DNA from: Flavobacterium sp. 245
Lineage (GTDB): Bacteria; Bacteroidota; Bacteroidia; Flavobacteriales; Flavobacteriaceae
DNA length: 64,000 bases
Assembly: GCF_004362055.1 (NCBI RefSeq)
Contig: NZ_SNXB01000015.1
Location: 1-64,000 of the forward strand
Direction: 5' to 3'
Every line of letters starts with the position of its first letter. Positions within the stretch are counted from its first letter, which is position 1. Of the stretch, positions 1-64,000 are shown piece by piece. The translations under genes and the position numbers were made by a program. Below the pieces are notes generated by a model. The model was given only the letters and a program-made list of their open reading frames with translations, made no database searches and was not told the origin of the DNA.

Positions 1-85
1 CATCCTTTTGCGATACCCTGGACATCTTCCCCATCCTAAAACCCCAAATCGCAAAAGATACAGCGGACAGCCCGGCCCGGAGGGA
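1..85. repeat. Dispersed flavobacterial repeat, partial copy at window edge
   Basis: This stretch contains CATCCTTTTG near its start and GCAAAAGATACAGCGGACAG near 52-71. The same pair of blocks recurs at about 44970-45065 and, more degenerate, at about 56571-56655. The blocks flank a variable centre and their inner parts (CTTTTGC / GCAAAAG) can pair, so the unit may fold into a stem-loop. It continues beyond the window, so its full length is unknown. No coding potential is evident. Confidence 0.5.
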
Positions 86-148
86 AACGCCATAAATATT
101 TTTAAACTTATGATTCTGTACATCAGAATGTTGTTTTGTTGTGCGTCT

Positions 149-1168
149 TTATATTTTTTTACTGTCAACGTCATTAATAAATTGAATTACACCATTCATA
201 AAGACTTTTTGATCATCCCACATCGCTAAGTGACTTCCGTTAGGGCAATATAAATAACGTCCTTTTTGAACTAATTTACTTTGTTCTTCCATAGCTTTTG
301 GATCCATTGTGTCATATTTTGCGCCAATCATAAGTGTTGGGATGGTAATTTCGCGTAGTCTGTTTTTAATATCCCACTTAGATAATCTTCCACTAATACC
401 GAATTCACTTGGGCCTTGCATTAAGGTGTAAATGTCTCCATTTACATGTTTAGTGGCACGATTTAAGCCGTCTGGCCATTCTTTTAATCTACATAAATGT
501 TCTTTATAAAAATTTGGAATTAGCAATTCCATATATCTTGGATTATTAAAATCTTTTTTAGCTTCTAAAGCTCTTATTTCTGTAAGAATTTCGGGTTTCA
601 TCTGCTTTGCTAAAACTTCTTCTGCATATTTTCCATATTCTGGCGCACTTGCCATCATATTAGATATTAATAAGCCTTTCATGTTTTTCTGATATTTTAA
701 AGCATATTCCATAGCTAATATTCCTCCCCAAGAATTTCCTAAAACATAAAAATTATCGCTATCTGCATTTATTGCTTTGCGAACTTGTTCTACTTCGTCA
801 ACAAACCTGTCAGTTGTCCATAAACTGCTGTCTTTTGGCTGATCGCTGTAATAAGAGCCTAATTGATCATATTCGTAAAATTCAAAACCCTCTCTCTGGA
901 AAAACGTTTCAAAACATTCCATGTACTCGTGTGTCATTGCCGGACCACCATGCAACAGAAGTATTTTTATTTTTGGATTGGCCCCAAAGCGTTTTGTCCA
1001 GACTTTAAATTCACCCACTGGTGTTTTTATTGGAATCATTCTCACCCCTGCTGCTTCTACATTATTATCTTTATTATACGTGAAATATTCAGCTAATGCT
1101 GTAGATTGGTTTTCTTTTTTGCATGAAGTTATCATTGCAATTACTAGAAAGAGTGTAATACGACGCAT
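149..1168 (-). CDS. Alpha/beta hydrolase lipoprotein, proline iminopeptidase-like
   Basis: The product is predicted to be a serine hydrolase of the prolyl aminopeptidase-like alpha/beta fold. LLHGGPAMTHEY gives the HGGP oxyanion-hole motif, the nucleophile elbow is GNSWGG, and a late NGSHLAMWD supplies the His. The start was placed at 1168 because MRRITLFLVIAMITSCKK is a good lipoprotein signal with the lipid-bearing Cys at about residue 16. An in-frame ATG 22 codons upstream (1234) would bury that signal. Length (about 339 residues) suits the family. It probably sits in the outer or inner membrane facing the periplasm, releasing N-terminal residues from peptides, but esterase activity on another small substrate cannot be excluded. 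It stands alone, convergent with nothing recognisable to its left and divergent from the methyltransferase to its right. Confidence 0.85.
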   Translation of the reverse strand: MRRITLFLVIAMITSCKKENQSTALAEYFTYNKDNNVEAAGVRMIPIKTPVGEFKVWTKRFGANPKIKILLLHGGPAMTHEYMECFETFFQREGFEFYEYDQLGSYYSDQPKDSSLWTTDRFVDEVEQVRKAINADSDNFYVLGNSWGGILAMEYALKYQKNMKGLLISNMMASAPEYGKYAEEVLAKQMKPEILTEIRALEAKKDFNNPRYMELLIPNFYKEHLCRLKEWPDGLNRATKHVNGDIYTLMQGPSEFGISGRLSKWDIKNRLREITIPTLMIGAKYDTMDPKAMEEQSKLVQKGRYLYCPNGSHLAMWDDQKVFMNGVIQFINDVDSKKI

Positions 1169-1379
1169 ATTTTGAAATTTTATGATTTTTAGTACGAATT
1201 TCTTTTGTCTAAAATACAAATTTAAAATAGACATTTGAAAAATAGATTGTTACATACATTTTGAATGTAATTTTAAGGCTAAAAATTTAGTGTAGATTGG
1301 ATTTTTAGCTAAGAATGTCTATGTTTTTAATTTATTATTTGAATTTTTAAAAGCGATATTTTATTCAATCTTGAATAGT

Positions 1380-1387
1380 TATCTTTG
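1380..1387 (+). promoter_or_regulatory. Bacteroidota -7 box upstream of the DNA methyltransferase
   Basis: TATCTTTG is an exact match to the Bacteroidota -7 consensus TAnnTTTG, about 55 bases before the methyltransferase ATG. No clear -33 TTTG is seen at the expected distance, so this is a moderate call. Confidence 0.45.
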
Positions 1388-1441
1388 TAAAAATGATTAC
1401 GTACAATTAGTGCCGTATACTATAATTAGCGATATATTAAA

Positions 1442-2407
1442 ATGAGCAATAAATTTACTGTTGGAAGTCTATATGCCGGTATTGGAGGGATTTGTTTAGG
1501 ATTTAAAAAATCAGGTTTTGATTTACTTTGGGCAAATGAATATGATAAAAATGCGTGTATAACATATAAAGAAAACTTCAAACATAATTTAATTGAAGGT
1601 GATGTATTGCAACTTAATTTAGATGAAATTCCTAAAATTGATGTCTTGACGGCAGGGTTTCCTTGTCAGCCTTTTTCAGTTGCGGGCTATAGAAAAGGTT
1701 TTAATGATAATAGAGGAAATCACTTTTTTAGAATATTAGATTTTGTGGATACTATGAGGCCTAAAGTTGTATTTCTTGAGAATGTAAAGAATCTTGTTAA
1801 TCACGATCATGGAAATACAATGAAGGTAATTGAGAAATCTTTGCGAGACAGAAAATATTCTTTTCAATATAAAGTTCTGAATACCAAAGATTATGGGAAT
1901 ATTCCGCATAATAGAGAGCGTATTTTTATAGTTGCTTTTGATACATTAGAAATTGAAAATGCAGAAGCTATTTTTGAATTTCCAAAAGAAGATAAGTTGA
2001 CTAAAACGATAAAAGATTTAGTTATTAATGAAAAAGTAGAAGACGATTTTTATTATAAAGAAGATCGCTATATGTTTGATATGCTTCAAAAGGAAATGAC
2101 TTCTGATAAAACGGTTTATCAGTTTAGAAGACAATATGTGAGAGAAAACAAATCGAATGTCTGTCCTACTTTAACTGCTAATATGGGAACTGGAGGTCAC
2201 AATGTTCCTTTGATAAAAACTGATTTTGGTTTTAGAAAACTAACACCTCGAGAATGTTTAAGATTTCAAGGCTTTCCAGACGAATTTAAAATTCCTAAAA
2301 TAGCAAATTCTCATTTGTATAAACAAGCAGGAAATTCTGTAAGTGTGCCAGTTATTGAAGCGGTGTCAAAGAGTATAATGAAGGTTTTGAAATCATCAAA
2401 AAAATAA
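1442..2407 (+). CDS. DNA (cytosine-5-)-methyltransferase, type II R-M
   Basis: The protein transfers a methyl group from S-adenosylmethionine to C5 of cytosine in a specific DNA site. Motif I (AGIGGICLGF, residues 12-21), motif IV with catalytic Cys75 (GFPCQPFS), motif VI (ENV around Glu113), motif VIII (QFRRQYVRENKS region) and motif X (QAGNSVSVPV near the end) are all present in normal order, so it looks intact at 321 residues, a usual size for bacterial Dcm/HhaI-type enzymes. The next two genes run convergently, with only 17 bases between stop codons, and have nuclease-like features, so it is probably the protective half of a restriction-modification system. The block is visibly more AT-rich than the core genes, consistent with transfer. 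The target sequence cannot be read from the protein. Confidence 0.93.
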   Translation: MSNKFTVGSLYAGIGGICLGFKKSGFDLLWANEYDKNACITYKENFKHNLIEGDVLQLNLDEIPKIDVLTAGFPCQPFSVAGYRKGFNDNRGNHFFRILDFVDTMRPKVVFLENVKNLVNHDHGNTMKVIEKSLRDRKYSFQYKVLNTKDYGNIPHNRERIFIVAFDTLEIENAEAIFEFPKEDKLTKTIKDLVINEKVEDDFYYKEDRYMFDMLQKEMTSDKTVYQFRRQYVRENKSNVCPTLTANMGTGGHNVPLIKTDFGFRKLTPRECLRFQGFPDEFKIPKIANSHLYKQAGNSVSVPVIEAVSKSIMKVLKSSKK

Positions 2408-2424
2408 TGTTTTTTCGATTTTTA

Positions 2425-3177
2425 TCAGAGACTTTTTAGAAGTTCATCAATATCTTTCATGTCTCCACATTGTATATAATAGTTTTCGGCATCCATTTTA
2501 GTGTATTCATTTAAAATGGAATTTTGGGGTAATATATTGTTGTTTGCAATAGCTTGTACTAAATTTTCAGTAGTACAATATCCTGCAATATCATAACTCC
2601 AAGTTTGAGCAAAAGTAATTTCTTCAATGTCTGTTTTTGGTATAACATCAGTGTACATTAATCTTTTGCTTCGGAATATTTTTTTGATGTCTGGATTAAT
2701 TCTTACTAGAATAAAATAATCGTATAAATTCGCTGATCCATTATTGAGATTTGGAAGATACTGCCCATTATTTGACCAATCTTTGGTTTCGAGTAACAAT
2801 AGATTAGATTGTGATGCCGCTGATTTTACATTGATTTTTTTATTGTAAATTTCTAAATCCGCATCATCCCAAATTCCTTCGCCATAGATTCCAAAATCCG
2901 GTTCATTGCAAGCGATAGATTTTGACTTAAAAAAATTATAAAGTACAATTTCGGCTAATTTTCCCTGGAAAATATTGCAAAACTTCTCTCCATTTTTTCT
3001 TCCGTATTGGCCTCCAGTTCTAGTTGATCTATGATGACCAATTCCAAAAGACATTTCGTATGCAAAATCTAGAGCATTTTTTAAATCGGCTTCATTAATT
3101 AAAATCCCTTTAAACGGCTTTTTATTGTTGACAAAATAATAATCGCCATTTGGTCTTTTTTGGTAATCTAATTTCAT
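2425..3177 (-). CDS. Putative restriction endonuclease subunit, PD-(D/E)XK-like
   Basis: No family is recognised with certainty. The 250-residue protein has features of a PD-(D/E)XK nuclease core: a helix with GKLAE near residues 71-75 that could supply an acidic residue, then PDFGIYGEGIWDDADLEIY and a following strand INVKSA, in which Lys follows a hydrophobic strand as in the D-x(n)-(E/D)xK signature, although Asn replaces the usual acidic residue before VK. The start ATG overlaps the end of the upstream 302-residue gene by 4 bases (ATGA), indicating translational coupling. Because it faces a cytosine methyltransferase head-on, a role as a restriction enzyme or one subunit of it is the simplest inference. 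It could also be a specificity or accessory protein. Confidence 0.6.
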   Translation of the reverse strand: MKLDYQKRPNGDYYFVNNKKPFKGILINEADLKNALDFAYEMSFGIGHHRSTRTGGQYGRKNGEKFCNIFQGKLAEIVLYNFFKSKSIACNEPDFGIYGEGIWDDADLEIYNKKINVKSAASQSNLLLLETKDWSNNGQYLPNLNNGSANLYDYFILVRINPDIKKIFRSKRLMYTDVIPKTDIEEITFAQTWSYDIAGYCTTENLVQAIANNNILPQNSILNEYTKMDAENYYIQCGDMKDIDELLKSL

Positions 3178-4082
3178 ATTCTTCTGGTTTCGGCAACTTC
3201 TGCTATAATATTCCAGTTTTCTTTGTACTGTTTTAAGGTGTTTAGATTAATGCTGGTGATTTCATGCTCTTCTAAACTATCAACGTAGTGCATAGGAATC
3301 AGGTAGCAAATACCAATTTCTTTATCAACTGCAACATAAATGTCACAATCTGCAGATGTAATTCTTTTTCCTTTATTTGTTATGTGTGTATGATCAATTC
3401 CTTGTCCGCCTCGATCTCTGTCTTTAAAACTTATAGCATTACTGCTTGAAACTCCTTTAATTTGAAGTCGCAGCAATACATTATTAAAGTCGACTACAGC
3501 GTCATATCTACTGGAGCGAACATCAACATTTGAGCAGTTATATCCTGCTAGAATTGCGCGCGCTAGAAATAAAAATTGTGCACTGTCTCCTGCATTAGCG
3601 GTCATTATTCCGGTATTTATATTTAGAAGATTTGTCGGAAATCCGTTTGAGAAAATAAAATCATACTGTTTTTCTAATATTTTTCTTAAAGATGTTTTTG
3701 CATATCCAAATTGATGCTGACTTGAAACGCTTTTTTGAATAAAATTCAAGGAATTATTTATAAATTCTTCTTTATCGATTTCATTAATCAAATTGCTTTG
3801 CAATGCTTCATCATAAAAAGACTGAAGATCTGATTTTGCGATAAAATATTGATCAGCAATTTCGGTTATTTTGGCTTTTACAAAATTTCTTTCAGAAAAA
3901 TCTTTTATAAGTTGATCGTTAAACTCTTGTTCATTTAATCTTGTAATAAAATAGCCTTTTAAGAAAGTTTTTAAATTGGTTATTGAACCAAATAATGTTA
4001 TTCCTTCCTTATTTAAATTAAAATTAGGTTGGTTTATTTCTTTTATATTTCCTTGAATATAAGTTATTTGGCTGTCAGTCAT
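3174..4082 (-). CDS. Putative restriction endonuclease, intron-endonuclease-like PD-(D/E)XK
   Basis: The C-terminal half has GDSAQFLFLARAILAGYN, then SRYDAVVDFNNVLLRLQIKG, a pattern of helix, strand with Asp, and strand ending in QxK. That matches the group I intron endonuclease-like branch of PD-(D/E)XK nucleases, where Gln can stand in for the acidic residue. The N-terminal 150 residues are helical and not recognised; they may bind DNA. It is the first gene of a two-gene unit and its end overlaps the 250-residue partner by 4 bases. Together with the convergent cytosine methyltransferase this looks like a type II restriction-modification system with two nuclease polypeptides. The alternative is one restriction enzyme plus a DNA-repair nuclease of the Vsr kind, though no Vsr motifs are seen. 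Confidence 0.6.
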   Translation of the reverse strand: MTDSQITYIQGNIKEINQPNFNLNKEGITLFGSITNLKTFLKGYFITRLNEQEFNDQLIKDFSERNFVKAKITEIADQYFIAKSDLQSFYDEALQSNLINEIDKEEFINNSLNFIQKSVSSQHQFGYAKTSLRKILEKQYDFIFSNGFPTNLLNINTGIMTANAGDSAQFLFLARAILAGYNCSNVDVRSSRYDAVVDFNNVLLRLQIKGVSSSNAISFKDRDRGGQGIDHTHITNKGKRITSADCDIYVAVDKEIGICYLIPMHYVDSLEEHEITSINLNTLKQYKENWNIIAEVAETRRI

Positions 4083-4272
4083 TCGTAATTAGATTAGATA
4101 GTCATTTAAATAAAATACTACATTAATATTCATATTAAATTCAATGCGAATTTACTTATAAAAAAATAAAGAGCCTGCTAATGCCGTGCTTTATTTGGTA
4201 AATAGGTTTTTCGTTCTTATTTGGAAAATGTTTTTATATTAAATTGCACGGATTATTTTTCGAATAGTAATT

Positions 4273-5022
4273 TTATCCCTGATTGAGAATAGAAATCAAA
4301 TTTTCTCTAATTCCCGTTTTTAAATCTATAACTTCAAATCTCTTTGTTGACGAAAATGAACCAACATCGCTGTCACTATTAATTAAAATCCCCCCAACCA
4401 AAATAATGTACTTACAATTATACTTTGTAGCGGCAATAAGTTCCTGAATACGATTATCTATAGCTTCGTAAATTATTTCTGTTGCTTCATGTAGAGGAAT
4501 TTCGGCATTTAAAATCTTATCTTTTTGATTATAAAGAATTTGTTCAATTGTATTCATTTGATAATCAAGCTCAGTTATATTATCAGGTTTTATGCTATTT
4601 TCTCTTAAGTTGTTTAATGCCACTGTTGCAGCTCCACAGCAAATAGAATTGTTATTTTGCCCAAATCTATTTATTTTGCCAATAATCCCTTCCTTCGAAA
4701 TGCCAATATGAGGCCCATAATATATAAACACCGCACCATCATCAGGTACATGACTCGCAAAAGCAGCCATGCCACTTAGTCCAGTAAATGGAAATCCGTC
4801 TAATCCTCCCATTTTAAAAGGCCCTAAAAACTCCAGAGCTCTTACTGGATATTGAATACTGTTTACATCATCACTGCAAATACTGTCGGCTAATATTATT
4901 TGAGAAGGTTCTAAATCTAATTTCTCTTCTACATAATCAATGATTTTATTTATGTAATCTATTGTAGTTAAAGCGTTAGGATAGTGTTTTCGAACAATTT
5001 GCAGTTTTTCTCTTTTTTTCAT
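4273..5022 (-). CDS. LCIB/LCIC-type beta-carbonic anhydrase-like protein
   Basis: The protein has the signature of the family of limiting-CO2-inducible proteins B/C, a divergent beta-carbonic anhydrase fold: ADSICSDDVN with Cys49 and Asp51, GPFKMGGLDGFPFTG, AFASHVPDDG with His91, YYGPHIGIS, and ICCGAA with Cys128/129. Cys49, His91 and one of the two later Cys residues are candidate zinc ligands. Carbonic anhydrases interconvert CO2 and bicarbonate in the cytoplasm; some LCIB relatives are active and others are not. It reads away from the urease locus, whose product is CO2 plus ammonia, so a functional link is tempting but inferred. No signal peptide is present. The family call rests on several clustered motifs and is fairly firm; activity is not proven. 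Confidence 0.75.
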   Translation of the reverse strand: MKKREKLQIVRKHYPNALTTIDYINKIIDYVEEKLDLEPSQIILADSICSDDVNSIQYPVRALEFLGPFKMGGLDGFPFTGLSGMAAFASHVPDDGAVFIYYGPHIGISKEGIIGKINRFGQNNNSICCGAATVALNNLRENSIKPDNITELDYQMNTIEQILYNQKDKILNAEIPLHEATEIIYEAIDNRIQELIAATKYNCKYIILVGGILINSDSDVGSFSSTKRFEVIDLKTGIRENLISILNQG

Positions 5023-5233
5023 TTATCGAAAAATTAATAAAGTATTTTTTATGAAGGTACGACTTTCTTGTTTTTTAATAAACCCGTTTTTGGGCAAAGG
5101 TTATTACAAAAAAATCAATTAACAGCGAAAATTACAGAAAAGGAATACAAATGGAGTGATTTGTGCAAACGATCAAGTTGGCTTGTTATGTAATTTTGCT
5201 TCATAAGTTTTCAGAAAGAAGGCTTTTTACAGA

Positions 5234-5617
5234 ATGAAACGTTTAGTGTATATCTTAACTTGTTTTTTAACGTTGGTGTTTTTTGCGAAAGCGGAAAGCA
5301 AACCAAAGTCAATTATACACTTTGATCAGTATCAGTTTCAAAGCAAAGATTTATCTATATCTCAAAATGATTTGTCAATTGCTCTTATTGATGCTAATGA
5401 TGATTTCTATGTTGAAAATAATGATGAGGCTGATTTTGGAAAAAATGGTTTTGACCAATATGCTTTTCTGAATTTCGGAGAAGTGATTTTTTCTAATCTA
5501 AACTATCACTCATTTAAACCAGTTGTGTATGGGCAGGACTTTGCTCCATTTTTACATACACCAACTATTCCCCTTTATATTTTATTTCATTCCATGATTA
5601 TTCCTTTTTCGAATTAA
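5234..5617 (+). CDS. Small secreted protein of unknown function
   Basis: This 127-residue protein begins with MKRLVYILTCFLTLVFFAKA, a convincing Sec signal peptide with a likely cleavage after AKA. The mature part is acidic in its centre (DANDDFYVENNDEADFG) and ends with a hydrophobic stretch, PTIPLYILFHSMIIPF, that could anchor it or form a beta strand. No family is recognised. It lies 180 bases upstream of ureA in the same orientation, so it could be a first, separately regulated gene of the urease locus, perhaps a metal-binding periplasmic protein given its Asp/Glu and scattered His, but nothing in the sequence proves this. Confidence 0.6.
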   Translation: MKRLVYILTCFLTLVFFAKAESKPKSIIHFDQYQFQSKDLSISQNDLSIALIDANDDFYVENNDEADFGKNGFDQYAFLNFGEVIFSNLNYHSFKPVVYGQDFAPFLHTPTIPLYILFHSMIIPFSN

Positions 5618-5735
5618 ATCGGGAATTTTAGTTATTGCTTCTTTACAGAAATTTTCAATTTTATAAGGGTCCTTGTGCTCTTTTGAATTCCTTTCACGCA
5701 CTTAAACTCCATTATTTTTTCAATGCTAATATAAA

Positions 5736-5764
5736 TTGGTATTGATCGTGGATTTCTATTTTTC
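5736..5764 (+). promoter_or_regulatory. Candidate promoter of the urease operon
   Basis: A TTG at 5736-5738 and TATTTTTC at 5757-5764 (one mismatch to TAnnTTTG) are separated by 18 bases, the spacing expected for a Bacteroidota sigma-A promoter. Transcription would begin near 5770, leaving a leader of about 28 bases before ureA. Confidence 0.4.
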
Positions 5765-5797
5765 AAAAATTGTTAAACATTTTAAATTCAAAACACT

Positions 5798-6100
5798 ATG
5801 CATCTTACACCAAGAGAAAGTGAGAAATTGCTATTGCATCTTGCCGGCGAATTAGCCGCTAAAAGAAAGGCCAGAGGCCTGAAACTTAATTACCCTGAAA
5901 CGATTGCATACATCAGCAATCATTTACTTGAAGCTGCTCGTGATGGAAAGTCGGTTGCAGAATTAATGAATTACGGCGCCACTCTTTTGACTAGAGAGGA
6001 TGTGATGGATGGTATCGCCGAAATGATTCATGATATTCAAATCGAAGCAACTTTTCCTGACGGTACTAAATTAGTTACAGTTCACAGTCCTATTCGTTAA
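5798..6100 (+). CDS. ureA: Urease gamma subunit
   Basis: UreA is the smallest of the three structural subunits of urease, which hydrolyses urea to ammonia and carbamate in the cytoplasm. The start [20 protein letters not shown], the central [11 protein letters not shown] and AIAYIS-like segment, and [37 protein letters not shown] are textbook UreA. At 100 residues it is full length and not fused to UreB, as is usual outside Helicobacter. It heads the operon ureABC-EFGD, with 18 bases to ureB. Confidence 0.98.
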
Positions 6101-6118
6101 ATCAAAAAAACATTATTT

Positions 6119-6487
6119 ATGATTCCAGGAGAATATATTATCAGCAAAGGAGACATTGATTGCAATGTTGGCCGTAAAACAGAAAAAGTAAAAGTGACCA
6201 ATACAGGAGATCGTCCAATTCAAGTTGGATCTCATTGCCATTTTTTTGAGATCAACCGTATGATGAGTTTTGATCGCGGTTTGGCTTTTGGTATGAGACT
6301 TAATATTGCAGCTGGTACTGCTGTTCGTTTTGAACCAGGCGAAGAAAAAGAGGTTGACTTGGTTGCATTTAGTGGTGCAAGACGCGCATTTGGTATCAAC
6401 AATATTGTTAATGGTGATACTACACTTGAAATTAACAAACAACACAGTTTAGCAAAATTGCAATCAGAAAACTTTAAAAACAAATAG
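6119..6487 (+). CDS. ureB: Urease beta subunit
   Basis: UreB packs with UreA and UreC in the (alpha beta gamma)3 urease. The start [13 protein letters not shown], the segment [19 protein letters not shown], and the run [27 protein letters not shown] are diagnostic. The 122 residues are full length, with a normal tail. It lies 18 bases after ureA and 2 bases before ureC, so the three structural genes are almost certainly co-transcribed. Confidence 0.98.
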
Positions 6488-6489
6488 TC

Positions 6490-8211
6490 ATGAGCTTGAA
6501 AATAAATAAGCTGAAATATGCAAGCATGTATGGTCCTACTAAAGGAGATAAAGTGAGATTGGCCGATACAGATATAATTATTGAGATAGAAAAAGATTTT
6601 ACCGTCTATGGTGATGAAAATAAATTTGGAGGAGGAAAGACTATTCGTGACGGAATGGCTCAATCTAGTACATCCACTCGTGATCAAGGAGTTTTAGATC
6701 TTGTAATTACTAATGCTACTATCATTGATCACTGGGGAATTGTAAAAGCAGACATTGGTATTAAAGACGGCAAGATTGCGGGTATTGGTAAAGCAGGCAA
6801 TCCTGATACAATGGATGGTGTTGATCCAAATATGATTATTGGTGCCAGTACAGAAGCGCATGGTGGAGAAAATTTGATCGTTACTGCCGGAGGAATCGAT
6901 ACGCATATTCACTTTATCAGTCCACAACAAATTGAAACTGCTTTATATAGTGGTGTGACTACAATGATTGGTGGTGGTACAGGACCTGCTGATGGTACAA
7001 ATGCAACAACTATTACTCCAGGTAAATGGTATATTGAAAAAATGTTGCAAGCAGCAGAAGCATTCCCAATGAATCTTGGATTTTTTGGTAAAGGAAATTG
7101 TTCCACCGAAGCACCATTAGATGAGCAGATTGAAGCTGGTGCTTTAGGTTTAAAAATTCACGAAGATTGGGGTGCTTCTCCTGCAGTAATTGATGCATCG
7201 TTGAGAGTTGCTGATAAATATGATGTACAAGTTGCAATTCACACAGATACGCTTAACGAAGCTGGTTTTCTTGAAGATACTATGAATGCGATCAATGGTC
7301 GTGTAATTCACACTTTCCACACAGAAGGTGCAGGTGGTGGTCACGCGCCAGATATTATCAAAGCTGCAATGTATCCAAATGTATTGCCTGCATCAACAAA
7401 TCCTACTCGTCCTTACACTGTTAATACAATCGATGAGCACTTAGATATGTTGATGGTATGTCATCACTTAAGTAAAAATATTCCGGAAGATGTTTCATTT
7501 GCTGATTCTCGTATCCGTCCTGAAACAATTGCAGCCGAAGATATTCTGCATGATATGGGAGTTTTCAGTATCATGAGTTCTGATTCACAAGCAATGGGAC
7601 GTGTTGGTGAAGTTATTACTCGTACTTGGCAAACTGCTGATAAAATGAGAAAACAGCGTGGTGATTTAGCAGAAGATAAAGGAAATGAAAATGACAATTT
7701 CCGTGCAAAACGTTATGTGGCTAAATACACTATCAATCCAGCAATTGCCCACGGTATTTCTCAATATGTAGGATCTATCGAGGTAGGAAAAATGGCTGAT
7801 CTTGTATTATGGAAACCAATGCTTTTTGGTGTAAAACCAGAATTAATTGTTAAAGGAGGTATGATCATCGCAGCACGTATGGGAGATCCAAATGCTTCGA
7901 TTCCAACACCACAGCCTGTTCTTTATCGCAATATGTTTGGTGCTTTTGGTAAAGCATTATCTAAAACGTGTGCAACGTTTGTTTCTCAGGCTTCTCTAAA
8001 AAACAATATTGTAGCCGAATATGGTTTAGAAAAAATGGTATTGCCGGTAGTTGGCTGTAGAAATATCTCAAAGAAAAACTTGATTCATAATGATAAAACA
8101 CCTGAAATCACGGTAAACGCAGAAAATTACGAAGTACGTGTTGATGGAGAAAAAATAATTTGTGAGCCAGCCGAGAATCTTCCAATGGCACAACGTTATT
8201 TCTTATTCTAA
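6490..8211 (+). CDS. ureC: Urease alpha (catalytic) subunit
   Basis: UreC carries the dinuclear nickel site. All expected residues are visible: His139 and His141 (THIHF), the carbamylated Lys222 ([10 protein letters not shown]), His251 (AIHTDTLNE), His277 ([15 protein letters not shown]), His325/326 of the mobile flap (VCHHLS) and Asp365 ([11 protein letters not shown]). Length (573 residues) is normal and the protein ends in MAQRYFLF, as bacterial ureases do. It follows ureB by 2 bases. The Cys usually found on the flap is here VCHH. The set predicts an active enzyme provided the accessory genes downstream load nickel. Confidence 0.99.
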
Positions 8212-8230
8212 AGGATAAAAAAAATTGAAC

Positions 8231-8300
8231 CGGGAGTAATTCGGTGAAAAATCAGAAGAAGGGCTGCGGGATAGATCTGCAGTCACTTCTCTCTGATTAA
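8231..8300 (+). ncRNA. Candidate structured RNA in the ureC-ureE spacer
   Basis: The 178-base gap between ureC and ureE is the longest inside the operon. It can fold into a long hairpin: AATCAG (8249-8254) with CTGATT (8292-8297), GAAG (8257-8260) with CTTC (8285-8288), and CTGC (8263-8266) with GCAG (8278-8281). It is not followed by a T-run, so it is not a simple terminator. The 5' part, GGGAG...TTCGGTGAAAAATC, resembles the GGGA-GGTGAAAATC core of cobalamin riboswitches, but the CCCGC-ACTGT segment that should follow is not clear. It may be a processing or stabilising element, or a metal/cofactor-sensing RNA. Confidence 0.35.
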
Positions 8301-8389
8301 GATTCCAAAATTAAGTGAAGTAAAAAAGAGAACAAGAAAATGATGGATGCAGAAGCGTATAAATATTTTGAGATTTAAAAGAAAAAGAT

Positions 8390-8887
8390 ATGATTATAAA
8401 TGAAGTAGCTGGAAGTCTTAAGCAATTTGATGTAGGAAACCGCACCATAGACTTTCTTGAAATCGAATGGTTTGAAGCAACAAAACGCATTCAAAGAAAA
8501 AAAACTAAAAATGGACAAGAGCTTGCTATTAAATTTTTGAAAGAAGGACAAAGGTTAAAACAAGATGATGTTTTATATGAAGATGATCAAAAAGTAATAG
8601 TAGTTGCTATTATTCCTTGTGATGCTATTGTAGTAAGACCTAAGTCGTTACTTGAAATGGGAAGTGTTTGTTATGAAATTGGGAATAAGCATCTTCCTAT
8701 GTTTATTCAAGATGATGAAGTATTGCTTCCTTTTGAAGAGCCCATTTTTAAATGGCTTTCAGCAAGTGGTTACGAGACAGATAAAATATTTACCCGTTTG
8801 ATCAATATTGTAAACGCAACAGTACAGCCTCATGGATCTTCAGAAAGCAGTTCGCTCTTCTTTAAAATTATGAATATTGCGAAGTAG
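8390..8887 (+). CDS. ureE: Urease accessory nickel chaperone UreE
   Basis: UreE dimerises and hands Ni(II) to the UreG-UreD-UreF complex. The N-terminal peptide-binding domain (residues 1-70, RKKTKNGQELAIKF... LKQDDVLYED) and the metal-binding domain with IGNKHLPMFI, which supplies the conserved interfacial His, are present. The tail lacks the His-rich extension of Klebsiella UreE, having only a single PHGSSES. Length (165 residues) is typical. It follows ureC after an unusual structured gap and precedes ureF by 40 bases. Confidence 0.95.
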   Translation: MIINEVAGSLKQFDVGNRTIDFLEIEWFEATKRIQRKKTKNGQELAIKFLKEGQRLKQDDVLYEDDQKVIVVAIIPCDAIVVRPKSLLEMGSVCYEIGNKHLPMFIQDDEVLLPFEEPIFKWLSASGYETDKIFTRLINIVNATVQPHGSSESSSLFFKIMNIAK

Positions 8888-8927
8888 TGCCGTCTTGCAT
8901 TATAAATAAAGAAACACAGATAATACG

Positions 8928-9614
8928 ATGAAAAATTTTATAGGCAGTTTGTTGCATTTGAGTGATCCCACGTTGCCAATTGGCGGTTATACACATTCTA
9001 ACGGATTAGAAACTTACGTACAGCAACAGTTGGTAAAAGATCCAGAAACAGCATCATTGTTTGTGCGCAACATGCTTACTAACAACCTTCAGTATAATGA
9101 TGGTGCTTTTGTAAAACTGGCATATGAAGCCACACAAAATAATGATATTACTGCTTTACTGCAATTGGATGAAGAGTGCAGTGCGCTAAAAACAGCCAGA
9201 GAAATAAGAGAAGGAAGCCAAAAATTAGGCTTAAGACTGATAAAGATATTCAAGCGCCAAATCAGCGAAGATCCTATTAACGCTTATGAAAAAGCGATTT
9301 TAGAGAAAAAGATAGAAGGACATTATTGTATTGTTTTTGGCATTTATGCTTGCTTATTAAATATTCCGCTTCCTGAAGTTCTTCTTGCATTTTTATATAA
9401 TGCTACGGTGGGTACTGTTACTAACGCGGTAAAACTTGTTCCGCTGGGACAGCTTGACGGACAGGATATTTTGCATGATATGCAGGAAGTTATCGAAACC
9501 ATTACGCAAAATATACTTCAGCTTGATCGTAATCATGTTGGTCTGTGCAATATTGGTCTGGATGTGAGATGCATGCAACACGAACGATTGTATTCAAGAT
9601 TGTACATGTCTTAA
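8928..9614 (+). CDS. ureF: Urease accessory protein UreF
   Basis: UreF acts with UreD and UreG in the nickel insertion complex, gating GTP hydrolysis. It is all-helical; the recognisable pieces are LLHLSDPTLPIGGYTHSNGLETYV at the N terminus, and the later helix LYNATVGTVTNAVKLVPLGQLDGQ. The 228-residue length is normal. It lies between ureE and ureG, with an 81-base AT-rich gap to ureG. Confidence 0.96.
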   Translation: MKNFIGSLLHLSDPTLPIGGYTHSNGLETYVQQQLVKDPETASLFVRNMLTNNLQYNDGAFVKLAYEATQNNDITALLQLDEECSALKTAREIREGSQKLGLRLIKIFKRQISEDPINAYEKAILEKKIEGHYCIVFGIYACLLNIPLPEVLLAFLYNATVGTVTNAVKLVPLGQLDGQDILHDMQEVIETITQNILQLDRNHVGLCNIGLDVRCMQHERLYSRLYMS

Positions 9615-9695
9615 ATAAGTCGAAAGTTGTAAAGTCAAAAGAGCCAAAATAAATTTAAAAATTTAGGCTAAAAAATAATTAAAAAATAAAACAAA

Positions 9696-10334
9696 ATGAA
9701 AGAGAGAAGTTATGTTAAAATCGGAATAGCTGGTCCGGTAGGTTCAGGAAAAACAGCCTTAATTGAGCGTTTGTCTCGCACATTAATGAACGAATACAGC
9801 ATTGGTGTAATTACGAATGATATTTATACAAAAGAAGACGCTGAGTTCCTTACTAAAAATAGTATGCTTCCTAAAGAACGTATCATCGGCGTTGAAACGG
9901 GAGGATGCCCTCACACTGCAATTCGCGAAGACGCGAGTATGAATCTTGAAGCAGTTGAAGAGATGGCTTCTCGTTTTCCGGATATTGAATTTATTTTGAT
10001 TGAAAGCGGTGGAGATAATTTATCGGCCACTTTTAGCCCTGACTTGGCAGACGTGAGCATATTTGTTATTGATGTTGCCGAAGGAGATAAAATTCCACGT
10101 AAAGGAGGTCCAGGAATTACGAGGTCAGATTTGCTTGTAATCAATAAAATAGATTTGGCACCTTATGTAAACGCAGATCTTGGAGTTATGGAACGCGATG
10201 CAAGAAAAATGCGTAACGGTCAGCCATTTGTATTTACAAATCTTATGAGTCTTCAAGGTCTAGACGCAGTTATTGGCTGGATTAAGAAATATGCATTGCT
10301 TGAAAATGCTGAAGAGCCTGAGTTGGTCAGATAA
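9696..10334 (+). CDS. ureG: Urease accessory GTPase UreG
   Basis: UreG is the SIMIBI GTPase that powers nickel delivery to apo-urease. The P-loop is GPVGSGKT (residues 12-19), followed by [13 protein letters not shown], the metal-binding CPH in [20 protein letters not shown] in the Walker B region, and the base-recognition NKID. At 212 residues it is full length. Its Cys-Pro-His motif binds nickel together with UreE. It precedes ureD by 33 bases. Confidence 0.98.
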
Positions 10335-10367
10335 TCAAACTTATTTTACAACATTCAATTTCATTAC

Positions 10368-11201
10368 ATGATTAATAGATTAAATATTGTCAGTGGATTT
10401 AAAGACGGACGTTCTTATTTAAAAGACAACTTCTTTACAAGACCTTTCAGAATTGCAAATATTAATGAAGACAGGTCAGATCCTTCCTTATATCTTATGC
10501 TAATGAGTTCCTCTCCGGGAATTCTGGATAATGACCATTATGATATAAATATTGAAGTTGAGTCAGAAAGTCGTTTGCAACTTCAATCTCAATCTTATCA
10601 ACGGTTGTTTAATATGAAAAATGGTGCTCAGCAACAAATGAAAGTTTCATTGAGCAACGAAAGCACATTCAGTTATATACAGCATCCAATCGTTCCGCAT
10701 GAGCAATCGATTTTTAAAGCGCATAACGTAATTGCTTTACAAGGAAATTGCAGTTTGACACTTGGAGAAATTATTACCTGTGGACGAAAACATTCAGGAG
10801 AAGTTTTTCTTTTTTCAAAATTTCAAAACCTTACAGAAGTATTTCATAACGGAAAATTGATTTTAAAAGACAATGTGTTGTTGCAACCACTTTTAGCCGA
10901 TATCGAAACTTTAGGTCAAATGGAAGGGTTCACACATCAAGCTACATTAATTCATATTAATACTGGAATTCAAGATATGAAATCTCTTATTGAAGATACT
11001 TTTACTCTTCTTCAATCACAAGAAAATGTGGCGTATGGCGTTTCACAGCCTTTTGCAAATGGAATGATCGTGCGTATGCTGGGCAACGGAGGAGAACAAT
11101 TGTATAATGCATTTCGTCAGATAGAAGACAAACTTTGGAATATGGAAAAACAAGTAAAAGTCGAAAATCAGATAATTGAATCTGTTGAAAATTATAACTA
11201 A
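10368..11201 (+). CDS. ureD: Urease accessory protein UreD
   Basis: UreD is the scaffold of the UreD-F-G complex that docks on apo-urease; it is named UreH in Helicobacter. The N-terminal segment SYLKDNFFTRPFRIANI and the central FSYIQHPIVPHEQSIFKA and CGRKHSGEVFLF match the family. At 277 residues it is full length. Its TAA overlaps the next ATG by one base (TAATG), so the permease that follows is probably coupled to it. Confidence 0.93.
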   Translation: MINRLNIVSGFKDGRSYLKDNFFTRPFRIANINEDRSDPSLYLMLMSSSPGILDNDHYDINIEVESESRLQLQSQSYQRLFNMKNGAQQQMKVSLSNESTFSYIQHPIVPHEQSIFKAHNVIALQGNCSLTLGEIITCGRKHSGEVFLFSKFQNLTEVFHNGKLILKDNVLLQPLLADIETLGQMEGFTHQATLIHINTGIQDMKSLIEDTFTLLQSQENVAYGVSQPFANGMIVRMLGNGGEQLYNAFRQIEDKLWNMEKQVKVENQIIESVENYN

Positions 11202-11902
11202 TGGATACTACAATAACAACACTAGTATTATCAGCCATCACAATCAGCTGTTTGCATACTGCTTCGGGACCAGATCATTATTTGCCTTTTATAGTATTAT
11301 CAAGATCTAAAAAATGGCCCATAACCAAAACAATTTGGTGGACAATAGTCTGTGGTCTCGGACATATATTAAGTTCTGTAATTCTGGGATTGATTGGGGT
11401 TTTGGTAGGTTGGCAATTATCAAAATTGTCTATGTTTCAGGATATCAGAGGAAATGTTTCGGGTTGGTGTTTACTGGTTTTCGGATTCATCTATCTTATT
11501 TGGGGACTCCGAAGTGCTTACTTAAATAAACCTCACAAACATTTTGAAATGTACAGCGATGAAGATATGTATGTTTATGAACATAAACACGGAGAAGTTG
11601 TGGCACCTCAAAACCGTATTAAAATTACTCCATGGGTTTTGTTTGTCATTTTTGTAATGGGACCAAGTGAGCCTCTAGTTCCTCTATTATTTTACTCTGG
11701 AGTACGACGTTCTTCCTTAGAAGTTATCATCTTAATTACTGTTTTTGCAGTATTTACAGTTCTTACCATGCTTACAATGGTTTTGATTGGCTGTTATGGC
11801 TATTCATTTTTTAAAACAGACAAACTAGAACGTTATGTTCATGCCATTGGTGGTGGTGTGGTTACCATTTGTGGTATCGGAATGGTGTTTCTAGGTTGGT
11901 AA
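11201..11902 (+). CDS. UreH/NiCoT-like membrane permease, predicted nickel transporter
   Basis: The protein is predicted to be an inner-membrane nickel permease related to Bacillus UreH and the RcnA/NiCoT group. It has about six membrane helices in 233 residues. The first helix carries CLHTASGPDHYLPF, a His-x(6)-DH pattern in the position where NiCoT proteins bind metal. A hydrophilic loop (about residues 110-140) rich in His, Tyr and Glu (KPHKHFEMYSDEDMYVYEHKHGE) could bind metal on the cytoplasmic side. Position directly after ureD, with overlapping stop and start, fits nickel supply to urease. A TauE/SafE-like exporter is the alternative family assignment. Confidence 0.8.
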   Translation: MDTTITTLVLSAITISCLHTASGPDHYLPFIVLSRSKKWPITKTIWWTIVCGLGHILSSVILGLIGVLVGWQLSKLSMFQDIRGNVSGWCLLVFGFIYLIWGLRSAYLNKPHKHFEMYSDEDMYVYEHKHGEVVAPQNRIKITPWVLFVIFVMGPSEPLVPLLFYSGVRRSSLEVIILITVFAVFTVLTMLTMVLIGCYGYSFFKTDKLERYVHAIGGGVVTICGIGMVFLGW

Positions 11903-11913
11903 AAACAAAAATT

Positions 11914-12774
11914 ATGGAATCAAAAATTAGTCTTTATATTAAAACAATTTTGACCAGTATTGGTCAAATTATGCTCCAGGAAAACCCTTGGACAGGTTTA
12001 CTTTTTCTGGCAGGAATATTTTATGGATCGCCTGTTATGGGCATTGCGGCACTTTTATCCGCAGTTGTCGGATTGTTCACTGCTGAACTATTAAAATTTG
12101 ATAAAACAGAAATAGCACAAGGGCTTTATGGATTTAGTGCTACACTAGTGGGAGTTGCCTTAACATTCTTTTTTAAACCTGAACCTGTAATATGGATTGC
12201 TGTAATTGTTGGGTCAGCATTGGCAACTATTGTTCAAAATATTTTTATTCGTTATAAAATACCAGCATTTACACTGCCATTTATCCTTGTTACCTGGATT
12301 TGTCTTTTTGTTTTTCATAATCTATTTGTAATAGGAAGTCCTGCAATGGGTGCAGAAACTGCCGCTGATACAAATGAGCTGGTAACGGTTGCACACAGTT
12401 TTGGAGAAGTGATTTTTCAGGGAAGCGTTCTTACAGGAGTTATATTTATTTTGGCCGTTTTCATTAATAGCCCAGTTGCTGCTTTGTATGCAATTGCTGC
12501 TGGAGTTATTAGTACTTATTTATCATTACAGTTTTCTGAACCTCAAACCGATGTACACATGGGATTGTTTAGCTTTAATGCTGTGCTTTGTGCGATAACT
12601 TTTTCAGGAACTCGTGTTAAAGACGGGATTTATGTTTTTCTCTCAGTTGTTTTATCGACTCTATTCGATATTTATATGGTAAAAATGGGATGGCCTGCAC
12701 TTACTTTTCCTTTTGTACTTGCAAGCTGGATCACTATTCTAGTCAAAAAGATTGTTCCTAAACAATACCAATAA
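11914..12774 (+). CDS. Urea transporter (UT/SLC14 family)
   Basis: The product is a passive urea channel of the inner membrane. Both halves of the inverted-repeat fold are visible, each with the UT signature of an x-P-x-x-T-x-P-F helix start: IPAFTLPFILVTW and WPALTFPFVLASW. The N-terminal MLQENPWTGLLFLAG and the GLYGFSATLVGVAL segments, with the matching GLFSFNAVLCAI in the second half, are also characteristic. The start was placed at 11914 (MESKISLYIK), 11 bases after the previous stop; an in-frame ATG at 11869 lies inside the preceding gene. The length of 286 residues is typical of bacterial family members. Urea would enter here to reach the cytoplasmic urease. Confidence 0.93.
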   Translation: MESKISLYIKTILTSIGQIMLQENPWTGLLFLAGIFYGSPVMGIAALLSAVVGLFTAELLKFDKTEIAQGLYGFSATLVGVALTFFFKPEPVIWIAVIVGSALATIVQNIFIRYKIPAFTLPFILVTWICLFVFHNLFVIGSPAMGAETAADTNELVTVAHSFGEVIFQGSVLTGVIFILAVFINSPVAALYAIAAGVISTYLSLQFSEPQTDVHMGLFSFNAVLCAITFSGTRVKDGIYVFLSVVLSTLFDIYMVKMGWPALTFPFVLASWITILVKKIVPKQYQ

Positions 12775-12807
12775 TTACAAATTTCCTCATTAAATAATTA
12801 AATCAAA

Positions 12808-14070
12808 ATGAAAAAATACGCCTTATTAAGCGCATTGTTTTTTGCAATGTGCTACTCAACCTATGCTCAGGTTTCATTCGAATCTAAAGCACAAACATCT
12901 GATAAACCGTTATATGAAATGGAATTTTCGCCTCGCTTGAAATTGAATGGATATGTGAATCTTGGAGGAAATGATAGCAAGACATCACAATCATTAAACT
13001 TAAACTCTGCAAATCCGTACAATCCTTTCAAAGATAAAAATGCAGATGCTAATATGTATCAAACGCAATTGGCATGGAAAACGACTTATAACGGATTTGA
13101 AAAAGGTCCTTTAGTTACTTATGTTGAAGGACAATGGTGGGGCGGACCTGGAGCTGGAGGTAATTTACAGTTAAGAGTAGCTTATGTAGATTATAATCAC
13201 TGGCACGTTGGTCAGGATTGGAGTTTCTTTGGAGGAGGTGTGCCAACTTGGTGCAATACTTTAGATTGGGAAGGTCCAAATTCTGGAACTTGGGCGAGAC
13301 ATTTACAAGCTAAATATTATACTAATTTCGGAAAGGACAAATTATGGAAATTTGAAGGAGGAATAGAAACTACTGCTCAATATTTAAAAGTAGCAGGCGG
13401 AAGTATGCCAGGTCAATTTTCTGTTGATCCGATTTTTGCTTTTACTAAATATGCACAAGATGGAAGTTTTGCTCGTTTGGCATTCATGGGACGCAGTATT
13501 CGTTATACCAAAGAAGATGCTTCTAACACTCTGGCAATGGGTTGGGGAATAAATGCTAACCTAAAAAGTAAGCTGAACGATAAAAGCTATTTCTTGGCAC
13601 AAGGACTTGTAGGATCTGGTATTGCAGGTTCGTATACATTGTCAGGAGCTTTATTTGGTAATGGCGGTGCTACAAATATGTATGACGGAATTTATGATCA
13701 AAACGGCAATTTCAAAACGGTTCCAGTTTATGGAGGTTCTGCTGGTATTGAATATTTCTTCGGTCCAAAAAAGAATTTACACTCCAATCTAGTATTAGGA
13801 TATACCAACATGTCTTATAATGCTTCGCCACTTTCATTGGTACAAAGTAAAGTAATCAATGACAATGCTACAGGAGATTTTGTGACCAAAAATAATGAAG
13901 CAACAACTCATACGGCTTTAACTTTTGGATCAATAAACATGCTTTATGATGTGACAAAAATCACTACTATGGGAATTGAATATGACGCAGGAACCAAACA
14001 AATTACAAATTCAATTTCACAAAGTTCAATGGTAAATCGTGTGGCTTTAGGTTTAAAAGTTGGATTCTAA
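12808..14070 (+). CDS. DcaP-like outer-membrane porin
   Basis: The protein carries a Sec signal (MKKYALLSALFFAMCYSTYAQ) and a beta-barrel-like body with alternating aromatic residues, ending in VALGLKVGF with the terminal Phe typical of outer-membrane proteins. The segment NLQLRVAYVDYNHWHVGQDWSFF followed by DWEGPNSGTWARH matches the DcaP-family region in which a GQTW-like motif precedes the barrel constriction. DcaP porins pass small organic acids. The place in a urease operon suggests urea or another nitrogen compound, which is inference. It starts 33 bases after the urea transporter. Confidence 0.75.
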   Translation: MKKYALLSALFFAMCYSTYAQVSFESKAQTSDKPLYEMEFSPRLKLNGYVNLGGNDSKTSQSLNLNSANPYNPFKDKNADANMYQTQLAWKTTYNGFEKGPLVTYVEGQWWGGPGAGGNLQLRVAYVDYNHWHVGQDWSFFGGGVPTWCNTLDWEGPNSGTWARHLQAKYYTNFGKDKLWKFEGGIETTAQYLKVAGGSMPGQFSVDPIFAFTKYAQDGSFARLAFMGRSIRYTKEDASNTLAMGWGINANLKSKLNDKSYFLAQGLVGSGIAGSYTLSGALFGNGGATNMYDGIYDQNGNFKTVPVYGGSAGIEYFFGPKKNLHSNLVLGYTNMSYNASPLSLVQSKVINDNATGDFVTKNNEATTHTALTFGSINMLYDVTKITTMGIEYDAGTKQITNSISQSSMVNRVALGLKVGF

Positions 14071-14102
14071 TATCATAAAAAATCAAAATTATTTTTATTA
14101 AA

Positions 14103-16352
14103 ATGAATAAGCATACGAGAGAACAAATGAAGCGAGCTTTCATTTTTATAATATTATTTTTAATTACCTCTACATCGCTTTTTGCGCAGAAAACAATAAG
14201 TGGTATTGTGACAGATGAAGATGGATTGCCGTTAGTAAATGCAACTATTATTAACAAAGATAAAACTTGCCATTCTGCTACAAAAGTAAATGGCAGTTTT
14301 GCAATAAGTTTGAAACAGATTCCTGATACATTAACGGTTTCTTACGCTGGATTTAAGCCACAATCTTATTCCGTATTTCAGAATTCACCTTTAAACCTTG
14401 TATTGATGTCTCATATTAGTACATTAAATGAGGTGGTCATAAAATCAAAAAAAATTGACAAGCAATTAATAAAAATTGATTTAGACAAAACTCCTGTAAA
14501 TACGGCGCAAGATTTACTCCGCAAAGTTCCTGGGCTTTTTATTGCACAGCATGCAGGTGGCGGAAAAGCAGAGCAAATATTTCTTCGCGGTTTCGATAAT
14601 GATCACGGCACTGACATTGCTATAAATGCCGACGATATGCCGGTCAATATGCCGTCGCACGCGCATGGTCAGGGATATTCTGATTTACATTTTTTAATTC
14701 CGGAAACCGTTCAGAATATTGATTTCGGAAAAGGTTCTTATTATGCTGATAAAGGAGATTTCAATACCTCTGGTTATGTTGATTTTCATACTTATGATTC
14801 GATAAGTTCAAGTTACATTAAAACCGAAATAGGAAATTACAACACGGCACGCATAATGGGAATGGCCAATTTGTTAAAAGGCAATTCGCAAAAACAAAAT
14901 GCCTATCTGGCCGGAGAATATAATTATACCGATGGGCCGTTTGATGTCAAACAAGATTTCAAAAGATTAAATTTATTCGGAAAGTACAATCAGAAAATTG
15001 GAGATAAAGGACAATTGAAATTTGAAGCTTCTTGTTTTAGTTCGGGTTGGAATGCCTCTGGGCAAATTCCGGAAAGAGCTGTTTCTGAAGGTATGGTTTC
15101 CAGATTTGGGTCAATTGATCCCACTGAAGGAGGAAATACGCATCGCGTAAATGTTTTGGCGAGTTATATTTATAAGCCAAGCGAAACCGAGACTTTTAAA
15201 ACCTCTTTCTATTACATCAATTATCTGTTTAACTTATATTCAAATTTTACTTTTTATTTGGTGCATCCAGACAAAGGAGATGAAATAAACCAATATGATA
15301 ATCGTGAAGTTTACGGAACAAATAATACCTATACAAATCATTTTACGTTTGATCGATTTCACTTAAACTTAGTTTCAGGATTTGGAGGCCGTTTTGATGA
15401 TATTCATGATTTGGCGTTGAGTTATGTTACAGCTAGATATACGTTGAATGAGCGTATGGCATGGGGATCAGCCAAAGAAGCTAACGCTAATGCCTACTTT
15501 TCAGCAGATTTAAGTACGGGTAAATGGAGGTTGAATGCTGGCTTGCGAGCCGATTGGTTCTATTTTTATTATTTCGATAAGATGCAACCAGATCTTGCTT
15601 CATCTTCTTACAATAAAGCTCGCATCAGTCCAAAATTGAGTGTTTTTTATAATGCTTCAGATGCAGTAACACTATATCTGAAATCTGGATTAGGATTTCA
15701 TTCGAATGATGTGCGCGATGTAGTATTGCAGGACGGAAAAAACATACTCCCTTATTCTGCTGGCGTAGACCTGGGCTGTGTGCTGAAACCTGCAAAAGGA
15801 TTGATTTTACAGCCAATAGTTTGGAATACTTATTTAAATAGTGAATTTGTCTGGAATGGCGATAGTTATGGAGTCAGTGATGCAGGAGCGACCAGAAGAT
15901 ATGGAGCAGATTTTTCAATGCGTTATCAAGTACTTCCGTTTCTTTATCTTGACAGTGATTTAAACTGGGCTGTACCGCGTGTAGTAAGTGCACCTAAAGG
16001 AAATAATTATGTAGAATTGGCACCTACTTTTACGAGTACTGGTGGAATAGGATTGCAATTTCAAAATGGGTTTTATTCTAATTTGCGTTATCGCTACATG
16101 CATAATCGTCCAGCAAATCAAGATGGCAGTATTATGGCACAAGGCTATTTTGTTAATGACTTTATCTCAGGATATCAGGCAAAAAAATGGGGTGTAAATG
16201 TACAAATACAAAACCTTTTTAATACAAAATGGAACGAAGCCATGTTTGCGCAAGAAACAAGGTTGAAAGGAGAAACAAACAGAGTAGAGGAATTGACTTT
16301 TACACCAGGAACTCCATTTTTATTAAAAATTGGGTTGGCGTATAAGTTTTAA
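14103..16352 (+). CDS. TonB-dependent receptor, putative nickel/metal uptake
   Basis: The protein would move a large or scarce ligand across the outer membrane using TonB energy. It has a signal peptide (ending LFAQ), a carboxypeptidase-like regulatory beta-domain (ISGIVTDEDGLPLVNATI, about residues 33-110), a plug (AQDLLRKVPGLFIAQH to about 240), and a barrel ending LLKIGLAYKF. The plug holds the unusual His-rich run MPSHAHGQGYSDLHFLIPE, which may recognise a metal. It is the last gene of the urease locus before a strong terminator, so nickel or a nickel chelate is the likely cargo; that is inference. MKRAFIF at 14127 is an equally possible start. Confidence 0.85.
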   Translation: MNKHTREQMKRAFIFIILFLITSTSLFAQKTISGIVTDEDGLPLVNATIINKDKTCHSATKVNGSFAISLKQIPDTLTVSYAGFKPQSYSVFQNSPLNLVLMSHISTLNEVVIKSKKIDKQLIKIDLDKTPVNTAQDLLRKVPGLFIAQHAGGGKAEQIFLRGFDNDHGTDIAINADDMPVNMPSHAHGQGYSDLHFLIPETVQNIDFGKGSYYADKGDFNTSGYVDFHTYDSISSSYIKTEIGNYNTARIMGMANLLKGNSQKQNAYLAGEYNYTDGPFDVKQDFKRLNLFGKYNQKIGDKGQLKFEASCFSSGWNASGQIPERAVSEGMVSRFGSIDPTEGGNTHRVNVLASYIYKPSETETFKTSFYYINYLFNLYSNFTFYLVHPDKGDEINQYDNREVYGTNNTYTNHFTFDRFHLNLVSGFGGRFDDIHDLALSYVTARYTLNERMAWGSAKEANANAYFSADLSTGKWRLNAGLRADWFYFYYFDKMQPDLASSSYNKARISPKLSVFYNASDAVTLYLKSGLGFHSNDVRDVVLQDGKNILPYSAGVDLGCVLKPAKGLILQPIVWNTYLNSEFVWNGDSYGVSDAGATRRYGADFSMRYQVLPFLYLDSDLNWAVPRVVSAPKGNNYVELAPTFTSTGGIGLQFQNGFYSNLRYRYMHNRPANQDGSIMAQGYFVNDFISGYQAKKWGVNVQIQNLFNTKWNEAMFAQETRLKGETNRVEELTFTPGTPFLLKIGLAYKF

Positions 16353-16375
16353 ACTCTGTAGATAATTAAGTAGAA

Positions 16376-16420
16376 AAGGAATTTAGCTCCGAATAAAATC
16401 AGAGTTAAATTCCTTTTTTT
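16376..16420 (+). terminator. Rho-independent terminator of the urease locus
   Basis: AAGGAATTTAGCTC and GAGTTAAATTCCTT form a stem of about 13 pairs with one mismatch, followed by seven T. It lies 24 bases after the TonB receptor stop and before the convergent regulator, ending the long urease transcript. Its reverse reading has a weaker T-run, so it may also serve the regulator. Confidence 0.85.
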
Positions 16421-16434
16421 ATAAATAGATGAAA

Positions 16435-17319
16435 TTATTTGTTTAATACTTGTAAACGAAAAGCAGAAGGAGATTGGTTCGTTACTTTTTTAAAGACTCT
16501 CGAAAAATGAGAAAGCGAATGAAAATTAAGTTCATAAGCCACATCTGCAATTTCACGCCCTAAATCGCGAAGCAACACTTGGCTGTGTTGAACACAGATT
16601 TCATTAATCCATTGTTTAGGAGGTTTTCCGGTTGCTTTTTTGATGCATTTATTTAAGTATGTTTCAGATATGTTCAATTCCTGCGCATAAAAGAATACAT
16701 TTTTATGCAGTTTATGTTCTTGCTGTAACTTCTCTCTAAATTTATAAGTTATATCCAATTCTCGACCCATTAATAAAGGTTTATGAGTAGCTTGCTTAAT
16801 AATTTTCAGCATAATCGCGCGAAAAAAAGTAGAACAGATATCTTCCTGAATACATTCTGAATTTAATTCTGTTTCCAGCAATTCAAAAATCTTAACCATG
16901 GAATCATAAATTTTCTCATGAATTTTTATTACAGGATCTGATGTGAGAAATATAATGTCTTGTCGGCTTAAAGAAATAGAATTGATGACATCATTTTCAT
17001 AAATGAGGTAAAAGCCTTTAATGTTTTCAGATAATTCATGAGTTCGGGTAATACTACCTTGTTTGATGTTTAAAATTTGTCCAGCCCCAATAAGATAATT
17101 TTCAGTTTCGACCTGTTGTTTTATATAACCTTCTGTTACAAACAGCATAAAATTAAAAGAAGTTCGGTAGGGTGGTACCGGAATAACAATTTCTTTTAGA
17201 TAGTTTTCTATTCTATATAACTGCAATTGCGATTTATTGTGTAAAGCTATGCTGTTTACTTGTGGTAAAAACTGCTCCTTATATTGATAAGTACTGAAAA
17301 TTTGAATAGAGTTGTCCAT
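16435..17319 (-). CDS. AraC-family transcriptional regulator
   Basis: The 294-residue protein has a C-terminal AraC/XylS double helix-turn-helix (about residues 195-290): AQELNISETYLNKCIKKATGKPPKQWI, then IADVAYELNFHSLSHFSRVFKKVTNQSPSAFR. The N-terminal half looks like a cupin-like sensory domain (TEGYIKQQVETENYLIGAGQIL). No signal peptide is present. It is convergent with the urease locus and separated by a terminator, so it may regulate urease, nickel or nitrogen genes, but there is no visible operator to prove this. Confidence 0.88.
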   Translation of the reverse strand: MDNSIQIFSTYQYKEQFLPQVNSIALHNKSQLQLYRIENYLKEIVIPVPPYRTSFNFMLFVTEGYIKQQVETENYLIGAGQILNIKQGSITRTHELSENIKGFYLIYENDVINSISLSRQDIIFLTSDPVIKIHEKIYDSMVKIFELLETELNSECIQEDICSTFFRAIMLKIIKQATHKPLLMGRELDITYKFREKLQQEHKLHKNVFFYAQELNISETYLNKCIKKATGKPPKQWINEICVQHSQVLLRDLGREIADVAYELNFHSLSHFSRVFKKVTNQSPSAFRLQVLNK

Positions 17320-17390
17320 TTATTCGTGTTGTAATCTTATACGACTCTTTTCTTGAAAAATAAATTCCCTTTTTTAAAATAGCTATAAAC

Positions 17391-17427
17391 AAAAAATACC
17401 TTTAAACAAGTGAATGTTTAAAGGTAT
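17391..17427 (-). terminator. Terminator downstream of tRNA-Ser copy 1
   Basis: On the minus strand, ATACCTTTAAACA pairs with TGTTTAAAGGTAT and is followed by six T. It lies 35 bases past the 3' end of the tRNA gene. Confidence 0.75.
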
Positions 17428-17462
17428 TATATTTTTGAAGTTTCTTCTGAAACTTATACTGG

Positions 17463-17547
17463 CGGAGAAAGAGGGATTCGAACCCCCGGACCTGTTACAG
17501 TCAACAGTTTTCAAGACTGCCGCATTCGACCGCTCTGCCATTTCTCC
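17463..17547 (-). tRNA. tRNA-Ser (anticodon UGA), copy 1
   Basis: The minus strand reads GGAGAAATGGCAGAGCGGTC at the 5' end, with a long variable arm typical of tRNA-Ser. The anticodon loop is CTTGAAA, so the anticodon is TGA. The T-arm GGTTCGAATCC and acceptor end TTTCTCC match, and discriminator G is at 17463; CCA is not encoded. It is identical to the copy at 24698-24782, and about 40 bases of upstream flank are also shared, so the whole gene with promoter was duplicated. Confidence 0.95.
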
Positions 17548-17649
17548 AGTATGTTGCTCTCATTATCTGATTGCGAGTGCAAATATAAGACGCTTTTTCG
17601 GTTCTCAAAATTTTTTTGGAACTATTTACAAAGAAAATAATATGTTATT

Positions 17650-17682
17650 AAAAAAGAAACCCTTAACAAAAGTTAAGGGTTT
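17650..17682 (-). terminator. Terminator beside tRNA-fragment att copy 1
   Basis: AACCCTTAAC / GTTAAGGGTT with a four-base loop, followed on the minus strand by a T-rich run. It is placed relative to the tRNA fragment at 17691 just as terminators follow the intact tRNA genes, so it marks an old tRNA 3' end. Confidence 0.65.
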
Positions 17683-17690
17683 GAAGTTCT

Positions 17691-17932
17691 GCGGAGAAAG
17701 AGGAATTCGAACTGTGCATCCAACACCTCTTATACATATTGCAATTCTTAAGATATGCCAGGTTCAAAATCTAGTGTGCCATGATATTTTGCCATGAAAC
17801 TTAAAATGTCGACTTACAAGAGTATTAGTTTTTTTTAAATGACTGATATAGCTCTCTTTTGAGATTGAAAATAAGTAATTTTTTTTGACAAGAATAGAAA
17901 AATTACAACCTTAAGTTTTTGTTGCAAAAGAA
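17691..17932 (-). mobile_element. Element end 1: tRNA-Ser 3' fragment plus arm-like repeats
   Basis: Bases 17691-17713 repeat the last 23 bases of the tRNA-Ser gene (GCGGAGAAAGAGGAATTCGA, one mismatch), but the rest of the tRNA is absent. About 85 bases on lies a degenerate GTGCCATGATATTTTGCCAT, and near 17908-17930 CCTTAAGTTTTTGTTGCAAAAG. The same order of blocks occurs at 19584-19829 and 24369-24519, so this is a decayed attachment site and end of an integrative element that targets tRNA-Ser. Confidence 0.7.
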
Positions 17933-18379
17933 TATTCCTCAACTGCCTAAATCATAAATTCTAAACTATATTTTTTCTGAGCCTTTTTTATTTCCTATAA
18001 TTAAAAGAGTACTGAGTTTTTTACTCCATTAAATAGTAGGTCCCTTTTTTACTTTTCTTATATTTTCAAAAAACGCCTTAAATTTTTGTGGCAAATAAGC
18101 AGACAGCTCCAGGTAGAGGATGTGTTCTAAAAATACAAACATGAGTCAAATTGTAGTTTAATATTCTTTAAATGAAGTGATTATGTGGTTTTAAAGGAAG
18201 TGGTCAAGTTATTTGACAATTTGTAATAGGGTAACTAAATGTAAAAACCCTAATTTATAATTCAAAAGACTTTTAGAGGCAAAAGTAAAGGGTATTATAG
18301 AGGAACTTTGCACCTTCAAATTTAGATGTTTGAATTGTAAACACTTAAAAAATAATTAATTACATAATAACTACATGTT
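17933..18379. other. AT-rich spacer without recognisable genes
   Basis: No coding region is supported. A further TTAAATTTTTGTGGCAAATA lies near 18076-18095, another degenerate copy of the repeat seen at the element ends, which suggests more than one round of decay or integration here. Confidence 0.5.
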
Positions 18380-18475
18380 ATGAAAAATAGATTACTCCCT
18401 TTATTTGTTGTTTTAGGAACTATCTCTGCTTATTCGCAAGTGGGTGTTGGAACATTAAATCCAAAATCTTCTTGA
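18380..18475 (+). pseudogene. 5' remnant of a secreted-protein gene
   Basis: The reading frame encodes a signal peptide and mature start, MKNRLLPLFVVLGTISAYSQ then VGVGTLNPKSS, a front end very common in flavobacterial secreted or tail-fibre-like proteins (GVGTxNP), and then stops after 31 residues. Immediately after, another frame reads DNKGVFLK, which in intact relatives follows a few residues later. A small deletion or frameshift has thus broken the gene. The second frame runs on into the 132-residue reading frame at 18498. Confidence 0.6.
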
Positions 18476-18497
18476 TAATAAAGGGGTTTTCTTAAAA

Positions 18498-18896
18498 ATG
18501 TTTAAGAGAAATTTCAAAAAAAATTTTGATTTTTCTGAAAATTCATTTCTACTGGAAAATGAAAATGATTATAAAGATTTTGATCGTTCTATATTTGTTG
18601 TTTATGATAAAACTGAAATGATTGACTATTTAAGATTAGAAAAAAAAGGCTCAAATGTTTTAGTTTGTTTATTTGATAGGGGACTATACAGCAGTGTGAC
18701 TTTTTTGGAAGAAATCAATAATCTGATTTTATTAGATCCATCTAAAACAAAGCCGGAAATTGTCAAGGATTTAAAAGCACATTTTGAAAAAAATACTGAA
18801 AGAGAAGAACAAACAGTGAGTTCTATATTTACAGATGCAAAAATTTTTCAAACACAATTTTACAATTTACATAAAGCATTATTTTTTCTTTTGTAA
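18498..18896 (+). CDS. Hypothetical protein, cargo of tRNA-Ser island
   Basis: This 132-residue protein is not recognised. It is acidic and lysine-rich with SNVLVCLFDRGLYSSVTFLEEINNLILLDPS in the middle and a long helix DLKAHFEKNTEREEQTV after it. No signal peptide or membrane segment is seen, though the C terminus is hydrophobic (LHKALFFLL). It lies in frame with the DNKGVFLK remnant just upstream, so the present ORF may be a chimaera created when two genes were joined by deletion. It is bounded by element ends 1 and 2. Confidence 0.45.
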   Translation: MFKRNFKKNFDFSENSFLLENENDYKDFDRSIFVVYDKTEMIDYLRLEKKGSNVLVCLFDRGLYSSVTFLEEINNLILLDPSKTKPEIVKDLKAHFEKNTEREEQTVSSIFTDAKIFQTQFYNLHKALFFLL

Positions 18897-19537
18897 ATGA
18901 ATTTTAATTCACTTTAAAATAAAGAATAAAATTTTACCTAATCTTACTCAATATTTTTTATCATAGGTAAATTTAAGTTTGGTTTAATTTTCTTTGTTCA
19001 AGTTGTAACACATTCTGTTTGTTATTATATTTTCACTGTATCCTGTTGTTTTTTCGGGATATTGTAACTCTTAAAAATCTTTAACTCTTTTTTATTCCAC
19101 TACTCAAGCCCTAACTTTTTCATATGCTTATTTACTGTGGTACATGATGTTTGATATACTAAATATTATAGCTATACTGTAATTCTTCGACACACATAAC
19201 GTTGTCTAAAAGCAAGGAATATGGGAGCGATTTCTTTCTGTATTAAGATTTTCCTTTTTGCTTTTCTTTAGCTAAGCCATTCTTCCATGTGTATTTCTTC
19301 CTTTTAAACCATATTTTAGATTTACGAAACACGACTTCCACTTGAGGTTATTTCATTCATTTTTTTCTCAATACTCACATGCAGTATGTCTAAGCTACTT
19401 TGAATAATTTTTTCTTTTTGCATTTCAAAATTTATCGATTTAAAAACAGACAGAATTTTATGATCTCAGTATTTATAGAAGTTAAGAGAGCATAGAGGTA
19501 TACTGAAAGACTGGGTTCACTTTTTTTTATGATCAGC
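18897..19537. other. Gene-poor AT-rich stretch in the tRNA-Ser island
   Basis: Neither strand shows a reading frame with coding character over about 640 bases. The reverse strand has short fragments with Lys/Arg-rich translations but frequent stops, compatible with a heavily decayed gene. I see no RNA gene or clear repeat here. Confidence 0.5.
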
Positions 19538-19577
19538 CAAAAACGACGAAACCCCTAGTGTTTAATAGGGGTTTCGA
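19538..19577 (-). terminator. Terminator beside tRNA-fragment att copy 2
   Basis: CGAAACCCCTA pairs with TAGGGGTTTCG over a short loop, followed on the minus strand by TCGTTTTTGG. It sits just past the tRNA 3' fragment at 19584, in the same relation as the terminators of the intact tRNA-Ser genes. Confidence 0.65.
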
Positions 19578-19583
19578 GTTTTA

Positions 19584-19829
19584 GCGGAGAAAGAGGGATT
19601 CGAACTGTAAATCCAAGACCTCCTTTATATACTGCATTTTTAATATTTGTAACCGGGTTCAAAATGTACTGCGCCACGATTCTGCCACTGAATTTTCAAG
19701 TGTTTTTATAAATATTAAACCTTTAACTTGTTTAAAATGAATGTTATAATTCACCTTGTAAATCAAATGTAAATAATTTTTTATAATAAAAAAACTGAAA
19801 ATGGCAGCTTTAACTTTTTGTGGCAAAAA
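19584..19829 (-). mobile_element. Element end 2: tRNA-Ser 3' fragment plus arm-like repeats
   Basis: Bases 19584-19604 exactly match the tRNA-Ser 3' end (GCGGAGAAAGAGGGATTCGA). GCGCCACGATTCTGCCAC follows at 19671-19688 and TTAACTTTTTGTGGCAAAAA at 19810-19829. The last two repeats recur at element end 3 (24448-24463 and 24500-24519). The arrangement is that of a core attachment site with inverted arm-type recombinase sites. No integrase gene lies nearby. Confidence 0.75.
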
Positions 19830-19954
19830 TAGTATAGAGTCCCATGTAAAATCAGGTATAAATACGCGTAGTTAATAATTTAAATCCTATTAAATTTGAC
19901 TTAACTTATTTGTTTATAGATTGTTATGAAACAACATGTATTATCCTTCTGCAT

Positions 19955-21592
19955 ATGAAAAAAAACTACTTATTCCTTCTTTTGTTTTTTTGGGGAACAA
20001 TTGCTGTCACACATGCCCAAGATTCTCAAGAACTTGTTTTAAAATTCGATCTAGCAACTCAAAGCCTGCTGCAAAAAGGAATTATTCCTTTCGATAAAAA
20101 GTTTGATCTGGTCCTGGAAAAGATGCCCAAGACAAAAATAAAATATATCCATGCCTATCAAACAGTCTACAAAAATGGCGAGCGGTTATATAAAATTAAC
20201 AAATTTAAAGACTGTCCTGACAGCACTGGTACGGTTAAATATACTTCAGTTGCAGTTAAAGATTTGGATTTGAAATTTACTCAAAAAGGAGACACTTTGC
20301 GCATAAAGTTTGATCCGTTGAAACCAAACGTCGAATTTGCAGTTCACATCGTCACAGAGTTAGATCCTAATACTAAAAAAATGCTCATGCAGCTTAATAC
20401 TGCTTTGTCCAAAAATGAAAAAGGCACTAAAGAATACGGGGCAATTGACAAAGTTACGACTTTTAGGGATGGAGATGTTGTACTCACTTATTTTAATATT
20501 GGTTTGGATGGCTACAAGAAATTGTATGATGATAACTTTAAAGATGCTTACGATTCCATGGCCAATAGTAATGTTTTTAAAACAACAGCTTTGATCAGTG
20601 AAGTTAATATTCAGGCGTATGATGGTGCGACCAGTAAAAATGTGACAGACAGTACAGGAGGGTACCTATTATTGGAAACAGCCAGAAAGAAACAATTTAA
20701 TGACATTCTTTTAGGCAGGAGAGATATCAATAATGCACTCGCCGATTCGGAAAAGAGTATTGCAGATGATCGTTCACCAGAGAAGCGAATTATCAATCTT
20801 AAAAATAATATCAAATATTTCGATGAAGTTCAAAGAAAACTCACAGGCGTGATTTCAAAGGGAATTACATGGTACAAAATAGAAAATAAAAGAATTGATT
20901 TAAATCTTGTAAAGGAACAGGTCGAACAGCTAAGAGCAGAACTTCAGTTTAATTTTGATTTGATTAATTCTGCACTTAAAAAAATCGATGCTACCATTTC
21001 AAAAGCTAAAGATATGGGGCAGGTAGTTTACTTTTCAAGCAATACTCAGGCACTTGATTTAAAAACAGCAGGAGGGAATATACTTTTTCTCGATCTTGGC
21101 TTTACCAGTATTTTTGCTACGGACTTAAATAATGAAATAGCACACATTCCAAAATTATTTGTGGGTTTTAGCATTTATTTCAGACCAATAGATTCCAATA
21201 CGAGACGGGGAAAATTCAAGGATTACAAAGATGCAAAAAATATGGGGTGTATCGTTAATAATAATTCACTCTCCGAGTATGGTCCTGATTATGGTATTGC
21301 CAGCAGATGGAATATATGGCAGCGTTTATCTCTAAGTGTCGGCATCACATTGGGTTCAATGGACAACAAGGATTTTGATAATTATTACAGCGGAAACTCT
21401 CTAGTTCTGGGACCTGCTTATCGTTTTGCCAGGGCATTTAAGGTCAGTAGCGGGGTAGCACTATTGAAAAGAAGTTCTACAAATCCGCTTATTTCGGAAA
21501 AACATGTAGTTGCTGGGGCTTACGTGTCTTTATCTGTTGACATAGATGTGATCAGCAAAATTTCGGACGTTACTAAAATGATATTCAAATGA
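19955..21592 (+). CDS. Secreted protein of unknown function, island cargo
   Basis: Start chosen at 19955 because MKKNYLFLLLFFWGTIAVTHAQ is a clear Sec signal; the frame opens 15 codons earlier without one. The mature 520-residue protein has a beta-rich N-terminal part (to about 200), a helical, coiled-coil-like middle (about 270-350, RKKQFNDILLGRRDINNALADSEKSI and VKEQVEQLRAELQFNFDLIN), and a C-terminal part with alternating aromatic/hydrophobic strands (NIWQRLSLSVGITLGSM) that could form a small beta-barrel or outer-membrane-associated domain. No family is recognised. Its ATGA overlaps the next lipoprotein gene, implying joint translation and probably a shared complex. Confidence 0.6.
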   Translation: MKKNYLFLLLFFWGTIAVTHAQDSQELVLKFDLATQSLLQKGIIPFDKKFDLVLEKMPKTKIKYIHAYQTVYKNGERLYKINKFKDCPDSTGTVKYTSVAVKDLDLKFTQKGDTLRIKFDPLKPNVEFAVHIVTELDPNTKKMLMQLNTALSKNEKGTKEYGAIDKVTTFRDGDVVLTYFNIGLDGYKKLYDDNFKDAYDSMANSNVFKTTALISEVNIQAYDGATSKNVTDSTGGYLLLETARKKQFNDILLGRRDINNALADSEKSIADDRSPEKRIINLKNNIKYFDEVQRKLTGVISKGITWYKIENKRIDLNLVKEQVEQLRAELQFNFDLINSALKKIDATISKAKDMGQVVYFSSNTQALDLKTAGGNILFLDLGFTSIFATDLNNEIAHIPKLFVGFSIYFRPIDSNTRRGKFKDYKDAKNMGCIVNNNSLSEYGPDYGIASRWNIWQRLSLSVGITLGSMDNKDFDNYYSGNSLVLGPAYRFARAFKVSSGVALLKRSSTNPLISEKHVVAGAYVSLSVDIDVISKISDVTKMIFK

Positions 21593-22317
21593 AAAAAGTA
21601 GTTTTATATTTTTCGGTATTATTGCTGTTCTCATGCACGCCAAGTGCCGATATAGACCAAGTCTTTACAGATTTTTCCATTAGTGCAGAGGAAATTCCGG
21701 CAGATGGCCAGTCTATGGTTAATATTACGGTTAAGTTAAATGATAAAACTGATGTGGATCGCAGGAATGTGATATTTAAAACATCTGGAGGAATTTTTAT
21801 CTCCTCAAGCAAAGATACTGAAGTAATAAAGGCAGAATACGAGCAGGGGCGTCTAGTTGCAAAAACAACCTTAAAAGTATCCACCAAACCCGGTAACATA
21901 ACTTTGTCTGTTGCTCCTGAATATGATAGCAAAGTTGCGGATTTTGTTTTGGAAAAAACAATTGCTGCCGTACCTTCAAAAGTTTCTTCCCTGAATGTAG
22001 AGCCTTCATCATTTGGTATTGGATCTAATTATTTGACGGAAGTTCAGATAACAGGAAATCTTAGAAACAGTGCCGGTAAATTTGTCTCTAATGGCCATAA
22101 AGTAGTCTTTAATGATTTTCTGGCCGATGGGTCATCTGCAGGAGGAGCATTTCGAGAAGTGCAGGCAGAAACTGGCGCAGAGTCTAAAGTCTCATGTTAT
22201 TACGCAGCAACTCAATATCCTATTGGAACAGCAATAACAATAAGATGTACAGTAGTTGACGAAAATAATTTGCCAACTGCCTTAGCAAGTGTTGTCAAAC
22301 TAACAATTAATCAATAA
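21589..22317 (+). CDS. Lipoprotein with two Ig-like (Big-type) domains
   Basis: The signal MKKVVLYFSVLLLFSCTPS has the lipid-bearing Cys at residue 16. The rest forms two invasin/Big-1-like beta-sandwich repeats: one over about residues 25-120 (ISAEEIPADGQSMVNITVKL...ITLSVAPEY), another over about 130-242 (VEPSSFGIGSNYLTEVQITGNLRNSAGKFVSNGHKVVF). Such domains act as surface spacers or adhesion modules. It overlaps the preceding gene by 4 bases and precedes the 86-residue gene by 5, so the trio is one operon. Confidence 0.7.
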   Translation: MKKVVLYFSVLLLFSCTPSADIDQVFTDFSISAEEIPADGQSMVNITVKLNDKTDVDRRNVIFKTSGGIFISSSKDTEVIKAEYEQGRLVAKTTLKVSTKPGNITLSVAPEYDSKVADFVLEKTIAAVPSKVSSLNVEPSSFGIGSNYLTEVQITGNLRNSAGKFVSNGHKVVFNDFLADGSSAGGAFREVQAETGAESKVSCYYAATQYPIGTAITIRCTVVDENNLPTALASVVKLTINQ

Positions 22318-22322
22318 GTACT

Positions 22323-22583
22323 ATGGGAAAATTAAAAGTAAGCCAATTGAAAAATTTGCGTACAGTTCTTTTAAAAAAAGATCTGATAGAAATGCTGGAG
22401 ACGCATTTAGCGGAACACGATATTAATGATATTGAAATAAGATCTATTCAATTTAAGCGAAAAGATGCAGTTTCAAACAATATGTCAGTACGTTTTGAAG
22501 GTTGTCCGGACGGACACGAATTAAGACTGTCTTGCTCAGATAATGGCAGCTGTGTCTATAAATGTATGCCAATATATGAATAG
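22323..22583 (+). CDS. Small cytosolic protein of unknown function
   Basis: This 86-residue protein lacks a signal or membrane segment. The first half is a Lys-rich helix pair (KLKVSQLKNLRTVLLKKDLIEMLETHLAEHD), the second a beta-rich part with four Cys (CPDGHELRLSCSDNGSCVYKCMP), arranged so they could bind a metal or form a fold around two pairs. No family is recognised. It is closely linked to the two secreted-protein genes upstream. Confidence 0.45.
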   Translation: MGKLKVSQLKNLRTVLLKKDLIEMLETHLAEHDINDIEIRSIQFKRKDAVSNNMSVRFEGCPDGHELRLSCSDNGSCVYKCMPIYE

Positions 22584-22912
22584 CTACACTTTGGAAATGT
22601 TTTAAAACTATGCAAGTCAGACTTTAATGATGATTTGTTGATTATAGATGCGCTGATTTTTTTATGCGTTTTAAAAGGCAGATTGTTGTAAAGTCAGTAT
22701 TGATGGTCTTTGGGGTTTGTTTGGAAGCATACTGTATGCATTGCCATAAATTCCAATGAAAAATAAGAACTCAACAGCATTAATATGGTTTTTCATGCTA
22801 AGCTGTTATATGAATATGTTGGTGAATCACAATTAGAGTTTTATGCCATTCCCATTAAAAAGTTCTGGAAACATCTAAAGCTTTTTTCGGACTAATTTTA
22901 AATAGTGGAAAT
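22584..22912. other. Spacer in the island; possible gene remnants
   Basis: No full gene is supported. A 36-codon frame from 22785 to 22895 (ending KKFWKHLKLFSD) and a 31-codon frame with a signal-like start near 22662 are too short to call. They may be remnants of a lost gene between the 86-residue and 403-residue products. Confidence 0.4.
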
Positions 22913-24124
22913 ATGAAAATAGGAATTTACATTTCAGGTCTTGGACAGTCTGTAGAGAATGAATCAGTAGACAAGTATGCCACGCGGTTGATGAATGAAA
23001 TGAACTTTAACACCAATGGGATTAAATACGTACTTAAAATTGAAATTATTAATTATACAGAAGATCAGCAGAGTAATGTAGTTAGTATTTATGGGGAAAA
23101 AGAGCCCGATAAAATAGTATATAAGATATACGATTTTAAATACCACAATTTGCTTACTGACAAATTCAACAGTTATTCGATCATTTCAAAAAATTTCTGG
23201 CTCTTTTTATTGGTATTTAGAAAGTTTCCGGTAGTATTCAAAAGACTTTTTGCCCGCGAAAGCTATAGCAGGCCTTTACAGACCTTTTATATATTTTTGA
23301 TTTTTCTGATAATAGCACTTGCCGTATTGTTTATGATTCCGGCAGCAATTACAGCCATAACAGGCCTTTCAGAAAATCTAAAAGTCAGAGATTTGCTATA
23401 TGATTTTAAAAATTTTATAGGTGTTGGGGATATTCCATTTATTTCTAAAGAGGGTATGGAAAATATTTCAAAAGCTGTAGTGTCAATAACTGCAGTACTT
23501 ATAGTGATAATTCCAAACGCCAATGTTCTACTCAGCAATTTGGCTACAGAATTTGTATGTGCTAATGATTATATACAACAAGGGTCTCAGAAACAGCTGA
23601 TATTGGGTAATCTGGAACTCCTGGTTGACTACATATCGGAGAATGAAAAAGATTGTAAGTTGCATTTTCATACCTACAGTTTTGGAAGCATACTCGCCCT
23701 TGATTACATTTATCCTTTTGGAAATAAGGTTTCAAAGAATGCTGAAATGTTTTGTGAAGCGCTTGTTACAATAGGAACACCATTCGAATTCATTAAGTCG
23801 TATTATCCATTATTTTATAAAAAACGAAAATTAGAGCTTGGGGATAAACTTCATTGGCTTAATGTGTATTCGACCATTGATGCCCTTGCAACAAATTTCA
23901 GGAAGGATGCAAAAGAAGGAGAATCTGAATTTGGGATTGAAAAAATGTCAAACAGGCCAAAAAACATAAATTATGAGGTGGTAAGCATGGAGCGTGTAGG
24001 TTTGATTGATTTCTTGCTTTTATATACCATAAAAGTCCATGGAATGTATTGGGATGATAAGACAGAGGGGCAAAGTTGCTTAGGTTATATTTATCAAGAA
24101 ATGAAAATTAGAAATTTGATTTAG
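22913..24124 (+). CDS. Membrane-anchored alpha/beta hydrolase-like protein, island cargo
   Basis: The 403-residue protein opens with KIGIYISGLGQSV, like the first strand of a lipase-type alpha/beta fold. It then has two membrane helices (about residues 122-145, FYIFLIFLIIALAVLFMIPA, and about 185-205). After these come FHTYSFGSILALDYIYP, a nucleophile elbow in which the first Gly of GxSxG is Tyr-replaced, VTIGTPFEFI, NVYSTIDALATNF with a candidate Asp, and KVHGMYWDDK with a candidate His. This resembles lipase-like hydrolases acting at the inner membrane. Substrate is unknown. It may belong with the three genes upstream, though a 329-base gap separates them. Confidence 0.6.
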   Translation: MKIGIYISGLGQSVENESVDKYATRLMNEMNFNTNGIKYVLKIEIINYTEDQQSNVVSIYGEKEPDKIVYKIYDFKYHNLLTDKFNSYSIISKNFWLFLLVFRKFPVVFKRLFARESYSRPLQTFYIFLIFLIIALAVLFMIPAAITAITGLSENLKVRDLLYDFKNFIGVGDIPFISKEGMENISKAVVSITAVLIVIIPNANVLLSNLATEFVCANDYIQQGSQKQLILGNLELLVDYISENEKDCKLHFHTYSFGSILALDYIYPFGNKVSKNAEMFCEALVTIGTPFEFIKSYYPLFYKKRKLELGDKLHWLNVYSTIDALATNFRKDAKEGESEFGIEKMSNRPKNINYEVVSMERVGLIDFLLLYTIKVHGMYWDDKTEGQSCLGYIYQEMKIRNLI

Positions 24125-24368
24125 TATTTTCAAAATTAATTAGTGGTTGCCCAGGCTTCATTCTTATTATCAGATCGAGGGCTTTCTAACATAAATGCTA
24201 TTTTTATGTATTCTGAAACCAAATTTATGGCTGCAAGATCGCAGGAATACAAAATGCATATGAAAGAAATAAACCAATTTTTTACATCAGAATAACAGCA
24301 AATTAATAATTAGTTTGGTAAGAAAACTGATCTACTTTTTTTAAATAATTTATATTTTTTCTAATTTT
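24125..24368. other. Spacer with a possible decayed C-terminal gene fragment
   Basis: A short frame ends with MYSETKFMAARSQEYKMHM and a stop near 24297, preceded in frame by a stop, so it looks like the leftover tail of a lost gene. Nothing else recognisable. Confidence 0.35.
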
Positions 24369-24565
24369 GAAGAGGGACTCTCTGCAATTCCAACCCAAAG
24401 TTCTCAATCCTTGGTTCTGCTGGGCTTATAATTTTAAAACACCATTTGCCACGATTCTGCCACAAAATTTGAAATGGTTAATTATTTTGTGAATTCGCCT
24501 TAACTTTTTGTGGCAAAAAAGGTATCCACTCCACTTTGAAAATGCGCCACGAATGCGCCACAAAG
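24369..24565 (-). mobile_element. Element end 3: decayed att fragment plus arm-like repeats
   Basis: AGAGGGACTCTCTGCAATTC at 24371-24390 is a degenerate relative of the att sequence at 19594. TTGCCACGATTCTGCCAC (24447-24463) and TTAACTTTTTGTGGCAAAAA (24500-24519) match element end 2 almost base for base. Beyond them AATGCGCCAC is repeated in tandem at 24541-24562, next to the terminator of the intact tRNA. These look like arm-type sites of a tyrosine recombinase. Confidence 0.6.
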
Positions 24566-24601
24566 TTTTTGTTCGATTTTATAAATATTGAAAAGCGGTA
24601 T

Positions 24602-24641
24602 AAAAGAAAAAACCCTGCAAATCGTTTGATTTGCAGGGTTT
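24602..24641 (-). terminator. Terminator downstream of tRNA-Ser copy 2
   Basis: AAACCCTGCAAATC pairs perfectly with GATTTGCAGGGTTT over a four-base loop, and the minus strand continues with TTTTTCTTTT. It ends transcription of the tRNA-Ser gene 57 bases away. Confidence 0.85.
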
Positions 24642-24697
24642 ACCGCTCTTTTTGGCCTTTTTTGAAAACTTTGAAAAGTCTCTTTTTTAGCCTTCAG

Positions 24698-24782
24698 CGG
24701 AGAAAGAGGGATTCGAACCCCCGGACCTGTTACAGTCAACAGTTTTCAAGACTGCCGCATTCGACCGCTCTGCCATTTCTCC
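24698..24782 (-). tRNA. tRNA-Ser (anticodon UGA), copy 2
   Basis: It is identical over 85 bases to the tRNA at 17463-17547, with the same anticodon TGA, a long variable arm, and no encoded CCA. About 40 bases of the upstream (promoter) side are also identical, up to GAGTGCAAATATA. The 3' end is the presumed integration target of the elements to its left. Confidence 0.95.
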
Positions 24783-24921
24783 AGTATGTTGCTCTCATTA
24801 TCTGATTGCGAGTGCAAATATAGTACGCTTTTCTGATTATAAAAACTTTTTTGGCGATTTTTTTAACTTAATTTTCAAGTATCTAATTATCAGTATTTCC
24901 GAAAAGTATTTTTTTGAAAAT

Positions 24922-25320
24922 TTATTCTAAATCATCTAAAATTGGCACTGGTTTTTTGTTTTCGTCGACTGCAACAAACGAAAAAGTTCCTGAAACTACA
25001 GTTTCGCGAAGTTCTGAATACATTTGTTCCATGAAAATATCAACGTGAATTTTACAGCTTGTTCTTCCAACGCTATCAACTTTTGCTACTAATTCGATTA
25101 AAGTTCCAGCCGGAATCGCTTTTTTAAAGTCAATTTGCCCCGTAGATATTGTCACTACTTTTTTTCGGCTGAATCTTGTAGCGCAAATAAAAGCAACTTC
25201 GTCCATCAAATGAAGTGCAGTTCCTCCAAATAAAGTGTCGTAATGATTCGTTGTGCTAGGAAAAACAGCTTTGAAAATATGCGTTTCAGATTTTATGATT
25301 CTTTCTTCTAATGTACCCAT
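24922..25320 (-). CDS. Acyl-CoA thioesterase, hotdog fold
   Basis: The protein would hydrolyse acyl-CoA thioesters in the cytoplasm. It has the hotdog motif [36 protein letters not shown], with the Asp in the MDE segment, as in YciA/BACH-type enzymes, followed by [33 protein letters not shown]. The length of 132 residues is normal for single-domain members. It starts 1 base after the ribBA stop and is probably the last gene of that operon. Confidence 0.9.
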
Positions 25321-25321
25321 A

Positions 25322-26452
25322 TTAATAACTTACGTATTCAGTAATTTCAAGTCCATACCCAATCATACCAACACGTTTTGTTTGCTGTGTATTCGAAACT
25401 AATCTAATTTTAGAAATATCGATGTCATGAAGAATTTGAGCTCCAATTCCGTAGTCTTTACTGTCAATAATTACTTTAGGTGCTTTTAACGTTCCTTGCG
25501 ATTGTAATGATTTAAGTTCAGAAATTCTATTTAAAACATTAACTGCCGTCATATCCTGATTAATAAAGATAATAGCACCTTTGCCGTTTTCATTAATCAC
25601 TTTAAACATGTCGTCAAGCTGTTGTTCGGCATTATTGGTTAAAGTGCCCAATAAATCATTATTTACTTGTGAAGAGTGGATTCTAGTTAAAATTGGTTCA
25701 CCTAAATTCCAAGTTCCTTTAGTTAAAGCAATATGAATTTGTTTGTTTGTAGTCTGTTCGTAAGCTCTTAATCTAAATGTTCCAAAACGGGTTTCAATAT
25801 CAAAATCCTCTTTTTTAACAATCAGACTGTCGTGCTGCATTCTGTAGGCAACTAAATCTTCAATAGAAACTAATTTCAAGTCGAATTTTTTTGCTACTTC
25901 AATAAGTTGAGGTAGGCGTGACATTGTTCCGTCTTCATTTAAAATTTCGCAAATCACACCGGCAGGTTTGAATCCTGCTAATCTCGCAAAATCAATTGCT
26001 GCTTCTGTATGCCCTGTTCTTCTTAAAACGCCTCCTTGTTTAGCGATCAATGGAAAAATATGTCCAGGACGCGCTAAATCGTGCGGTTTTGTGTTTGGAT
26101 CAACTAAAGATTGAACAGTTTTTGATCTGTCAGCGGCAGAAATACCGGTTGTTACTCCATGACCTTTTAAATCAACAGAAACTGTAAAGGCAGTTTCCAT
26201 GTGATCTGTATTATTCGTAACCATTGCACGCAAATCTAATTCTTTGCAACGACTTTCTGTAAGTGGTGTACAAATTAATCCGCGTCCGTGCGTTGCCATA
26301 AAGTTGATCATTTCCGGAGTTACTTTTTCGGCTGCTGCCAAAAAATCACCTTCATTCTCACGATCTTCATCATCGACTACAATGATTACTTTACCTTGAC
26401 GAATATCTTCTATAGCTTCTTCAATGGTATTTAGTTGTATTTTTGCTGACAT
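25322..26452 (-). CDS. ribBA: Dihydroxybutanone-4-phosphate synthase with degenerate GTP cyclohydrolase II domain
   Basis: The N-terminal RibB half (about residues 1-205) makes 3,4-dihydroxy-2-butanone 4-phosphate for riboflavin; [46 protein letters not shown] are intact. The C-terminal half resembles RibA, but the zinc-binding segment has lost its cysteines: [22 protein letters not shown] stands where HSECLTGD...GSLRCDCGPQL is expected. So the cyclohydrolase activity is probably gone and another RibA must exist. Start at 26452 ([14 protein letters not shown]); an upstream in-frame ATG lies inside the preceding gene. Confidence 0.93.
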
Positions 26453-26456
26453 AATT

Positions 26457-27908
26457 TTATTTGTTTTGAGCAGGGAAAAATCGCTCGGAAATTTTTTGAA
26501 ATAATTGTAATATTGGCGTCGTAATGGCATCAAAATTTATTAATCCGTTGTCATTTGTAGCACGATAAGTTAATAAAATGGCCAATGGCGATAATATGAA
26601 AGAGGACATCCATGAGCCCATAAAAGGAGTCATACCGCCTTCCTGCGAAAGTCTTTTTCCAAACGTATTAATGAAATGGAAAGTAATGAAAATCAATACA
26701 GCAAAAACAATTGGTAATCCTAGTCCACCTTTGCGAATGATTGCGCCTAATGGAGCTCCAATAAAAAACATTAAAAAGCAGGCGAAAGCAATCACAAATT
26801 TCTCATATAATGCAGTGAGATGTTTGTTGATTTCGCGCTGTTTGTCTTTTAAATCTTTTTGGGTGGCTTCGACGGAATAGATATTACTGCTTACATTACT
26901 GCTTGCCATTTTTAGAATATCCAGTTTTTGCTTATTTGTATATAATGATAAAAGATCATTAGGCATTTGCTTCTTCTTAATATCAGTTTTAATCGGCATT
27001 GGGATTTTTTTAATTCCCACACGTTGATTGATATTTTCTGAAAAAGAAATTATTTCATTATCTAAATTTTTGTTTAACGAATCAAGTGTATAGCGTAATT
27101 CGCTAACATTCAACATTCCGTTTGTACTGCTTACGCTTTCTTTGTCTTCATCAACTTTATTCAGTTCAGACAAATCAATGTTGATAATTTGTTTTTTGAA
27201 AGCTGCTTTAACAAAAGGAAGTTTAGCGCGGTCTTCATATTTTTTTGGCGTAACGTCTTGATAATAATAACCATCATTTAAAACCAGTTTCAAAATACTT
27301 GATTTTTCGTTACTGATTAACTTCCCGTTTTTTGCTTTAATAACGGTTTTGTTTTCACCAAGATTATTATTTTTTTCATGAATAGTAACACCGGTTAGGA
27401 TGTTTCCGTTTTCGCCTGATTTTTTATTTACCTTAATGTTATAAAATCCAACATCGTTAAACTGACCTTCGGCAATTGCCATTGCAGGCTTAGCTTGAGC
27501 GATGTTTTTTCGGAAGTTAACGAATTTGTATTCTGCGTACGGAATTACATTATTAGCAAACCAAAAAGCAACAATACTTAAAACAAAGATAAACACGATT
27601 AAAATACGCATCGCTCTTTGAAGCGATATCCCTGAAGATTTCATCGCGGCAAATTCATAATTCTCAGCTAAGTTTCCGAAAGTCATAATCGAAGCCAATA
27701 AAACAGATAGCGGTAAAACTAACGGAATAATTCTCGGCATTGAGAACAATAAGAATTTTACAATCAAAATCAAATCTAAGTCTTTACCAGCAAGTTCTGA
27801 GATAAAAAGCCAGACTGTTTGAAGTATGAATATAAAAAAAAGGATTACGAATACCGTAGTAAACGTAATCAGAAATGTTTTTAGTAAGTATTTGTCTAAA
27901 ATTTTCAA
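26457..27908 (-). CDS. LptF/LptG-type permease (YjgP/YjgQ family)
   Basis: This is an inner-membrane permease of the lipopolysaccharide export ABC transporter. The start MKILDKYLLKTFLITFTTVFVILFF, followed by three helices, a large periplasmic domain (about residues 125-380, ANNVIPYAEYKFVNFRKNI at its entry), and three C-terminal helices (FVIAFACFLMFFIGAPLGAIIRKGGLG) match the family. The length of 483 residues is somewhat long, owing to an insertion in the periplasmic part, as in Bacteroidota. LolA-like and FtsK genes lie upstream, and ribBA 4 bases downstream. Confidence 0.92.
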   Translation of the reverse strand: MKILDKYLLKTFLITFTTVFVILFFIFILQTVWLFISELAGKDLDLILIVKFLLFSMPRIIPLVLPLSVLLASIMTFGNLAENYEFAAMKSSGISLQRAMRILIVFIFVLSIVAFWFANNVIPYAEYKFVNFRKNIAQAKPAMAIAEGQFNDVGFYNIKVNKKSGENGNILTGVTIHEKNNNLGENKTVIKAKNGKLISNEKSSILKLVLNDGYYYQDVTPKKYEDRAKLPFVKAAFKKQIINIDLSELNKVDEDKESVSSTNGMLNVSELRYTLDSLNKNLDNEIISFSENINQRVGIKKIPMPIKTDIKKKQMPNDLLSLYTNKQKLDILKMASSNVSSNIYSVEATQKDLKDKQREINKHLTALYEKFVIAFACFLMFFIGAPLGAIIRKGGLGLPIVFAVLIFITFHFINTFGKRLSQEGGMTPFMGSWMSSFILSPLAILLTYRATNDNGLINFDAITTPILQLFQKISERFFPAQNK

Positions 27909-27915
27909 CCCGTAA

Positions 27916-28563
27916 TTAATCTAATTTGTTGATGTAGTATTTTGGATATTTGCTCGCTACAAAGGTAAATTGATTTTTTGATAAAGGCTGATTGGTTTTA
28001 AAAGAATTAACGGTTAAAGTTGTTTTTGTTCCGTTTTTTCCAGTTTCAATTAAATTGTAAATGTGTTTGGTCTGAACGTCAATACCTAAAAGAATTTCTT
28101 TTCTTTGGTCTTTTCCACTTGTTGGAACTAATTTTATGTACTGAATTTTTCTTCCCTTAACATTCTGTACAATATCCATGTTGTATTTGTATCCAGAATT
28201 AAAGAAAGTAAGCATTTTTGAAGGTGTAATCGCATTATCATCCTTTTCATTTACTTTAGAAATAGTAACTTCTTCATCTTCAGGGTTGATAGTGTATGTT
28301 TTTTGTCCGTCAAATATTTTAGTAACTCCCATAAAGTTTAATACATATTGATTTCCCTTCATTGTTACATTTCCTTTACTGTCTTGATTAATGTTTTCTT
28401 TAGCATTATTCAAAGAGTATTTAAAATCGATAACAATGTTGTCGTAACTTTTTATTTTAGTTGTTACTTCGTTCAATAAATCTTTGGCTTTTTTATCCTG
28501 AGCCTGAGTTGAAGTGAAGCTCAAAAGCAATATTGCAGCAATTTGAAAACACTTTTTAGTCAT
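27916..28563 (-). CDS. LolA-like outer-membrane lipoprotein carrier
   Basis: The mature protein starts after a signal ending STQAQ. It has the LolA/LolB half-barrel pattern: AKDLLNEVTTKIKSYDNIVIDFKYSL at the N terminus, GNVTMKGNQYVLNFMGVTKIFDGQKTYTINPEDEEVTI, and later KGRKIQYIKLVPTSGKDQRKEILLGID. It would carry lipoproteins through the periplasm. Start at 28563 (MTKKCFQIAAILLL) gives a compact signal; 28608 is an alternative. It sits between ftsK and the LptF/G-like gene, a common Bacteroidota order. Confidence 0.85.
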   Translation of the reverse strand: MTKKCFQIAAILLLSFTSTQAQDKKAKDLLNEVTTKIKSYDNIVIDFKYSLNNAKENINQDSKGNVTMKGNQYVLNFMGVTKIFDGQKTYTINPEDEEVTISKVNEKDDNAITPSKMLTFFNSGYKYNMDIVQNVKGRKIQYIKLVPTSGKDQRKEILLGIDVQTKHIYNLIETGKNGTKTTLTVNSFKTNQPLSKNQFTFVASKYPKYYINKLD

Positions 28564-28615
28564 GTTAGTGATAGAATTGTTTCTGATTTCCTGAATTTTC
28601 GTTTTCATGATGGGG

Positions 28616-31078
28616 TTAATTTTGTTCATTATTAAAAAATTGATCAAGAGCACTTAAGTCTAAAATGTTCACGCTTCTAGCTTTACTGCCTTCAAAAGGA
28701 CCAACAATTCCGGCTGCTTCCAATTGATCAATCAATCGTCCGGCTCTGTTGTAGCCTAATTTTAATTTTCTTTGCAGTAATGAAGCAGAACCTTGCTGTG
28801 CATTGACAATAATCTCAGCAGCTTCTCTAAATAAGGTGTCTCTTTCGGAAATATCTATATCAAGATTAATGCCACTTTCTTCTCCAATGAACTCCGGAAG
28901 CAAATATGCTGTGGCATACGCTTTTTGTCCGCCAATAAAATCTGTAATTTTTTCAACTTCAGGAGTGTCAATAAATGCGCACTGTACACGCACAACATCG
29001 TTTCCATTTGTGTATAATAAATCTCCTCGTCCAATAAGCTGATCAGCACCTTGGGTGTCTAAAATTGTTCTTGAGTCAATTTTTGAAGTTACTCTAAACG
29101 CAATTCTGGCAGGGAAATTCGCTTTAATCAAACCTGTAATTACGTTTACAGAAGGTCTTTGTGTGGCAATAATTAAGTGAATACCAATAGCACGGGCCAG
29201 CTGAGCCAAACGCGCAATCGGGATTTCGACTTCTTTTCCTGCAGTCATAATTAAATCGGCAAACTCATCGACAACCAAAACGATGTAAGGCAAAAATCGG
29301 TGGCCGGCTTCTGGATTTAATTTTCTTGCTTTGAATTTATCGTTGTATTCTTTAATGTTACGAACCATCGCATCTTTTAATAAAGAATAACGATTGTCCA
29401 TTTCGGTACAAAGTGAATTTAAAGTATTGACGACTTTTGCATTATCTGTAATAATAGCGTCTTCCGTATCAGGAAGTTTAGCTAAATAGTGTCTTTCGAT
29501 TTTATTGAAAAGTGTAAGCTCCACTTTTTTCGGGTCAACTAAAACAAATTTTACTTCTGCAGGATGTTTTTTGTATAAAAGAGAAGTTAAAACCGCATTC
29601 AATCCAACCGATTTTCCTTGTCCTGTAGCACCCGCCATCAATAAGTGAGGCATTTTAGCTAAATCGACAACAAAAGTTTCGTTTGAAATTGTTTTTCCTA
29701 AAGCAATTGGTAGCTCCATTTCAGCTTCCTGAAATTTAGCCGATCCAATAACGCTTTTCATAGAAACCATTGTAGGGTTCTTGTTCGGAACCTCGATACC
29801 GATTGTCCCTTTTCCTGGAATCGGCGCAATAATACGAATTCCTAATGCTGATAATGACAAGGCAATATCATCTTCTAAACTCTTAATTTTAGAAATTCTG
29901 ATTCCGGCTTCCGGTACAATTTCATATAAAGTTACCGATGGACCTACGGTTGCCTTAATCTGCGCAATTTCAATTTTGTAGTTACGCAATGTATCTACAA
30001 TTTTGTTTTTATTTTCTTCTAATTCTTCTTGATTGATGGTAATGCCGCCTGTCGAATATTCTTTTAATAAATCGATGGTTGGGAATTTGTAATTCGATAA
30101 ATCTAAAGTTGGATCAAACAAACCAAAGTCTGCAACTAGGCGAGAGGCCAGATTTTCTTCAATAATATCTTCTTCTTCGGCTTTTTCGATCACAAATTCT
30201 TCAGTATGGGCTGGAGCTGTAACGGTTGCAGGATTAATGTTCATTTGAACTGGTTTTAAAACCGGATTTAAATCAATTTCTGACGAATTTGAAATAGTCG
30301 GCTTTAAAGCTTCTTTGTTGATTTCGAATTGAGAGTCGACTGTTTTTAGATGAATGTTGTCCAATTCAGGATCTTCTTCTTCCTCAATTGCAAATTCTTC
30401 TAAATTATAGGCACTTTCTGGCTGTTGCTGTTGTTGAACAGGTTTTATCGATTCTAATTCTGAATTGAATTCCTTTTTAGTCGAATCAAAATAAGACTGA
30501 ATTTTTTCAGGAGATACTTTAATTTTGAAAATTAAATAAACGATAAGGCCGAAAAACAAGGTCAATAAAGTTCCAGTTTTTCCGATGTAATCCTGAAGAA
30601 AAAGATTTAATTCATAACCAATTGTTCCTCCTAATTCTGGTGCCGATGTAGCGAAAAAACCAAACAGAACAGAAACAACAATCATCGCAAATAAATCCCA
30701 AAACCAAGTATTTTTAAGTTTTTTGGTCGAAAGTTCCAATGCCAAAAACAATCCGGTAAGGAAAAATAAACGGACAAAAATAAAAGAAGCAATCCCAAAG
30801 CCTCTGTAAACAATTAAATCAGCAAGATAAGCCCCGAATTTTCCGAGCCAGTTTTGTACCACTTCGTCTCGGTCTCCAAGACTACTGACAGCACTTTGAT
30901 CTGTTTGCCATTGTCCGTTGATATAAAACGAAATAAAGGCAACCAATAATGCGATTGAAAAAAGTATTAGGAGACATCCCAAAACAAACTTTTGCTGTTT
31001 GGTTAATTTCCAAGACCTAATACTCTCGACTTTTGATTCCGTTTTTTTGTCTGCAGTTTCTTTTTTTGTTTTTGCCAT
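28616..31078 (-). CDS. ftsK: DNA translocase FtsK
   Basis: FtsK pumps chromosomal DNA at the septum and activates dimer resolution. The N terminus has four membrane helices (about residues 28-190), then a short linker rich in Gln and Glu, the alpha-beta motor with Walker A GATGQGKSVGLNAV near residue 480 and Walker B IVLVVDEFADL, and the C-terminal winged-helix gamma domain (LLQRKLKLGYNRAGRLIDQLEAAGIVG). The length of 820 residues suits Bacteroidota. The gene is 13 bases downstream of dgkA. Confidence 0.96.
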   Translation of the reverse strand: MAKTKKETADKKTESKVESIRSWKLTKQQKFVLGCLLILFSIALLVAFISFYINGQWQTDQSAVSSLGDRDEVVQNWLGKFGAYLADLIVYRGFGIASFIFVRLFFLTGLFLALELSTKKLKNTWFWDLFAMIVVSVLFGFFATSAPELGGTIGYELNLFLQDYIGKTGTLLTLFFGLIVYLIFKIKVSPEKIQSYFDSTKKEFNSELESIKPVQQQQQPESAYNLEEFAIEEEEDPELDNIHLKTVDSQFEINKEALKPTISNSSEIDLNPVLKPVQMNINPATVTAPAHTEEFVIEKAEEEDIIEENLASRLVADFGLFDPTLDLSNYKFPTIDLLKEYSTGGITINQEELEENKNKIVDTLRNYKIEIAQIKATVGPSVTLYEIVPEAGIRISKIKSLEDDIALSLSALGIRIIAPIPGKGTIGIEVPNKNPTMVSMKSVIGSAKFQEAEMELPIALGKTISNETFVVDLAKMPHLLMAGATGQGKSVGLNAVLTSLLYKKHPAEVKFVLVDPKKVELTLFNKIERHYLAKLPDTEDAIITDNAKVVNTLNSLCTEMDNRYSLLKDAMVRNIKEYNDKFKARKLNPEAGHRFLPYIVLVVDEFADLIMTAGKEVEIPIARLAQLARAIGIHLIIATQRPSVNVITGLIKANFPARIAFRVTSKIDSRTILDTQGADQLIGRGDLLYTNGNDVVRVQCAFIDTPEVEKITDFIGGQKAYATAYLLPEFIGEESGINLDIDISERDTLFREAAEIIVNAQQGSASLLQRKLKLGYNRAGRLIDQLEAAGIVGPFEGSKARSVNILDLSALDQFFNNEQN

Positions 31079-31091
31079 TCTTGCGTTCCGC

Positions 31092-31466
31092 CTATATAAA
31101 TTTTGGGATATAAATAATTAAGCCAATTGCTATTGCAGTCATTGCGGCAAAAAATACCGCTCCGGCAGCAATATCTTTAATAAACCCGATTCGTCTGCTG
31201 TAATCTGGATGAATAAAATCAGCAATTTTTTCAACTGCAGTGTTCAATCCTTCAACACTTAAAACTAAGCCAATTGCCAATGTCTGGCAAAGCCATTCGG
31301 TTTGTGAAATATGAAAATAGAACCCAGCAATGGTCATGATAATTCCTAATGAGAATTGAACCATAATGCTGTGTTCTGTTTTTATTAATTTTACAGCCCC
31401 GTTAAAAGCATACGTCATGCTTTTTAACCGGCCTGTAACAAATGTATTATCTTTTTGAAACTCCAT
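31092..31466 (-). CDS. dgkA: Diacylglycerol/undecaprenol kinase family protein
   Basis: The 124-residue integral membrane kinase has the DgkA-family helices: the N-terminal RLKSMTYAFNGAVKLIKTEHSIMVQ, a TM helix GIIMTIAGFYFHI, the active-site helix VEGLNTAVEKIADFIHPDY with catalytic Glu and Asn, and KDIAAGAVFFAAMTAIAIGLIIYIP. It phosphorylates diacylglycerol or undecaprenol in the inner membrane. It lies 13 bases downstream of tpx and 13 upstream of ftsK. Confidence 0.93.
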   Translation of the reverse strand: MEFQKDNTFVTGRLKSMTYAFNGAVKLIKTEHSIMVQFSLGIIMTIAGFYFHISQTEWLCQTLAIGLVLSVEGLNTAVEKIADFIHPDYSRRIGFIKDIAAGAVFFAAMTAIAIGLIIYIPKFI

Positions 31467-31479
31467 TTAAAGGAAAATA

Positions 31480-31977
31480 TTATAGTGTTGCTAAAGCTGC
31501 TTCGTAATTTGGTTCGTTTGCAATTTCAGCAACTTGTTCTGTGTGCGTAATTGTTCCGTCAGCGTCAACAACAATGATTGCTCTTGAGTGTAAACCTGCT
31601 AAAGGCCCGTCAACAATTTCTAAACCGTTTGCTTTACCAAAACTTCCTTCTTGAAAATCAGATAAATTAACCACATTTTCTAAACCTTCAGCACCACAAA
31701 AACGTTTTTGAGCAAATGGCAAGTCTCTTGAAATACATAAAACAGTAGTATTTTCTAATCCGCTTGCACTTGCATTGAATTTTCTAACAGATGTTGCGCA
31801 AGTTCCTGTATCAACACTTGGGAAAATATTTAAAACTAATTTTTTACCAGCGAAGTTACTTAACGAAGCAACAGATAAATCGTTTTGTACTAATTTGAAG
31901 TCAGCTAATTTTGAACCAACTGCAGGTAATTCGCCTGATGTATGAACTGGATTTCCTCCTAAAGTTATTGAAGCCAT
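31480..31977 (-). CDS. tpx: Thiol peroxidase (Tpx), atypical 2-Cys peroxiredoxin
   Basis: Tpx reduces peroxides, drawing electrons from thioredoxin. [17 protein letters not shown] carries the peroxidatic Cys, and [14 protein letters not shown] the resolving Cys. The start [24 protein letters not shown] is typical. It is 165 residues, full length, cytosolic. It leads a run of genes that ends with the thioesterase, and has a good Bacteroidota -7 box upstream. Confidence 0.96.
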
Positions 31978-32002
31978 GATTTTTGTTTAAATTAATGAGG
32001 TT

Positions 32003-32010
32003 CAAAAGTA
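32003..32010 (-). promoter_or_regulatory. -7 box upstream of tpx
   Basis: On the minus strand TACTTTTG matches TAnnTTTG exactly, about 26 bases before the tpx start codon. A clear -33 element is not seen. Confidence 0.55.
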
Positions 32011-32095
32011 AGGATTAATATTTGAATCTAAAAGTATTTGTTAAGGGTTTAAGTAGAGATTAAGGAGATGGATTTTTATCTTAGTTTGCGTATAG

Positions 32096-32226
32096 ATTGT
32101 ACGCGGATCACACAGATTTGCTTACGCAAAAACACGGATCTAAACGGTTTTTTTGTACGAAATGATAAAACAAAAAAAACCGTTTAGATCTGCGACTTCA
32201 CGAAGTGAATCCGTGTCATCAGTGTA
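32096..32226. repeat. Long imperfect palindrome of the CGGAT type
   Basis: GGATCTAAACGGTTTTTTTG (32131-32153 region) pairs with CAAAAAAAACCGTTTAGATC, flanked by ACACGGAT / ATCCGTGT-like outer arms. The same ATCCGCG/CGGAT wording occurs in the palindrome at 59754-59865. These are non-coding dispersed repeats between tpx and the small gene at 32315. Confidence 0.6.
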
Positions 32227-32240
32227 TCATTTGCTACAAT

Positions 32241-32271
32241 AAAAAAAGCGTCTCTTATCCAGAAACGCTTT
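32241..32271 (-). terminator. Terminator after the redox gene cluster
   Basis: On the minus strand AAAGCGT pairs with ACGCTTT, then seven T. It lies 43 bases beyond the stop of the 85-residue gene. Confidence 0.7.
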
Positions 32272-32314
32272 CTCAGTCTTGTTTTTTTGTTTTTTATTTG
32301 AAAAAGAGGCCGAT

Positions 32315-32572
32315 TTATTTATCGATTGAACCTAAAACACGTTTCATGAACGTATTTAGAGCTTCTTTTTTATCTGTTCCTTGCGCAACCAATTTTTGTA
32401 CTTCAAGTGCGCCGTACATGTTTGAAATCAATTCGCCAATTACGTCTAATTCTTCGTCTTTAAGAGAAGGAATTTCAGTCATTGCTTCAAGAACTTCAAT
32501 TGTTTCAATGATATAATCCTGATCGTTTTCTTCGATGAATTGCGTTAAATGTTTTATTACTGGTAATTTCAT
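32315..32572 (-). CDS. Small conserved Bacteroidota protein beside thioredoxin
   Basis: This 85-residue all-helical acidic protein (KLPVIKHLTQFIEENDQDYIIETIEVLEAMTEIPSLKDEELDVIGELISNMYGALEVQKLVAQ) resembles a small uncharacterised family found beside thioredoxin and peroxiredoxin genes in Bacteroidota, which I believe is DUF6952; that label is from memory. No signal or cofactor motif. Its neighbours suggest a role in redox handling, unproven. Confidence 0.8.
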   Translation of the reverse strand: MKLPVIKHLTQFIEENDQDYIIETIEVLEAMTEIPSLKDEELDVIGELISNMYGALEVQKLVAQGTDKKEALNTFMKRVLGSIDK

Positions 32573-32752
32573 AATTTAGACTTCTTAGATTTTTAGACTA
32601 CTTAGACTTGCTTAGATTTTTGGACTACTTAGACTTACTTAGACTTTTTAGACATCTTAGCTGTTATCAAGTTATATTTTTACATAGTAAAAATTTCAAG
32701 ATATTTTAAGTAAGTCTAAGTTGTCTAACATCTAAGATGTCTAACAATCTAA
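32573..32752. repeat. Tandem CTTAGA-type low-complexity repeat
   Basis: Variants of GACTACTTAGACTTGCTTAGATTTTT follow each other irregularly, in both orientations. Similar wording (TTAGAACCTTAGTATCTTAGC) reappears at 33062-33286 and near 56764-56800. It is non-coding and not CRISPR-like: units vary in length and lack distinct spacers. Confidence 0.7.
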
Positions 32753-33061
32753 TTAAGCAATTGCGTTTACCAAGTCGATTAAAACTTCTTGTTTATTAGT
32801 TTGTGTTTCGCCAACCAATTGTCCGTTTACGAAAGTGGCGAATGTTGGCAGGTTGCTCACATTAGCTAATTTTCTTGATTCAGGAGCATTTTCAGCATCA
32901 ACCAAAACAAAAGTGATAGCTTCATTTTCTGTTGCTAATTTTTTGAATTTTGGTTTCATAATACGGCAATTTCCACACCATGAAGCTGAATATTGTACTA
33001 CTACTTTTTCGTTTTTAGCAACTAAATCTGCTAACGTATCTTCGTTTAAGTCGATTAACAT
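32753..33061 (-). CDS. Thioredoxin-family protein
   Basis: A 102-residue cytosolic thioredoxin fold with the active site SASWCGNCRIMKPKF (WCGNC in place of WCGPC) and the cis-Pro segment VSNLPTFATFVNG. It can act as a disulfide reductant, probably for the peroxiredoxin encoded 226 bases upstream. Spacing and repeats between the genes suggest separate transcription is possible. Confidence 0.92.
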   Translation of the reverse strand: MLIDLNEDTLADLVAKNEKVVVQYSASWCGNCRIMKPKFKKLATENEAITFVLVDAENAPESRKLANVSNLPTFATFVNGQLVGETQTNKQEVLIDLVNAIA

Positions 33062-33286
33062 AATTTTTATTTTTAAGACACTAAGTTACTAAGGTTCTAA
33101 GATGCTAAGTTTGCTCTCGAACCGAATAACTTTATGTGGATTTATTTGATAGATTTTTTAAGTCGTTGAGATTCTAAGATCTAAGTTTAATCTTAGAATC
33201 TCTCGACTTTTATTGTAGAATTTTATCTAAGATTCAAAAGTTAAGTTGAAAAACTTAGCAACTTAGAACCTTAGTATCTTAGCAGC
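33062..33286. repeat. Repeat-rich spacer with a palindrome
   Basis: The spacer between thioredoxin and peroxiredoxin carries CTAAG-type repeats and the inverted pair GAGATTCTAAGAT / ATCTTAGAATCTC around 33168-33203. It belongs to the same dispersed low-complexity family as 32573-32752. Confidence 0.6.
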
Positions 33287-33925
33287 TTAATTAGCGCTTA
33301 AATATTCAGCAGTACTTAATCTGTCTGCAGACATAGCTTCTTTACCAGCTTCCCAGTTTGCAGGACAAACTTCACCTTTAGTTTGGATGTGTGTGTAAGC
33401 GTCAACCATTCTTAAGTATTCGTTTACGTTACGTCCTAATGGCATATCGTTTACGCTTTCGTGGAAGATTTTTCCAGTTTCGTCAATAAGGTAAGTAGCT
33501 CTGTAAGTTACGTTTGAACCTTCGATGATAACTGAATCCGTTTCTTCGCTGTATTCTGTAGAATCAATATCTAAAATTCCTAAAATGTTAGATAAGTTAC
33601 GGTTTGTATCCGCTAAGATTGGGTACGTTACACCTTCAATTCCACCATTGTTTTTTGGCGTGTTTAACCAAGCAAAGTGAACTTCGTTTGTGTCACAAGA
33701 AGCGCCAATTACGATAGTATTTCTTTTTTCGAATTCTGGTAATGCAGCTTGAAAGGCGTGTAATTCAGTTGGACATACAAAAGTGAAATCTTTTGGGTAC
33801 CAAAACAATAATACTTTTTTGTTGTTGTTTACTGCTTCTTCAAAAATGTTGATTTTTAAATTATCACCCATTTCTGAGATAGCATCTACTGCAATACTTG
33901 GGAATTTTTTTCCTACTAAAGACAT
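33287..33925 (-). CDS. Typical 2-Cys peroxiredoxin (AhpC/Prx type)
   Basis: The enzyme reduces hydrogen and organic peroxides. The peroxidatic Cys is in FTFVCPTELHAFQ (about residue 51), and the resolving Cys in GEVCPANWEAG (about residue 182). The 212 residues match the AhpC/Prx1 family. Reducing power probably comes from the neighbouring thioredoxin, since no ahpF is seen. It has its own Bacteroidota promoter upstream. Confidence 0.95.
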   Translation of the reverse strand: MSLVGKKFPSIAVDAISEMGDNLKINIFEEAVNNNKKVLLFWYPKDFTFVCPTELHAFQAALPEFEKRNTIVIGASCDTNEVHFAWLNTPKNNGGIEGVTYPILADTNRNLSNILGILDIDSTEYSEETDSVIIEGSNVTYRATYLIDETGKIFHESVNDMPLGRNVNEYLRMVDAYTHIQTKGEVCPANWEAGKEAMSADRLSTAEYLSAN

Positions 33926-33960
33926 ATTTTTCGTTTTACGTTAAAAATTTATTTCTGGTG

Positions 33961-33968
33961 CAAAAGTA
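33961..33968 (-). promoter_or_regulatory. -7 box upstream of the peroxiredoxin gene
   Basis: On the minus strand TACTTTTG is an exact TAnnTTTG, 36 bases before the start codon. A TTG about 21 bases further upstream may be the -33 element. The box is the same octamer as before tpx. Confidence 0.6.
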
Positions 33969-34050
33969 GGGCATAAGTACAGGTACTTACAATAAGATGT
34001 AATTATAAAAATTTATAATTTGATAAGATTTAGTTATTGTTGTTTTTAAC

Positions 34051-35664
34051 TTATTGAATATCAATATTTACGGGTAATGCGCCATTCAAAGTATTTTTTT
34101 CTAAAAATTGAATTCCCGCCGTTTTTTGAAATTCTTCAAAATCCTGATAGGCCTGAACCAATCCTGAAGCCTTTTTAAGATTCGGAATTATAGGCAAAAC
34201 ATACGGATTTCCGAAAACGTAAACGATACATTTTTTGGATTGAAGCAAACTTGAAAGCAGTTCTAAAACTTCATTATCAATTTCGAAATTATTCATTGGT
34301 TTTGCTTTCGGAACAAACAATGAAATGATAATGGTTTCGAAATTTTCTAATTCTCTTTTGATAAATGAAATATCCGAAATTTCTAAATTTTCGAAAGCAA
34401 ATTCTGGTGAAGATAATTTTGTATTTAGCGTTTGAAAGAAAGTGTTCTCGGTATTTTTATATAAACTCAGTTTGGCAAGTTTGTTGCTTTTGTGCGCTTC
34501 AAAAGCCAATTCTGAATTTGAATTATCAATTATTGTCGTAATAGCATTTTGAGCAATTTGCAGATTTAATTCGGATGTTTTTTTGAAATCTAATTCTCCC
34601 GAAGCAGCAGTATTTCCAGAAAGAATTCCAGCTTTTTCTTTGGCTTTCATAATTCTGTTGTAGCTTTCTTCAATGCGCTGTGGCGAAGCATTTTTCAGAA
34701 TTTCTTCTATTCCTTCCGGAACATTTTCGGCGAAGCATAAAACATCATTTCCGGCATTAAAAGCTTCCCATTCTAAATGACCTTTGGTTTCATATAATTT
34801 AGAAACGCTGTGCATATTTAAAGCATCAGAAATGACCAAACCGTCATAACCTAATTTGTTACGTAGTAAATCCTGAATAACAGCTTTTGACAGTGTTGCC
34901 GAAGTATCTTTTCCGTCATTTAAACTCGGAACGGCTAAGTGCCCAATCATAATCGAATCGACATTATTTTCAATTCCTTTAATGAACGGATATAATTCGT
35001 TTTCTAATAATTCTTCTAAAGTTTCTTTTAAAACAGGTAATCCCAAATGCGAATCGACATTCGTATTTCCGTGTCCTGGAAAGTGTTTCAGACATCCTAA
35101 AACTCCAACTTCAGACATTCCTTTTAAATATTCTACCGAAAAAGCGGCTACTTTTTCTTTGTTTTCACCAAAAGAACGATAGCCAATAACCGGATTATTA
35201 GGATTGTTATTGATGTCTGCCAAAGGCGATAAATTATATTGAATTCCGGCCGCTTTTAAATCCAATCCAATTTGTTTTCCAATTTCGTAAACCAAATTAG
35301 ATTTGTTTTCTGGCAAAGCACCAAGAGTGATAGCATAGGGATATTGCGGTGTTTTTTCGATACGCATTGCCAAGCCCCATTCCGCATCAATACTGATTAA
35401 AAGTGGAGTAGAAGCGGCTTTTTGATAACGTACAATAAGTGCTTTGATTTTTTCGTAGCTGTCGTCATTAAAAACAACTTTTTTCTTGCTTTCGTAATTG
35501 GTTGCGGCACTCGCACGACTATGGAAAAAGGTCAGTCCGCCAATATTATGTTCTTTTATAAGGCGTTCTGTTTCCTGAATATTTTCTTCGGTATCGTTGA
35601 TAAAAACGGCAGGAAAAAAGAATTGTCCTATTCTTTGTCGTAATGCTTCGGCAGTAATTTTCAT
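34051..35664 (-). CDS. GH3 beta-N-acetylglucosaminidase, NagZ-like
   Basis: The protein would split N-acetylglucosamine from anhydro-muropeptides during cell-wall recycling. It has KHFPGHGNTNVDSHLGLP, the NagZ acid/base loop with its Asp-His pair, and GLVISDALNMHSV with the nucleophile Asp. No signal peptide is seen, so it is cytoplasmic, fitting NagZ. The C-terminal 180 residues add a second, more divergent domain, making it longer (537 residues) than enterobacterial NagZ. It follows the GNAT gene by 2 bases, in the run with AmpG-like and GH10-like genes. Confidence 0.88.
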   Translation of the reverse strand: MKITAEALRQRIGQFFFPAVFINDTEENIQETERLIKEHNIGGLTFFHSRASAATNYESKKKVVFNDDSYEKIKALIVRYQKAASTPLLISIDAEWGLAMRIEKTPQYPYAITLGALPENKSNLVYEIGKQIGLDLKAAGIQYNLSPLADINNNPNNPVIGYRSFGENKEKVAAFSVEYLKGMSEVGVLGCLKHFPGHGNTNVDSHLGLPVLKETLEELLENELYPFIKGIENNVDSIMIGHLAVPSLNDGKDTSATLSKAVIQDLLRNKLGYDGLVISDALNMHSVSKLYETKGHLEWEAFNAGNDVLCFAENVPEGIEEILKNASPQRIEESYNRIMKAKEKAGILSGNTAASGELDFKKTSELNLQIAQNAITTIIDNSNSELAFEAHKSNKLAKLSLYKNTENTFFQTLNTKLSSPEFAFENLEISDISFIKRELENFETIIISLFVPKAKPMNNFEIDNEVLELLSSLLQSKKCIVYVFGNPYVLPIIPNLKKASGLVQAYQDFEEFQKTAGIQFLEKNTLNGALPVNIDIQ

Positions 35665-35666
35665 TA

Positions 35667-36116
35667 TTATAAAGTCTTTTTCATACAGACACTATTATCC
35701 ATTTTTTCGTAAGGCGGATAATTTGGAATGATGGTATAATTTAATTTTTGATATAAGTTGATGGCTTCCGGCTGATTTTTGCCAGTTTCCAAAATGGTAT
35801 AAGTATAACCTACTTCTTTGGCCCAGATTTCTAATTCGGCTAAAATTTTTGAGGCAATTCCTTTTTTTCGATAATCAGGATGAACATACATTCTTTTGAT
35901 TTCGGTTTTGTCGCTTTCTTTTTCGCGAAAGGCGCCACAGCCGGCCGGGATACCGTTTTCGTAATAAACAATTACGTGTTTGATTTTATCGGTTTTATTA
36001 AACTGATTGTAAAATGCGTGATCGTCTCCGTCTCTGATCGCTAAATCTTTATCTAATAAAGCAACCAGATTTATAAAATCGATATCGTCTGAATTAGTTC
36101 GTTTTAAAGTACTCAT
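35667..36116 (-). CDS. GNAT-family N-acetyltransferase
   Basis: A 149-residue acetyltransferase: the acetyl-CoA binding loop is HPDYRKKGIASKILAELE (about residues 78-95), followed by the helix WAKEVGYTYTILETGKNQPEAINLYQKLNY. Substrate is unknown. It precedes the GH3 gene by 2 bases, and may act on an amino sugar or peptide of recycling, which is inference from position. Confidence 0.9.
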   Translation of the reverse strand: MSTLKRTNSDDIDFINLVALLDKDLAIRDGDDHAFYNQFNKTDKIKHVIVYYENGIPAGCGAFREKESDKTEIKRMYVHPDYRKKGIASKILAELEIWAKEVGYTYTILETGKNQPEAINLYQKLNYTIIPNYPPYEKMDNSVCMKKTL

Positions 36117-36216
36117 TTCGATTTTTTTACCATTAAGATATTAAGTTCAGAAAGCTTGGCTTAAATTTCTTAATGGCTGTAATGGTTAAAGAAAATTAAG
36201 CTTCATTTAAATTTAC

Positions 36217-36558
36217 TTACTTTAATTTTGCCTTTTTTTGCTTTGCCAATTGCTTTTTGGTTTCAATTGCCTTTTCTAATCTGTTTTTAAAACGGAAAAG
36301 TTTTGGCAAACCTTCAATTCTGTCTACGAGTGTAATTTCCTCGTATACAATGATCGCTTTTTCTAAAACCCTGATTTCATTTTCAAGATCAAGCTGATTT
36401 TTGTAGATCGTAGCTAATCGATCGTAAGGATGATTTCCTTTAAAGCTTTCCGCGACATTTTCCTCATATAATTCAATTGCTTTTTCAAGATTTCCATTTT
36501 TTTCGAACTCAGCTCCTTTCAAGTTGCGTTCGGCCTGCAAATTTTCATTGATTTCCAT
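36217..36558 (-). CDS. Small TPR-like helical protein
   Basis: About 113 residues, starting at MEINENLQAER (36558), just beyond the end of the AmpG-like gene; a longer upstream frame would overlap it. It has a TPR-like unit, GAEFEKNGNLEKAIELYEENV, and DRLATIYKNQLDLENEIRVLEKAIIVYEE, and a basic Lys/Ala-rich tail. No enzymatic motif is seen. It may bind a partner protein within the recycling operon. Confidence 0.75.
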   Translation of the reverse strand: MEINENLQAERNLKGAEFEKNGNLEKAIELYEENVAESFKGNHPYDRLATIYKNQLDLENEIRVLEKAIIVYEEITLVDRIEGLPKLFRFKNRLEKAIETKKQLAKQKKAKLK

Positions 36559-36581
36559 AGGTAAGATGTTTGATTTGGGGT

Positions 36582-37856
36582 TTAAACTTCTTCTGATTTT
36601 TTCCCAAAATCTTTTGGGAAAGTTAAAAAACGTGATAAAATAAGACCTGGAATTGTAGCTATAAGAACCCAAATAAAGAAGTTGTCATAGCCTAAATATT
36701 TCTGAATGTAACCGCTCAGCATTCCCGGAAGCATCATTCCTAATGCCATAAAACCAGTTGCAAGTGCATAATGTGCTGTTTTTGATTCTCCTTCGGCAAC
36801 GTGAATTAGATACATCATGAAAGCTGTAAAACCAAAACCGTAACCAAATTGTTCTAAAATAACAACGGCATAAATATAATAAATTGATGTTGGGTGAAAA
36901 AATGCCAGCAAAATGAACCCGATAATTGGTAAATGCATGGCTAAAAACATGGGAAACATCCATTTAGTAAGGCCTTGCTTCGAAATTGCGATACCTCCTA
37001 ATATGCCTCCTAAAGTTAGCGCTGCTACACCAAATGTTCCGTAAATGATTCCAACACCTTCAGTATCTAATCCCATTCCTCCTAATTCTTTTCCATCCAA
37101 TAAAAAGGGAGTCAGCATTTTAAGCAACTGCGATTCGCCTAATCTGAAAACCAGAATAAAAGCCAAAATCAATCCGATTTGTTTTTTCTTGAAGAAGCTG
37201 ATGAAAACTGTAAGGAAGTTTTGATTTTGATGCGCTTCTTTAGTTTTCGCAACAGCATTTATTTCATTTTTTGGCGTAAAAATAAAATTGTAAGCTGTAA
37301 TGAATGTCATTAAAAAACCAACACAAATCATAGTGTACGACCATGCTTTTGTATTGTCACCGAATTTATGCTCTAAATAACCTGCAAAAAGCACCACTAA
37401 TCCATTTCCTGCAAGCATAGAAAGTCTGTAAAAAGTGCTTCTGATCCCGATAAAGAAAGATTGTTTGTCTTCTGGCAAAACTAATAAATAGAAACCGTCG
37501 GTTGCAATATCATTTGAAGCTGAAGCAAAAGCGGCAACCCAGAATATGGATAATGAGAGTATAAAAAAGCCATTGAACGGAATCGTGAATCCGACTAATA
37601 AAAAGGCAATTGAAATTAATAACTGCATCGATAAAAACCATTTTCTTTTGGTTCCAACCAATTCAATAAGCGGACTCCAAAGCGGTTTGATTACCCAAGG
37701 TAGATACAATAAACTGGTGTAAACGCCAATGTCTTCATTTGAAATTCCCAGATTTTTGTACATAATTACCGAAACCGAAATAATTATGGCATAAGGTAAT
37801 CCAGAAGCAAAGTTTAGAAACGGAATCCAAAACCAGGGTTTGTTATCTATTTTCAT
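36582..37856 (-). CDS. AmpG-like MFS permease
   Basis: The product is a 424-residue major facilitator with about twelve membrane helices. MKIDNKPWFWIPFLNFASGLPYAIIISV and YTSLLYLPWVIKPLWSPLIE are the AmpG start, with conserved PW and W-P. AmpG imports GlcNAc-anhydroMurNAc peptides from the periplasm. Its place between a GH10-like hydrolase, with a 14-base overlap, and a NagZ-like gene supports muropeptide uptake. The alternative is another MFS sugar or nucleoside carrier. Confidence 0.88.
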   Translation of the reverse strand: MKIDNKPWFWIPFLNFASGLPYAIIISVSVIMYKNLGISNEDIGVYTSLLYLPWVIKPLWSPLIELVGTKRKWFLSMQLLISIAFLLVGFTIPFNGFFILSLSIFWVAAFASASNDIATDGFYLLVLPEDKQSFFIGIRSTFYRLSMLAGNGLVVLFAGYLEHKFGDNTKAWSYTMICVGFLMTFITAYNFIFTPKNEINAVAKTKEAHQNQNFLTVFISFFKKKQIGLILAFILVFRLGESQLLKMLTPFLLDGKELGGMGLDTEGVGIIYGTFGVAALTLGGILGGIAISKQGLTKWMFPMFLAMHLPIIGFILLAFFHPTSIYYIYAVVILEQFGYGFGFTAFMMYLIHVAEGESKTAHYALATGFMALGMMLPGMLSGYIQKYLGYDNFFIWVLIATIPGLILSRFLTFPKDFGKKSEEV

Positions 37857-39414
37857 TAGGTTGTGCAGGTGTATAGTTTTTAAAAGGTTTTTTTAGATCT
37901 ATGGCAGTCGGCGTACTTTCATTGGCATAATAATCAATAAACGTTACGGCGCAAGCTTTGTAAAGATTGAGTTTTCCGCCAGCAATTGAAAAAGTGATTT
38001 TTCCGTCAATTTCTTTCACGGTAACTTTTTCAACAATTTTTGTAGCATCATTAATATCAATTTTAGAAACGTGCTCACCGCCATAAACGACCATATAACG
38101 AACTTTTGTATTCAGGGGACTTTTGAATGTAAAAGTGTATTTGATACTGTCTTTAATATATTCAGCAATTTGTGGCGTGTCGATAATCACGTGTTTTAAA
38201 TTTGGAACCGGAGCAGGAAGCGCTGGATATCGATATTGATTTTCTTCTAAATGGCGAACCACATCAAAGTTTTTGTTCATAAACCATTTAGAGCTGAAAT
38301 ACGCACTTCCTGAAACATTTTTGAAAGTTCTCAAAAAGTCAATTTGAGTTGGGATTTCCTGCATAAAATTCCAGCTTTTATCGCTATCGGCTCTAATTTT
38401 ATAAGTCGCGTGTCCAATATAAATGGCTGTATTATTGGAGTTTTCAGACCACCATTTTACTAATTTTGAATAAGAAGCTCTCGTATTGTTCATGCTCCAA
38501 TACAATTGTGGCAGAATATAATCGATCCATTTTTGATCCATCCATAACATTGGATCGGCATATAAATCATCGTAGTTTGATGTAGATTGTGTTTCAGAAC
38601 CTCTTGGATCTTGTGTTTTATTTCGCCAAACCCCAAACGGACTGATTCCGAATTGCACCCACGGTTTGCTTGCTTTAATAGTGGTAGAAATCGTATGTAC
38701 AAAGTTGCTTACATTCGCACGACGCCAATCGGCAAGGCTCAGGCCAGCACCATATTTTTTGTAGGATGCATTGTCGTTAAAGACTTTTCCAGGAACGGCA
38801 TACGGATAAAAATAATCATCAAAATGAATCGCATCAATATCGTATTTATCAACGACTTCTTTTACCACTTTTGTCAAATGTTCCTGAACTTCAGGCAAAG
38901 CAGGATCATAATAATATTTTCCGCCGTATTCGATCATCCATTCCGGATGTTTAAAAAGATCGTGTGCTGGGCTTAAAAGATTTTTGTTTAGATCAAAAGT
39001 CGCGCGATAAGGATTCAGCCAGGCATGAAATTCAAATCCGCGGTTATGTGCCTGCTCGATCATCCAAGCCAACGCATCATAATAGGGGTTGGGAGCCAAA
39101 CCTTCTTTTCCAGTCAAAAATCGTGACCAAGGAGCAAATTCAGAAGGATAAATCGCGTCACCAACACTGCGAACCTGAACAATTACGGCGTTATAATTTA
39201 GTTTTTTATAAGTTTCTAAAATCTCAAGATAATCAGCTTTTTCTTTTTCAACGTTGTCAGTAGCTGTTTTGGGCCAGTCAATATTAACAACCGTTGCAAT
39301 CCACACCCCTCTGAATTCGTTTTTAGGATGCAGTGTTTTTTCCTGTGCGTTGGATGTCCATCCTAAGAAAAGTAAGAATATGATAGAGAATAGTATTGGC
39401 TGATTTTTATGCAT
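37843..39414 (-). CDS. GH10-like (DUF187/UPF0748) secreted glycoside hydrolase
   Basis: The signal peptide ends SNAQ, and the mature 500-residue protein opens with EFRGVWIATVVNIDWP, the DUF187 (GHL10) signature. FHAWLNPYRA and DAIHFDDYFYPYAVPG supply strands with candidate catalytic residues, and the C terminus is an Ig-like/FN3-like domain. Relatives such as Bacillus YngK are implicated in cell-wall breakdown. It overlaps the AmpG-like gene by 14 bases, and would release muropeptides outside the membrane. Substrate is inferred. Confidence 0.88.
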   Translation of the reverse strand: MHKNQPILFSIIFLLFLGWTSNAQEKTLHPKNEFRGVWIATVVNIDWPKTATDNVEKEKADYLEILETYKKLNYNAVIVQVRSVGDAIYPSEFAPWSRFLTGKEGLAPNPYYDALAWMIEQAHNRGFEFHAWLNPYRATFDLNKNLLSPAHDLFKHPEWMIEYGGKYYYDPALPEVQEHLTKVVKEVVDKYDIDAIHFDDYFYPYAVPGKVFNDNASYKKYGAGLSLADWRRANVSNFVHTISTTIKASKPWVQFGISPFGVWRNKTQDPRGSETQSTSNYDDLYADPMLWMDQKWIDYILPQLYWSMNNTRASYSKLVKWWSENSNNTAIYIGHATYKIRADSDKSWNFMQEIPTQIDFLRTFKNVSGSAYFSSKWFMNKNFDVVRHLEENQYRYPALPAPVPNLKHVIIDTPQIAEYIKDSIKYTFTFKSPLNTKVRYMVVYGGEHVSKIDINDATKIVEKVTVKEIDGKITFSIAGGKLNLYKACAVTFIDYYANESTPTAIDLKKPFKNYTPAQPNENR

Positions 39415-39901
39415 TGCAATCTTTTTTAACAGAAACCAAAAATAGTTTTTTTAGCTGAGTATAGTAAATAATTCAGAAATTATAATTTTAACGGTATTTA
39501 TTTGAATTTCTTATACGTGGTTTTTGCCACAAATGCGCAATGTTTTTTGCCACAAAGGCACAAAGCCACAAAGTTTTTATTTCTTTGCCACGAATTGCAC
39601 TAATTAGTACGAATTGTTTTTTAAATAAACGCTACAAAATTTGTGACTAATTTTTAAACACATAGAAAAATAGCTATTCTTTGTCGGTAAAGGCATTTCA
39701 TTTGTTTTAAAACACAGAGCTATGTGTGAAAATCTAGATTTTTTAAAAACACCTTTTTTCAAAGTTTAAAATCTATGTTTCTATGTGTTTAAATTTTTAA
39801 CTTATTTTTTTGCCACGAATTACACGAATTTCCACTAATTTTTATACTCAATACTGCAAAAAAATAATTCGTGAAAATTCATGAAATTCGTGGCAAACCT
39901 A
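39415..39901. repeat. Spacer of GCCAC(A/G)AA repeats and palindromes
   Basis: TTTTTGCCACAAATGCGCAA near 39529, TTGCCACAAAGGCACAAAGC near 39547 and TTGCCACGAATTACACGAAT near 39812 recur in one orientation, and ATTCGTGGCAAA at 39887-39898 closes the pair in the other. They form long stem-loop potential. No gene is seen here. This wording is a common dispersed repeat of flavobacteria. Confidence 0.6.
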
Positions 39902-41110
39902 TCAATCTGGTAAGGAGATTTTTCCCATTGTTACTGAGGGAATTCCTTTTTTTGTGCCAAAATTATAATTTCCGCCTGCTACGGTTTCATTAGCCAAAAC
40001 AGCAAATAAAACCGCTTCTTTTGCGTCGCCTGAAATGCCAAGATCGTCGCTTTTTTGAAACGGGCACGACAATAATTCCTTTAACCACTTTACCAATAAC
40101 GGATTGCTTGCGCCTCCGCCCGACATATAAACCGTGAATTCTTCGATTGGCGTTCCCGTGTTTTTTACCACAAACAGAATCGCTTCAGCAATCGTTTCGG
40201 CGCTTAGTCTTGTTAAAGTCGCCAGCAAATCTGGTGCCGAAATGTTTTCGAGTTTGGTTTTTGCCAAAGCCGAATTGACAAAAGCTTTATTGAATAATTC
40301 CTGACCGATGGTTTTTGGAAAGCTTTTCTGGAAGAAAGCATTGCTTTTTAATTCCGTTAAAAGGGTTTGGTTTACGGTTCCGGTTTGGGCGATTTCGGCA
40401 TCTTTATCGTAACTTTTTTCAGGGAAAAAGTGTTTCGTGAAAATGTCCATTAACGTATTGGCAGTTCCGGTATCGGTTACAAAAACGTCGCTGGCATTTT
40501 GGGAAGCGGGTAAATAAGTGAAATTCGCGATACCACCCATATTGAGCATAATGCGGTTTTCGCCTTTTTTGCTGAACAACAAATAATCGCCGTAAACCGC
40601 CAAAGGCGCACCTTCGCCACCGCCTGCAACGTGTTTTTGCCTGAAATCGGATAACGTAATAATTCCGGTTTTTACTGCAATATGATCGCCGTCGCCAATT
40701 TGCAAAGTCGCATTGGGGAATTTTTCCTGCTGATGCAAAAACTTCGGAGCGTGTAAAACCGTTTGCCCGTGTGAGGCAATTAAGTCGACTTCGTGCGCGG
40801 GAATATTCCATTTTTGAAGACAATCGTTGACCATGCCGGCGTGCAAAAGACCGATCCATTCGTTTAATAAAGCCAAATGCTGAAAATCGATGGTTTTCTG
40901 TGCAAACACTTTACGGATTTCGGTTTTTATGTCTTCGGTATAATTGATGGTTTCGAATTCCAGAATTTTCACAGCGGTATTTTCGCCCGCACCAGAAATA
41001 GCACAAAGCGCAATATCCAATCCGTCAAGCGAAGTTCCGGACATTAAACCTATTATTTTTCGGGTCTCTTTTTGAGCGATTTCAAAAAGGGCACTTATAT
41101 TTTTATTCAT
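39902..41110 (-). CDS. anmK: Anhydro-N-acetylmuramic acid kinase
   Basis: AnmK converts 1,6-anhydro-MurNAc plus ATP to MurNAc-6-phosphate in cell-wall recycling. IIGLMSGTSLDGLDIALC (about residues 20-35) is diagnostic, as are SHGQTVLH and MLNMGGIANFTYLP, and the C-terminal YMSGGGASNPLLVKWL. The length of 402 residues is near normal. It lies 487 bases upstream of the GH10-like gene, past a repeat-rich spacer. MurQ, which should follow AnmK in the pathway, is not in this window. Confidence 0.96.
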   Translation of the reverse strand: MNKNISALFEIAQKETRKIIGLMSGTSLDGLDIALCAISGAGENTAVKILEFETINYTEDIKTEIRKVFAQKTIDFQHLALLNEWIGLLHAGMVNDCLQKWNIPAHEVDLIASHGQTVLHAPKFLHQQEKFPNATLQIGDGDHIAVKTGIITLSDFRQKHVAGGGEGAPLAVYGDYLLFSKKGENRIMLNMGGIANFTYLPASQNASDVFVTDTGTANTLMDIFTKHFFPEKSYDKDAEIAQTGTVNQTLLTELKSNAFFQKSFPKTIGQELFNKAFVNSALAKTKLENISAPDLLATLTRLSAETIAEAILFVVKNTGTPIEEFTVYMSGGGASNPLLVKWLKELLSCPFQKSDDLGISGDAKEAVLFAVLANETVAGGNYNFGTKKGIPSVTMGKISLPD

Positions 41111-41395
41111 TAAAATACTGTTTTAAGGAGGTGTTTTATTTGGTAATGCTAAAATGGGATTTATTTGGGGATAAATTTAGGGAAAGTTGGGGATTTTTTT
41201 TGGTTGGGGAAAAGGGGTATATGTACTTGGTGGTTTTGCTTTGATTTATTGGTATACTTGTTTGATAATAAATCTCAGATATTTATGGTTTTCCATAAAT
41301 CAGAAAAGGGTTGAATGTTGATATTTGTTTTTTGATTTAAATACATATAAATAATTAATTGTTTTCCTTTAATTTTTAAAAAAAAAAATGCAAAA

Positions 41396-43051
41396 ATGAG
41401 TGAAAAATACAAATTTAAAATTCTAAGAGAAGAGGTTGAAGCTAAAGATTTTTACGAAGAACAAACTCATGAAAAAATTAAAAAATCGTTATTTAATTTA
41501 ATACAAAATGAGGATGAGGGTATTACTATTGGGCTTTCTGGACCTTGGGGATCAGGAAAGTCAACGATAATTAATTTGCTAAAAAAAGAGGGTGATTTTT
41601 TGTTTTTTTATTTTGATGCTTGGGCACATGAAGGAGATCCATTAAGAAGAATTTTTCTTGAAAGCTTCATAAATTGTTGTAAAGAAGAAGAAAGTAACGA
41701 AGACATACTTAATAAACTAGAAGAAAAAAGAGCAATTATTTCAAGAGAAAAAAGAATTAAAAAAACTGAAATAAAAAGATCGACAACAAAGCTTGGTCTT
41801 TTTCTTGCAGTTTCAACTTTCATTTTAAGTATTGGATTAGCTTTTCTATCGTCAATAAATTATGAAAATTTAACCTCTACTTATACTGGATCAATAAATC
41901 TAGCTTTTTACACTGGTGTATTATTTTCGTTAACTCCTTTTTTCGTTTTGTTGATCAATTATTGTCATTTAAAAAAAAATAAAAAAGATGTAAGAGATTT
42001 AAATTATTGGGCTTTTGTGCAAAATAATTCGAATGAAACTGTAATAGAAGACGTTAGTAGTGATGAAGAAAGGAGTTCTATTGAATTCGAAAGGTATTTT
42101 AAAGAAATCTTAGAAATCAATAACTCTATTAAAAAGAGAAAAATAATAATTGTCCTTGATAATTTAGATCGTGTGGATGCTGAAGTTTCATTGAAGATTT
42201 GGTCAACTTTACAAACATTTATTCAGCATAAAAATCCAGCTTCTAAAGATTATGAAATTTTTAAATTTATTTTTACTGTTATTCCATATGATGAAGAAAG
42301 CTTAATGAAAATTTGGGAGAGCTATAAAAAAGATGAAGAATCTATTGATAACAACTTTGCAAAATCCTTTTTTGATAAAAGTTTCCAAGTTAGAATTGAT
42401 GTCCCAAAACCTATTGTTTCTAATTGGTTAGACTTTATAGATAAAATGATTGAAAAAGCATTTGAAGTTTGGCCAGAAGAAGAAAAGAGAGTAATAAAAG
42501 AAGTGATCGAAAAAACAAGAAAAAATGTTTTAGATAATCCAAAGCCAAGAGAAATAAAAACATACTTGAATCAAGTAGGTTTTTTACGGAATCATTTTTT
42601 AGAAGATATTTCTACTAAAAATATTGCGTTTTATTGTTTTAAAAGATATTTACAAGGGAAATCAAATGAACAAATTTCAGATTATTTATTACAAGTAGAA
42701 AAAATTCCAGTTGAGGAAATTAATTTAATTGAAGATGATACTATTCAAGAAATTTCTGCAATTGTATATGGCGTAGCCAAAGATAAAGGGCTTCAGCTAT
42801 TACTTTCCCCAAAAATAATGAATGCTTTAAATCTAAATAAGCCACATGAATTAAAAGAATTAGCGATAAATCATAAAAATGTTTTTTGGTCAATATTTAA
42901 AAAAATCATTTCTGATACTAGTGACTTTCAAAAATACTTGGAATATAGTACTCCTATAAATATTTCTTTTGAAGAAATTAATAAAGATGTTGAAGCTAAT
43001 TTTATTAGTTTGCTGGTAAGATATTTAGATGCAATTAAACAAGCTGATTAA
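41396..43051 (+). pseudogene. KAP-family P-loop NTPase, N-terminal part before an in-frame stop
   Basis: KAP NTPases are STAND-like membrane ATPases, many linked to defence or conflict systems. GLSGPWGSGKSTI is Walker A (near residue 47), FFYFDAWAHEGDPLRRIFLESF the typical KAP segment after it, two membrane helices follow (about residues 132-155 and 168-190), and KIIIVLDNLDRVDAE is Walker B (near 252). The frame meets TAA at 43049-43051. The same frame stays open afterwards and joins the next entry, so the two are one gene of 1,119 sense codons split by a single stop. It may be a disrupted allele, or a sequencing error. The DNA is strikingly AT-rich. Confidence 0.8.
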
Positions 43052-44758
43052 TTATTTGATGAAGGTTTTTTTACTAATATTAAAAGTACAGTAGATTTAC
43101 TAGTTAAATATAAAAAAGAATCGAAATTATTTAGACTGTGGGATTTTTGTACTCTAACATATACTATACAAGAAAATAATAATGAAATAAATTATGCTCA
43201 TAATGCAATGTTTACTAATATTTTATATCATATTAAAAGTAGTTCTAATGTAGTTCTTAAACAAAAAAAAATAGATATAAGCTTAGGCAATTGGAAAAAT
43301 ATTAATGAACAATCTAATTTTTTAGACCTTTCAAATTTAGTACAGCCTTCACCTAAACTTGCAAATGAGATTAAGGATCTAATTAAGCCAGGAACGCCAA
43401 TAACAGAAGAAGATTATTTTTTAATAAGTAATTGTATAACAATACAAGTCAAAGATTTTAAATCAATTATATTAAATTTTCAAAAGTATATTCAATGGAA
43501 CAATGGAAGTCAAAGTGGAAACATTTTTAGTTTTCAATCCATTGAAATATTACAAAAACTTTATTATGCATATTATACAGAATACGATTTTAAGGTTCTT
43601 TTTACCAGTCCTGAACTATATTCCGTTTGTTATTATACAAACTCAGAAAATGAAAATATAATCAAAATCATATCTACACTTTGTAGTTTACATTTTAAAG
43701 AGAAAATTTTCACCATCGAAAATGAAGTGGGGCAGACAAATTATTATGCTAGTTTATATTTCCAAAACATTAAAAATTACTGGTTAGTTTCTGATATAGG
43801 AAATGCTAATTTCACATACATTGAATATAAAGAAAATAATTTGCTCAAAAATATTTGGTCACTCACAAATGACAAAAACAATTTGTTGACTTTTGATATA
43901 ATTAATTTGATGATAGAAAATAAGGATGAAAAAGAATTTGAAGTTGAAAACGCATTTGAGATTTTGGATAATTTAAATAATAATTGCCAAGATGATTTTG
44001 ATATGCCAGAAATTATCTCCTTATTTTATAAAAATTCAAAAATTGAAGAAGAAATATTGGAGATGGATGACTTGCAATTAAAAATTAATAACTATTTGAT
44101 TTATAAAATTATTCAATTAAGTAATTCAGAGAAATTATTGAAAAAAGTCCAAAGTGCATTAGATGAGATTGATGAGAAGGATTTACAAAATTCTCTTCAA
44201 GAAAATGATTATCTGTTTGATATATTGTTGCTTATAAAAAAGAAGTACAATGATTTTTCTCTAGGACTTTCCTTAAATAATGTGCTTTATGAATTTGTGA
44301 AGGATACTTTAATAAAAGGCAATACAATTTTTACGTTAGATGATTGGCAAAAAGAAAATTGGAGTAATATAATAAGATTACTTGATGAAAGAAATTTTAA
44401 AAATTTCTCTGATAGAATAACAAAATTAGCTTTAGATGAAAAAGAAAATCTATCAGAGGTTTTTTTTGAACTTAATAATGAATTTATAAATAAAAATTTC
44501 CTTTTTACTTTGTTAAATAAAGATATTTCAAGTTTCCGATTATATATTCAAATTGCCCTTCAAAATCCAATCGATATTGAAAAATTAAAATTTATTGAAA
44601 ATATTTTGAAGCTGGAAAATAAAAAAGAAATTAAGTTTGGGCGGGATTTGAAAGAAATTATAAAAGATTCTATTCTTACTATTTTAAATGATAATGATAA
44701 TGATATTGTAAAAAGAATTTCAAATGTAATAGCAAACAGATTCTCTATTAAAAATTAA
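43052..44758 (+). pseudogene. C-terminal part of the split KAP NTPase gene
   Basis: The frame is identical to that of the upstream KAP piece. After the TAA it is open from codon one (LFDEGFFTNIKSTVDLLVKY...), with the first in-frame ATG at 43208, which would give a 516-residue protein. The sequence is helical and repeat-like, with no named motif, as expected for a KAP C-terminal sensor. The absence of any further lesion argues that the interruption is recent. It is followed by a palindromic repeat and a terminator. Confidence 0.65.
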
Positions 44759-44850
44759 CCCCTGCTGGCGCGAGCGTCCCGCTCGTGCGCACAATCTTTA
44801 TCAGTAAAACAATCTAAATGTTCACGAGCGAGACGCTCGCGCCAGCAGGG
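44759..44850. repeat. Palindromic repeat copy A
   Basis: CCCCTGCTGGCGCGAGCGTC forms an almost perfect inverted repeat with the end of the unit (GACGCTCGCGCCAGCAGGG), with one mismatch. The intervening ACAATCT...AATGTTCA spacer is shared with copies B and C at 48386-48478 and 52502-52593. It begins right after the stop codon of the KAP gene. Confidence 0.85.
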
Positions 44851-44900
44851 AACTGGAGGAAAATCTCTTTGTAGTCGTTGTAGTAAACTTTAAATTTTTT

Positions 44901-44927
44901 AGCCACTCTAACAAAGTGGCTTTTTTT
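44901..44927 (+). terminator. Rho-independent terminator after the KAP gene
   Basis: GCCACT pairs with AGTGGC over a short loop, with seven T following. It lies beyond palindromic repeat A and is properly oriented for the KAP transcript. Confidence 0.8.
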
Positions 44928-44964
44928 ATTAAGAAAGCAATTTCTTCTAAGCTTTCTTATGAAA

Positions 44965-45065
44965 TCGAGATCCCTAGCCCTGATGGGAGCGACATCCTTT
45001 TGCGCCGGTCCCGATAGCTATCGGGAGGCACAAAAGATATAGCGGACAGCAAGAATCAGCTCCTA
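44965..45065. repeat. Dispersed flavobacterial repeat, full copy
   Basis: AGCCCTGATGGGAGCGACAT opens the unit. CTTTTGCGCC and GGCACAAAAG form the inner arms, with CCCGATAGCTATCGGG as a perfect palindrome in the centre, and ATAGCGGACAGC then AGCTCCTA end it. Partial copies are at the window start and at 56571-56655. It can form a long compound hairpin. Confidence 0.7.
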
Positions 45066-45282
45066 ATTAAAATTAAAATCCCAAATACGTGTTTGAAGTT
45101 CGGGATATTTCAAACTTTTGTTATACTCGCTAATTTTTTTTAAATTTGAGTAAATGAATTACTCAAATATTCATTGAAATCTTCTTAGATACAGAAAAAA
45201 CAATCGGATTCATTATGTTTTCAGACTCCAATATCGATAAATTTATATTAGACTTATTCGGGAAATTATACATCATTAAGAC

Positions 45283-45573
45283 ATGAGTTACGAAAAAATC
45301 AAAGAAGAATTTATTAAAAGTGCGGAAGCGTATATAAACGCAAAGCGCCAGCCGTTTGAAAAATTATCAGGTATGGAACTAGTAGATGCAAAATCTCAGT
45401 ATCTGGATGATTTTCAAGGTTACATTACGCACCTTAACTTTACATTGAATGCATTGATTGAAGAGCATTCGATAACTTTTCAAACCCTTGAAGAGGCAAA
45501 TGCTTTTCAAGATTACATGAAACCGACTTTTGGTAGTATTGCGACAAAGTTTACAGAAGGACTTGTTGATTAA
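45283..45573 (+). CDS. Hypothetical protein
   Basis: A 96-residue acidic, helical protein (SYEKIKEEFIKSAEAYINAKRQPFEKLSGMELVDAKSQYLDDFQGYITHLNFTLNALIEEHSITFQTLEEANAFQDYMK) with no signal or membrane segment. It is not recognised. It lies between the KAP gene and small membrane/immunity genes, a region that appears accessory, so it might be an orphan immunity-type protein, but nothing in the sequence proves it. Confidence 0.6.
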   Translation: MSYEKIKEEFIKSAEAYINAKRQPFEKLSGMELVDAKSQYLDDFQGYITHLNFTLNALIEEHSITFQTLEEANAFQDYMKPTFGSIATKFTEGLVD

Positions 45574-45588
45574 ATTTCTTCAAAGTCG

Positions 45589-45720
45589 TTATAAGTTAAT
45601 AATCCGATAGCGTGTATTTGAAATCAGCGTTTTAGCTTTCTTAAATAAATTTTCAAAAAAAGAGAAAATTTTCGTTTTCAAAAGCCTTCGACTCCGCTCA
45701 GGGTGACAATCGTGTCGTGA
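45589..45720. repeat. Copy of CCTTCGACTCCGCTCAGGGTGACA repeat and flank
   Basis: TTCAAAAGCCTTCGACTCCG at 45678-45697 continues CTCAGGGTGACAATCGTG. A closely similar copy lies at 56686-56724. It is a short dispersed repeat, non-coding. Confidence 0.6.
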
Positions 45721-45851
45721 GATTGTAAAGTTTTCATAAGACAAAAAAAGCTGTTTTCTAAGGTGTTTGTTTGGGTTTGGAGGGTTTCTTTCTAATAACA
45801 TATATTTGTTTAAGATTTTTAAAAAAAGTACAGACAGAATTAATTAAAAAG

Positions 45852-46313
45852 ATGAAACAGTTTAAAATTCAATTTATAATTTCAACAAGTATTATTTTAA
45901 TAATTGCCTTCCTTGTTTCTATAAGTGATTCGGTATGGCTAAAAATGTTAGTTATACCATTACTGTTTTTATCTGCTTTGGTAAACTTAGTGTTTTCAGT
46001 GGTTTTGTATTATCTGAATAATAAAGTGTCGGTCTTCGTTTCATTAGGAATCTTCATAATAAGTGCATGGCTTTTAAGGGTAATTAATAAAAACTATGAC
46101 GAATTCAGTAATCATGAAAACTGGCAGTTTTACCATCATCAACAAATAATTTCAACTAAATTAGATTTAGTTATTGCCAAAAATTTGGATTGGTTTCAAT
46201 TTTATTTAGCCCTGATTTTGCTAAACATTTTTTCGGGTTTTATTGCATTTTTAATAAGTTACTTTGGAGAAAGAAAAAATGAAAAGCTGAATTTAGAAGA
46301 AGAAAATAGTTAG
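45852..46313 (+). CDS. Small integral membrane protein of unknown function
   Basis: The 153-residue product has about four membrane helices (FIISTSIILIIAFLVSIS, MLVIPLLFLSALVNLVFSVVL, VSVFVSLGIFIISAWLL, FYLALILLNIFSGFIAFLISYF) and a charged C terminus. Start 45852 (MKQFKIQF) is chosen because the helices begin right after it; an in-frame ATG at 45771 lacks sense in context. No family is recognised. It could be an immunity protein for a membrane-active toxin, given the neighbours. Confidence 0.55.
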   Translation: MKQFKIQFIISTSIILIIAFLVSISDSVWLKMLVIPLLFLSALVNLVFSVVLYYLNNKVSVFVSLGIFIISAWLLRVINKNYDEFSNHENWQFYHHQQIISTKLDLVIAKNLDWFQFYLALILLNIFSGFIAFLISYFGERKNEKLNLEEENS

Positions 46314-46413
46314 TAAACCCCAAGCTAGCCAGAGCCTTTTGTTCGAGCGTTCAAAGTAAATCAGGCGAGATACTTGTGCCGACTTCAGGATGTATATAAT
46401 AATTAGTAATTAA

Positions 46414-46776
46414 ATGTCAAAAATGGATTTAATAAAAATTCAACAAGATATTTGTAGTAAATACGAGTTTAGATTTGAAGCTTGTGAATTGCATCTAAAA
46501 GTTGGAATCGATTTGGATATAAAGGAAAAAAGCAAAACAATGCCAATACACGCATTGCGACTTCCAATGGTAGGTGATACAACAGGTTGGTATATTTGGT
46601 CAGGAGAATATTTAGAAGATGATGACTTTTTTAAGCCAATGCATACAGTACATTTAGAAGAGTATTGTCCGTTGATACTTCCTTATTTAGGATTGCCACC
46701 AGGAACCAGACTTTTGATTGCTGAAAATGGAGATTATGTTGATGTTTGGGAAGATTTGTCTTTATTGAGTGTTTAA
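46414..46776 (+). CDS. Imm33-like immunity protein (DUF2185-related)
   Basis: The 120-residue cytosolic protein has GDTTGWYIWSGEYLEDDDFFKPMHTVHLEEYCPLILPYLGLPPGTRLLIAENGDYVDVWED, the pattern of the Imm33/DUF2185 immunity family found with polymorphic toxins (GWYIWSGE, DxDFFxPxHxxHL, YLGLPPG, DVWxD). It would bind and block a toxin delivered by a neighbour or by the cell itself. No partner toxin lies next to it, so it is an orphan, perhaps kept against rivals' effectors. It is close to the T6SS effector locus in this window. Confidence 0.7.
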   Translation: MSKMDLIKIQQDICSKYEFRFEACELHLKVGIDLDIKEKSKTMPIHALRLPMVGDTTGWYIWSGEYLEDDDFFKPMHTVHLEEYCPLILPYLGLPPGTRLLIAENGDYVDVWEDLSLLSV

Positions 46777-46853
46777 AGTATTATAAAATGAATATTATCA
46801 ACTGATTGGGAAATATATTTCTTAAATTAGAGAAACAATTAAATTCAACAAAC

Positions 46854-47075
46854 ATGAATCCATCAAAAATAATAGGAATAATTCTAATTGTTATTAGTCT
46901 CGGTGTGGGATATATAGGTATCAACAAAATAGCTGATAATACAAAAGAAATTAATTTATTAGGACTAAAAATTAATGCTTCCAACGAATCCGGTAAACAA
47001 CAGGGATACCTTTATTTAGGGCTGGGCGTCATTTTACTTGTGGGCGGAATTTACACTGTCAACAAATCAAAATAA
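46854..47075 (+). CDS. DUF3185-like small membrane protein
   Basis: 73 residues starting at MNPSKIIGI (46854); an ATG at 46806 gives an unlikely leader. One N-terminal helix (IIGIILIVISLGVGYIGI), a short polar part (NTKEINLLGLKINASNESGKQQ), and a C-terminal helix (GYLYLGLGVILLVGGIYTV) match the small two-helix DUF3185 family. Function is unknown. It is 77 bases after the Imm33-like gene. Confidence 0.65.
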   Translation: MNPSKIIGIILIVISLGVGYIGINKIADNTKEINLLGLKINASNESGKQQGYLYLGLGVILLVGGIYTVNKSK

Positions 47076-47135
47076 AGTGATATAAGTAGGGATTGTACAT
47101 ATTGTATGAGGGGATTTTTGGGTAACTATTTCTTG

Positions 47136-47207
47136 TCCCCGTGCTGGCGTGCGTCTCGCTCGTGCACGTAACTATTTTACATTCTAAATGTCAACGAGCA
47201 AGACGAT
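47136..47207. repeat. Degenerate palindromic repeat, copy D
   Basis: CCCCGTGCTGGCGTGCGTCT then CGCTCGTGCACG resembles the left arm of the family, and AATGTCAACGAGCAAGACG its right arm, which is truncated. It sits just before the end of the SH3 lipoprotein gene and looks like a decayed copy of the family at 44759, 48386 and 52502. Confidence 0.55.
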
Positions 47208-47218
47208 ATCAATAATAG

Positions 47219-48352
47219 TTATTCAATTTTTATCTTGGTCTTATACACGTAACCTTTTTTGCCTTCTTTAGTTTGCACAAGCCACCAATCTCCTGAATTG
47301 TCTAAAATTTCTACCGAATCTCCTGTATTTATTTTTTGAATTACTTCTGAATCTGAACTTCTTTCTTTTCTGAGATTTGTATAACCATCTTGGTCATTTA
47401 TGATTCCAAATGAAATAGATTGTTCTTCTGATTTAATGGCACGATATATCTTTGTGTATTTTTGAATCATAGGAAAATTAAAATCCTGTAGTTTATTTAG
47501 CAAATTTGAATCATCTTCATATAAATTATTTAGAGCTCTATACGCCATATTGGTTTCTGTATCTTCATCATCATGTATTTTAAGAACTACTTCTAGTAGG
47601 TAGCCTAGAGTTTCATAAAATAATTTATCAGAAATAGAATTTTTTATATCTGTTTTCTTTTTAAATAAAAAATACGAAAGATCAATTATAAAATCAGAAT
47701 TTTTTCCAGCGATATCAGAAATCATTTTTTTTCTAATTATTTCTGATTTACTTTTATTATTATACCATAATAAATGAAATTTAAATTCATCGTTAAAATC
47801 ATCAATATTTTTAATCTTGTTTATTGTATTTTTATTTAATAAATCGTTCTTTTCATAATCAAAATAAATTACAATATTCTCTAATCTATCTGTATCATTA
47901 ATTATTTTCGAAATTGTTTGTATATCATCATAAAACAAAATTTTATTATAGTATATAAAATCTTTATTAAATTCATTTCCTGTTCCTTCTTTTAATATTT
48001 CAGAAAATGCGTCGCCAGCACCATCTATATTGCCACGGTCTAATGAGTAAGTGTCTATAAATCTTTCACTACTAATTGCAATCGCTAAATTTGGTATATC
48101 CACATCATTGTAATCTGAAGTATCTATATCAACTCCAAAATAATTAATAACTTTATTTCTAAAATCTTCATGATTTGGATATTTATAGTTATTATCATTA
48201 AGTAATTTATTCATTAATGGTATGTATCTTTCATACAATTTATCTTGATATAACTTTGTTGGTTTACTAGATTCCATTTCTTCTTTTTTTGTTTTAGAAT
48301 TACAACTAATTATTAAACTAGTCACAATTATTAGAATAATTATTTTTTTCAT
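47219..48352 (-). CDS. Lipoprotein with a C-terminal SH3 domain
   Basis: The signal MKKIIILIIVTSLIISCNS gives the lipid-bearing Cys at about residue 17. The middle, about 290 residues, is Asp/Asn-rich, helical and not recognised. The last 60 residues, GYTNLRKERSSDSEVIQKINTGDSVEILDNSGDWWLVQTKEGKKGYVYKTKI, form a bacterial SH3 (SH3b) domain, which binds cell-wall peptides. It is the last gene of the minus-strand lipoprotein array and may be an immunity or cell-wall-guard protein. Confidence 0.7.
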   Translation of the reverse strand: MKKIIILIIVTSLIISCNSKTKKEEMESSKPTKLYQDKLYERYIPLMNKLLNDNNYKYPNHEDFRNKVINYFGVDIDTSDYNDVDIPNLAIAISSERFIDTYSLDRGNIDGAGDAFSEILKEGTGNEFNKDFIYYNKILFYDDIQTISKIINDTDRLENIVIYFDYEKNDLLNKNTINKIKNIDDFNDEFKFHLLWYNNKSKSEIIRKKMISDIAGKNSDFIIDLSYFLFKKKTDIKNSISDKLFYETLGYLLEVVLKIHDDEDTETNMAYRALNNLYEDDSNLLNKLQDFNFPMIQKYTKIYRAIKSEEQSISFGIINDQDGYTNLRKERSSDSEVIQKINTGDSVEILDNSGDWWLVQTKEGKKGYVYKTKIKIE

Positions 48353-48385
48353 TACTATTTACTGTTTTGCATCTTTTGAATAATT

Positions 48386-48478
48386 CCCCTGCTGGCTCGA
48401 GCGTCCCGCTCGTGGGCACAATCTATTTAACTAAAAAAGTCTATGTGTTCACGAGCGGGACGCTCGAGCCAGCAGAGG
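48386..48478. repeat. Palindromic repeat copy B
   Basis: CCCCTGCTGGCTCGAGCGTC and the right arm ending GACGCTCGAGCCAGCAG are perfectly complementary over about 27 bases apart from the ends. Compared with copy A, the change to T in CTCGAG is matched by A on the other arm. It encodes the unnatural C terminus of the 130-residue gene at 48449. Confidence 0.85.
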
Positions 48479-48841
48479 ATTAATTTTTAACTTGGAAATC
48501 GCAAATGCCTTTCCTTCATAAGGATAATGCATAAAATTAGCTTGCTTATCTGAAACAAAATCTTCGGTGTTTTTATGGAACAATCTATTTACATCTGATA
48601 GATTACTTTTTATAATACTATGATAACTTAAAAAGTTATCTAATTTTGTTTGATAATAATTGCTTTTTGGCAGTGTATCGATTTTGAAACAATAAGGAAG
48701 AAATATTTCTGTTAATTGCTTATTATTACTCTTTATTGTCTCAGTATTTCTTGAATTTTGTGTGTTTTTTAAACTATTCGTTTTATTATCATATTTACAT
48801 GATAACAAAATGAACATTAATATGAATGCTAAATTTTTCAT
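48449..48841 (-). pseudogene. Truncated lipoprotein gene, paralogue of 51787-52425
   Basis: About the first 120 residues are nearly identical to the 212-residue lipoprotein at 51787-52425 (shared FMHYPYEGKAFAISKLKIN). The frame then enters palindromic repeat B, adds a foreign NPLLARASRS and stops. The remaining 90 residues of the family are gone, so the repeat or a recombination through it cut the gene. It has a lipoprotein signal (FILLSCKYD). Probably non-functional. Confidence 0.8.
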
Positions 48842-49057
48842 TATTCATTTATTTGGGAATGATAAACGCCAGATCTCCTAAGTCTTCTCGAAACGTAAAG
48901 TACACTTAGAAGTTTTGCTGTGTGAAGTCTGCCGACTCCATACCCGTTCTTATATTTTTTTTACAACTTAAGCCTTCTTTTAATAACTGTATTTGTTAAT
49001 CTTTGTCGCTTCGAAGTAGGGAGACTTTGCAGAGCGCAGATTACTTTATTTATTAAA
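48842..49057. other. Spacer between lipoprotein genes
   Basis: No gene is supported. The sequence has a higher GC content than its neighbours (CACTTAGAAGTTTTGCTGTG, CCGACTCCATACCCGTTCTT) and may be a relic of another repeat; no signal recognised. Confidence 0.4.
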
Positions 49058-49648
49058 TCAATAATAAAGTTTATTTTTTTCCATTTCAACGTCCAGCGAT
49101 TCATCAAGATAATAAAGCGAATCTGTTTCAATTTTTCCATTTTCCAATATTTTATTTTTTGCATATAAAATATAACCTACAGATTTGTCTACAGAGGAGG
49201 AAAAATATTTAATTTGCCAAATTTCATTATGCTTTAGATCTAAATAAGATAAAGAAGTATAATTACTAGGTTCATGGTGTAGGTCCTTGACATTTTTATA
49301 AAACTCAATAGAATCTTTCTTTATATTATTAATTAATGTGTAAAGAACAATTCGATATTTTTTCCCTTTATTTATAAATTGCTTTTCAAATTTGAATTTG
49401 ATATTATCCTTAAGTTGAGAAACATTCCTATATTTAAAATTTGAATATTTTTTTTGATATAATTTATTCTGCGTACTCAATATTGAATAACCGTTGGCCT
49501 CATTTAAATTATGGAAATAGTTATTTTCCATAATTATTGAATCTCCTAAAAAGACCTCTTTATTTTGCTTTTCGCTTAACCCATTATTTTTTTTACAACT
49601 AAATAAAATAATTACCAGAAATATTACTAATAGAGATTTGGTTTTCAT
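49058..49648 (-). CDS. Lipoprotein of the effector-linked array, paralogue of 50326-50913
   Basis: The signal MKTKSLLVIFLVIILFSCKK has its Cys at residue 18. The mature part shares with the 195-residue protein at 50326-50913 the segments KYRIVLYTLINN, KKDSIEFYKNV, LSYLDLKHNEIWQIK and ETDSLYYLDESLD. Function unknown; the pair forms a small family that has duplicated within the array. Periplasmic lipoproteins near a wall-degrading effector are the usual form of immunity proteins, so that is the leading inference. Its start overlaps the stop of the 223-residue gene upstream by 4 bases. Confidence 0.65.
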   Translation of the reverse strand: MKTKSLLVIFLVIILFSCKKNNGLSEKQNKEVFLGDSIIMENNYFHNLNEANGYSILSTQNKLYQKKYSNFKYRNVSQLKDNIKFKFEKQFINKGKKYRIVLYTLINNIKKDSIEFYKNVKDLHHEPSNYTSLSYLDLKHNEIWQIKYFSSSVDKSVGYILYAKNKILENGKIETDSLYYLDESLDVEMEKNKLYY

Positions 49649-50316
49649 TTTTTATTGAAATATTCATTAAGATTTGTTTTAGATATTCCTAGATAATAAG
49701 TTTTATCTTCATCAATTCTAAATTTTTTATAAAATAAAATGCCATTTTCATTTAGATAACCTATGTTTTGTTTTGAGGAGTAAGGATAGTCAACTTCCAT
49801 ATATAAGTTAATTGATTTGATAAATGTTTTTTTATTGAATAATGCTAAATCAATTTTATTGATAACCAACGGCATCTCATAAGCTATACTGTTAATGACC
49901 GAAGAGGTTTTAATGTAGAATATCTTTTTTTGATTACTTACTAATGAATCTAATAAACTAAGCGATTCTATTTTACTTAATTTTAAAAGACTATCATTTT
50001 TTATATAACTATTAAAAAAAGATTTATTGCTTATTTTTGTACCACTCTTCTCATCAAAATAATCAAGCTTATTAAATTTTTTTTGAAAATCTAAATATTC
50101 TTTTTTGATTTTCTTAGCTGTGTCTTGATAGGTGTTTATTTCCCATTCTTTTGGAAAATCGGTATTTTCAACTAAAGATTTTCCAAATTCTTTATAATGA
50201 AAGCTCTCATTTTTTGTTTGTTTTTCAATAATGAGTTCATTTTTATTATTTGATATATTGTCTTTTTTACAGCTTGTAAATACTATTAATGGAATCATTA
50301 ATTTTAAATATCTCAT
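49645..50316 (-). CDS. Lipoprotein of unknown function in the array
   Basis: The signal MRYLKLMIPLIVFTSCKKD has the lipid-bearing Cys at about residue 16. The 200-residue mature part is Lys/Asn-rich with a helical N-half (KIKKEYLDFQKKFNKLDYF) and a beta-rich C-half (INLYMEVDYPYSSKQNIGYLNENGILFYKKF). No relative is recognised within the window. It is 9 bases after the 195-residue gene and overlaps the next by 4, so the group is co-transcribed. Immunity function is possible. Confidence 0.6.
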   Translation of the reverse strand: MRYLKLMIPLIVFTSCKKDNISNNKNELIIEKQTKNESFHYKEFGKSLVENTDFPKEWEINTYQDTAKKIKKEYLDFQKKFNKLDYFDEKSGTKISNKSFFNSYIKNDSLLKLSKIESLSLLDSLVSNQKKIFYIKTSSVINSIAYEMPLVINKIDLALFNKKTFIKSINLYMEVDYPYSSKQNIGYLNENGILFYKKFRIDEDKTYYLGISKTNLNEYFNKK

Positions 50317-50325
50317 TTTATTTTT

Positions 50326-50913
50326 TTATGATTTAGTTTTAAAATTATAAAGCTCTAGCTCTAGAGATTCATCAAGATAATAAAGAGAATCTGTTTTGAT
50401 ATTTCCAGATTTTGTTACTTTTTTTTTAGCGAAAGAAATAAAACTCAAGTTTTTATTTGCTTTAGAAGAAAAAACTTTTATTTGCCAGATTTCATTTTTT
50501 TTCAAGTCTAAATAAGATAGACAATAATAATCATCCTTGCCTCTTATGTTGGCAATATTTTCATAAAAATCTATTGAGTCCTTTTTTTTATTGTTTAAGA
50601 TCGTGTAAAGAATGATTCTGTATTTTTTTTCATTTATCACCTTTTGCAATTTAAACTTCAAATTACTGTTGCTGTCATGGACTATATCATTAAATTCCGA
50701 ATAGTTTTTCTCATATAAATCATTTTGTTTTTTTATTATTGGAAACCCTTTATCTTCAGTTAAATTGTCAAAATATCCTTTTTTGGCTAGAAGTTTATCT
50801 CCTAAAAAGTAAGTTGAAATTTGATTTTCCTTTTGATTTTTTGTAAATGCAAAAGAGATTACTAAAAGAGTGGCAAGAAAAATGAATAATCCTAATATTT
50901 TTTTCATTATCAT
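50326..50913 (-). CDS. Exported protein of the array, paralogue of 49058-49648
   Basis: The N terminus MIMKKILGLFIFLATLLVISFAF is a signal peptide or anchor without an obvious lipobox Cys, unlike its paralogue, and ends NFKTKS. Shared blocks with the protein at 49058 include YRIILYTILNNKKKDSIDFYENI and TDSLYYLDESLELEL. The lack of a lipobox means it would be periplasmic or membrane-held rather than lipid-anchored. It is 10 bases downstream of the 246-residue gene. Confidence 0.6.
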   Translation of the reverse strand: MIMKKILGLFIFLATLLVISFAFTKNQKENQISTYFLGDKLLAKKGYFDNLTEDKGFPIIKKQNDLYEKNYSEFNDIVHDSNSNLKFKLQKVINEKKYRIILYTILNNKKKDSIDFYENIANIRGKDDYYCLSYLDLKKNEIWQIKVFSSKANKNLSFISFAKKKVTKSGNIKTDSLYYLDESLELELYNFKTKS

Positions 50914-50923
50914 TATTTTTACA

Positions 50924-51664
50924 TTAATAACAAAAATTAAATTTGATTAATTTAGAAGAACTATCTCTCCATTTTACCCATTTTGTTACATCTTTATAAT
51001 TTTCTATATAATCACAGCTCTCTTTTTTTACAGATTTTATTTTCATAGAATCTTCCTTAATCTCTAAGACCTTATACCAATACATTTTTTCTTCTTTACT
51101 TACATTATCTGTATTTGATGTCAGTTGTATAAAAGAAGATTTCACATATTCGTTCCAAGTTTCAAACTTATATTTAATGCTTTCTTTTTTTAGAAGCCTT
51201 TTTTCTTGATTTATATATACAATAATAAAATCCTTATTTGCTTCTGGTATTTCAGCATCAAAACTAAAAACTTGAAAATCTTCATTAGGTATTATTTCTC
51301 TTGCGATTACAGTTTTAGGTAACTTAATCTCATAATTATCTCCTATTTTACTTTTTGATATACTTCCAAATGATGTTCTATTTAAATTTAGAAACTCTAA
51401 TCTTTGAAAAATAGAAACTATAATCACTCCTTTACCTCTGAGAGTATTTTCAGTATAAAATTTAATTCCATTATGTTCAGAAGTATACATCTCTATTTTA
51501 TCTAATAAACATATATCTTGTTTAATTATGTTATTTTGTATTTCGTTTTTCTTACCAGTTTTTAAGTCTTCTTTAGTAGTCTCTTTTAGAACCTTCTTTT
51601 TGGTTTCATGTATGCAAGAACTAAATAAAATAGCACTTAATATTGTTACATAAAATATTCTCAT
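50924..51664 (-). CDS. Lipoprotein of unknown function in the array
   Basis: The signal MRIFYVTILSAILFSSCIHE gives a lipid-bearing Cys near residue 17. The mature part has a beta-rich middle (GIKFYTENTLRGKGVIIVSIFQRLEFLNLNRTSFG) and a Trp-rich C terminus (MYWYKVLEIKEDSMKIKSVKKE, WVKWRDSSSKLIKFNFCY). No family is recognised. It stands at the front of a run of three closely spaced genes. A palindrome-like degenerate repeat lies upstream. Immunity to a wall-targeting effector is a possibility. Confidence 0.6.
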   Translation of the reverse strand: MRIFYVTILSAILFSSCIHETKKKVLKETTKEDLKTGKKNEIQNNIIKQDICLLDKIEMYTSEHNGIKFYTENTLRGKGVIIVSIFQRLEFLNLNRTSFGSISKSKIGDNYEIKLPKTVIAREIIPNEDFQVFSFDAEIPEANKDFIIVYINQEKRLLKKESIKYKFETWNEYVKSSFIQLTSNTDNVSKEEKMYWYKVLEIKEDSMKIKSVKKESCDYIENYKDVTKWVKWRDSSSKLIKFNFCY

Positions 51665-51727
51665 AATTATTCTTTTATTTCTTTAAATTTTGGGTTATAA
51701 ACTTGAGTTATTAATTTTTGCATTTAT

Positions 51728-51782
51728 TCCCTGCCTAGAAAAAGTAAATTATGACCACGAGCGAGAGGCTTCTGCCAGCAAG
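51728..51782. repeat. Degenerate palindromic repeat, copy E
   Basis: TCCCTGCCTAGAAAAAGTAA then ATGACCACGAGCGAGAGGCT and TCTGCCAGCA resemble the right arm of copies A-C, with most of the left arm lost. It lies just after the 212-residue gene, where a copy could promote recombination. Confidence 0.5.
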
Positions 51783-51786
51783 AAGT

Positions 51787-52425
51787 TTAATTCGAAAATA
51801 TAAATTTACCAATATCATTTATTTTATATTTATATAGATTTTTGTATTCGATTTCTCCGCAATAGTAATAATCATTAATTGATATTATTTTTTTTTGACT
51901 AATGCAGAAATCTCGATAGCCACTGCATTCGCTACTAAATGTAGAAGCTATTATTAGATTATCTATATTTTTTTGATTATGGTCAAAAGTTTGTATTTCT
52001 ATTCTTGGTTGTATCATTTCAGAATCAAATAAATAAACGAACAGTATAGCTGTGATGTTATTATTAATTTTTAACTTGGAAATTGCAAATGCCTTTCCTT
52101 CATAAGGATAATGCATAAAATTAGCTTGCTTATCTGAAACAAAATCTTCTGTGTTTTTATGGAACAATCTATTGACATCGGATAAATTACTTTTTATAAT
52201 ACTATGATAACTTAAAAAGGTATCTAATTTTGTTTGATAATAATTACTCTTTGGCATTGTATCGATTTTGAAACAATAAGGAAGAAATATTTCTTTTAAT
52301 TCCTTATTATTACTCTTTATTGTCTCAGTATTTCCTGAATTTTGTGTTTTTTTTAAACTATTGGTTTTATTATCATATTTACATGATAACAAAATGAAGA
52401 TTAGTATGAATGCTAAATTTTTCAT
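51787..52425 (-). CDS. Lipoprotein, intact paralogue of the truncated gene at 48449
   Basis: The signal MKNLAFILIFILLSCKYD has the Cys at residue 15. The first 120 residues match the truncated copy almost perfectly; the remaining 90 (KINNNITAILFVYLFDSEMIQPRIEIQTFDHNQKNIDNLIIASTFSSECSGYRDF) are kept only here and look like a beta-rich C-terminal half. Function is unknown. Two copies so close together, with repeats around them, indicate recent duplication within the locus. Confidence 0.65.
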   Translation of the reverse strand: MKNLAFILIFILLSCKYDNKTNSLKKTQNSGNTETIKSNNKELKEIFLPYCFKIDTMPKSNYYQTKLDTFLSYHSIIKSNLSDVNRLFHKNTEDFVSDKQANFMHYPYEGKAFAISKLKINNNITAILFVYLFDSEMIQPRIEIQTFDHNQKNIDNLIIASTFSSECSGYRDFCISQKKIISINDYYYCGEIEYKNLYKYKINDIGKFIFSN

Positions 52426-52501
52426 TATTCTTTAATTATTTTTATTTCTGAATGATCATATCCTGACAAATGTAAATGATGATGGTGTCTATATCCTTTA
52501 G

Positions 52502-52593
52502 CCCCTGCTGGCGCGAGCGTCCTGCTCGTGCGCACAATCTATATAACTAAAAAGTCTATGTGTTCACGAGCAGGACGCTCGCGCCAGCAGAGG
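52502..52593. repeat. Palindromic repeat copy C
   Basis: CCCCTGCTGGCGCGAGCGTC, then CTGCTCGTGCGCACAATCT, is exactly complementary to the right arm CACGAGCAGGACGCTCGCGC. The CCTGC / GCAGG change relative to copies A and B is matched on both arms. It lies between the 286- and 212-residue lipoprotein genes. Confidence 0.85.
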
Positions 52594-52627
52594 CGAATCT
52601 TCAAAAGCAAATGTTTGTTATTCAAAT

Positions 52628-53488
52628 TTAATTTTCACATTTTTCTAGTAAAACAGGATTGTCATTACTAATAATAGGGTCTGTATATTGTCTTTGCTTA
52701 TTAACTTTGTTATAAAAGCCGAGCCAATTAAATTCGATTTTATCATTCTCCAAAATTTTGATAATTGCAATTTCATTATCATTTAAATAGCTCTCTGAGT
52801 AAACATCTTTTGAACCAAAACCATCAAGTCTATTCAATTTATATTTTAAGGTTTTGTCTCCTGCTTTTCCATTAACCTTAGTTAAATGAATATAATAGTT
52901 ATTGGGTTCAACGCATATTATTAGTTCATTTTCTTTTACTGTTATCCCTATTGGATTATTACAATTTGTTCCCCATTTTCCATTAATAGAACTAACTTTC
53001 GTCTCTTTTTCTTTACCCTCGCAACCCTCATAACATTCTTTACAGGACTGTTGCTTATGTATAATCGTATTAGCGTAAAGGCTGTCTATGAATAACTCAT
53101 TGTTAATTTTCCAATATTTTTTGTTATTATCAATTGCTTCAAAAGTTATACTTTCTTTGCTGATTGCAGTCTTACCAAAAATATACTCGCCAGAATACTT
53201 GTATTTATTATTTTCATTCTTCTGTGATAAGACTTTAAACGTATAAAATTCTTGCCCTAAATCATGAAAGATACTATCATGATAAACTATATATTTTTCA
53301 ATATTTGCATCACAAGGTTGATAAATTACCCTTTCTTTTCCATTTTGACTTACACGATAGAATGTATGCTTTTCAGTATTTGACAAAATCTGACTGTCGT
53401 TAATATTGTTTTTATTTGTTTGTTTTTTATCTTGACATGAGGATGCCAATGATATTAATATAAAATATAAAATTGTTATTTTTCTCAT
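52628..53488 (-). CDS. Lipoprotein adjacent to the effector, candidate cognate immunity protein
   Basis: The signal MRKITILYFILISLASSCQDK has the Cys at about residue 18. The mature 265 residues are beta-rich, with a Cys-rich CKECYEGCEGKEKE around residue 160, probably disulfide-bonded in the periplasm, and a lipocalin-like second half (SINGKWGTNCNNPIGITVKENELIICVEP...). It starts only 1 base after the stop of the 807-residue effector, the usual spacing of an effector-immunity pair. It would protect the periplasm from the effector's muramidase or peptidase. Family not recognised. Confidence 0.65.
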   Translation of the reverse strand: MRKITILYFILISLASSCQDKKQTNKNNINDSQILSNTEKHTFYRVSQNGKERVIYQPCDANIEKYIVYHDSIFHDLGQEFYTFKVLSQKNENNKYKYSGEYIFGKTAISKESITFEAIDNNKKYWKINNELFIDSLYANTIIHKQQSCKECYEGCEGKEKETKVSSINGKWGTNCNNPIGITVKENELIICVEPNNYYIHLTKVNGKAGDKTLKYKLNRLDGFGSKDVYSESYLNDNEIAIIKILENDKIEFNWLGFYNKVNKQRQYTDPIISNDNPVLLEKCEN

Positions 53489-53489
53489 T

Positions 53490-55913
53490 TTAATTGTTTC
53501 TTCTGACTTCTGTTACTGTATAATTATGGGTGTTTCCGTAGCTTTTGCCTACTAACATTAAATTATCTTGTAAGTATAATTTATTCTTTTCAGCTGTTCC
53601 TTCTTCACTAATTTTTGAACCTACATCAAAAAAGCGATAATATATATTCCCATCTTCACAACCTTTACCCACGATTACAAAAAAATGATCAGTGGCTTTA
53701 TGTGTATTGTAAGTACTCTTTCTTAAGTTGTCATCTAGTCCAACGATTACAGGTTTACCAAGTATAAGTTGAGAATCAATGTAATCTAAACCAGCTTGAG
53801 CATTTTGTACGTTTAATTTATCTCCTTTTTGGTCAACAGTATAAATAGGATTAATATTAGCCCCTCCAATTATGCCGTAATTTTTAAGTATTTTAACGCT
53901 TGCTGCCCAACATTCGTGAGGCTTCTGAGTAATCCAATGTTCAGTTTTTGCTACATCATAATGATTTTCATTGCACTTATCACAAGAACCGGATTGAAAT
54001 TCTGTCTGTTCTGCACAGCAGCTATATCCAAATTCTTTTAAAAAACCTTCTTTTAAGTGTAATTTCCATGTTTGTTTATTGGTAAGTTCTTCTTTTAAAA
54101 ATTTCTCATAATTTGCTTTACATTCCTGTATTGTTTTTGAAGGTTGACCATATGGAGAATCTGGTAAGCTAGCCCAACATAGACTTGATAGTAAGGTTGC
54201 TTTTTTGATATCGTTATCAATTATTAATTTAATGATATCAGCTTGTTGACCTTTAAATTTTTTTCTCCTATCTTTTATTTTAGTTTCCTTTTCTACATCC
54301 CGAATTGTTTTATCCTTATTTTTCCAATAAATAGGATTATAAAAACTATTTGGCCTATCAGTAGTATAATTATGTTTTAAAATTACAAGGCATAATTTAT
54401 CCTGTGATTCCTGATTAAAATTTAAAATATTATATTTAGTTCTATAAGTTTTTAATCCATCATAAGTATCTGACATTATTTGATATGCTCCGGCAGCTGA
54501 AGAGGAATATCCATTTGTGGATATAATTTCATGAGGGTGGTTACTCATATCAGAAAATTGCTTTCCACTAAATTGTGTTGTGTAACCTCTTTCAGAAACT
54601 GTTCCTTCTCCAACACGTAACATTCTCATAAATGCTTTTACTCTTGCTTCATATTCACATACATCTTTTTTCTCTTCTTTGTGATTCTTTTTATCTGGCA
54701 TATCAACCTTAAATAGTGTATTAAAAATTTCAAAAGGATCCTGCTTAAAAACACTAGCATCAACATCAACAATGGCACTTTTTGTAAAAGCATGTGTCTG
54801 TATAACTTCAACTTCTGCAAATAATTCCTGTTCATTTCCTTCTTCTAAATAATTCCCGCCCCAACTTCTTGGTATTGTATTGAGGGAAACCACTATTGCA
54901 TGCAAATTTGATTGAATGGTAAATTCCTTTTGGAACAATAAATCATCTTTCCCGTAATCGTCATCAAATAATTTAAGGCGAACTTCTTTTCCCTTTAAAT
55001 TGCTCGAATTTATCCAAACCTTGATTTGTTTTTCTCTAAATCTTCCTTTTATTGCATCTCCTGATGTATCAGTAATATTCACGCTATTAATTTTGCCTTT
55101 TGCTTCTGCAGGAGCGTTTGGCTTATGTGATTTCGGTAGTTCCGTTTTAGGTTGTTTTGCTGGTGCTTTAGTGACTACAGTCGCTTTTTGAGTTGTTTTG
55201 CCTTTATAAGGAGCCACCGGTGTTTCCGGAGCGTTGATATTAACATTGTTACTGGCTGTTTTTTCTCTGTTGTACTCTGCCGTCACATAATACTCGTGAA
55301 TTTTATCATTTTCTGGACCTCCTTTTGTTGCAATTTTCGCGAAACTGGGGCTTAATAGAAAATCAATATCCGCTTTTCCAAAATTGACAATTGCAGAGCG
55401 CGTTTCTATGAAATTTTTCTCATTGGCTTTGCTGTGTCCAGCTCCTTTTACATCATCTTCCCAAAGGGTAACATGTACACGGCGCTTTTCCATGTTCAGA
55501 CAAAATACTCTGGCCTTGACTGTTTGCCCGTATGCCAGACGTCCTGTTATTTTACTTCCGTTTTTATCCAATAACTCGACATGATCTATTTTTGGATGGG
55601 CAGGTAATGGCTTGATGTCAAGTCTGGCTACTTTGTCGCCTTTTCTTGCCAATAAACGGATACCTTTTCTGGTTAGGCTTTTCTCGAAGAAGGTATAAGT
55701 GACTTGCTTTCCTGTTTTATCATTTTCTTTTGTTTTGCGCCATTTGCCTAACTCCAAAACATACACTTCCCACTTGACCTGATTTTCTGGGGTTTTTGGA
55801 ATATAAACAAATTCCTGGGTTGGGGAAATCTCCGAAAAAAAATCGCTTATGGTATAAAATTCTAAAACACCAACCACAGGATTAGGGTTTCCTATTATTT
55901 TAAAATCTGACAT
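53490..55913 (-). CDS. Predicted T6SS effector: muramidase plus papain/C39-like domains
   Basis: The 807-residue protein has no signal peptide. Residues 1-270 contain beta-sandwich modules (ARVFCLNMEKRRVHVTLWEDD, about 105-230; and a second one, VWINSSNLKGKEVRLKLFDDDYG, about 270-395), joined by a Pro/Lys/Ala-rich linker. Residues 418-612 resemble the lambda R endolysin, with Glu436 in MLRVGEGT, SSAAGAYQIMSDTY and LCWASLPDSPYGQ. Residues 655-807 hold HECWAASVKILKNYG (Cys668) and TDHFFVIVGKG (His743), the Cys and His of papain-like or C39-like hydrolases. It should cut glycan strands and peptides of a rival's wall. It follows the PAAR-like gene by 6 bases. Confidence 0.8.
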   Translation of the reverse strand: MSDFKIIGNPNPVVGVLEFYTISDFFSEISPTQEFVYIPKTPENQVKWEVYVLELGKWRKTKENDKTGKQVTYTFFEKSLTRKGIRLLARKGDKVARLDIKPLPAHPKIDHVELLDKNGSKITGRLAYGQTVKARVFCLNMEKRRVHVTLWEDDVKGAGHSKANEKNFIETRSAIVNFGKADIDFLLSPSFAKIATKGGPENDKIHEYYVTAEYNREKTASNNVNINAPETPVAPYKGKTTQKATVVTKAPAKQPKTELPKSHKPNAPAEAKGKINSVNITDTSGDAIKGRFREKQIKVWINSSNLKGKEVRLKLFDDDYGKDDLLFQKEFTIQSNLHAIVVSLNTIPRSWGGNYLEEGNEQELFAEVEVIQTHAFTKSAIVDVDASVFKQDPFEIFNTLFKVDMPDKKNHKEEKKDVCEYEARVKAFMRMLRVGEGTVSERGYTTQFSGKQFSDMSNHPHEIISTNGYSSSAAGAYQIMSDTYDGLKTYRTKYNILNFNQESQDKLCLVILKHNYTTDRPNSFYNPIYWKNKDKTIRDVEKETKIKDRRKKFKGQQADIIKLIIDNDIKKATLLSSLCWASLPDSPYGQPSKTIQECKANYEKFLKEELTNKQTWKLHLKEGFLKEFGYSCCAEQTEFQSGSCDKCNENHYDVAKTEHWITQKPHECWAASVKILKNYGIIGGANINPIYTVDQKGDKLNVQNAQAGLDYIDSQLILGKPVIVGLDDNLRKSTYNTHKATDHFFVIVGKGCEDGNIYYRFFDVGSKISEEGTAEKNKLYLQDNLMLVGKSYGNTHNYTVTEVRRNN

Positions 55914-55919
55914 GGTACT

Positions 55920-56411
55920 TTATTTACAAATTGAATCATGATCCTCTAAACGCTCTCTAAACTCAGCCATATTAACCAGCGGATTTATTTGATTGCTTAT
56001 CATATCATTGGCGTTCCTGACGTTTTGTTTGCTGGGCTCAGCTTTTTGCCCGTGTTTGTCCACCGTAATACAATCCGGACCGCCAATAGGGCAGGTTGCC
56101 TTGCTGTCCTCCACTAAAATTTTGCCTTGATTACTCAGCGTTACTTTTTCATAAGCGCCATTCCATTGCGTTATTACAGCCTGGCAGGGTTTGTAACTGC
56201 TTCCCGTGGGCTGGAGTTTACAGTTGCCGAAAGTGTTTTTTTCTAAAGTTTGTCCCGTTTCTTTTGTTGTTGCAATTAGCTTTTTTTCAGCATCTTTATC
56301 ATTTGCAAAATGCTTATTTTGTGATTTTACTTTTAAAATATCGGTCTGAGGCTTTTCACTAAATTTGCATTTAACTGTTGCGCCTTGAACTACTACGTGT
56401 TTTCCGCTCAT
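55920..56411 (-). CDS. PAAR-like protein (DUF4280), T6SS spike/adaptor
   Basis: The 163-residue protein begins with GKHVVVQGATVKCKFSEKP, followed by FGNCKLQPTGSSYKPCQAVITQW, LVEDSKATCPIGGPDCITV and KHGQKA, the Cys-containing PAAR-like (DUF4280) pattern that sits on the VgrG tip of type VI machines. It heads the operon: PAAR-like, effector, lipoproteins. No other T6SS structural gene is in the window, so it must use a machine encoded elsewhere. No signal peptide, as expected. Confidence 0.85.
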   Translation of the reverse strand: MSGKHVVVQGATVKCKFSEKPQTDILKVKSQNKHFANDKDAEKKLIATTKETGQTLEKNTFGNCKLQPTGSSYKPCQAVITQWNGAYEKVTLSNQGKILVEDSKATCPIGGPDCITVDKHGQKAEPSKQNVRNANDMISNQINPLVNMAEFRERLEDHDSICK

Positions 56412-56838
56412 GATTTGGTTTTTATATTAGTTAATTGGTTCTTAAATCGGATAGATATTACCTTGTATTGTAAATAAAATCTTATAATTAACGAATATAA
56501 TATTTTTCTTAAAATAAAATAATTTTCTTACAAACTTTAACTTTGGATAAACCTTCTTATGAAAAAGAATGCCTTAGCCCTGATGGGAGAGAAAATCCCT
56601 TTGTGCTGGGGTTCGGCACAAAAGATTTGGAAGGACAGCAGGAATAGCTCCTACATTAAAAACGAAATTCAAATTTTTCACGTTTTCAAAAGCCTTTGAC
56701 TCCGCTCAGGGTGACAATCGTGGAAAAAACCTCTGAACCTTTGTCCCTTTGCACCTCAAAAAAAACCTTAGAACCTTAGTATCTTAGCCTCTCAGAACCT
56801 TAAAAAAGCCTATTTTTGTCAAATCATATTCAGCAAAA
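56412..56838. other. Spacer with dispersed repeats
   Basis: It carries a degenerate copy of the AGCCCTGATGGGAG element (about 56571-56655), a CCTTTGACTCCGCTCAGGGTGAC repeat (56690-56720), and CTTAGAACCTTAGTATCTTAGC repeats near 56764-56800. No gene is seen. The promoter of the next gene lies at its right end. Confidence 0.6.
56811..56818 (+). promoter_or_regulatory. -7 box upstream of the FAD/Fe-S oxidoreductase
   Basis: TATTTTTG matches TAnnTTTG exactly, 20 bases before the start codon, leaving a very short leader. No clear -33 motif is seen upstream. Confidence 0.5.
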
Positions 56839-59745
56839 ATGTCACTACTTAAGGATTTAGAACAATTATCAGCATCGTTGGAAGGAACACTTTTATACGA
56901 TGATCTTCATAAAACACTTTATTCGACCGATGCTTCGGTGTATCGGATTAAACCAAAAGCGGTTGCCTTGCCTAAAACGATCGCAGATATTAGTAAACTG
57001 ATTCGGTTTGCGGGGGAGCATCAGAATTCGATTACGCCAAGAACGGCGGGAACTTCGCTGGCCGGACAAACGGTGGGCGACGGAATTGTGGTTGATGTTT
57101 CGAAGAATTTTACCAAAATCCTGAATTTCGACCCGATAAAAAAAACAGTTACTGTCGAGCCTGGCGTGATTCGCGATGAACTGAATTTGTTTCTGAAACC
57201 TCATGGCGTATTTTTCGGCCCGAATACTTCGACCTCCAACCGCTGTATGATTGGTGGAATGGTAGGCAATAATTCTTCGGGAACGACTTCGATTCGCTAT
57301 GGCGTGACGCGCGATAAAATTGTGGAGATCAAAGCGATTTTGAGCGATGGATCGGAAGTGGTTTTTAAGGAACTGACTTCGGCTGAATTCATCGAGAAAA
57401 CCAAAGGCGATACTTTAGAAAATAAAATATACAAAAGCGTTTACGACGAACTTTCGGTAAAAGCAACGCAGGATGAAATTGTAAAAGAGTTTCCGAAACC
57501 GGAGATTCACAGAAGAAATACGGGTTATGCCGTTGATATTTTACTGAAATCGGATTTGTTTGGCGGAACGGAACCGACCATAAACCTCGGAAAATTACTC
57601 TGCGGAAGCGAAGGAACTTTGGCTTTTACTTATGAAATCACTTTAAAAGTTGACGATTTACCGCCCGCTAATAATATTATGGTCGTGGCACATTATCATA
57701 GCATTCAGGAATCGCTGGAATCTGTTGTGGTGGCGATGAAACATCATTTGTACACCGCAGAAATGATCGACGACACGATTCTGGATTGTACCAAAACGAA
57801 TCGTGAACACATTAAAAACCGTTTCTTTTTGGTGGGAGAACCGAAAGCGATTATGATGTTTGAAGTGGCTTCGCACGACGCGCAAGATGCCGAAAATCAG
57901 GCGAATGCTTTAGTTGCCGATTTAGAAAAAAACAACTTTGGCTACGCACTTGTAAAAATTTACGGAGCGGATATTGAAAAAGTAAACGAATTGAGAAAAG
58001 CCGGTCTAGGGCTTTTGGGAAGTATTGTTGGAGACGACAAAGCCGCCGATTCTATTGAAGATACTGCGGTTGAGTTGAGCGATTTACCAGCTTATATTGC
58101 AGAGTTTTCGGCGATGATGCTGCGTCACGGACAAGGTGCGATTTATTATGCGCATGCGGGTGCGGGCGAACTGCATTTGCGTCCGGTTTTGAATTTGAAG
58201 AAAACATCGGACTTAAAATTATTCAGAACCATCGCGACCGATGTGGCGATTTTGGTGAAGAAATACAGAGGTTCGCTAAGCGGGGAACACGGCGACGGAA
58301 TTGTGCGCGGCGAGTTTATTCCGTTTATGATTGGCGAGACAAATTATGAATTGCTGAAACGCATTAAACTGGCTTTTGACCCGAATTCGGTTTTGAATAT
58401 CGGGAAGATTGTGAACGCTTTAAAGATGGATGAAAACCATCGAGTGGTTTCGGGAAGGGTAGAACCGGATATTAAAACGTTTCAGGATTTCTCAGACAGT
58501 TTAGGAATTTTGCGTGCGGCCGAAAAATGCAACGGTTCCGGCGATTGTAGAAAATTGCCATCGGCAGGCGGAGCGATGTGTCCGAGTTATCGTGCGACTA
58601 AAAATGAAAAAGAAACGACACGTGCGAGAGCGAATGCGTTACGTGAATATTTGACGTATTCGGAGAAAGAAAATAAATTCGACCAGAAAGAATTGTACGA
58701 AGTTTTTGAGTTGTGTGTGAGCTGTAAAGCCTGTGCCAGCGAATGTCCGAGTAATGTGGATGTTGCTACTTTAAAAGCCGAATTTTTATACCAATACCAA
58801 AAAGCAAACGGTTTCTCAACCCGAAATAAGATTTTTGCCCACAATGCAAAACTGAATAAAATGGGAAGTTTGTTTCCGTCGATAACCAACTTTATTTCGA
58901 ATCAGTCGCTGGTTAAAAAAAGTATGGGAATTGCACCGGAAAGACAAGTACCGCTTTTGGCGAAAAAGACTTTCAGAAAATGGTATGAAAATCATAAACC
59001 TCCTGTTACGGAATTTCCGAATGGAAAATTGTATTTGTTTGTAGATGAATTTACCAATTATTATGATGTAAATATAGGAATCGATGCTTTCGAATTATTA
59101 ACCAAATTAGGTTATCAAGTTCTGGTTATCGACCATGAAGAAAGCGGAAGAGCTTATTTATCTAAAGGTTTTTTGGAGGAAGCAAAAAAAATAGCCAATC
59201 AAAATATCAACATTTTTAAAGATTTGGTTTTAGGCAATGCGCCTTTGGTTGGTATTGAGCCTTCTGCGATTTTAACTTTCAGGGATGAATATCTTCGCCT
59301 GGCAGATGATAAGGAAGAAGCTGAGAAGTTATCGCGAAATGCTTTTACCATTGAGGAATTCTTTAAAAAAGAAATTATCGATGGTAAAATTAAACCGGAT
59401 TCTTTTTCGGATGAAAAGAAAGAAATCAAGATTCACGGACACTGTCATCAGAAATCATTGAGTTCTGTTGAAGCGACTTTTGCGATGCTGAATTTACCAA
59501 TTAATAATACGGTTACGATTTATAATTCGGGCTGTTGTGGAATGGCGGGATCTTTTGGTTACGAAAAAGAACATTACCAAGTGAGTATGCAAATGGGAGA
59601 GGACACGCTTTTTCCAAAAGTTCGCAATACTGCTGAGAACGTAAAAATCGCCGCTGCAGGAACGAGCTGTCGTCATCAAATTTATGATGGAACGAGTAGG
59701 GAAGCGCAGCATCCGGTGAGTATTTTGAGGGCTTGTTTGAAATGA
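56839..59745 (+). CDS. FAD-linked and Fe-S oxidoreductase (D-lactate/2-hydroxyacid dehydrogenase type)
   Basis: The 968-residue protein joins an N-terminal FAD-binding domain (about residues 45-270, PRTAGTSLAGQTVGDGIVVDVS, GGMVGNNSSGTTSIRYG) and oxidase C-terminal domain (to about 530, SGEHGDGIVRGEF) with a C-terminal glycolate-oxidase-like Fe-S part. The latter has CVSCKACASECPSNVD (near 625-640), HGHCHQKSL, and a CCG-type NSGCCGMAGSFGYE (near 897). It would oxidise a D-2-hydroxyacid such as D-lactate or glycolate and pass electrons to the respiratory chain. Full length for the fused family. It stands alone. Confidence 0.93.
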   Translation: MSLLKDLEQLSASLEGTLLYDDLHKTLYSTDASVYRIKPKAVALPKTIADISKLIRFAGEHQNSITPRTAGTSLAGQTVGDGIVVDVSKNFTKILNFDPIKKTVTVEPGVIRDELNLFLKPHGVFFGPNTSTSNRCMIGGMVGNNSSGTTSIRYGVTRDKIVEIKAILSDGSEVVFKELTSAEFIEKTKGDTLENKIYKSVYDELSVKATQDEIVKEFPKPEIHRRNTGYAVDILLKSDLFGGTEPTINLGKLLCGSEGTLAFTYEITLKVDDLPPANNIMVVAHYHSIQESLESVVVAMKHHLYTAEMIDDTILDCTKTNREHIKNRFFLVGEPKAIMMFEVASHDAQDAENQANALVADLEKNNFGYALVKIYGADIEKVNELRKAGLGLLGSIVGDDKAADSIEDTAVELSDLPAYIAEFSAMMLRHGQGAIYYAHAGAGELHLRPVLNLKKTSDLKLFRTIATDVAILVKKYRGSLSGEHGDGIVRGEFIPFMIGETNYELLKRIKLAFDPNSVLNIGKIVNALKMDENHRVVSGRVEPDIKTFQDFSDSLGILRAAEKCNGSGDCRKLPSAGGAMCPSYRATKNEKETTRARANALREYLTYSEKENKFDQKELYEVFELCVSCKACASECPSNVDVATLKAEFLYQYQKANGFSTRNKIFAHNAKLNKMGSLFPSITNFISNQSLVKKSMGIAPERQVPLLAKKTFRKWYENHKPPVTEFPNGKLYLFVDEFTNYYDVNIGIDAFELLTKLGYQVLVIDHEESGRAYLSKGFLEEAKKIANQNINIFKDLVLGNAPLVGIEPSAILTFRDEYLRLADDKEEAEKLSRNAFTIEEFFKKEIIDGKIKPDSFSDEKKEIKIHGHCHQKSLSSVEATFAMLNLPINNTVTIYNSGCCGMAGSFGYEKEHYQVSMQMGEDTLFPKVRNTAENVKIAAAGTSCRHQIYDGTSREAQHPVSILRACLK

Positions 59746-59753
59746 GAAATAGA

Positions 59754-59865
59754 ACGCGGATGACGCGGATTTAAGCAGATTAGCGCGGATTTTTTTATTT
59801 CATCCGTTTATGTAAAAAAAAACAGTAAACCAGCGTCAATCCGTTTAAATCCGCGTCATCCGCGT
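59754..59865. repeat. Long palindrome of the CGGATGACGCGGAT type
   Basis: ACGCGGATGACGCGGATTTA at 59754-59773 matches in reverse the closing TAAATCCGCGTCATCCGCGT, around a loop of about 70 bases. It lies between two convergent genes and may act as a two-way terminator; related wording is at 32096-32226. Confidence 0.75.
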
Positions 59866-59872
59866 GCTAAAA

Positions 59873-61030
59873 TTATGTCAAAGATATTTTCTTTCCAGTT
59901 TCAGCGGCTTTGTAAATGGCGTTTATGACTTTAATGTCTTTCAAGCCTTCTTCGCCGGTAATGTGATTTGGGAGTTTTTTATTTTCTAATAATAATTTCG
60001 CAATTTCATCCATTTGTGTTTGCTGTTGGTTGATGACTGGAAATTTTAGCGGGCCTTTAGATGTTTTTCCTTCAAAAGGGCCATAACTTAAAGCCGGACT
60101 TAATTCAAACGAACCTTCATCTGCGGAAGCGTACAATCGGTCAACATCATAAGCTACAGTTGTGTTGCAATTTGCAGTGGCGCCACTTGGGAATTCCATT
60201 TGCCAAGAAATGCTTTCTTCTGTTTCAGAAAAAATTTGCTTGTTGTAAACAGTTCCAAATTGTGCTGTAACTGCAATGGGTTCTTCACCCAAAACATAAC
60301 GACTAGCCTGAATGCAGTAAACTCCCAAATCCATCAACGGACCGCCTCCGGATAATTTTTTATTCAATCTCCATTCGTTTCGATCACTGAAATTGACAGT
60401 GCTTTTTGTGTCACGAGGATCATGAATTTTATAACCCAATGAAGCTTCAATGTAGCGCACTTGCCCAAAAACTTTTTCTTGTCCTAATCTTTTAATTTCA
60501 AGATGGGTTGGTTCATAATGCAAACGATATCCAATTGCCAATTGTACTTTATTATCATCGCAGGCTTTTATCATTTCTTCACAATCTTTAACAGTAACTG
60601 CCATTGGTTTTTCGGTAATGACGTGTTTTCCTGCTTTTGCTGCGCGAATAACAAATTCTTTATGAAGTCCGTTGGGAACAACAACATAAACTAAATCGAT
60701 GTCTTTGTTTTTTATAATCTCATCGAAATTTTCATAATTGTAAATATTCTTTTCCGGAATATTATATTGAGTTTTCCATTGAGTAGCTTTTTCCGGAGTG
60801 CCTGTAACAATTCCCGCCAGATTGCAATATTCAGAAGCCTGAATTCCTTTGGCAAGTCTTGAAGCATAATTTCCTAAACCGCACAATGCAACGTTTAATT
60901 TTTTTCCGGTGTACGGTTTTTGATTTTCTTCTGGAGCTGTTAAAAATGAAGGAAGTGTGGTTATAATAACCGAAGCGCCCACACCAACGCCAAATTTATT
61001 TACAAAAGAACGTCTTGAGATTTTTTCCAT
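59873..61030 (-). CDS. Gfo/Idh/MocA-family oxidoreductase, Tat-exported
   Basis: The N terminus MEKISRRSFVNKFGVGVGASVIITTLP has a twin-Arg motif, so the folded, cofactor-loaded protein is probably exported by Tat. The Rossmann domain is LNVALCGLGNYASRLAKGI (about 43-60), and HVITEKPMAVTVKDCEEM carries the EKP motif. The second domain has YRLHYEPTHLEIKRL and GGGPLMDLGVYCIQASRYVLG. It should act on a sugar or cyclitol with NAD(P). The 385-residue size is typical. Substrate unknown. Confidence 0.92.
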   Translation of the reverse strand: MEKISRRSFVNKFGVGVGASVIITTLPSFLTAPEENQKPYTGKKLNVALCGLGNYASRLAKGIQASEYCNLAGIVTGTPEKATQWKTQYNIPEKNIYNYENFDEIIKNKDIDLVYVVVPNGLHKEFVIRAAKAGKHVITEKPMAVTVKDCEEMIKACDDNKVQLAIGYRLHYEPTHLEIKRLGQEKVFGQVRYIEASLGYKIHDPRDTKSTVNFSDRNEWRLNKKLSGGGPLMDLGVYCIQASRYVLGEEPIAVTAQFGTVYNKQIFSETEESISWQMEFPSGATANCNTTVAYDVDRLYASADEGSFELSPALSYGPFEGKTSKGPLKFPVINQQQTQMDEIAKLLLENKKLPNHITGEEGLKDIKVINAIYKAAETGKKISLT

Positions 61031-61131
61031 AAATTGGTTTTTTAGTTATGTTGTTAATTTATTAGTAAACTGTTGTTTAAAAAAGTTACATGAGGTGAGG
61101 ACTTTGTCAAAGTTGAGCATAAAACTATTCT
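61031..61131. other. Short spacer, no gene
   Basis: Upstream region of the Gfo/Idh/MocA gene; it probably holds its promoter, but no clear -7 box was recognised. Confidence 0.3.
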
Positions 61132-61267
61132 CAATCTTGTCATTTCGACGAAGGAGACTCGAGCGATAGCGAATAGACGAAGTAAATCATCGAAAGTAAC
61201 TCCGCAACGAAAGTCCAATCTTTGTAGAGCTTCTTGTGGAGATTCCTCGTTCGGAATGACAAGATTG
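61132..61267. repeat. Palindromic repeat with perfect 13-base arms
   Basis: CAATCTTGTCATT (61132-61144) and AATGACAAGATTG (61255-61267) are exact reverse complements, with CGACGAAGGAG / CTCGTTCGG extending the stem. The interior has ATCTTTGTAGAGCTTCTTGTGG. This wording is a widespread dispersed repeat in flavobacteria. It does not encode a protein. Confidence 0.8.
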
Positions 61268-61285
61268 TACATAATCAGGACTTCT

Positions 61286-61325
61286 AAAAAAAAAAAGCCT
61301 CACTATTCCGAAAAATAACGAGGCT
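61286..61325 (-). terminator. Terminator after the S9 peptidase gene
   Basis: On the minus strand AGCCTC pairs with GAGGCT, with an inner TTATT/AATA extension, then eleven T. It begins 25 bases after the peptidase stop codon. Confidence 0.85.
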
Positions 61326-61350
61326 GTAACAGCTTTAAAAAGTTGTTTTA

Positions 61351-63507
61351 TTATTTGGCTCCCGGAGGAGATTTCTCCTTTATATAGTTGATAAAAGTGT
61401 CAAAAAGGTGTTTACTTGTTCCTTCACCTTCAGAAATGTCATGCGTACGGTTTGGGTAAATCATTAAATTAAACATTTTATCATATTTGATCAATTCGTT
61501 GATTAAAACTTCGGCGTTTTTATAATGCACATTATCGTCGCCAGTTCCATGGATGTACAATAAATTTCCTTTTAGATTTTTTGCATAAGTTACAGGCGAA
61601 GCTTTAGTATAATTGGCTTCATTTTCACTCGGAAGTCCCATGTATCTTTCCGTGTAAATATTGTCATAAAAATGTTGATCAGTAACGGCAGCAATCGCGA
61701 TTCCGGTTTTATAAATCTCAGGAAACTGAAACATTAAATTTAGCGTCATGGCACCGCCACCGCTCCAGCCATGAATCGCTACTTTGTCGGAGTCAATAAA
61801 ATTCCATTTCAAAACTTCTTTTGCCGCCATTGCTTGGTCATGTGTATTGATAATTCCGATGTTTTTGTAGATTGATTTTCTCCATTTTGTGCCTTTCATT
61901 GCAGGAGTTCCGCGGTTATCCATTGCAATTCCTATATATCCTGCCGGAATTAAAGGCGTAATTAATCCATAAAAATAAGGCTCATCATTTGCGACCGTTG
62001 CCATTGGTTCTCCGTAAACATAAAAAAATACCGGATATTTTTTTGAGGGATCAAAATTTAAAGGTTTCGCCATAATTCCGTCTATTTCTATTCCGTCAAC
62101 GGTGGTTACTTTAAATTTCTCCATCGAATAATTGCGATTTGGTTTTGTAAAAGAATCGGCAGTTTCTGGAAATATTTTTTTATGGCCCGATAAAGCAACT
62201 AAACGTTTATTGGAGTTTCGATTGATATTTGAATTTTTATGCGTAGCATATTCACCATTTGTCGAAAAACGATATTCATTTGTACCTTCAAATTCTTTAG
62301 GAGTTACGCGTTTTGTTTTTTTCGAATCTAAATTCGTTTCATACAAATAACGTTGCGTAGCATCTGTAGGGCTGGCGATAAAATAAACCGATTTTGTTTT
62401 TTCATTATAAGCCTTAAAATAAGCATCGAAGTTTTCAGTCGTAATTAATTCTTTCTTTTTGCCATCAATACTGATTTTGTAAATATGCATCCAACCGTCA
62501 GCATCTGAACTCCATAAAAAAGCTTTTCCGTTGTCAACAAATTGACATGAAAAAACATCATACTCGCCAGCCGAAATATCAAAAACATCAATCCATGAAT
62601 CTGATTTTTCCTGATAAATCAAACTGGCTTCGCCCGATTTCGCATCGCATTTATAAATTGAAGCTTGATTTTGATTTCTGTTTAGCTGTACAACCATCAC
62701 ACTTTGATTGTTCATCCATTCCATTCTCACGAGATAATTATTGTCTGGCGCGCCCGGAATATTTAACCAATTTGTTTTTAAAGACGCAATATCGATTACG
62801 CCAATTTTTACCGATGAAGGTTTTTCTCCAGCTTTAGGATATTCAACCGGAATTGTAAATGGATACAGCGCATCAGTATTATTTATCATTAAATGAAATT
62901 TTGTCTCCGATGCATCTACGCGCCAAAACGCAATACTTTTACCGTCAGGATTCCATCGAAAACCGTCGCGTGCAGCAAGTTCTTCTTCATAAACCCAATC
63001 AAAAGTTCCATTGATGATTTTGTCAGTTCCGTCTGTGGTTAGCGGCGTTATTTTTGCAGAATTTAAATTTTCAACATATATATTATGTTTAGAAACGTAG
63101 GCTACGTTTTCATTATCGCTGGAAAATTTAGCAAACATCAGAGAAGATTTTTCCAAACTTGTTCCTAATTGTCTTCCTTTGCCCGTTTTTAAATCAAAAA
63201 ACCAATAATCACCTTTCGTATTGGCTCTCCAAACTTTTTTAGAATTGGTGTAAAGCAGTACTTTTGTTTTATCATTATTCCAAACCAGCTGTTCGATTTC
63301 TCCACTGAAACCTGAATTTTTTAATTGCGTATTAGATAATATAGTAGTGCCTTGCTTGAGTTTGTTAACATCATAAACTATAATATTGTCTTGAGAATTT
63401 ACCCAAAACGAATTTGAATTTGGCAGCCAATTCAGCTGATCGATATCAATGTCTTGTGCAAAAACATTTGAGCAGATTAGAAGTAATAGGAAAAAGAATT
63501 TTTTCAT
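61351..63507 (-). CDS. S9 family (DPP-IV-like) dipeptidyl peptidase
   Basis: The signal peptide MKKFFFLLLLICSNVFAQ is followed by an N-terminal beta-propeller (to about residue 460) and an alpha/beta hydrolase domain. The nucleophile elbow is HGWSGGGAMTLN (Ser near 581), the Asp lies in HGTGDDNVHYKN (near 655) and the His in NRTHDISEGEG (near 688). FDWVYEEELAARDGFRWNPDGK is the Glu-Glu motif that holds the substrate N terminus in DPP-IV. It would remove N-terminal dipeptides, probably with Pro at position 2, in the periplasm. The length of 718 residues is typical. Confidence 0.95.
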   Translation of the reverse strand: MKKFFFLLLLICSNVFAQDIDIDQLNWLPNSNSFWVNSQDNIIVYDVNKLKQGTTILSNTQLKNSGFSGEIEQLVWNNDKTKVLLYTNSKKVWRANTKGDYWFFDLKTGKGRQLGTSLEKSSLMFAKFSSDNENVAYVSKHNIYVENLNSAKITPLTTDGTDKIINGTFDWVYEEELAARDGFRWNPDGKSIAFWRVDASETKFHLMINNTDALYPFTIPVEYPKAGEKPSSVKIGVIDIASLKTNWLNIPGAPDNNYLVRMEWMNNQSVMVVQLNRNQNQASIYKCDAKSGEASLIYQEKSDSWIDVFDISAGEYDVFSCQFVDNGKAFLWSSDADGWMHIYKISIDGKKKELITTENFDAYFKAYNEKTKSVYFIASPTDATQRYLYETNLDSKKTKRVTPKEFEGTNEYRFSTNGEYATHKNSNINRNSNKRLVALSGHKKIFPETADSFTKPNRNYSMEKFKVTTVDGIEIDGIMAKPLNFDPSKKYPVFFYVYGEPMATVANDEPYFYGLITPLIPAGYIGIAMDNRGTPAMKGTKWRKSIYKNIGIINTHDQAMAAKEVLKWNFIDSDKVAIHGWSGGGAMTLNLMFQFPEIYKTGIAIAAVTDQHFYDNIYTERYMGLPSENEANYTKASPVTYAKNLKGNLLYIHGTGDDNVHYKNAEVLINELIKYDKMFNLMIYPNRTHDISEGEGTSKHLFDTFINYIKEKSPPGAK

Positions 63508-63870
63508 CGACGAATTTTTGTATTTAGATTAATAGCCTATTTATTAGTATTATTTTTTGTGTTTTAATCGTTTTTAAAATTACTCATTTTTTTAAATTCA
63601 GTATAAACTTTGTACTAAAAGCAGTAATAAATAATTTAAAGCAAATGAAACTCAGATTTTTTTCTTTTTGCTCGGAGACAGAAAAAAAATCAAGAAATAA
63701 CAGAAATTCGCAGCAAAAAAAAGAACTTTGGGACTTCGTGTCTTCTTGTCAAAAAAACACCGAAAAAACAAAATCGTTTTATATATTTGAAATCAGGATA
63801 ATTTTTGCATTATTTGCAAAATAAAACAAAAACGACTGAATTAAATTAATTTTATAACAGCAAAACATAT
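63508..63870. other. Divergent promoter region
   Basis: An AT-rich spacer between two divergent genes. The only element noted is the TATATTTG box near 63782; otherwise nothing recognisable, and no RNA gene or repeat. Confidence 0.5.
63782..63789 (+). promoter_or_regulatory. -7 box upstream of the APC permease
   Basis: TATATTTG matches TAnnTTTG, about 80 bases before the start codon. No -33 element is clear. Confidence 0.35.
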
Positions 63871-64000
63871 ATGGCATTTTCAAGTTTATTCCGAAAGAAA
63901 ACAGTACAGGATATTCTGAAGCAGGTTGCACAGAACGAAACAGACGGTCATAATGCATTAGGAAAGCATTTGACTACAAGGGATTTAACTGCATTCGGAA
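63871..64000 (+). CDS. APC-family amino-acid permease, N-terminal part (cut by window end)
   Basis: The first 43 codons read MAFSSLFRKKTVQDILKQVA then QNETDGHNALGKHLTTRDLTAFG. The LxxxLTxRDLTAFG segment is the start of an APC-superfamily permease (cationic-amino-acid-transporter type), normally followed by GIGAIIGAGIF. The rest is outside the window, so the substrate cannot be judged. Confidence 0.75.
   Translation, partial: MAFSSLFRKKTVQDILKQVAQNETDGHNALGKHLTTRDLTAFG

Follow-up and report, generated by a model that had tools for sequence, protein, structure and literature searches.

A Flavobacterium urease locus with probable urea and nickel entry across both membranes

Flavobacterium sp. 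245 carries its urease genes in what is probably a self-contained operon for the use of urea nitrogen, with putative entry routes for both urea and nickel through the outer and the inner membrane. The DNA analysed, referred to here as the window, is a 64,000-nt stretch of contig NZ_SNXB01000015.1 (assembly GCF_004362055.1), read on the forward strand. Gene order, protein families, conserved linkage and clade structure can be read directly from this sequence and its relatives, and from them we infer the cargos of the porin, receptor and permease as well as the mode of regulation. In the proposed scheme, an AraC-family protein probably turns the operon on when urea is present; a DcaP-fold porin would admit urea (or a related small solute) across the outer membrane and a UT-family channel would pass urea across the inner membrane, whilst a histidine-rich TonB-dependent receptor would bring nickel, free or chelated, across the outer membrane and a UreH-like permease would move it on into the cytoplasm. 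UreE, UreF, UreG and UreD would then load nickel into UreABC, leading to ammonia production.

Urease genes are also found with nickel and urea transporters in the cbi/utp-ureABCEFGD cluster of Actinobacillus pleuropneumoniae. The Flavobacterium locus resembles this cluster in combining urease subunit and accessory-protein genes with a metal transporter and a urea channel of the inner membrane; it differs in its additional porin and TonB receptor genes, its AraC gene and its head ORF of the exported type. The gene content points to a probable single block in which an outer-membrane porin and receptor have been added to the urease genes and inner-membrane transporters, and the small exported head protein (orf127) may be the control switch of the block.

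Organization of the urease locus

The genes ureABC, ureEFGD, the UreH-like permease gene, the UT channel gene, the DcaP-fold porin gene and the TonB receptor gene follow one another in this order, all on the + strand. Pfam and NCBIfam models identified all three urease subunits and all four accessory proteins: ureA (gamma subunit, 5798..6100; TIGR00193, 182 bits), ureB (beta subunit, 6119..6487; TIGR00192, 157 bits), ureC (alpha, the nickel active-site subunit, 6490..8211; TIGR01792, 980 bits), ureE (8390..8887; PF02814, PF05194 and NF009754, the last at 206.8 bits), ureF (8928..9614; PF01730), ureG (9696..10334; PF02492) and ureD, termed ureH in some species (10368..11201; PF01774). Gaps within the operon measure 2-81 nt, apart from one of 178 nt between ureC and ureE: the subunit genes are separated by 18 nt (ureA-ureB) and 2 nt (ureB-ureC), the accessory genes by 40 nt (ureE-ureF), 81 nt (ureF-ureG) and 33 nt (ureG-ureD), and the 3' genes by 11 nt (permease-UT, with the UT ATG at 11914), 33 nt (UT-porin) and 32 nt (porin-receptor). 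ureD and the permease gene share a single base, in the TAATG at 11199-11203. The ORF coordinates thus bear out the gene order, single direction, coordinates, short gaps and ureD-permease overlap given in a first-pass annotation of this DNA, which was confirmed in part overall, in that its gene order, direction and terminator stood and its promoter at 5736 found no support. In the relative L090, DNA similarity is unbroken from 5128 to 17321, and the gene arrangement is therefore not a matter of chance. Taibaiella soli (Chitinophagaceae) also holds the gene set, together with orf127 and the AraC gene.

Three features beyond those listed in the first-pass annotation are an ORF at 5234-5617, an AraC gene at 16435-17319 (- strand) and, between ureC and ureE, a conserved hairpin.

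A survey of 29 Flavobacterium urease loci, the window counted, found the porin in five, the receptor in nine (within about 7.5 kb of ureC) and both in four, the receptor being absent from 20 and the porin from 24; the outer-membrane pair is thus not a general feature. That each gene is missing from the majority of Flavobacterium urease loci, and that one porin copy is broken (by a stop inside the gene in G250), would suit a passenger explanation, in which the two are retained as neighbours through descent or through transfer together and have no role in the use of urea or nickel. We regard this as improbable: the two genes share the direction and short gaps of their neighbours and stay together across two bacterial families, and a separate urease locus from another bacterial family (L261) pairs a receptor of the same family, alongside a UT gene, with an unrelated porin of the Porin_O_P type. 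Two unrelated porin types thus occur at loci that combine urease, UT and TonB-receptor genes.

Outer-membrane receptor and porin

To our knowledge, nickel entry through the outer membrane is poorly understood outside Helicobacter. In Helicobacter pylori, nickel is imported by the TonB-dependent FrpB4 and the permease NixA, and feeds urease and hydrogenase. By description, the Flavobacterium locus has the same combination of a TonB-dependent outer-membrane step and an inner-membrane permease, but here the receptor gene lies inside the urease operon. The TonB-dependent receptor, a putative entry route for nickel or a nickel chelate (14103..16352, +), has a plug domain (PF07715, 44.1 bits) and a CarboxypepD_reg domain (PF13715), and its full-length relatives align. 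His150, His168, His188, His196 and His533 are invariant in 85/85 sequences, the first four lying in the plug. The receptors of 12 distinct Flavobacterium and Taibaiella loci with urease genes group into a single clade (support 1.0). Outside this clade, G283 has a paralogue whose gene closes a run of hypABCE genes, next to those for the hydrogenase small and large subunits, so that one receptor family with invariant plug histidines is tied to urease as well as [NiFe] hydrogenase genes. At 71 other receptor-family loci, a set inspected but not picked for urease, HupE_UreJ_2-like neighbours were found at 10 and no recognised nickel gene was present on the DNA examined at 59; many of these receptors sit after a DUF4331-TPR operon. 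The proposal that the receptor carries nickel, at first an inference, thereby gains fair comparative support from its genomic links to nickel enzymes and permeases (the urease clade, hypABCE/hydrogenase, the second urease and HupE_UreJ_2) and from its plug histidines, set against the 59 loci that lack a recognised nickel gene.

The porin (12808..14070, +) is predicted to be a 16-stranded outer-membrane protein of the DcaP fold and is a putative route for urea. Its AlphaFold2 model is of moderate confidence (pLDDT 68), and a fold search placed DcaP (6eus_A) first in the PDB (E 2.7e-15, TM 0.61/0.72; next match 4.7e-8), in keeping with its original description as 'DcaP-like'. Searches with Pfam and NCBIfam models gave no match at E 0.01, phmmer against PDB sequences (up to E 10) gave two unrelated matches with no porin and no solved DcaP chain amongst them, and a plasmid collection gave no match. 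The Flavobacterium porin therefore shares its 16-stranded fold with Acinetobacter DcaP (PDB 6eus), its best structural match, but is urease-linked and matches no solved porin in sequence. Relatives of at least 70% identity occur at nine distinct loci, all nine of them urease loci. Amongst 71 more distant relatives (70 at no more than 33% identity, and one at 43% over 53 residues), ureC was found in none on the DNA examined, 17 of these loci being shorter than 10 kb, and an asparaginase-like gene, named by eye, lies 3' of the porin relative in 16. The evidence for the earlier assignment of this porin to urea is the linkage of its subfamily to urease, whilst carboxylates are the known cargo of the fold; the case for urea as porin cargo is weaker than that for nickel as the cargo of the receptor. 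Urea is small enough to pass general porins. FmdC, the amide/urea porin of Methylophilus methylotrophus, is a precedent in role for an outer-membrane channel devoted to urea and short amides.

Alternatively, the two outer-membrane proteins could have other cargos. The receptor would then import a metallophore or one of the metals copper, zinc and cobalt, and the porin, instead of urea, would admit either a carboxylate or nickel complexed with an organic acid. The match of the porin to the DcaP fold would fit such a role, as the Acinetobacter DcaP porin is described as serving carboxylic acids (PMC12338516), and so would the asparaginase-like genes beside its distant relatives. For the receptor, most family loci inspected are without a recognised nickel gene and HupE/UreJ-2 partners are able to bind copper, a linked Ang-1 domain being reported to bind Cu (Kd 74 nM) more tightly than Ni (220 nM) (PMC12537917). 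The urease linkage of the receptor clade, the hyp/hydrogenase and second-urease links outside it, and the presence of all close porin relatives at urease loci speak against these cargos, which we consider rather unlikely, and urea and nickel remain the preferred assignments.

Inner-membrane permease and urea channel

The UT-family urea channel (11914..12774, +), which is predicted to lie in the inner membrane, is recognised well over the cut-off by PF03253 (E 3.8e-72; 243.4 bits against a cut-off of 25; residues 9-278 of 286), as the first-pass annotation had proposed; the NCBIfam model TIGR03441 (Yut) scored 199 bits, under its own cut-off of 275. The UreH-like permease, a putative inner-membrane route for nickel (11201..11902, +), keeps an H..(S)GPDH motif in its first helix in 19/19 urease-locus homologues, and we take the His and Asp residues of this motif to be linked to nickel. 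No UreH/NiCoT family model matched above its cut-off (PF13386, a weak match, and PF14897 were sub-threshold in Pfam, and NCBIfam gave none), and the fold model was poor (pLDDT 59). The motif makes the label 'UreH/NiCoT-like' plausible.

The head ORF orf127

An ORF of 127 codons, here called orf127 (5234..5617, +), encodes an exported-type protein with the conserved tail IPLYILFHSMIIP near its stop codon. ORFs of this type lie upstream of ureA in 19/29 Flavobacterium urease loci, all 19 with a UT gene, and in T. soli; members were recognised in part by the tail itself. An association with nickel rather than urea was considered and rejected, as UT is present at 19/19 of these loci (Fisher 1e-5, uncorrected for relatedness) versus 15/19 for the UreH-like permease (p 0.05). 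Neither the window ORF nor its Taibaiella counterpart matched a Pfam family. A model of the tail, searched against 101 genomes of the genus, gave eight matches below E 1e-10, all at urease loci, and no new member, since all eight were already rows of the model; a weaker match in G225 (E 3.7e-4) has an internal stop, and at a limit of E 1 57/101 genomes gave a match of some kind, taken as noise. Amongst 295 class-level genomes, the window was the sole match at E 0.001.

Conservation of orf127 is found mainly at its start and in a C-terminal "PxYILFHSLxIP" tail, which suggests a nascent-chain regulatory ORF. The conserved extreme C-terminus, the variable exported-type body and the position upstream of ureA are the sequence features of an arrest ORF. 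Tentatively, the tail may stall the ribosome in response to urea, nickel or export state and so set the expression of the whole unit. A parallel is offered by CruR (DUF2946), an upstream ORF that responds to copper and precedes a TonB transporter. CruR is likewise exported-type and heads its operon (145 aa, against 127 aa for orf127), is followed by a long gap (162 nt, against 180 nt) and has a conserved C-terminal motif, as far as the source describes it (PMC9426467). It differs in that orf127 has no DUF2946 match, no CXXC and no RAPP, ends in PxYILFHSLxIP and is followed by ureA. If the regulatory reading is true, orf127 would be a CruR-like case with an unrelated motif, and a candidate regulatory-ORF motif for urease operons.

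We lean slightly towards orf127 being an ordinary small envelope protein of structural role. Purifying selection acts over the whole ORF (dN/dS <1 in 8/8 pairs, the tail being codon-diverse), and the window ORF lacks the CXXC and RAPP motifs. In addition, the synonymous rate between the window and L090 is 0.21 in the last 20 codons versus 0.95 in the body, so that in the group to which the window belongs constraint may act on DNA or RNA too. Pulling the other way are the fast-changing body next to a conserved extreme C-terminus, the location ahead of ureA, and a second orf127-type copy in L091 that precedes a triple-RidA gene.

Other receptor genes of this family (L129, L136, L257, L261, L276 and others) are also immediately preceded by small exported-type ORFs; several of these ORFs are His-rich, many end near PPP, and they may be analogues of orf127.

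Regulatory and non-coding features

An AraC-family gene on the opposite strand (16435..17319, -; PF12833, 74.9 bits) has homologues, 38-81% identical, on the DNA examined at 18/29 Flavobacterium urease loci, the window counted, and its product is probably the urease regulator. By description rather than by alignment it recalls UreR of Proteus and Providencia, an AraC-family, urea-responsive activator of urease, in adjoining the urease genes.

The locus had been described as running from one promoter to one terminator, of which the terminator stands. At about 16374..16420 (+), a long stem with a T run behind it resembles a strong intrinsic terminator; the stem came from folding, and a simple terminator scan gave no entry there. 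The proposed promoter at 5736 (TTG-N18-TATTTTTC), in the 180-nt stretch between orf127 and ureA (5618..5797, +), is a weakly supported candidate, because motifs of its kind turn up at about 1.2 per kb and strand across the window, and neither L090 nor L158 retains its TTG. The motif, of the Flavobacterium promoter type, was dropped as evidence as too frequent to be trusted; a simple sigma-70 scan was uninformative (51 sites versus 64.5 expected).

An Rfam match to 5_ureB_sRNA (6641-6940, -; 98.7 bits) was set aside as an sRNA and is probably conserved coding sequence, since it lies within ureC on the opposite strand. In the 178-nt gap between ureC and ureE, folding and comparison of five sequences revealed a conserved 8-bp hairpin (8262..8284, +), in which 40/40 cells are paired and two pairs are altered on both sides.

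Gene content and borders of the urease locus

The urease super-locus is a real, ordered unit that is common to two bacterial families. The gene order and placement proposed in the first-pass annotation (ureABC, ureEFGD, permease, urea channel, porin and TonB receptor) were borne out by a gene and ORF check of the window. Profile searches against Pfam and NCBIfam confirmed the seven urease genes as well as the UT urea channel, the UreH-like permease reached no curated family above cut-off in either collection, and the receptor was found to carry a plug and a CarboxypepD_reg domain (Pfam). The genes are separated by 2-81 nt, with the exception of ureC and ureE (178 nt), and ureD overlaps the permease gene by one base. 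Downstream of the receptor, folding revealed a long stem followed by a T run, facing the convergent AraC-family gene; this is a probable terminator, although it is absent from the list of a simple terminator scan.

The promoter proposed at 5736 was not supported: motifs of this kind turn up about 1.2 times in every kb of each strand, and neither L090 nor L158, the equivalent loci of two other genomes, retains the TTG. DNA similarity between the window and L090 is unbroken from 5128 to 17321, and with L158 it extends in pieces, without the receptor, from 5128 to 17336. Because the similarity to both loci spans them, the unit takes in the leader ORF orf127 (5234-5617, forward strand) and the AraC-family gene (16435-17319, reverse strand). 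The left border is not sharp: an opposite-strand gene at 4273-5022 is also common to L090 and L158.

The ureC-ureE gap contains an 8-bp hairpin that is paired in 40 of 40 cells across five sequences, with both sides changed in two pairs; its covariation score was reached by 12 of 500 shuffles, and slid versions were far worse. The gap that holds the hairpin in the window's group is the one that, in six Flavobacterium loci (L099, L100, L102, L103, L105 and L107), holds a gene for a small barrel-like protein of exported type (195-245 aa, recognized by eye), for which no Pfam match was found.

Distribution and spread

ureC was found in 29 of 199 Flavobacterium genomes. Across these 29 loci, which include the window and in which presence is a lower bound where the stretch stops at a contig border (e.g. 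L096 and L113), the UT channel occurs in 21, the leader ORF and the UreH-like permease in 19 each, AraC in 18, the receptor in nine, the porin in five, and porin and receptor together in four. The porin-receptor pair is a variable module of Flavobacterium urease loci. Strong porin relatives (above 600 bits) are present in five of the 199 genomes, always beside ureC. Members of the receptor family (threshold E 1e-100) occur in 66 genomes, nine of which have one next to ureC. In genome G250, a stop interrupts the porin gene (L091:10556-11821) and no receptor follows, and this locus is apparently losing its outer-membrane part. A gene for a protein with three RidA domains (PF01042) is found in nine of the 29 loci (L091, L094, L095, L099, L100, L102, L103, L105 and L107), lying between UT and porin in L094 and L095; it has no match among the window ORFs.

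Taibaiella soli (Chitinophagaceae) has the same order, from orf127 through ureA, ureC, ureEFGD, permease, UT, porin and receptor to the convergent AraC gene. Its ureB is hidden in the annotation by an overlapping ORF and is covered by the DNA similarity to the window, which extends from ureA to AraC, orf127 being recognized as protein only. Identity to the window is 93% for ureC, 75% for the porin, 69% for the receptor and 65% for AraC; among the 28 other Flavobacterium loci, ureC identity is 94-97% in two, 72-82% in 23 and 62-63% in three. Since the GC content of the T. soli cassette (44%) is close to that of its flanks (43-44%), transfer between the two families is likely, but not recent. 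No description of this locus type was found among the matches listed in a literature search mainly outside subscription journals.

The head ORF

The most novel element of the locus is orf127, which encodes an exported-type protein of 127 aa. ORFs with the same kind of conserved C-terminal tail lie 23-504 nt upstream of ureA in 19 of the 29 Flavobacterium loci, members having been picked by position and tail so that tail presence is partly built in; further examples occur in L158, L159, L162 and L163. Searching 101 genomes of the genus and 295 of the class with a model of the tail added no further member. Two copies are present at L091, the first before ureA and the second before the triple-RidA gene.

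Whole-ORF dN/dS was below 1 in all eight pairs compared, and in 8/8 the body exceeded the last 20 codons in dN, the smallest contrast being L100-L105 (0.20 vs 0.14). Between the window and L090, the body reached a dN of 0.49, compared with 0.17 for the start and 0.10 for the final 20 codons. Some constraint may also act on the tail at the DNA or RNA level, because dS drops there too (0.21 vs 0.95 in the body of the same pair). Tail codons are varied across 15 ORFs (serine as TCC, TCT, TCA, AGT and AGC; leucine as TTA, CTT, CTA and CTG).

In Bordetella pertussis, the 145-aa exported ORF CruR heads a TonB-transporter operon across a 162-bp gap, and senses copper through relief of stalling at a C-terminal RAPP (PMC9426467). 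Clusters of uORFs with C-terminal proline, confined to Bacteroidota, have been described ahead of sec genes (PMC10987492). orf127 is not a CruR member, as DUF2946, CXXC and RAPP are all absent from it; were it regulatory, the plan would be the same, with putative stalling.

The porin subfamily

At E 0.01 neither Pfam nor NCBIfam gave a match for the window porin, and no PDB porin chain was matched by sequence. A model built from a 30-sequence alignment is 16-stranded with moderate confidence (pLDDT 68), and its best solved structural match is DcaP (6eus, E 2.7e-15, TM 0.61/0.72), so that the earlier DcaP-like label holds at the level of the predicted fold.

A pattern-based scan that covered 84,980 species with one genome each returned 77 relatives. 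Identity is 70-87% for six of them and no higher than 33% for 70, and one more reaches 43%, across just 53 residues. Each of the six close relatives lies inside a urease locus, and no ureC-like ORF was found in the fetched DNA of the 71 distant loci, 17 of which are shorter than 10 kb. Counting the window, G283 and G250, and counting L160 and L161 (equivalent to G268 and G322) once, all nine distinct loci with a close porin are urease loci, with the receptor missing at two (L158 and G250). Distant relatives lie ahead of an asparaginase-like gene in 16 of 71 cases, usually accompanied by aspartase- and transporter-like genes, while some of the rest precede a multihaem cytochrome-like gene (all named by eye).

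By linkage, the window's subfamily is predicted to serve urease. The first-pass annotation had tentatively assigned it urea: the urease link holds in 9/9 loci, but whether urea is the cargo is a matter of even chances, DcaP-family porins of Acinetobacter being reported to serve carboxylic acids (PMC12338516). A urea porin is a plausible reading.

The TonB receptor and nickel

In a midpoint-rooted FastTree phylogeny of 85 receptors, in which two loci were entered twice, the Flavobacterium and Taibaiella urease-locus receptors form one clade (support 1.0; 14 tips, 12 distinct loci). A second copy in G283 ends a hypA-hypB-hypC-hypE run, adjoined on the other strand by hydrogenase small and large subunit genes (HypA, and the domain families of HypB and HypE, confirmed by Pfam; HypC and both subunits by eye). 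L261, a ureEFGD-UreH-UT locus of another bacterial family, also holds a member of this receptor family, together with a His-rich exported-type protein of 162 aa and a porin of the Porin_O_P type (PF07396, E 9.7e-20).

Outside the urease set, 71 receptor loci were inspected (31 from the top of family and genus lists, 36 class-level matches, being all except the window, and four more). HupE_UreJ_2-like neighbours occur at ten: L140, L143 and eight class-level loci identified by BLAST to L140, with Pfam confirmation in L140, L268 and L285. HupE has been called a known nickel permease, and an Ang-1 domain fused to HupE/UreJ-2 binds copper better than nickel (PMC12537917). UreH genes adjoining nickel enzymes have been noted in a paper whose main text does not contain the words TonB or outer membrane (PMC2667541).

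Nickel-type context was recognized at 12 of the 71 loci (L155 and L261 counted in) and not at the other 59. His150, 168, 188, 196 and 533 are present in 85/85 receptor sequences, and His186 in 81/85. The proposal that the receptor imports nickel has fair backing from the single urease clade, the hyp/hydrogenase, L261 and HupE_UreJ_2 linkages and the invariant histidines, while the 59 loci count against it; nickel is a reasonable reading and the rather probable cargo of the urease-clade receptors.

A common setting for the receptor family is behind a DUF4331-TPR(-HupE) operon and close to an ECF sigma/anti-sigma-like pair (many of L127-L153 and L255-L291). Small exported-type proteins with a PPP close to the C-terminus (such as PPPR or PPPK), several of them His-rich, are encoded directly upstream of same-family receptors in L129, L136, L257, L261, L272, L274, L276, L285, L286 and L289, and are possible metal-sensing head ORFs. 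The screen, which kept an ORF only if it had PP close to its end or at least eight His, retained 14 of 79 receptor loci, among them a probable chance frame in L270.

Other features of the window

Downstream of the urease locus, about 7 kb are bracketed by a 158-nt direct repeat (17462-17619 and 24697-24854, 95% identical) containing a tRNA-Ser(TGA) gene, an arrangement suggestive of a tRNA-bounded insertion or duplication. On the forward strand, 1442-2407 was read by eye as a DNA cytosine-methyltransferase-like gene, and its two neighbours on the opposite strand are possible restriction partners (region 1442-4082). Flavo-1 RNA has two matches above the gathering score, at 44972-45060 and 56572-56649.
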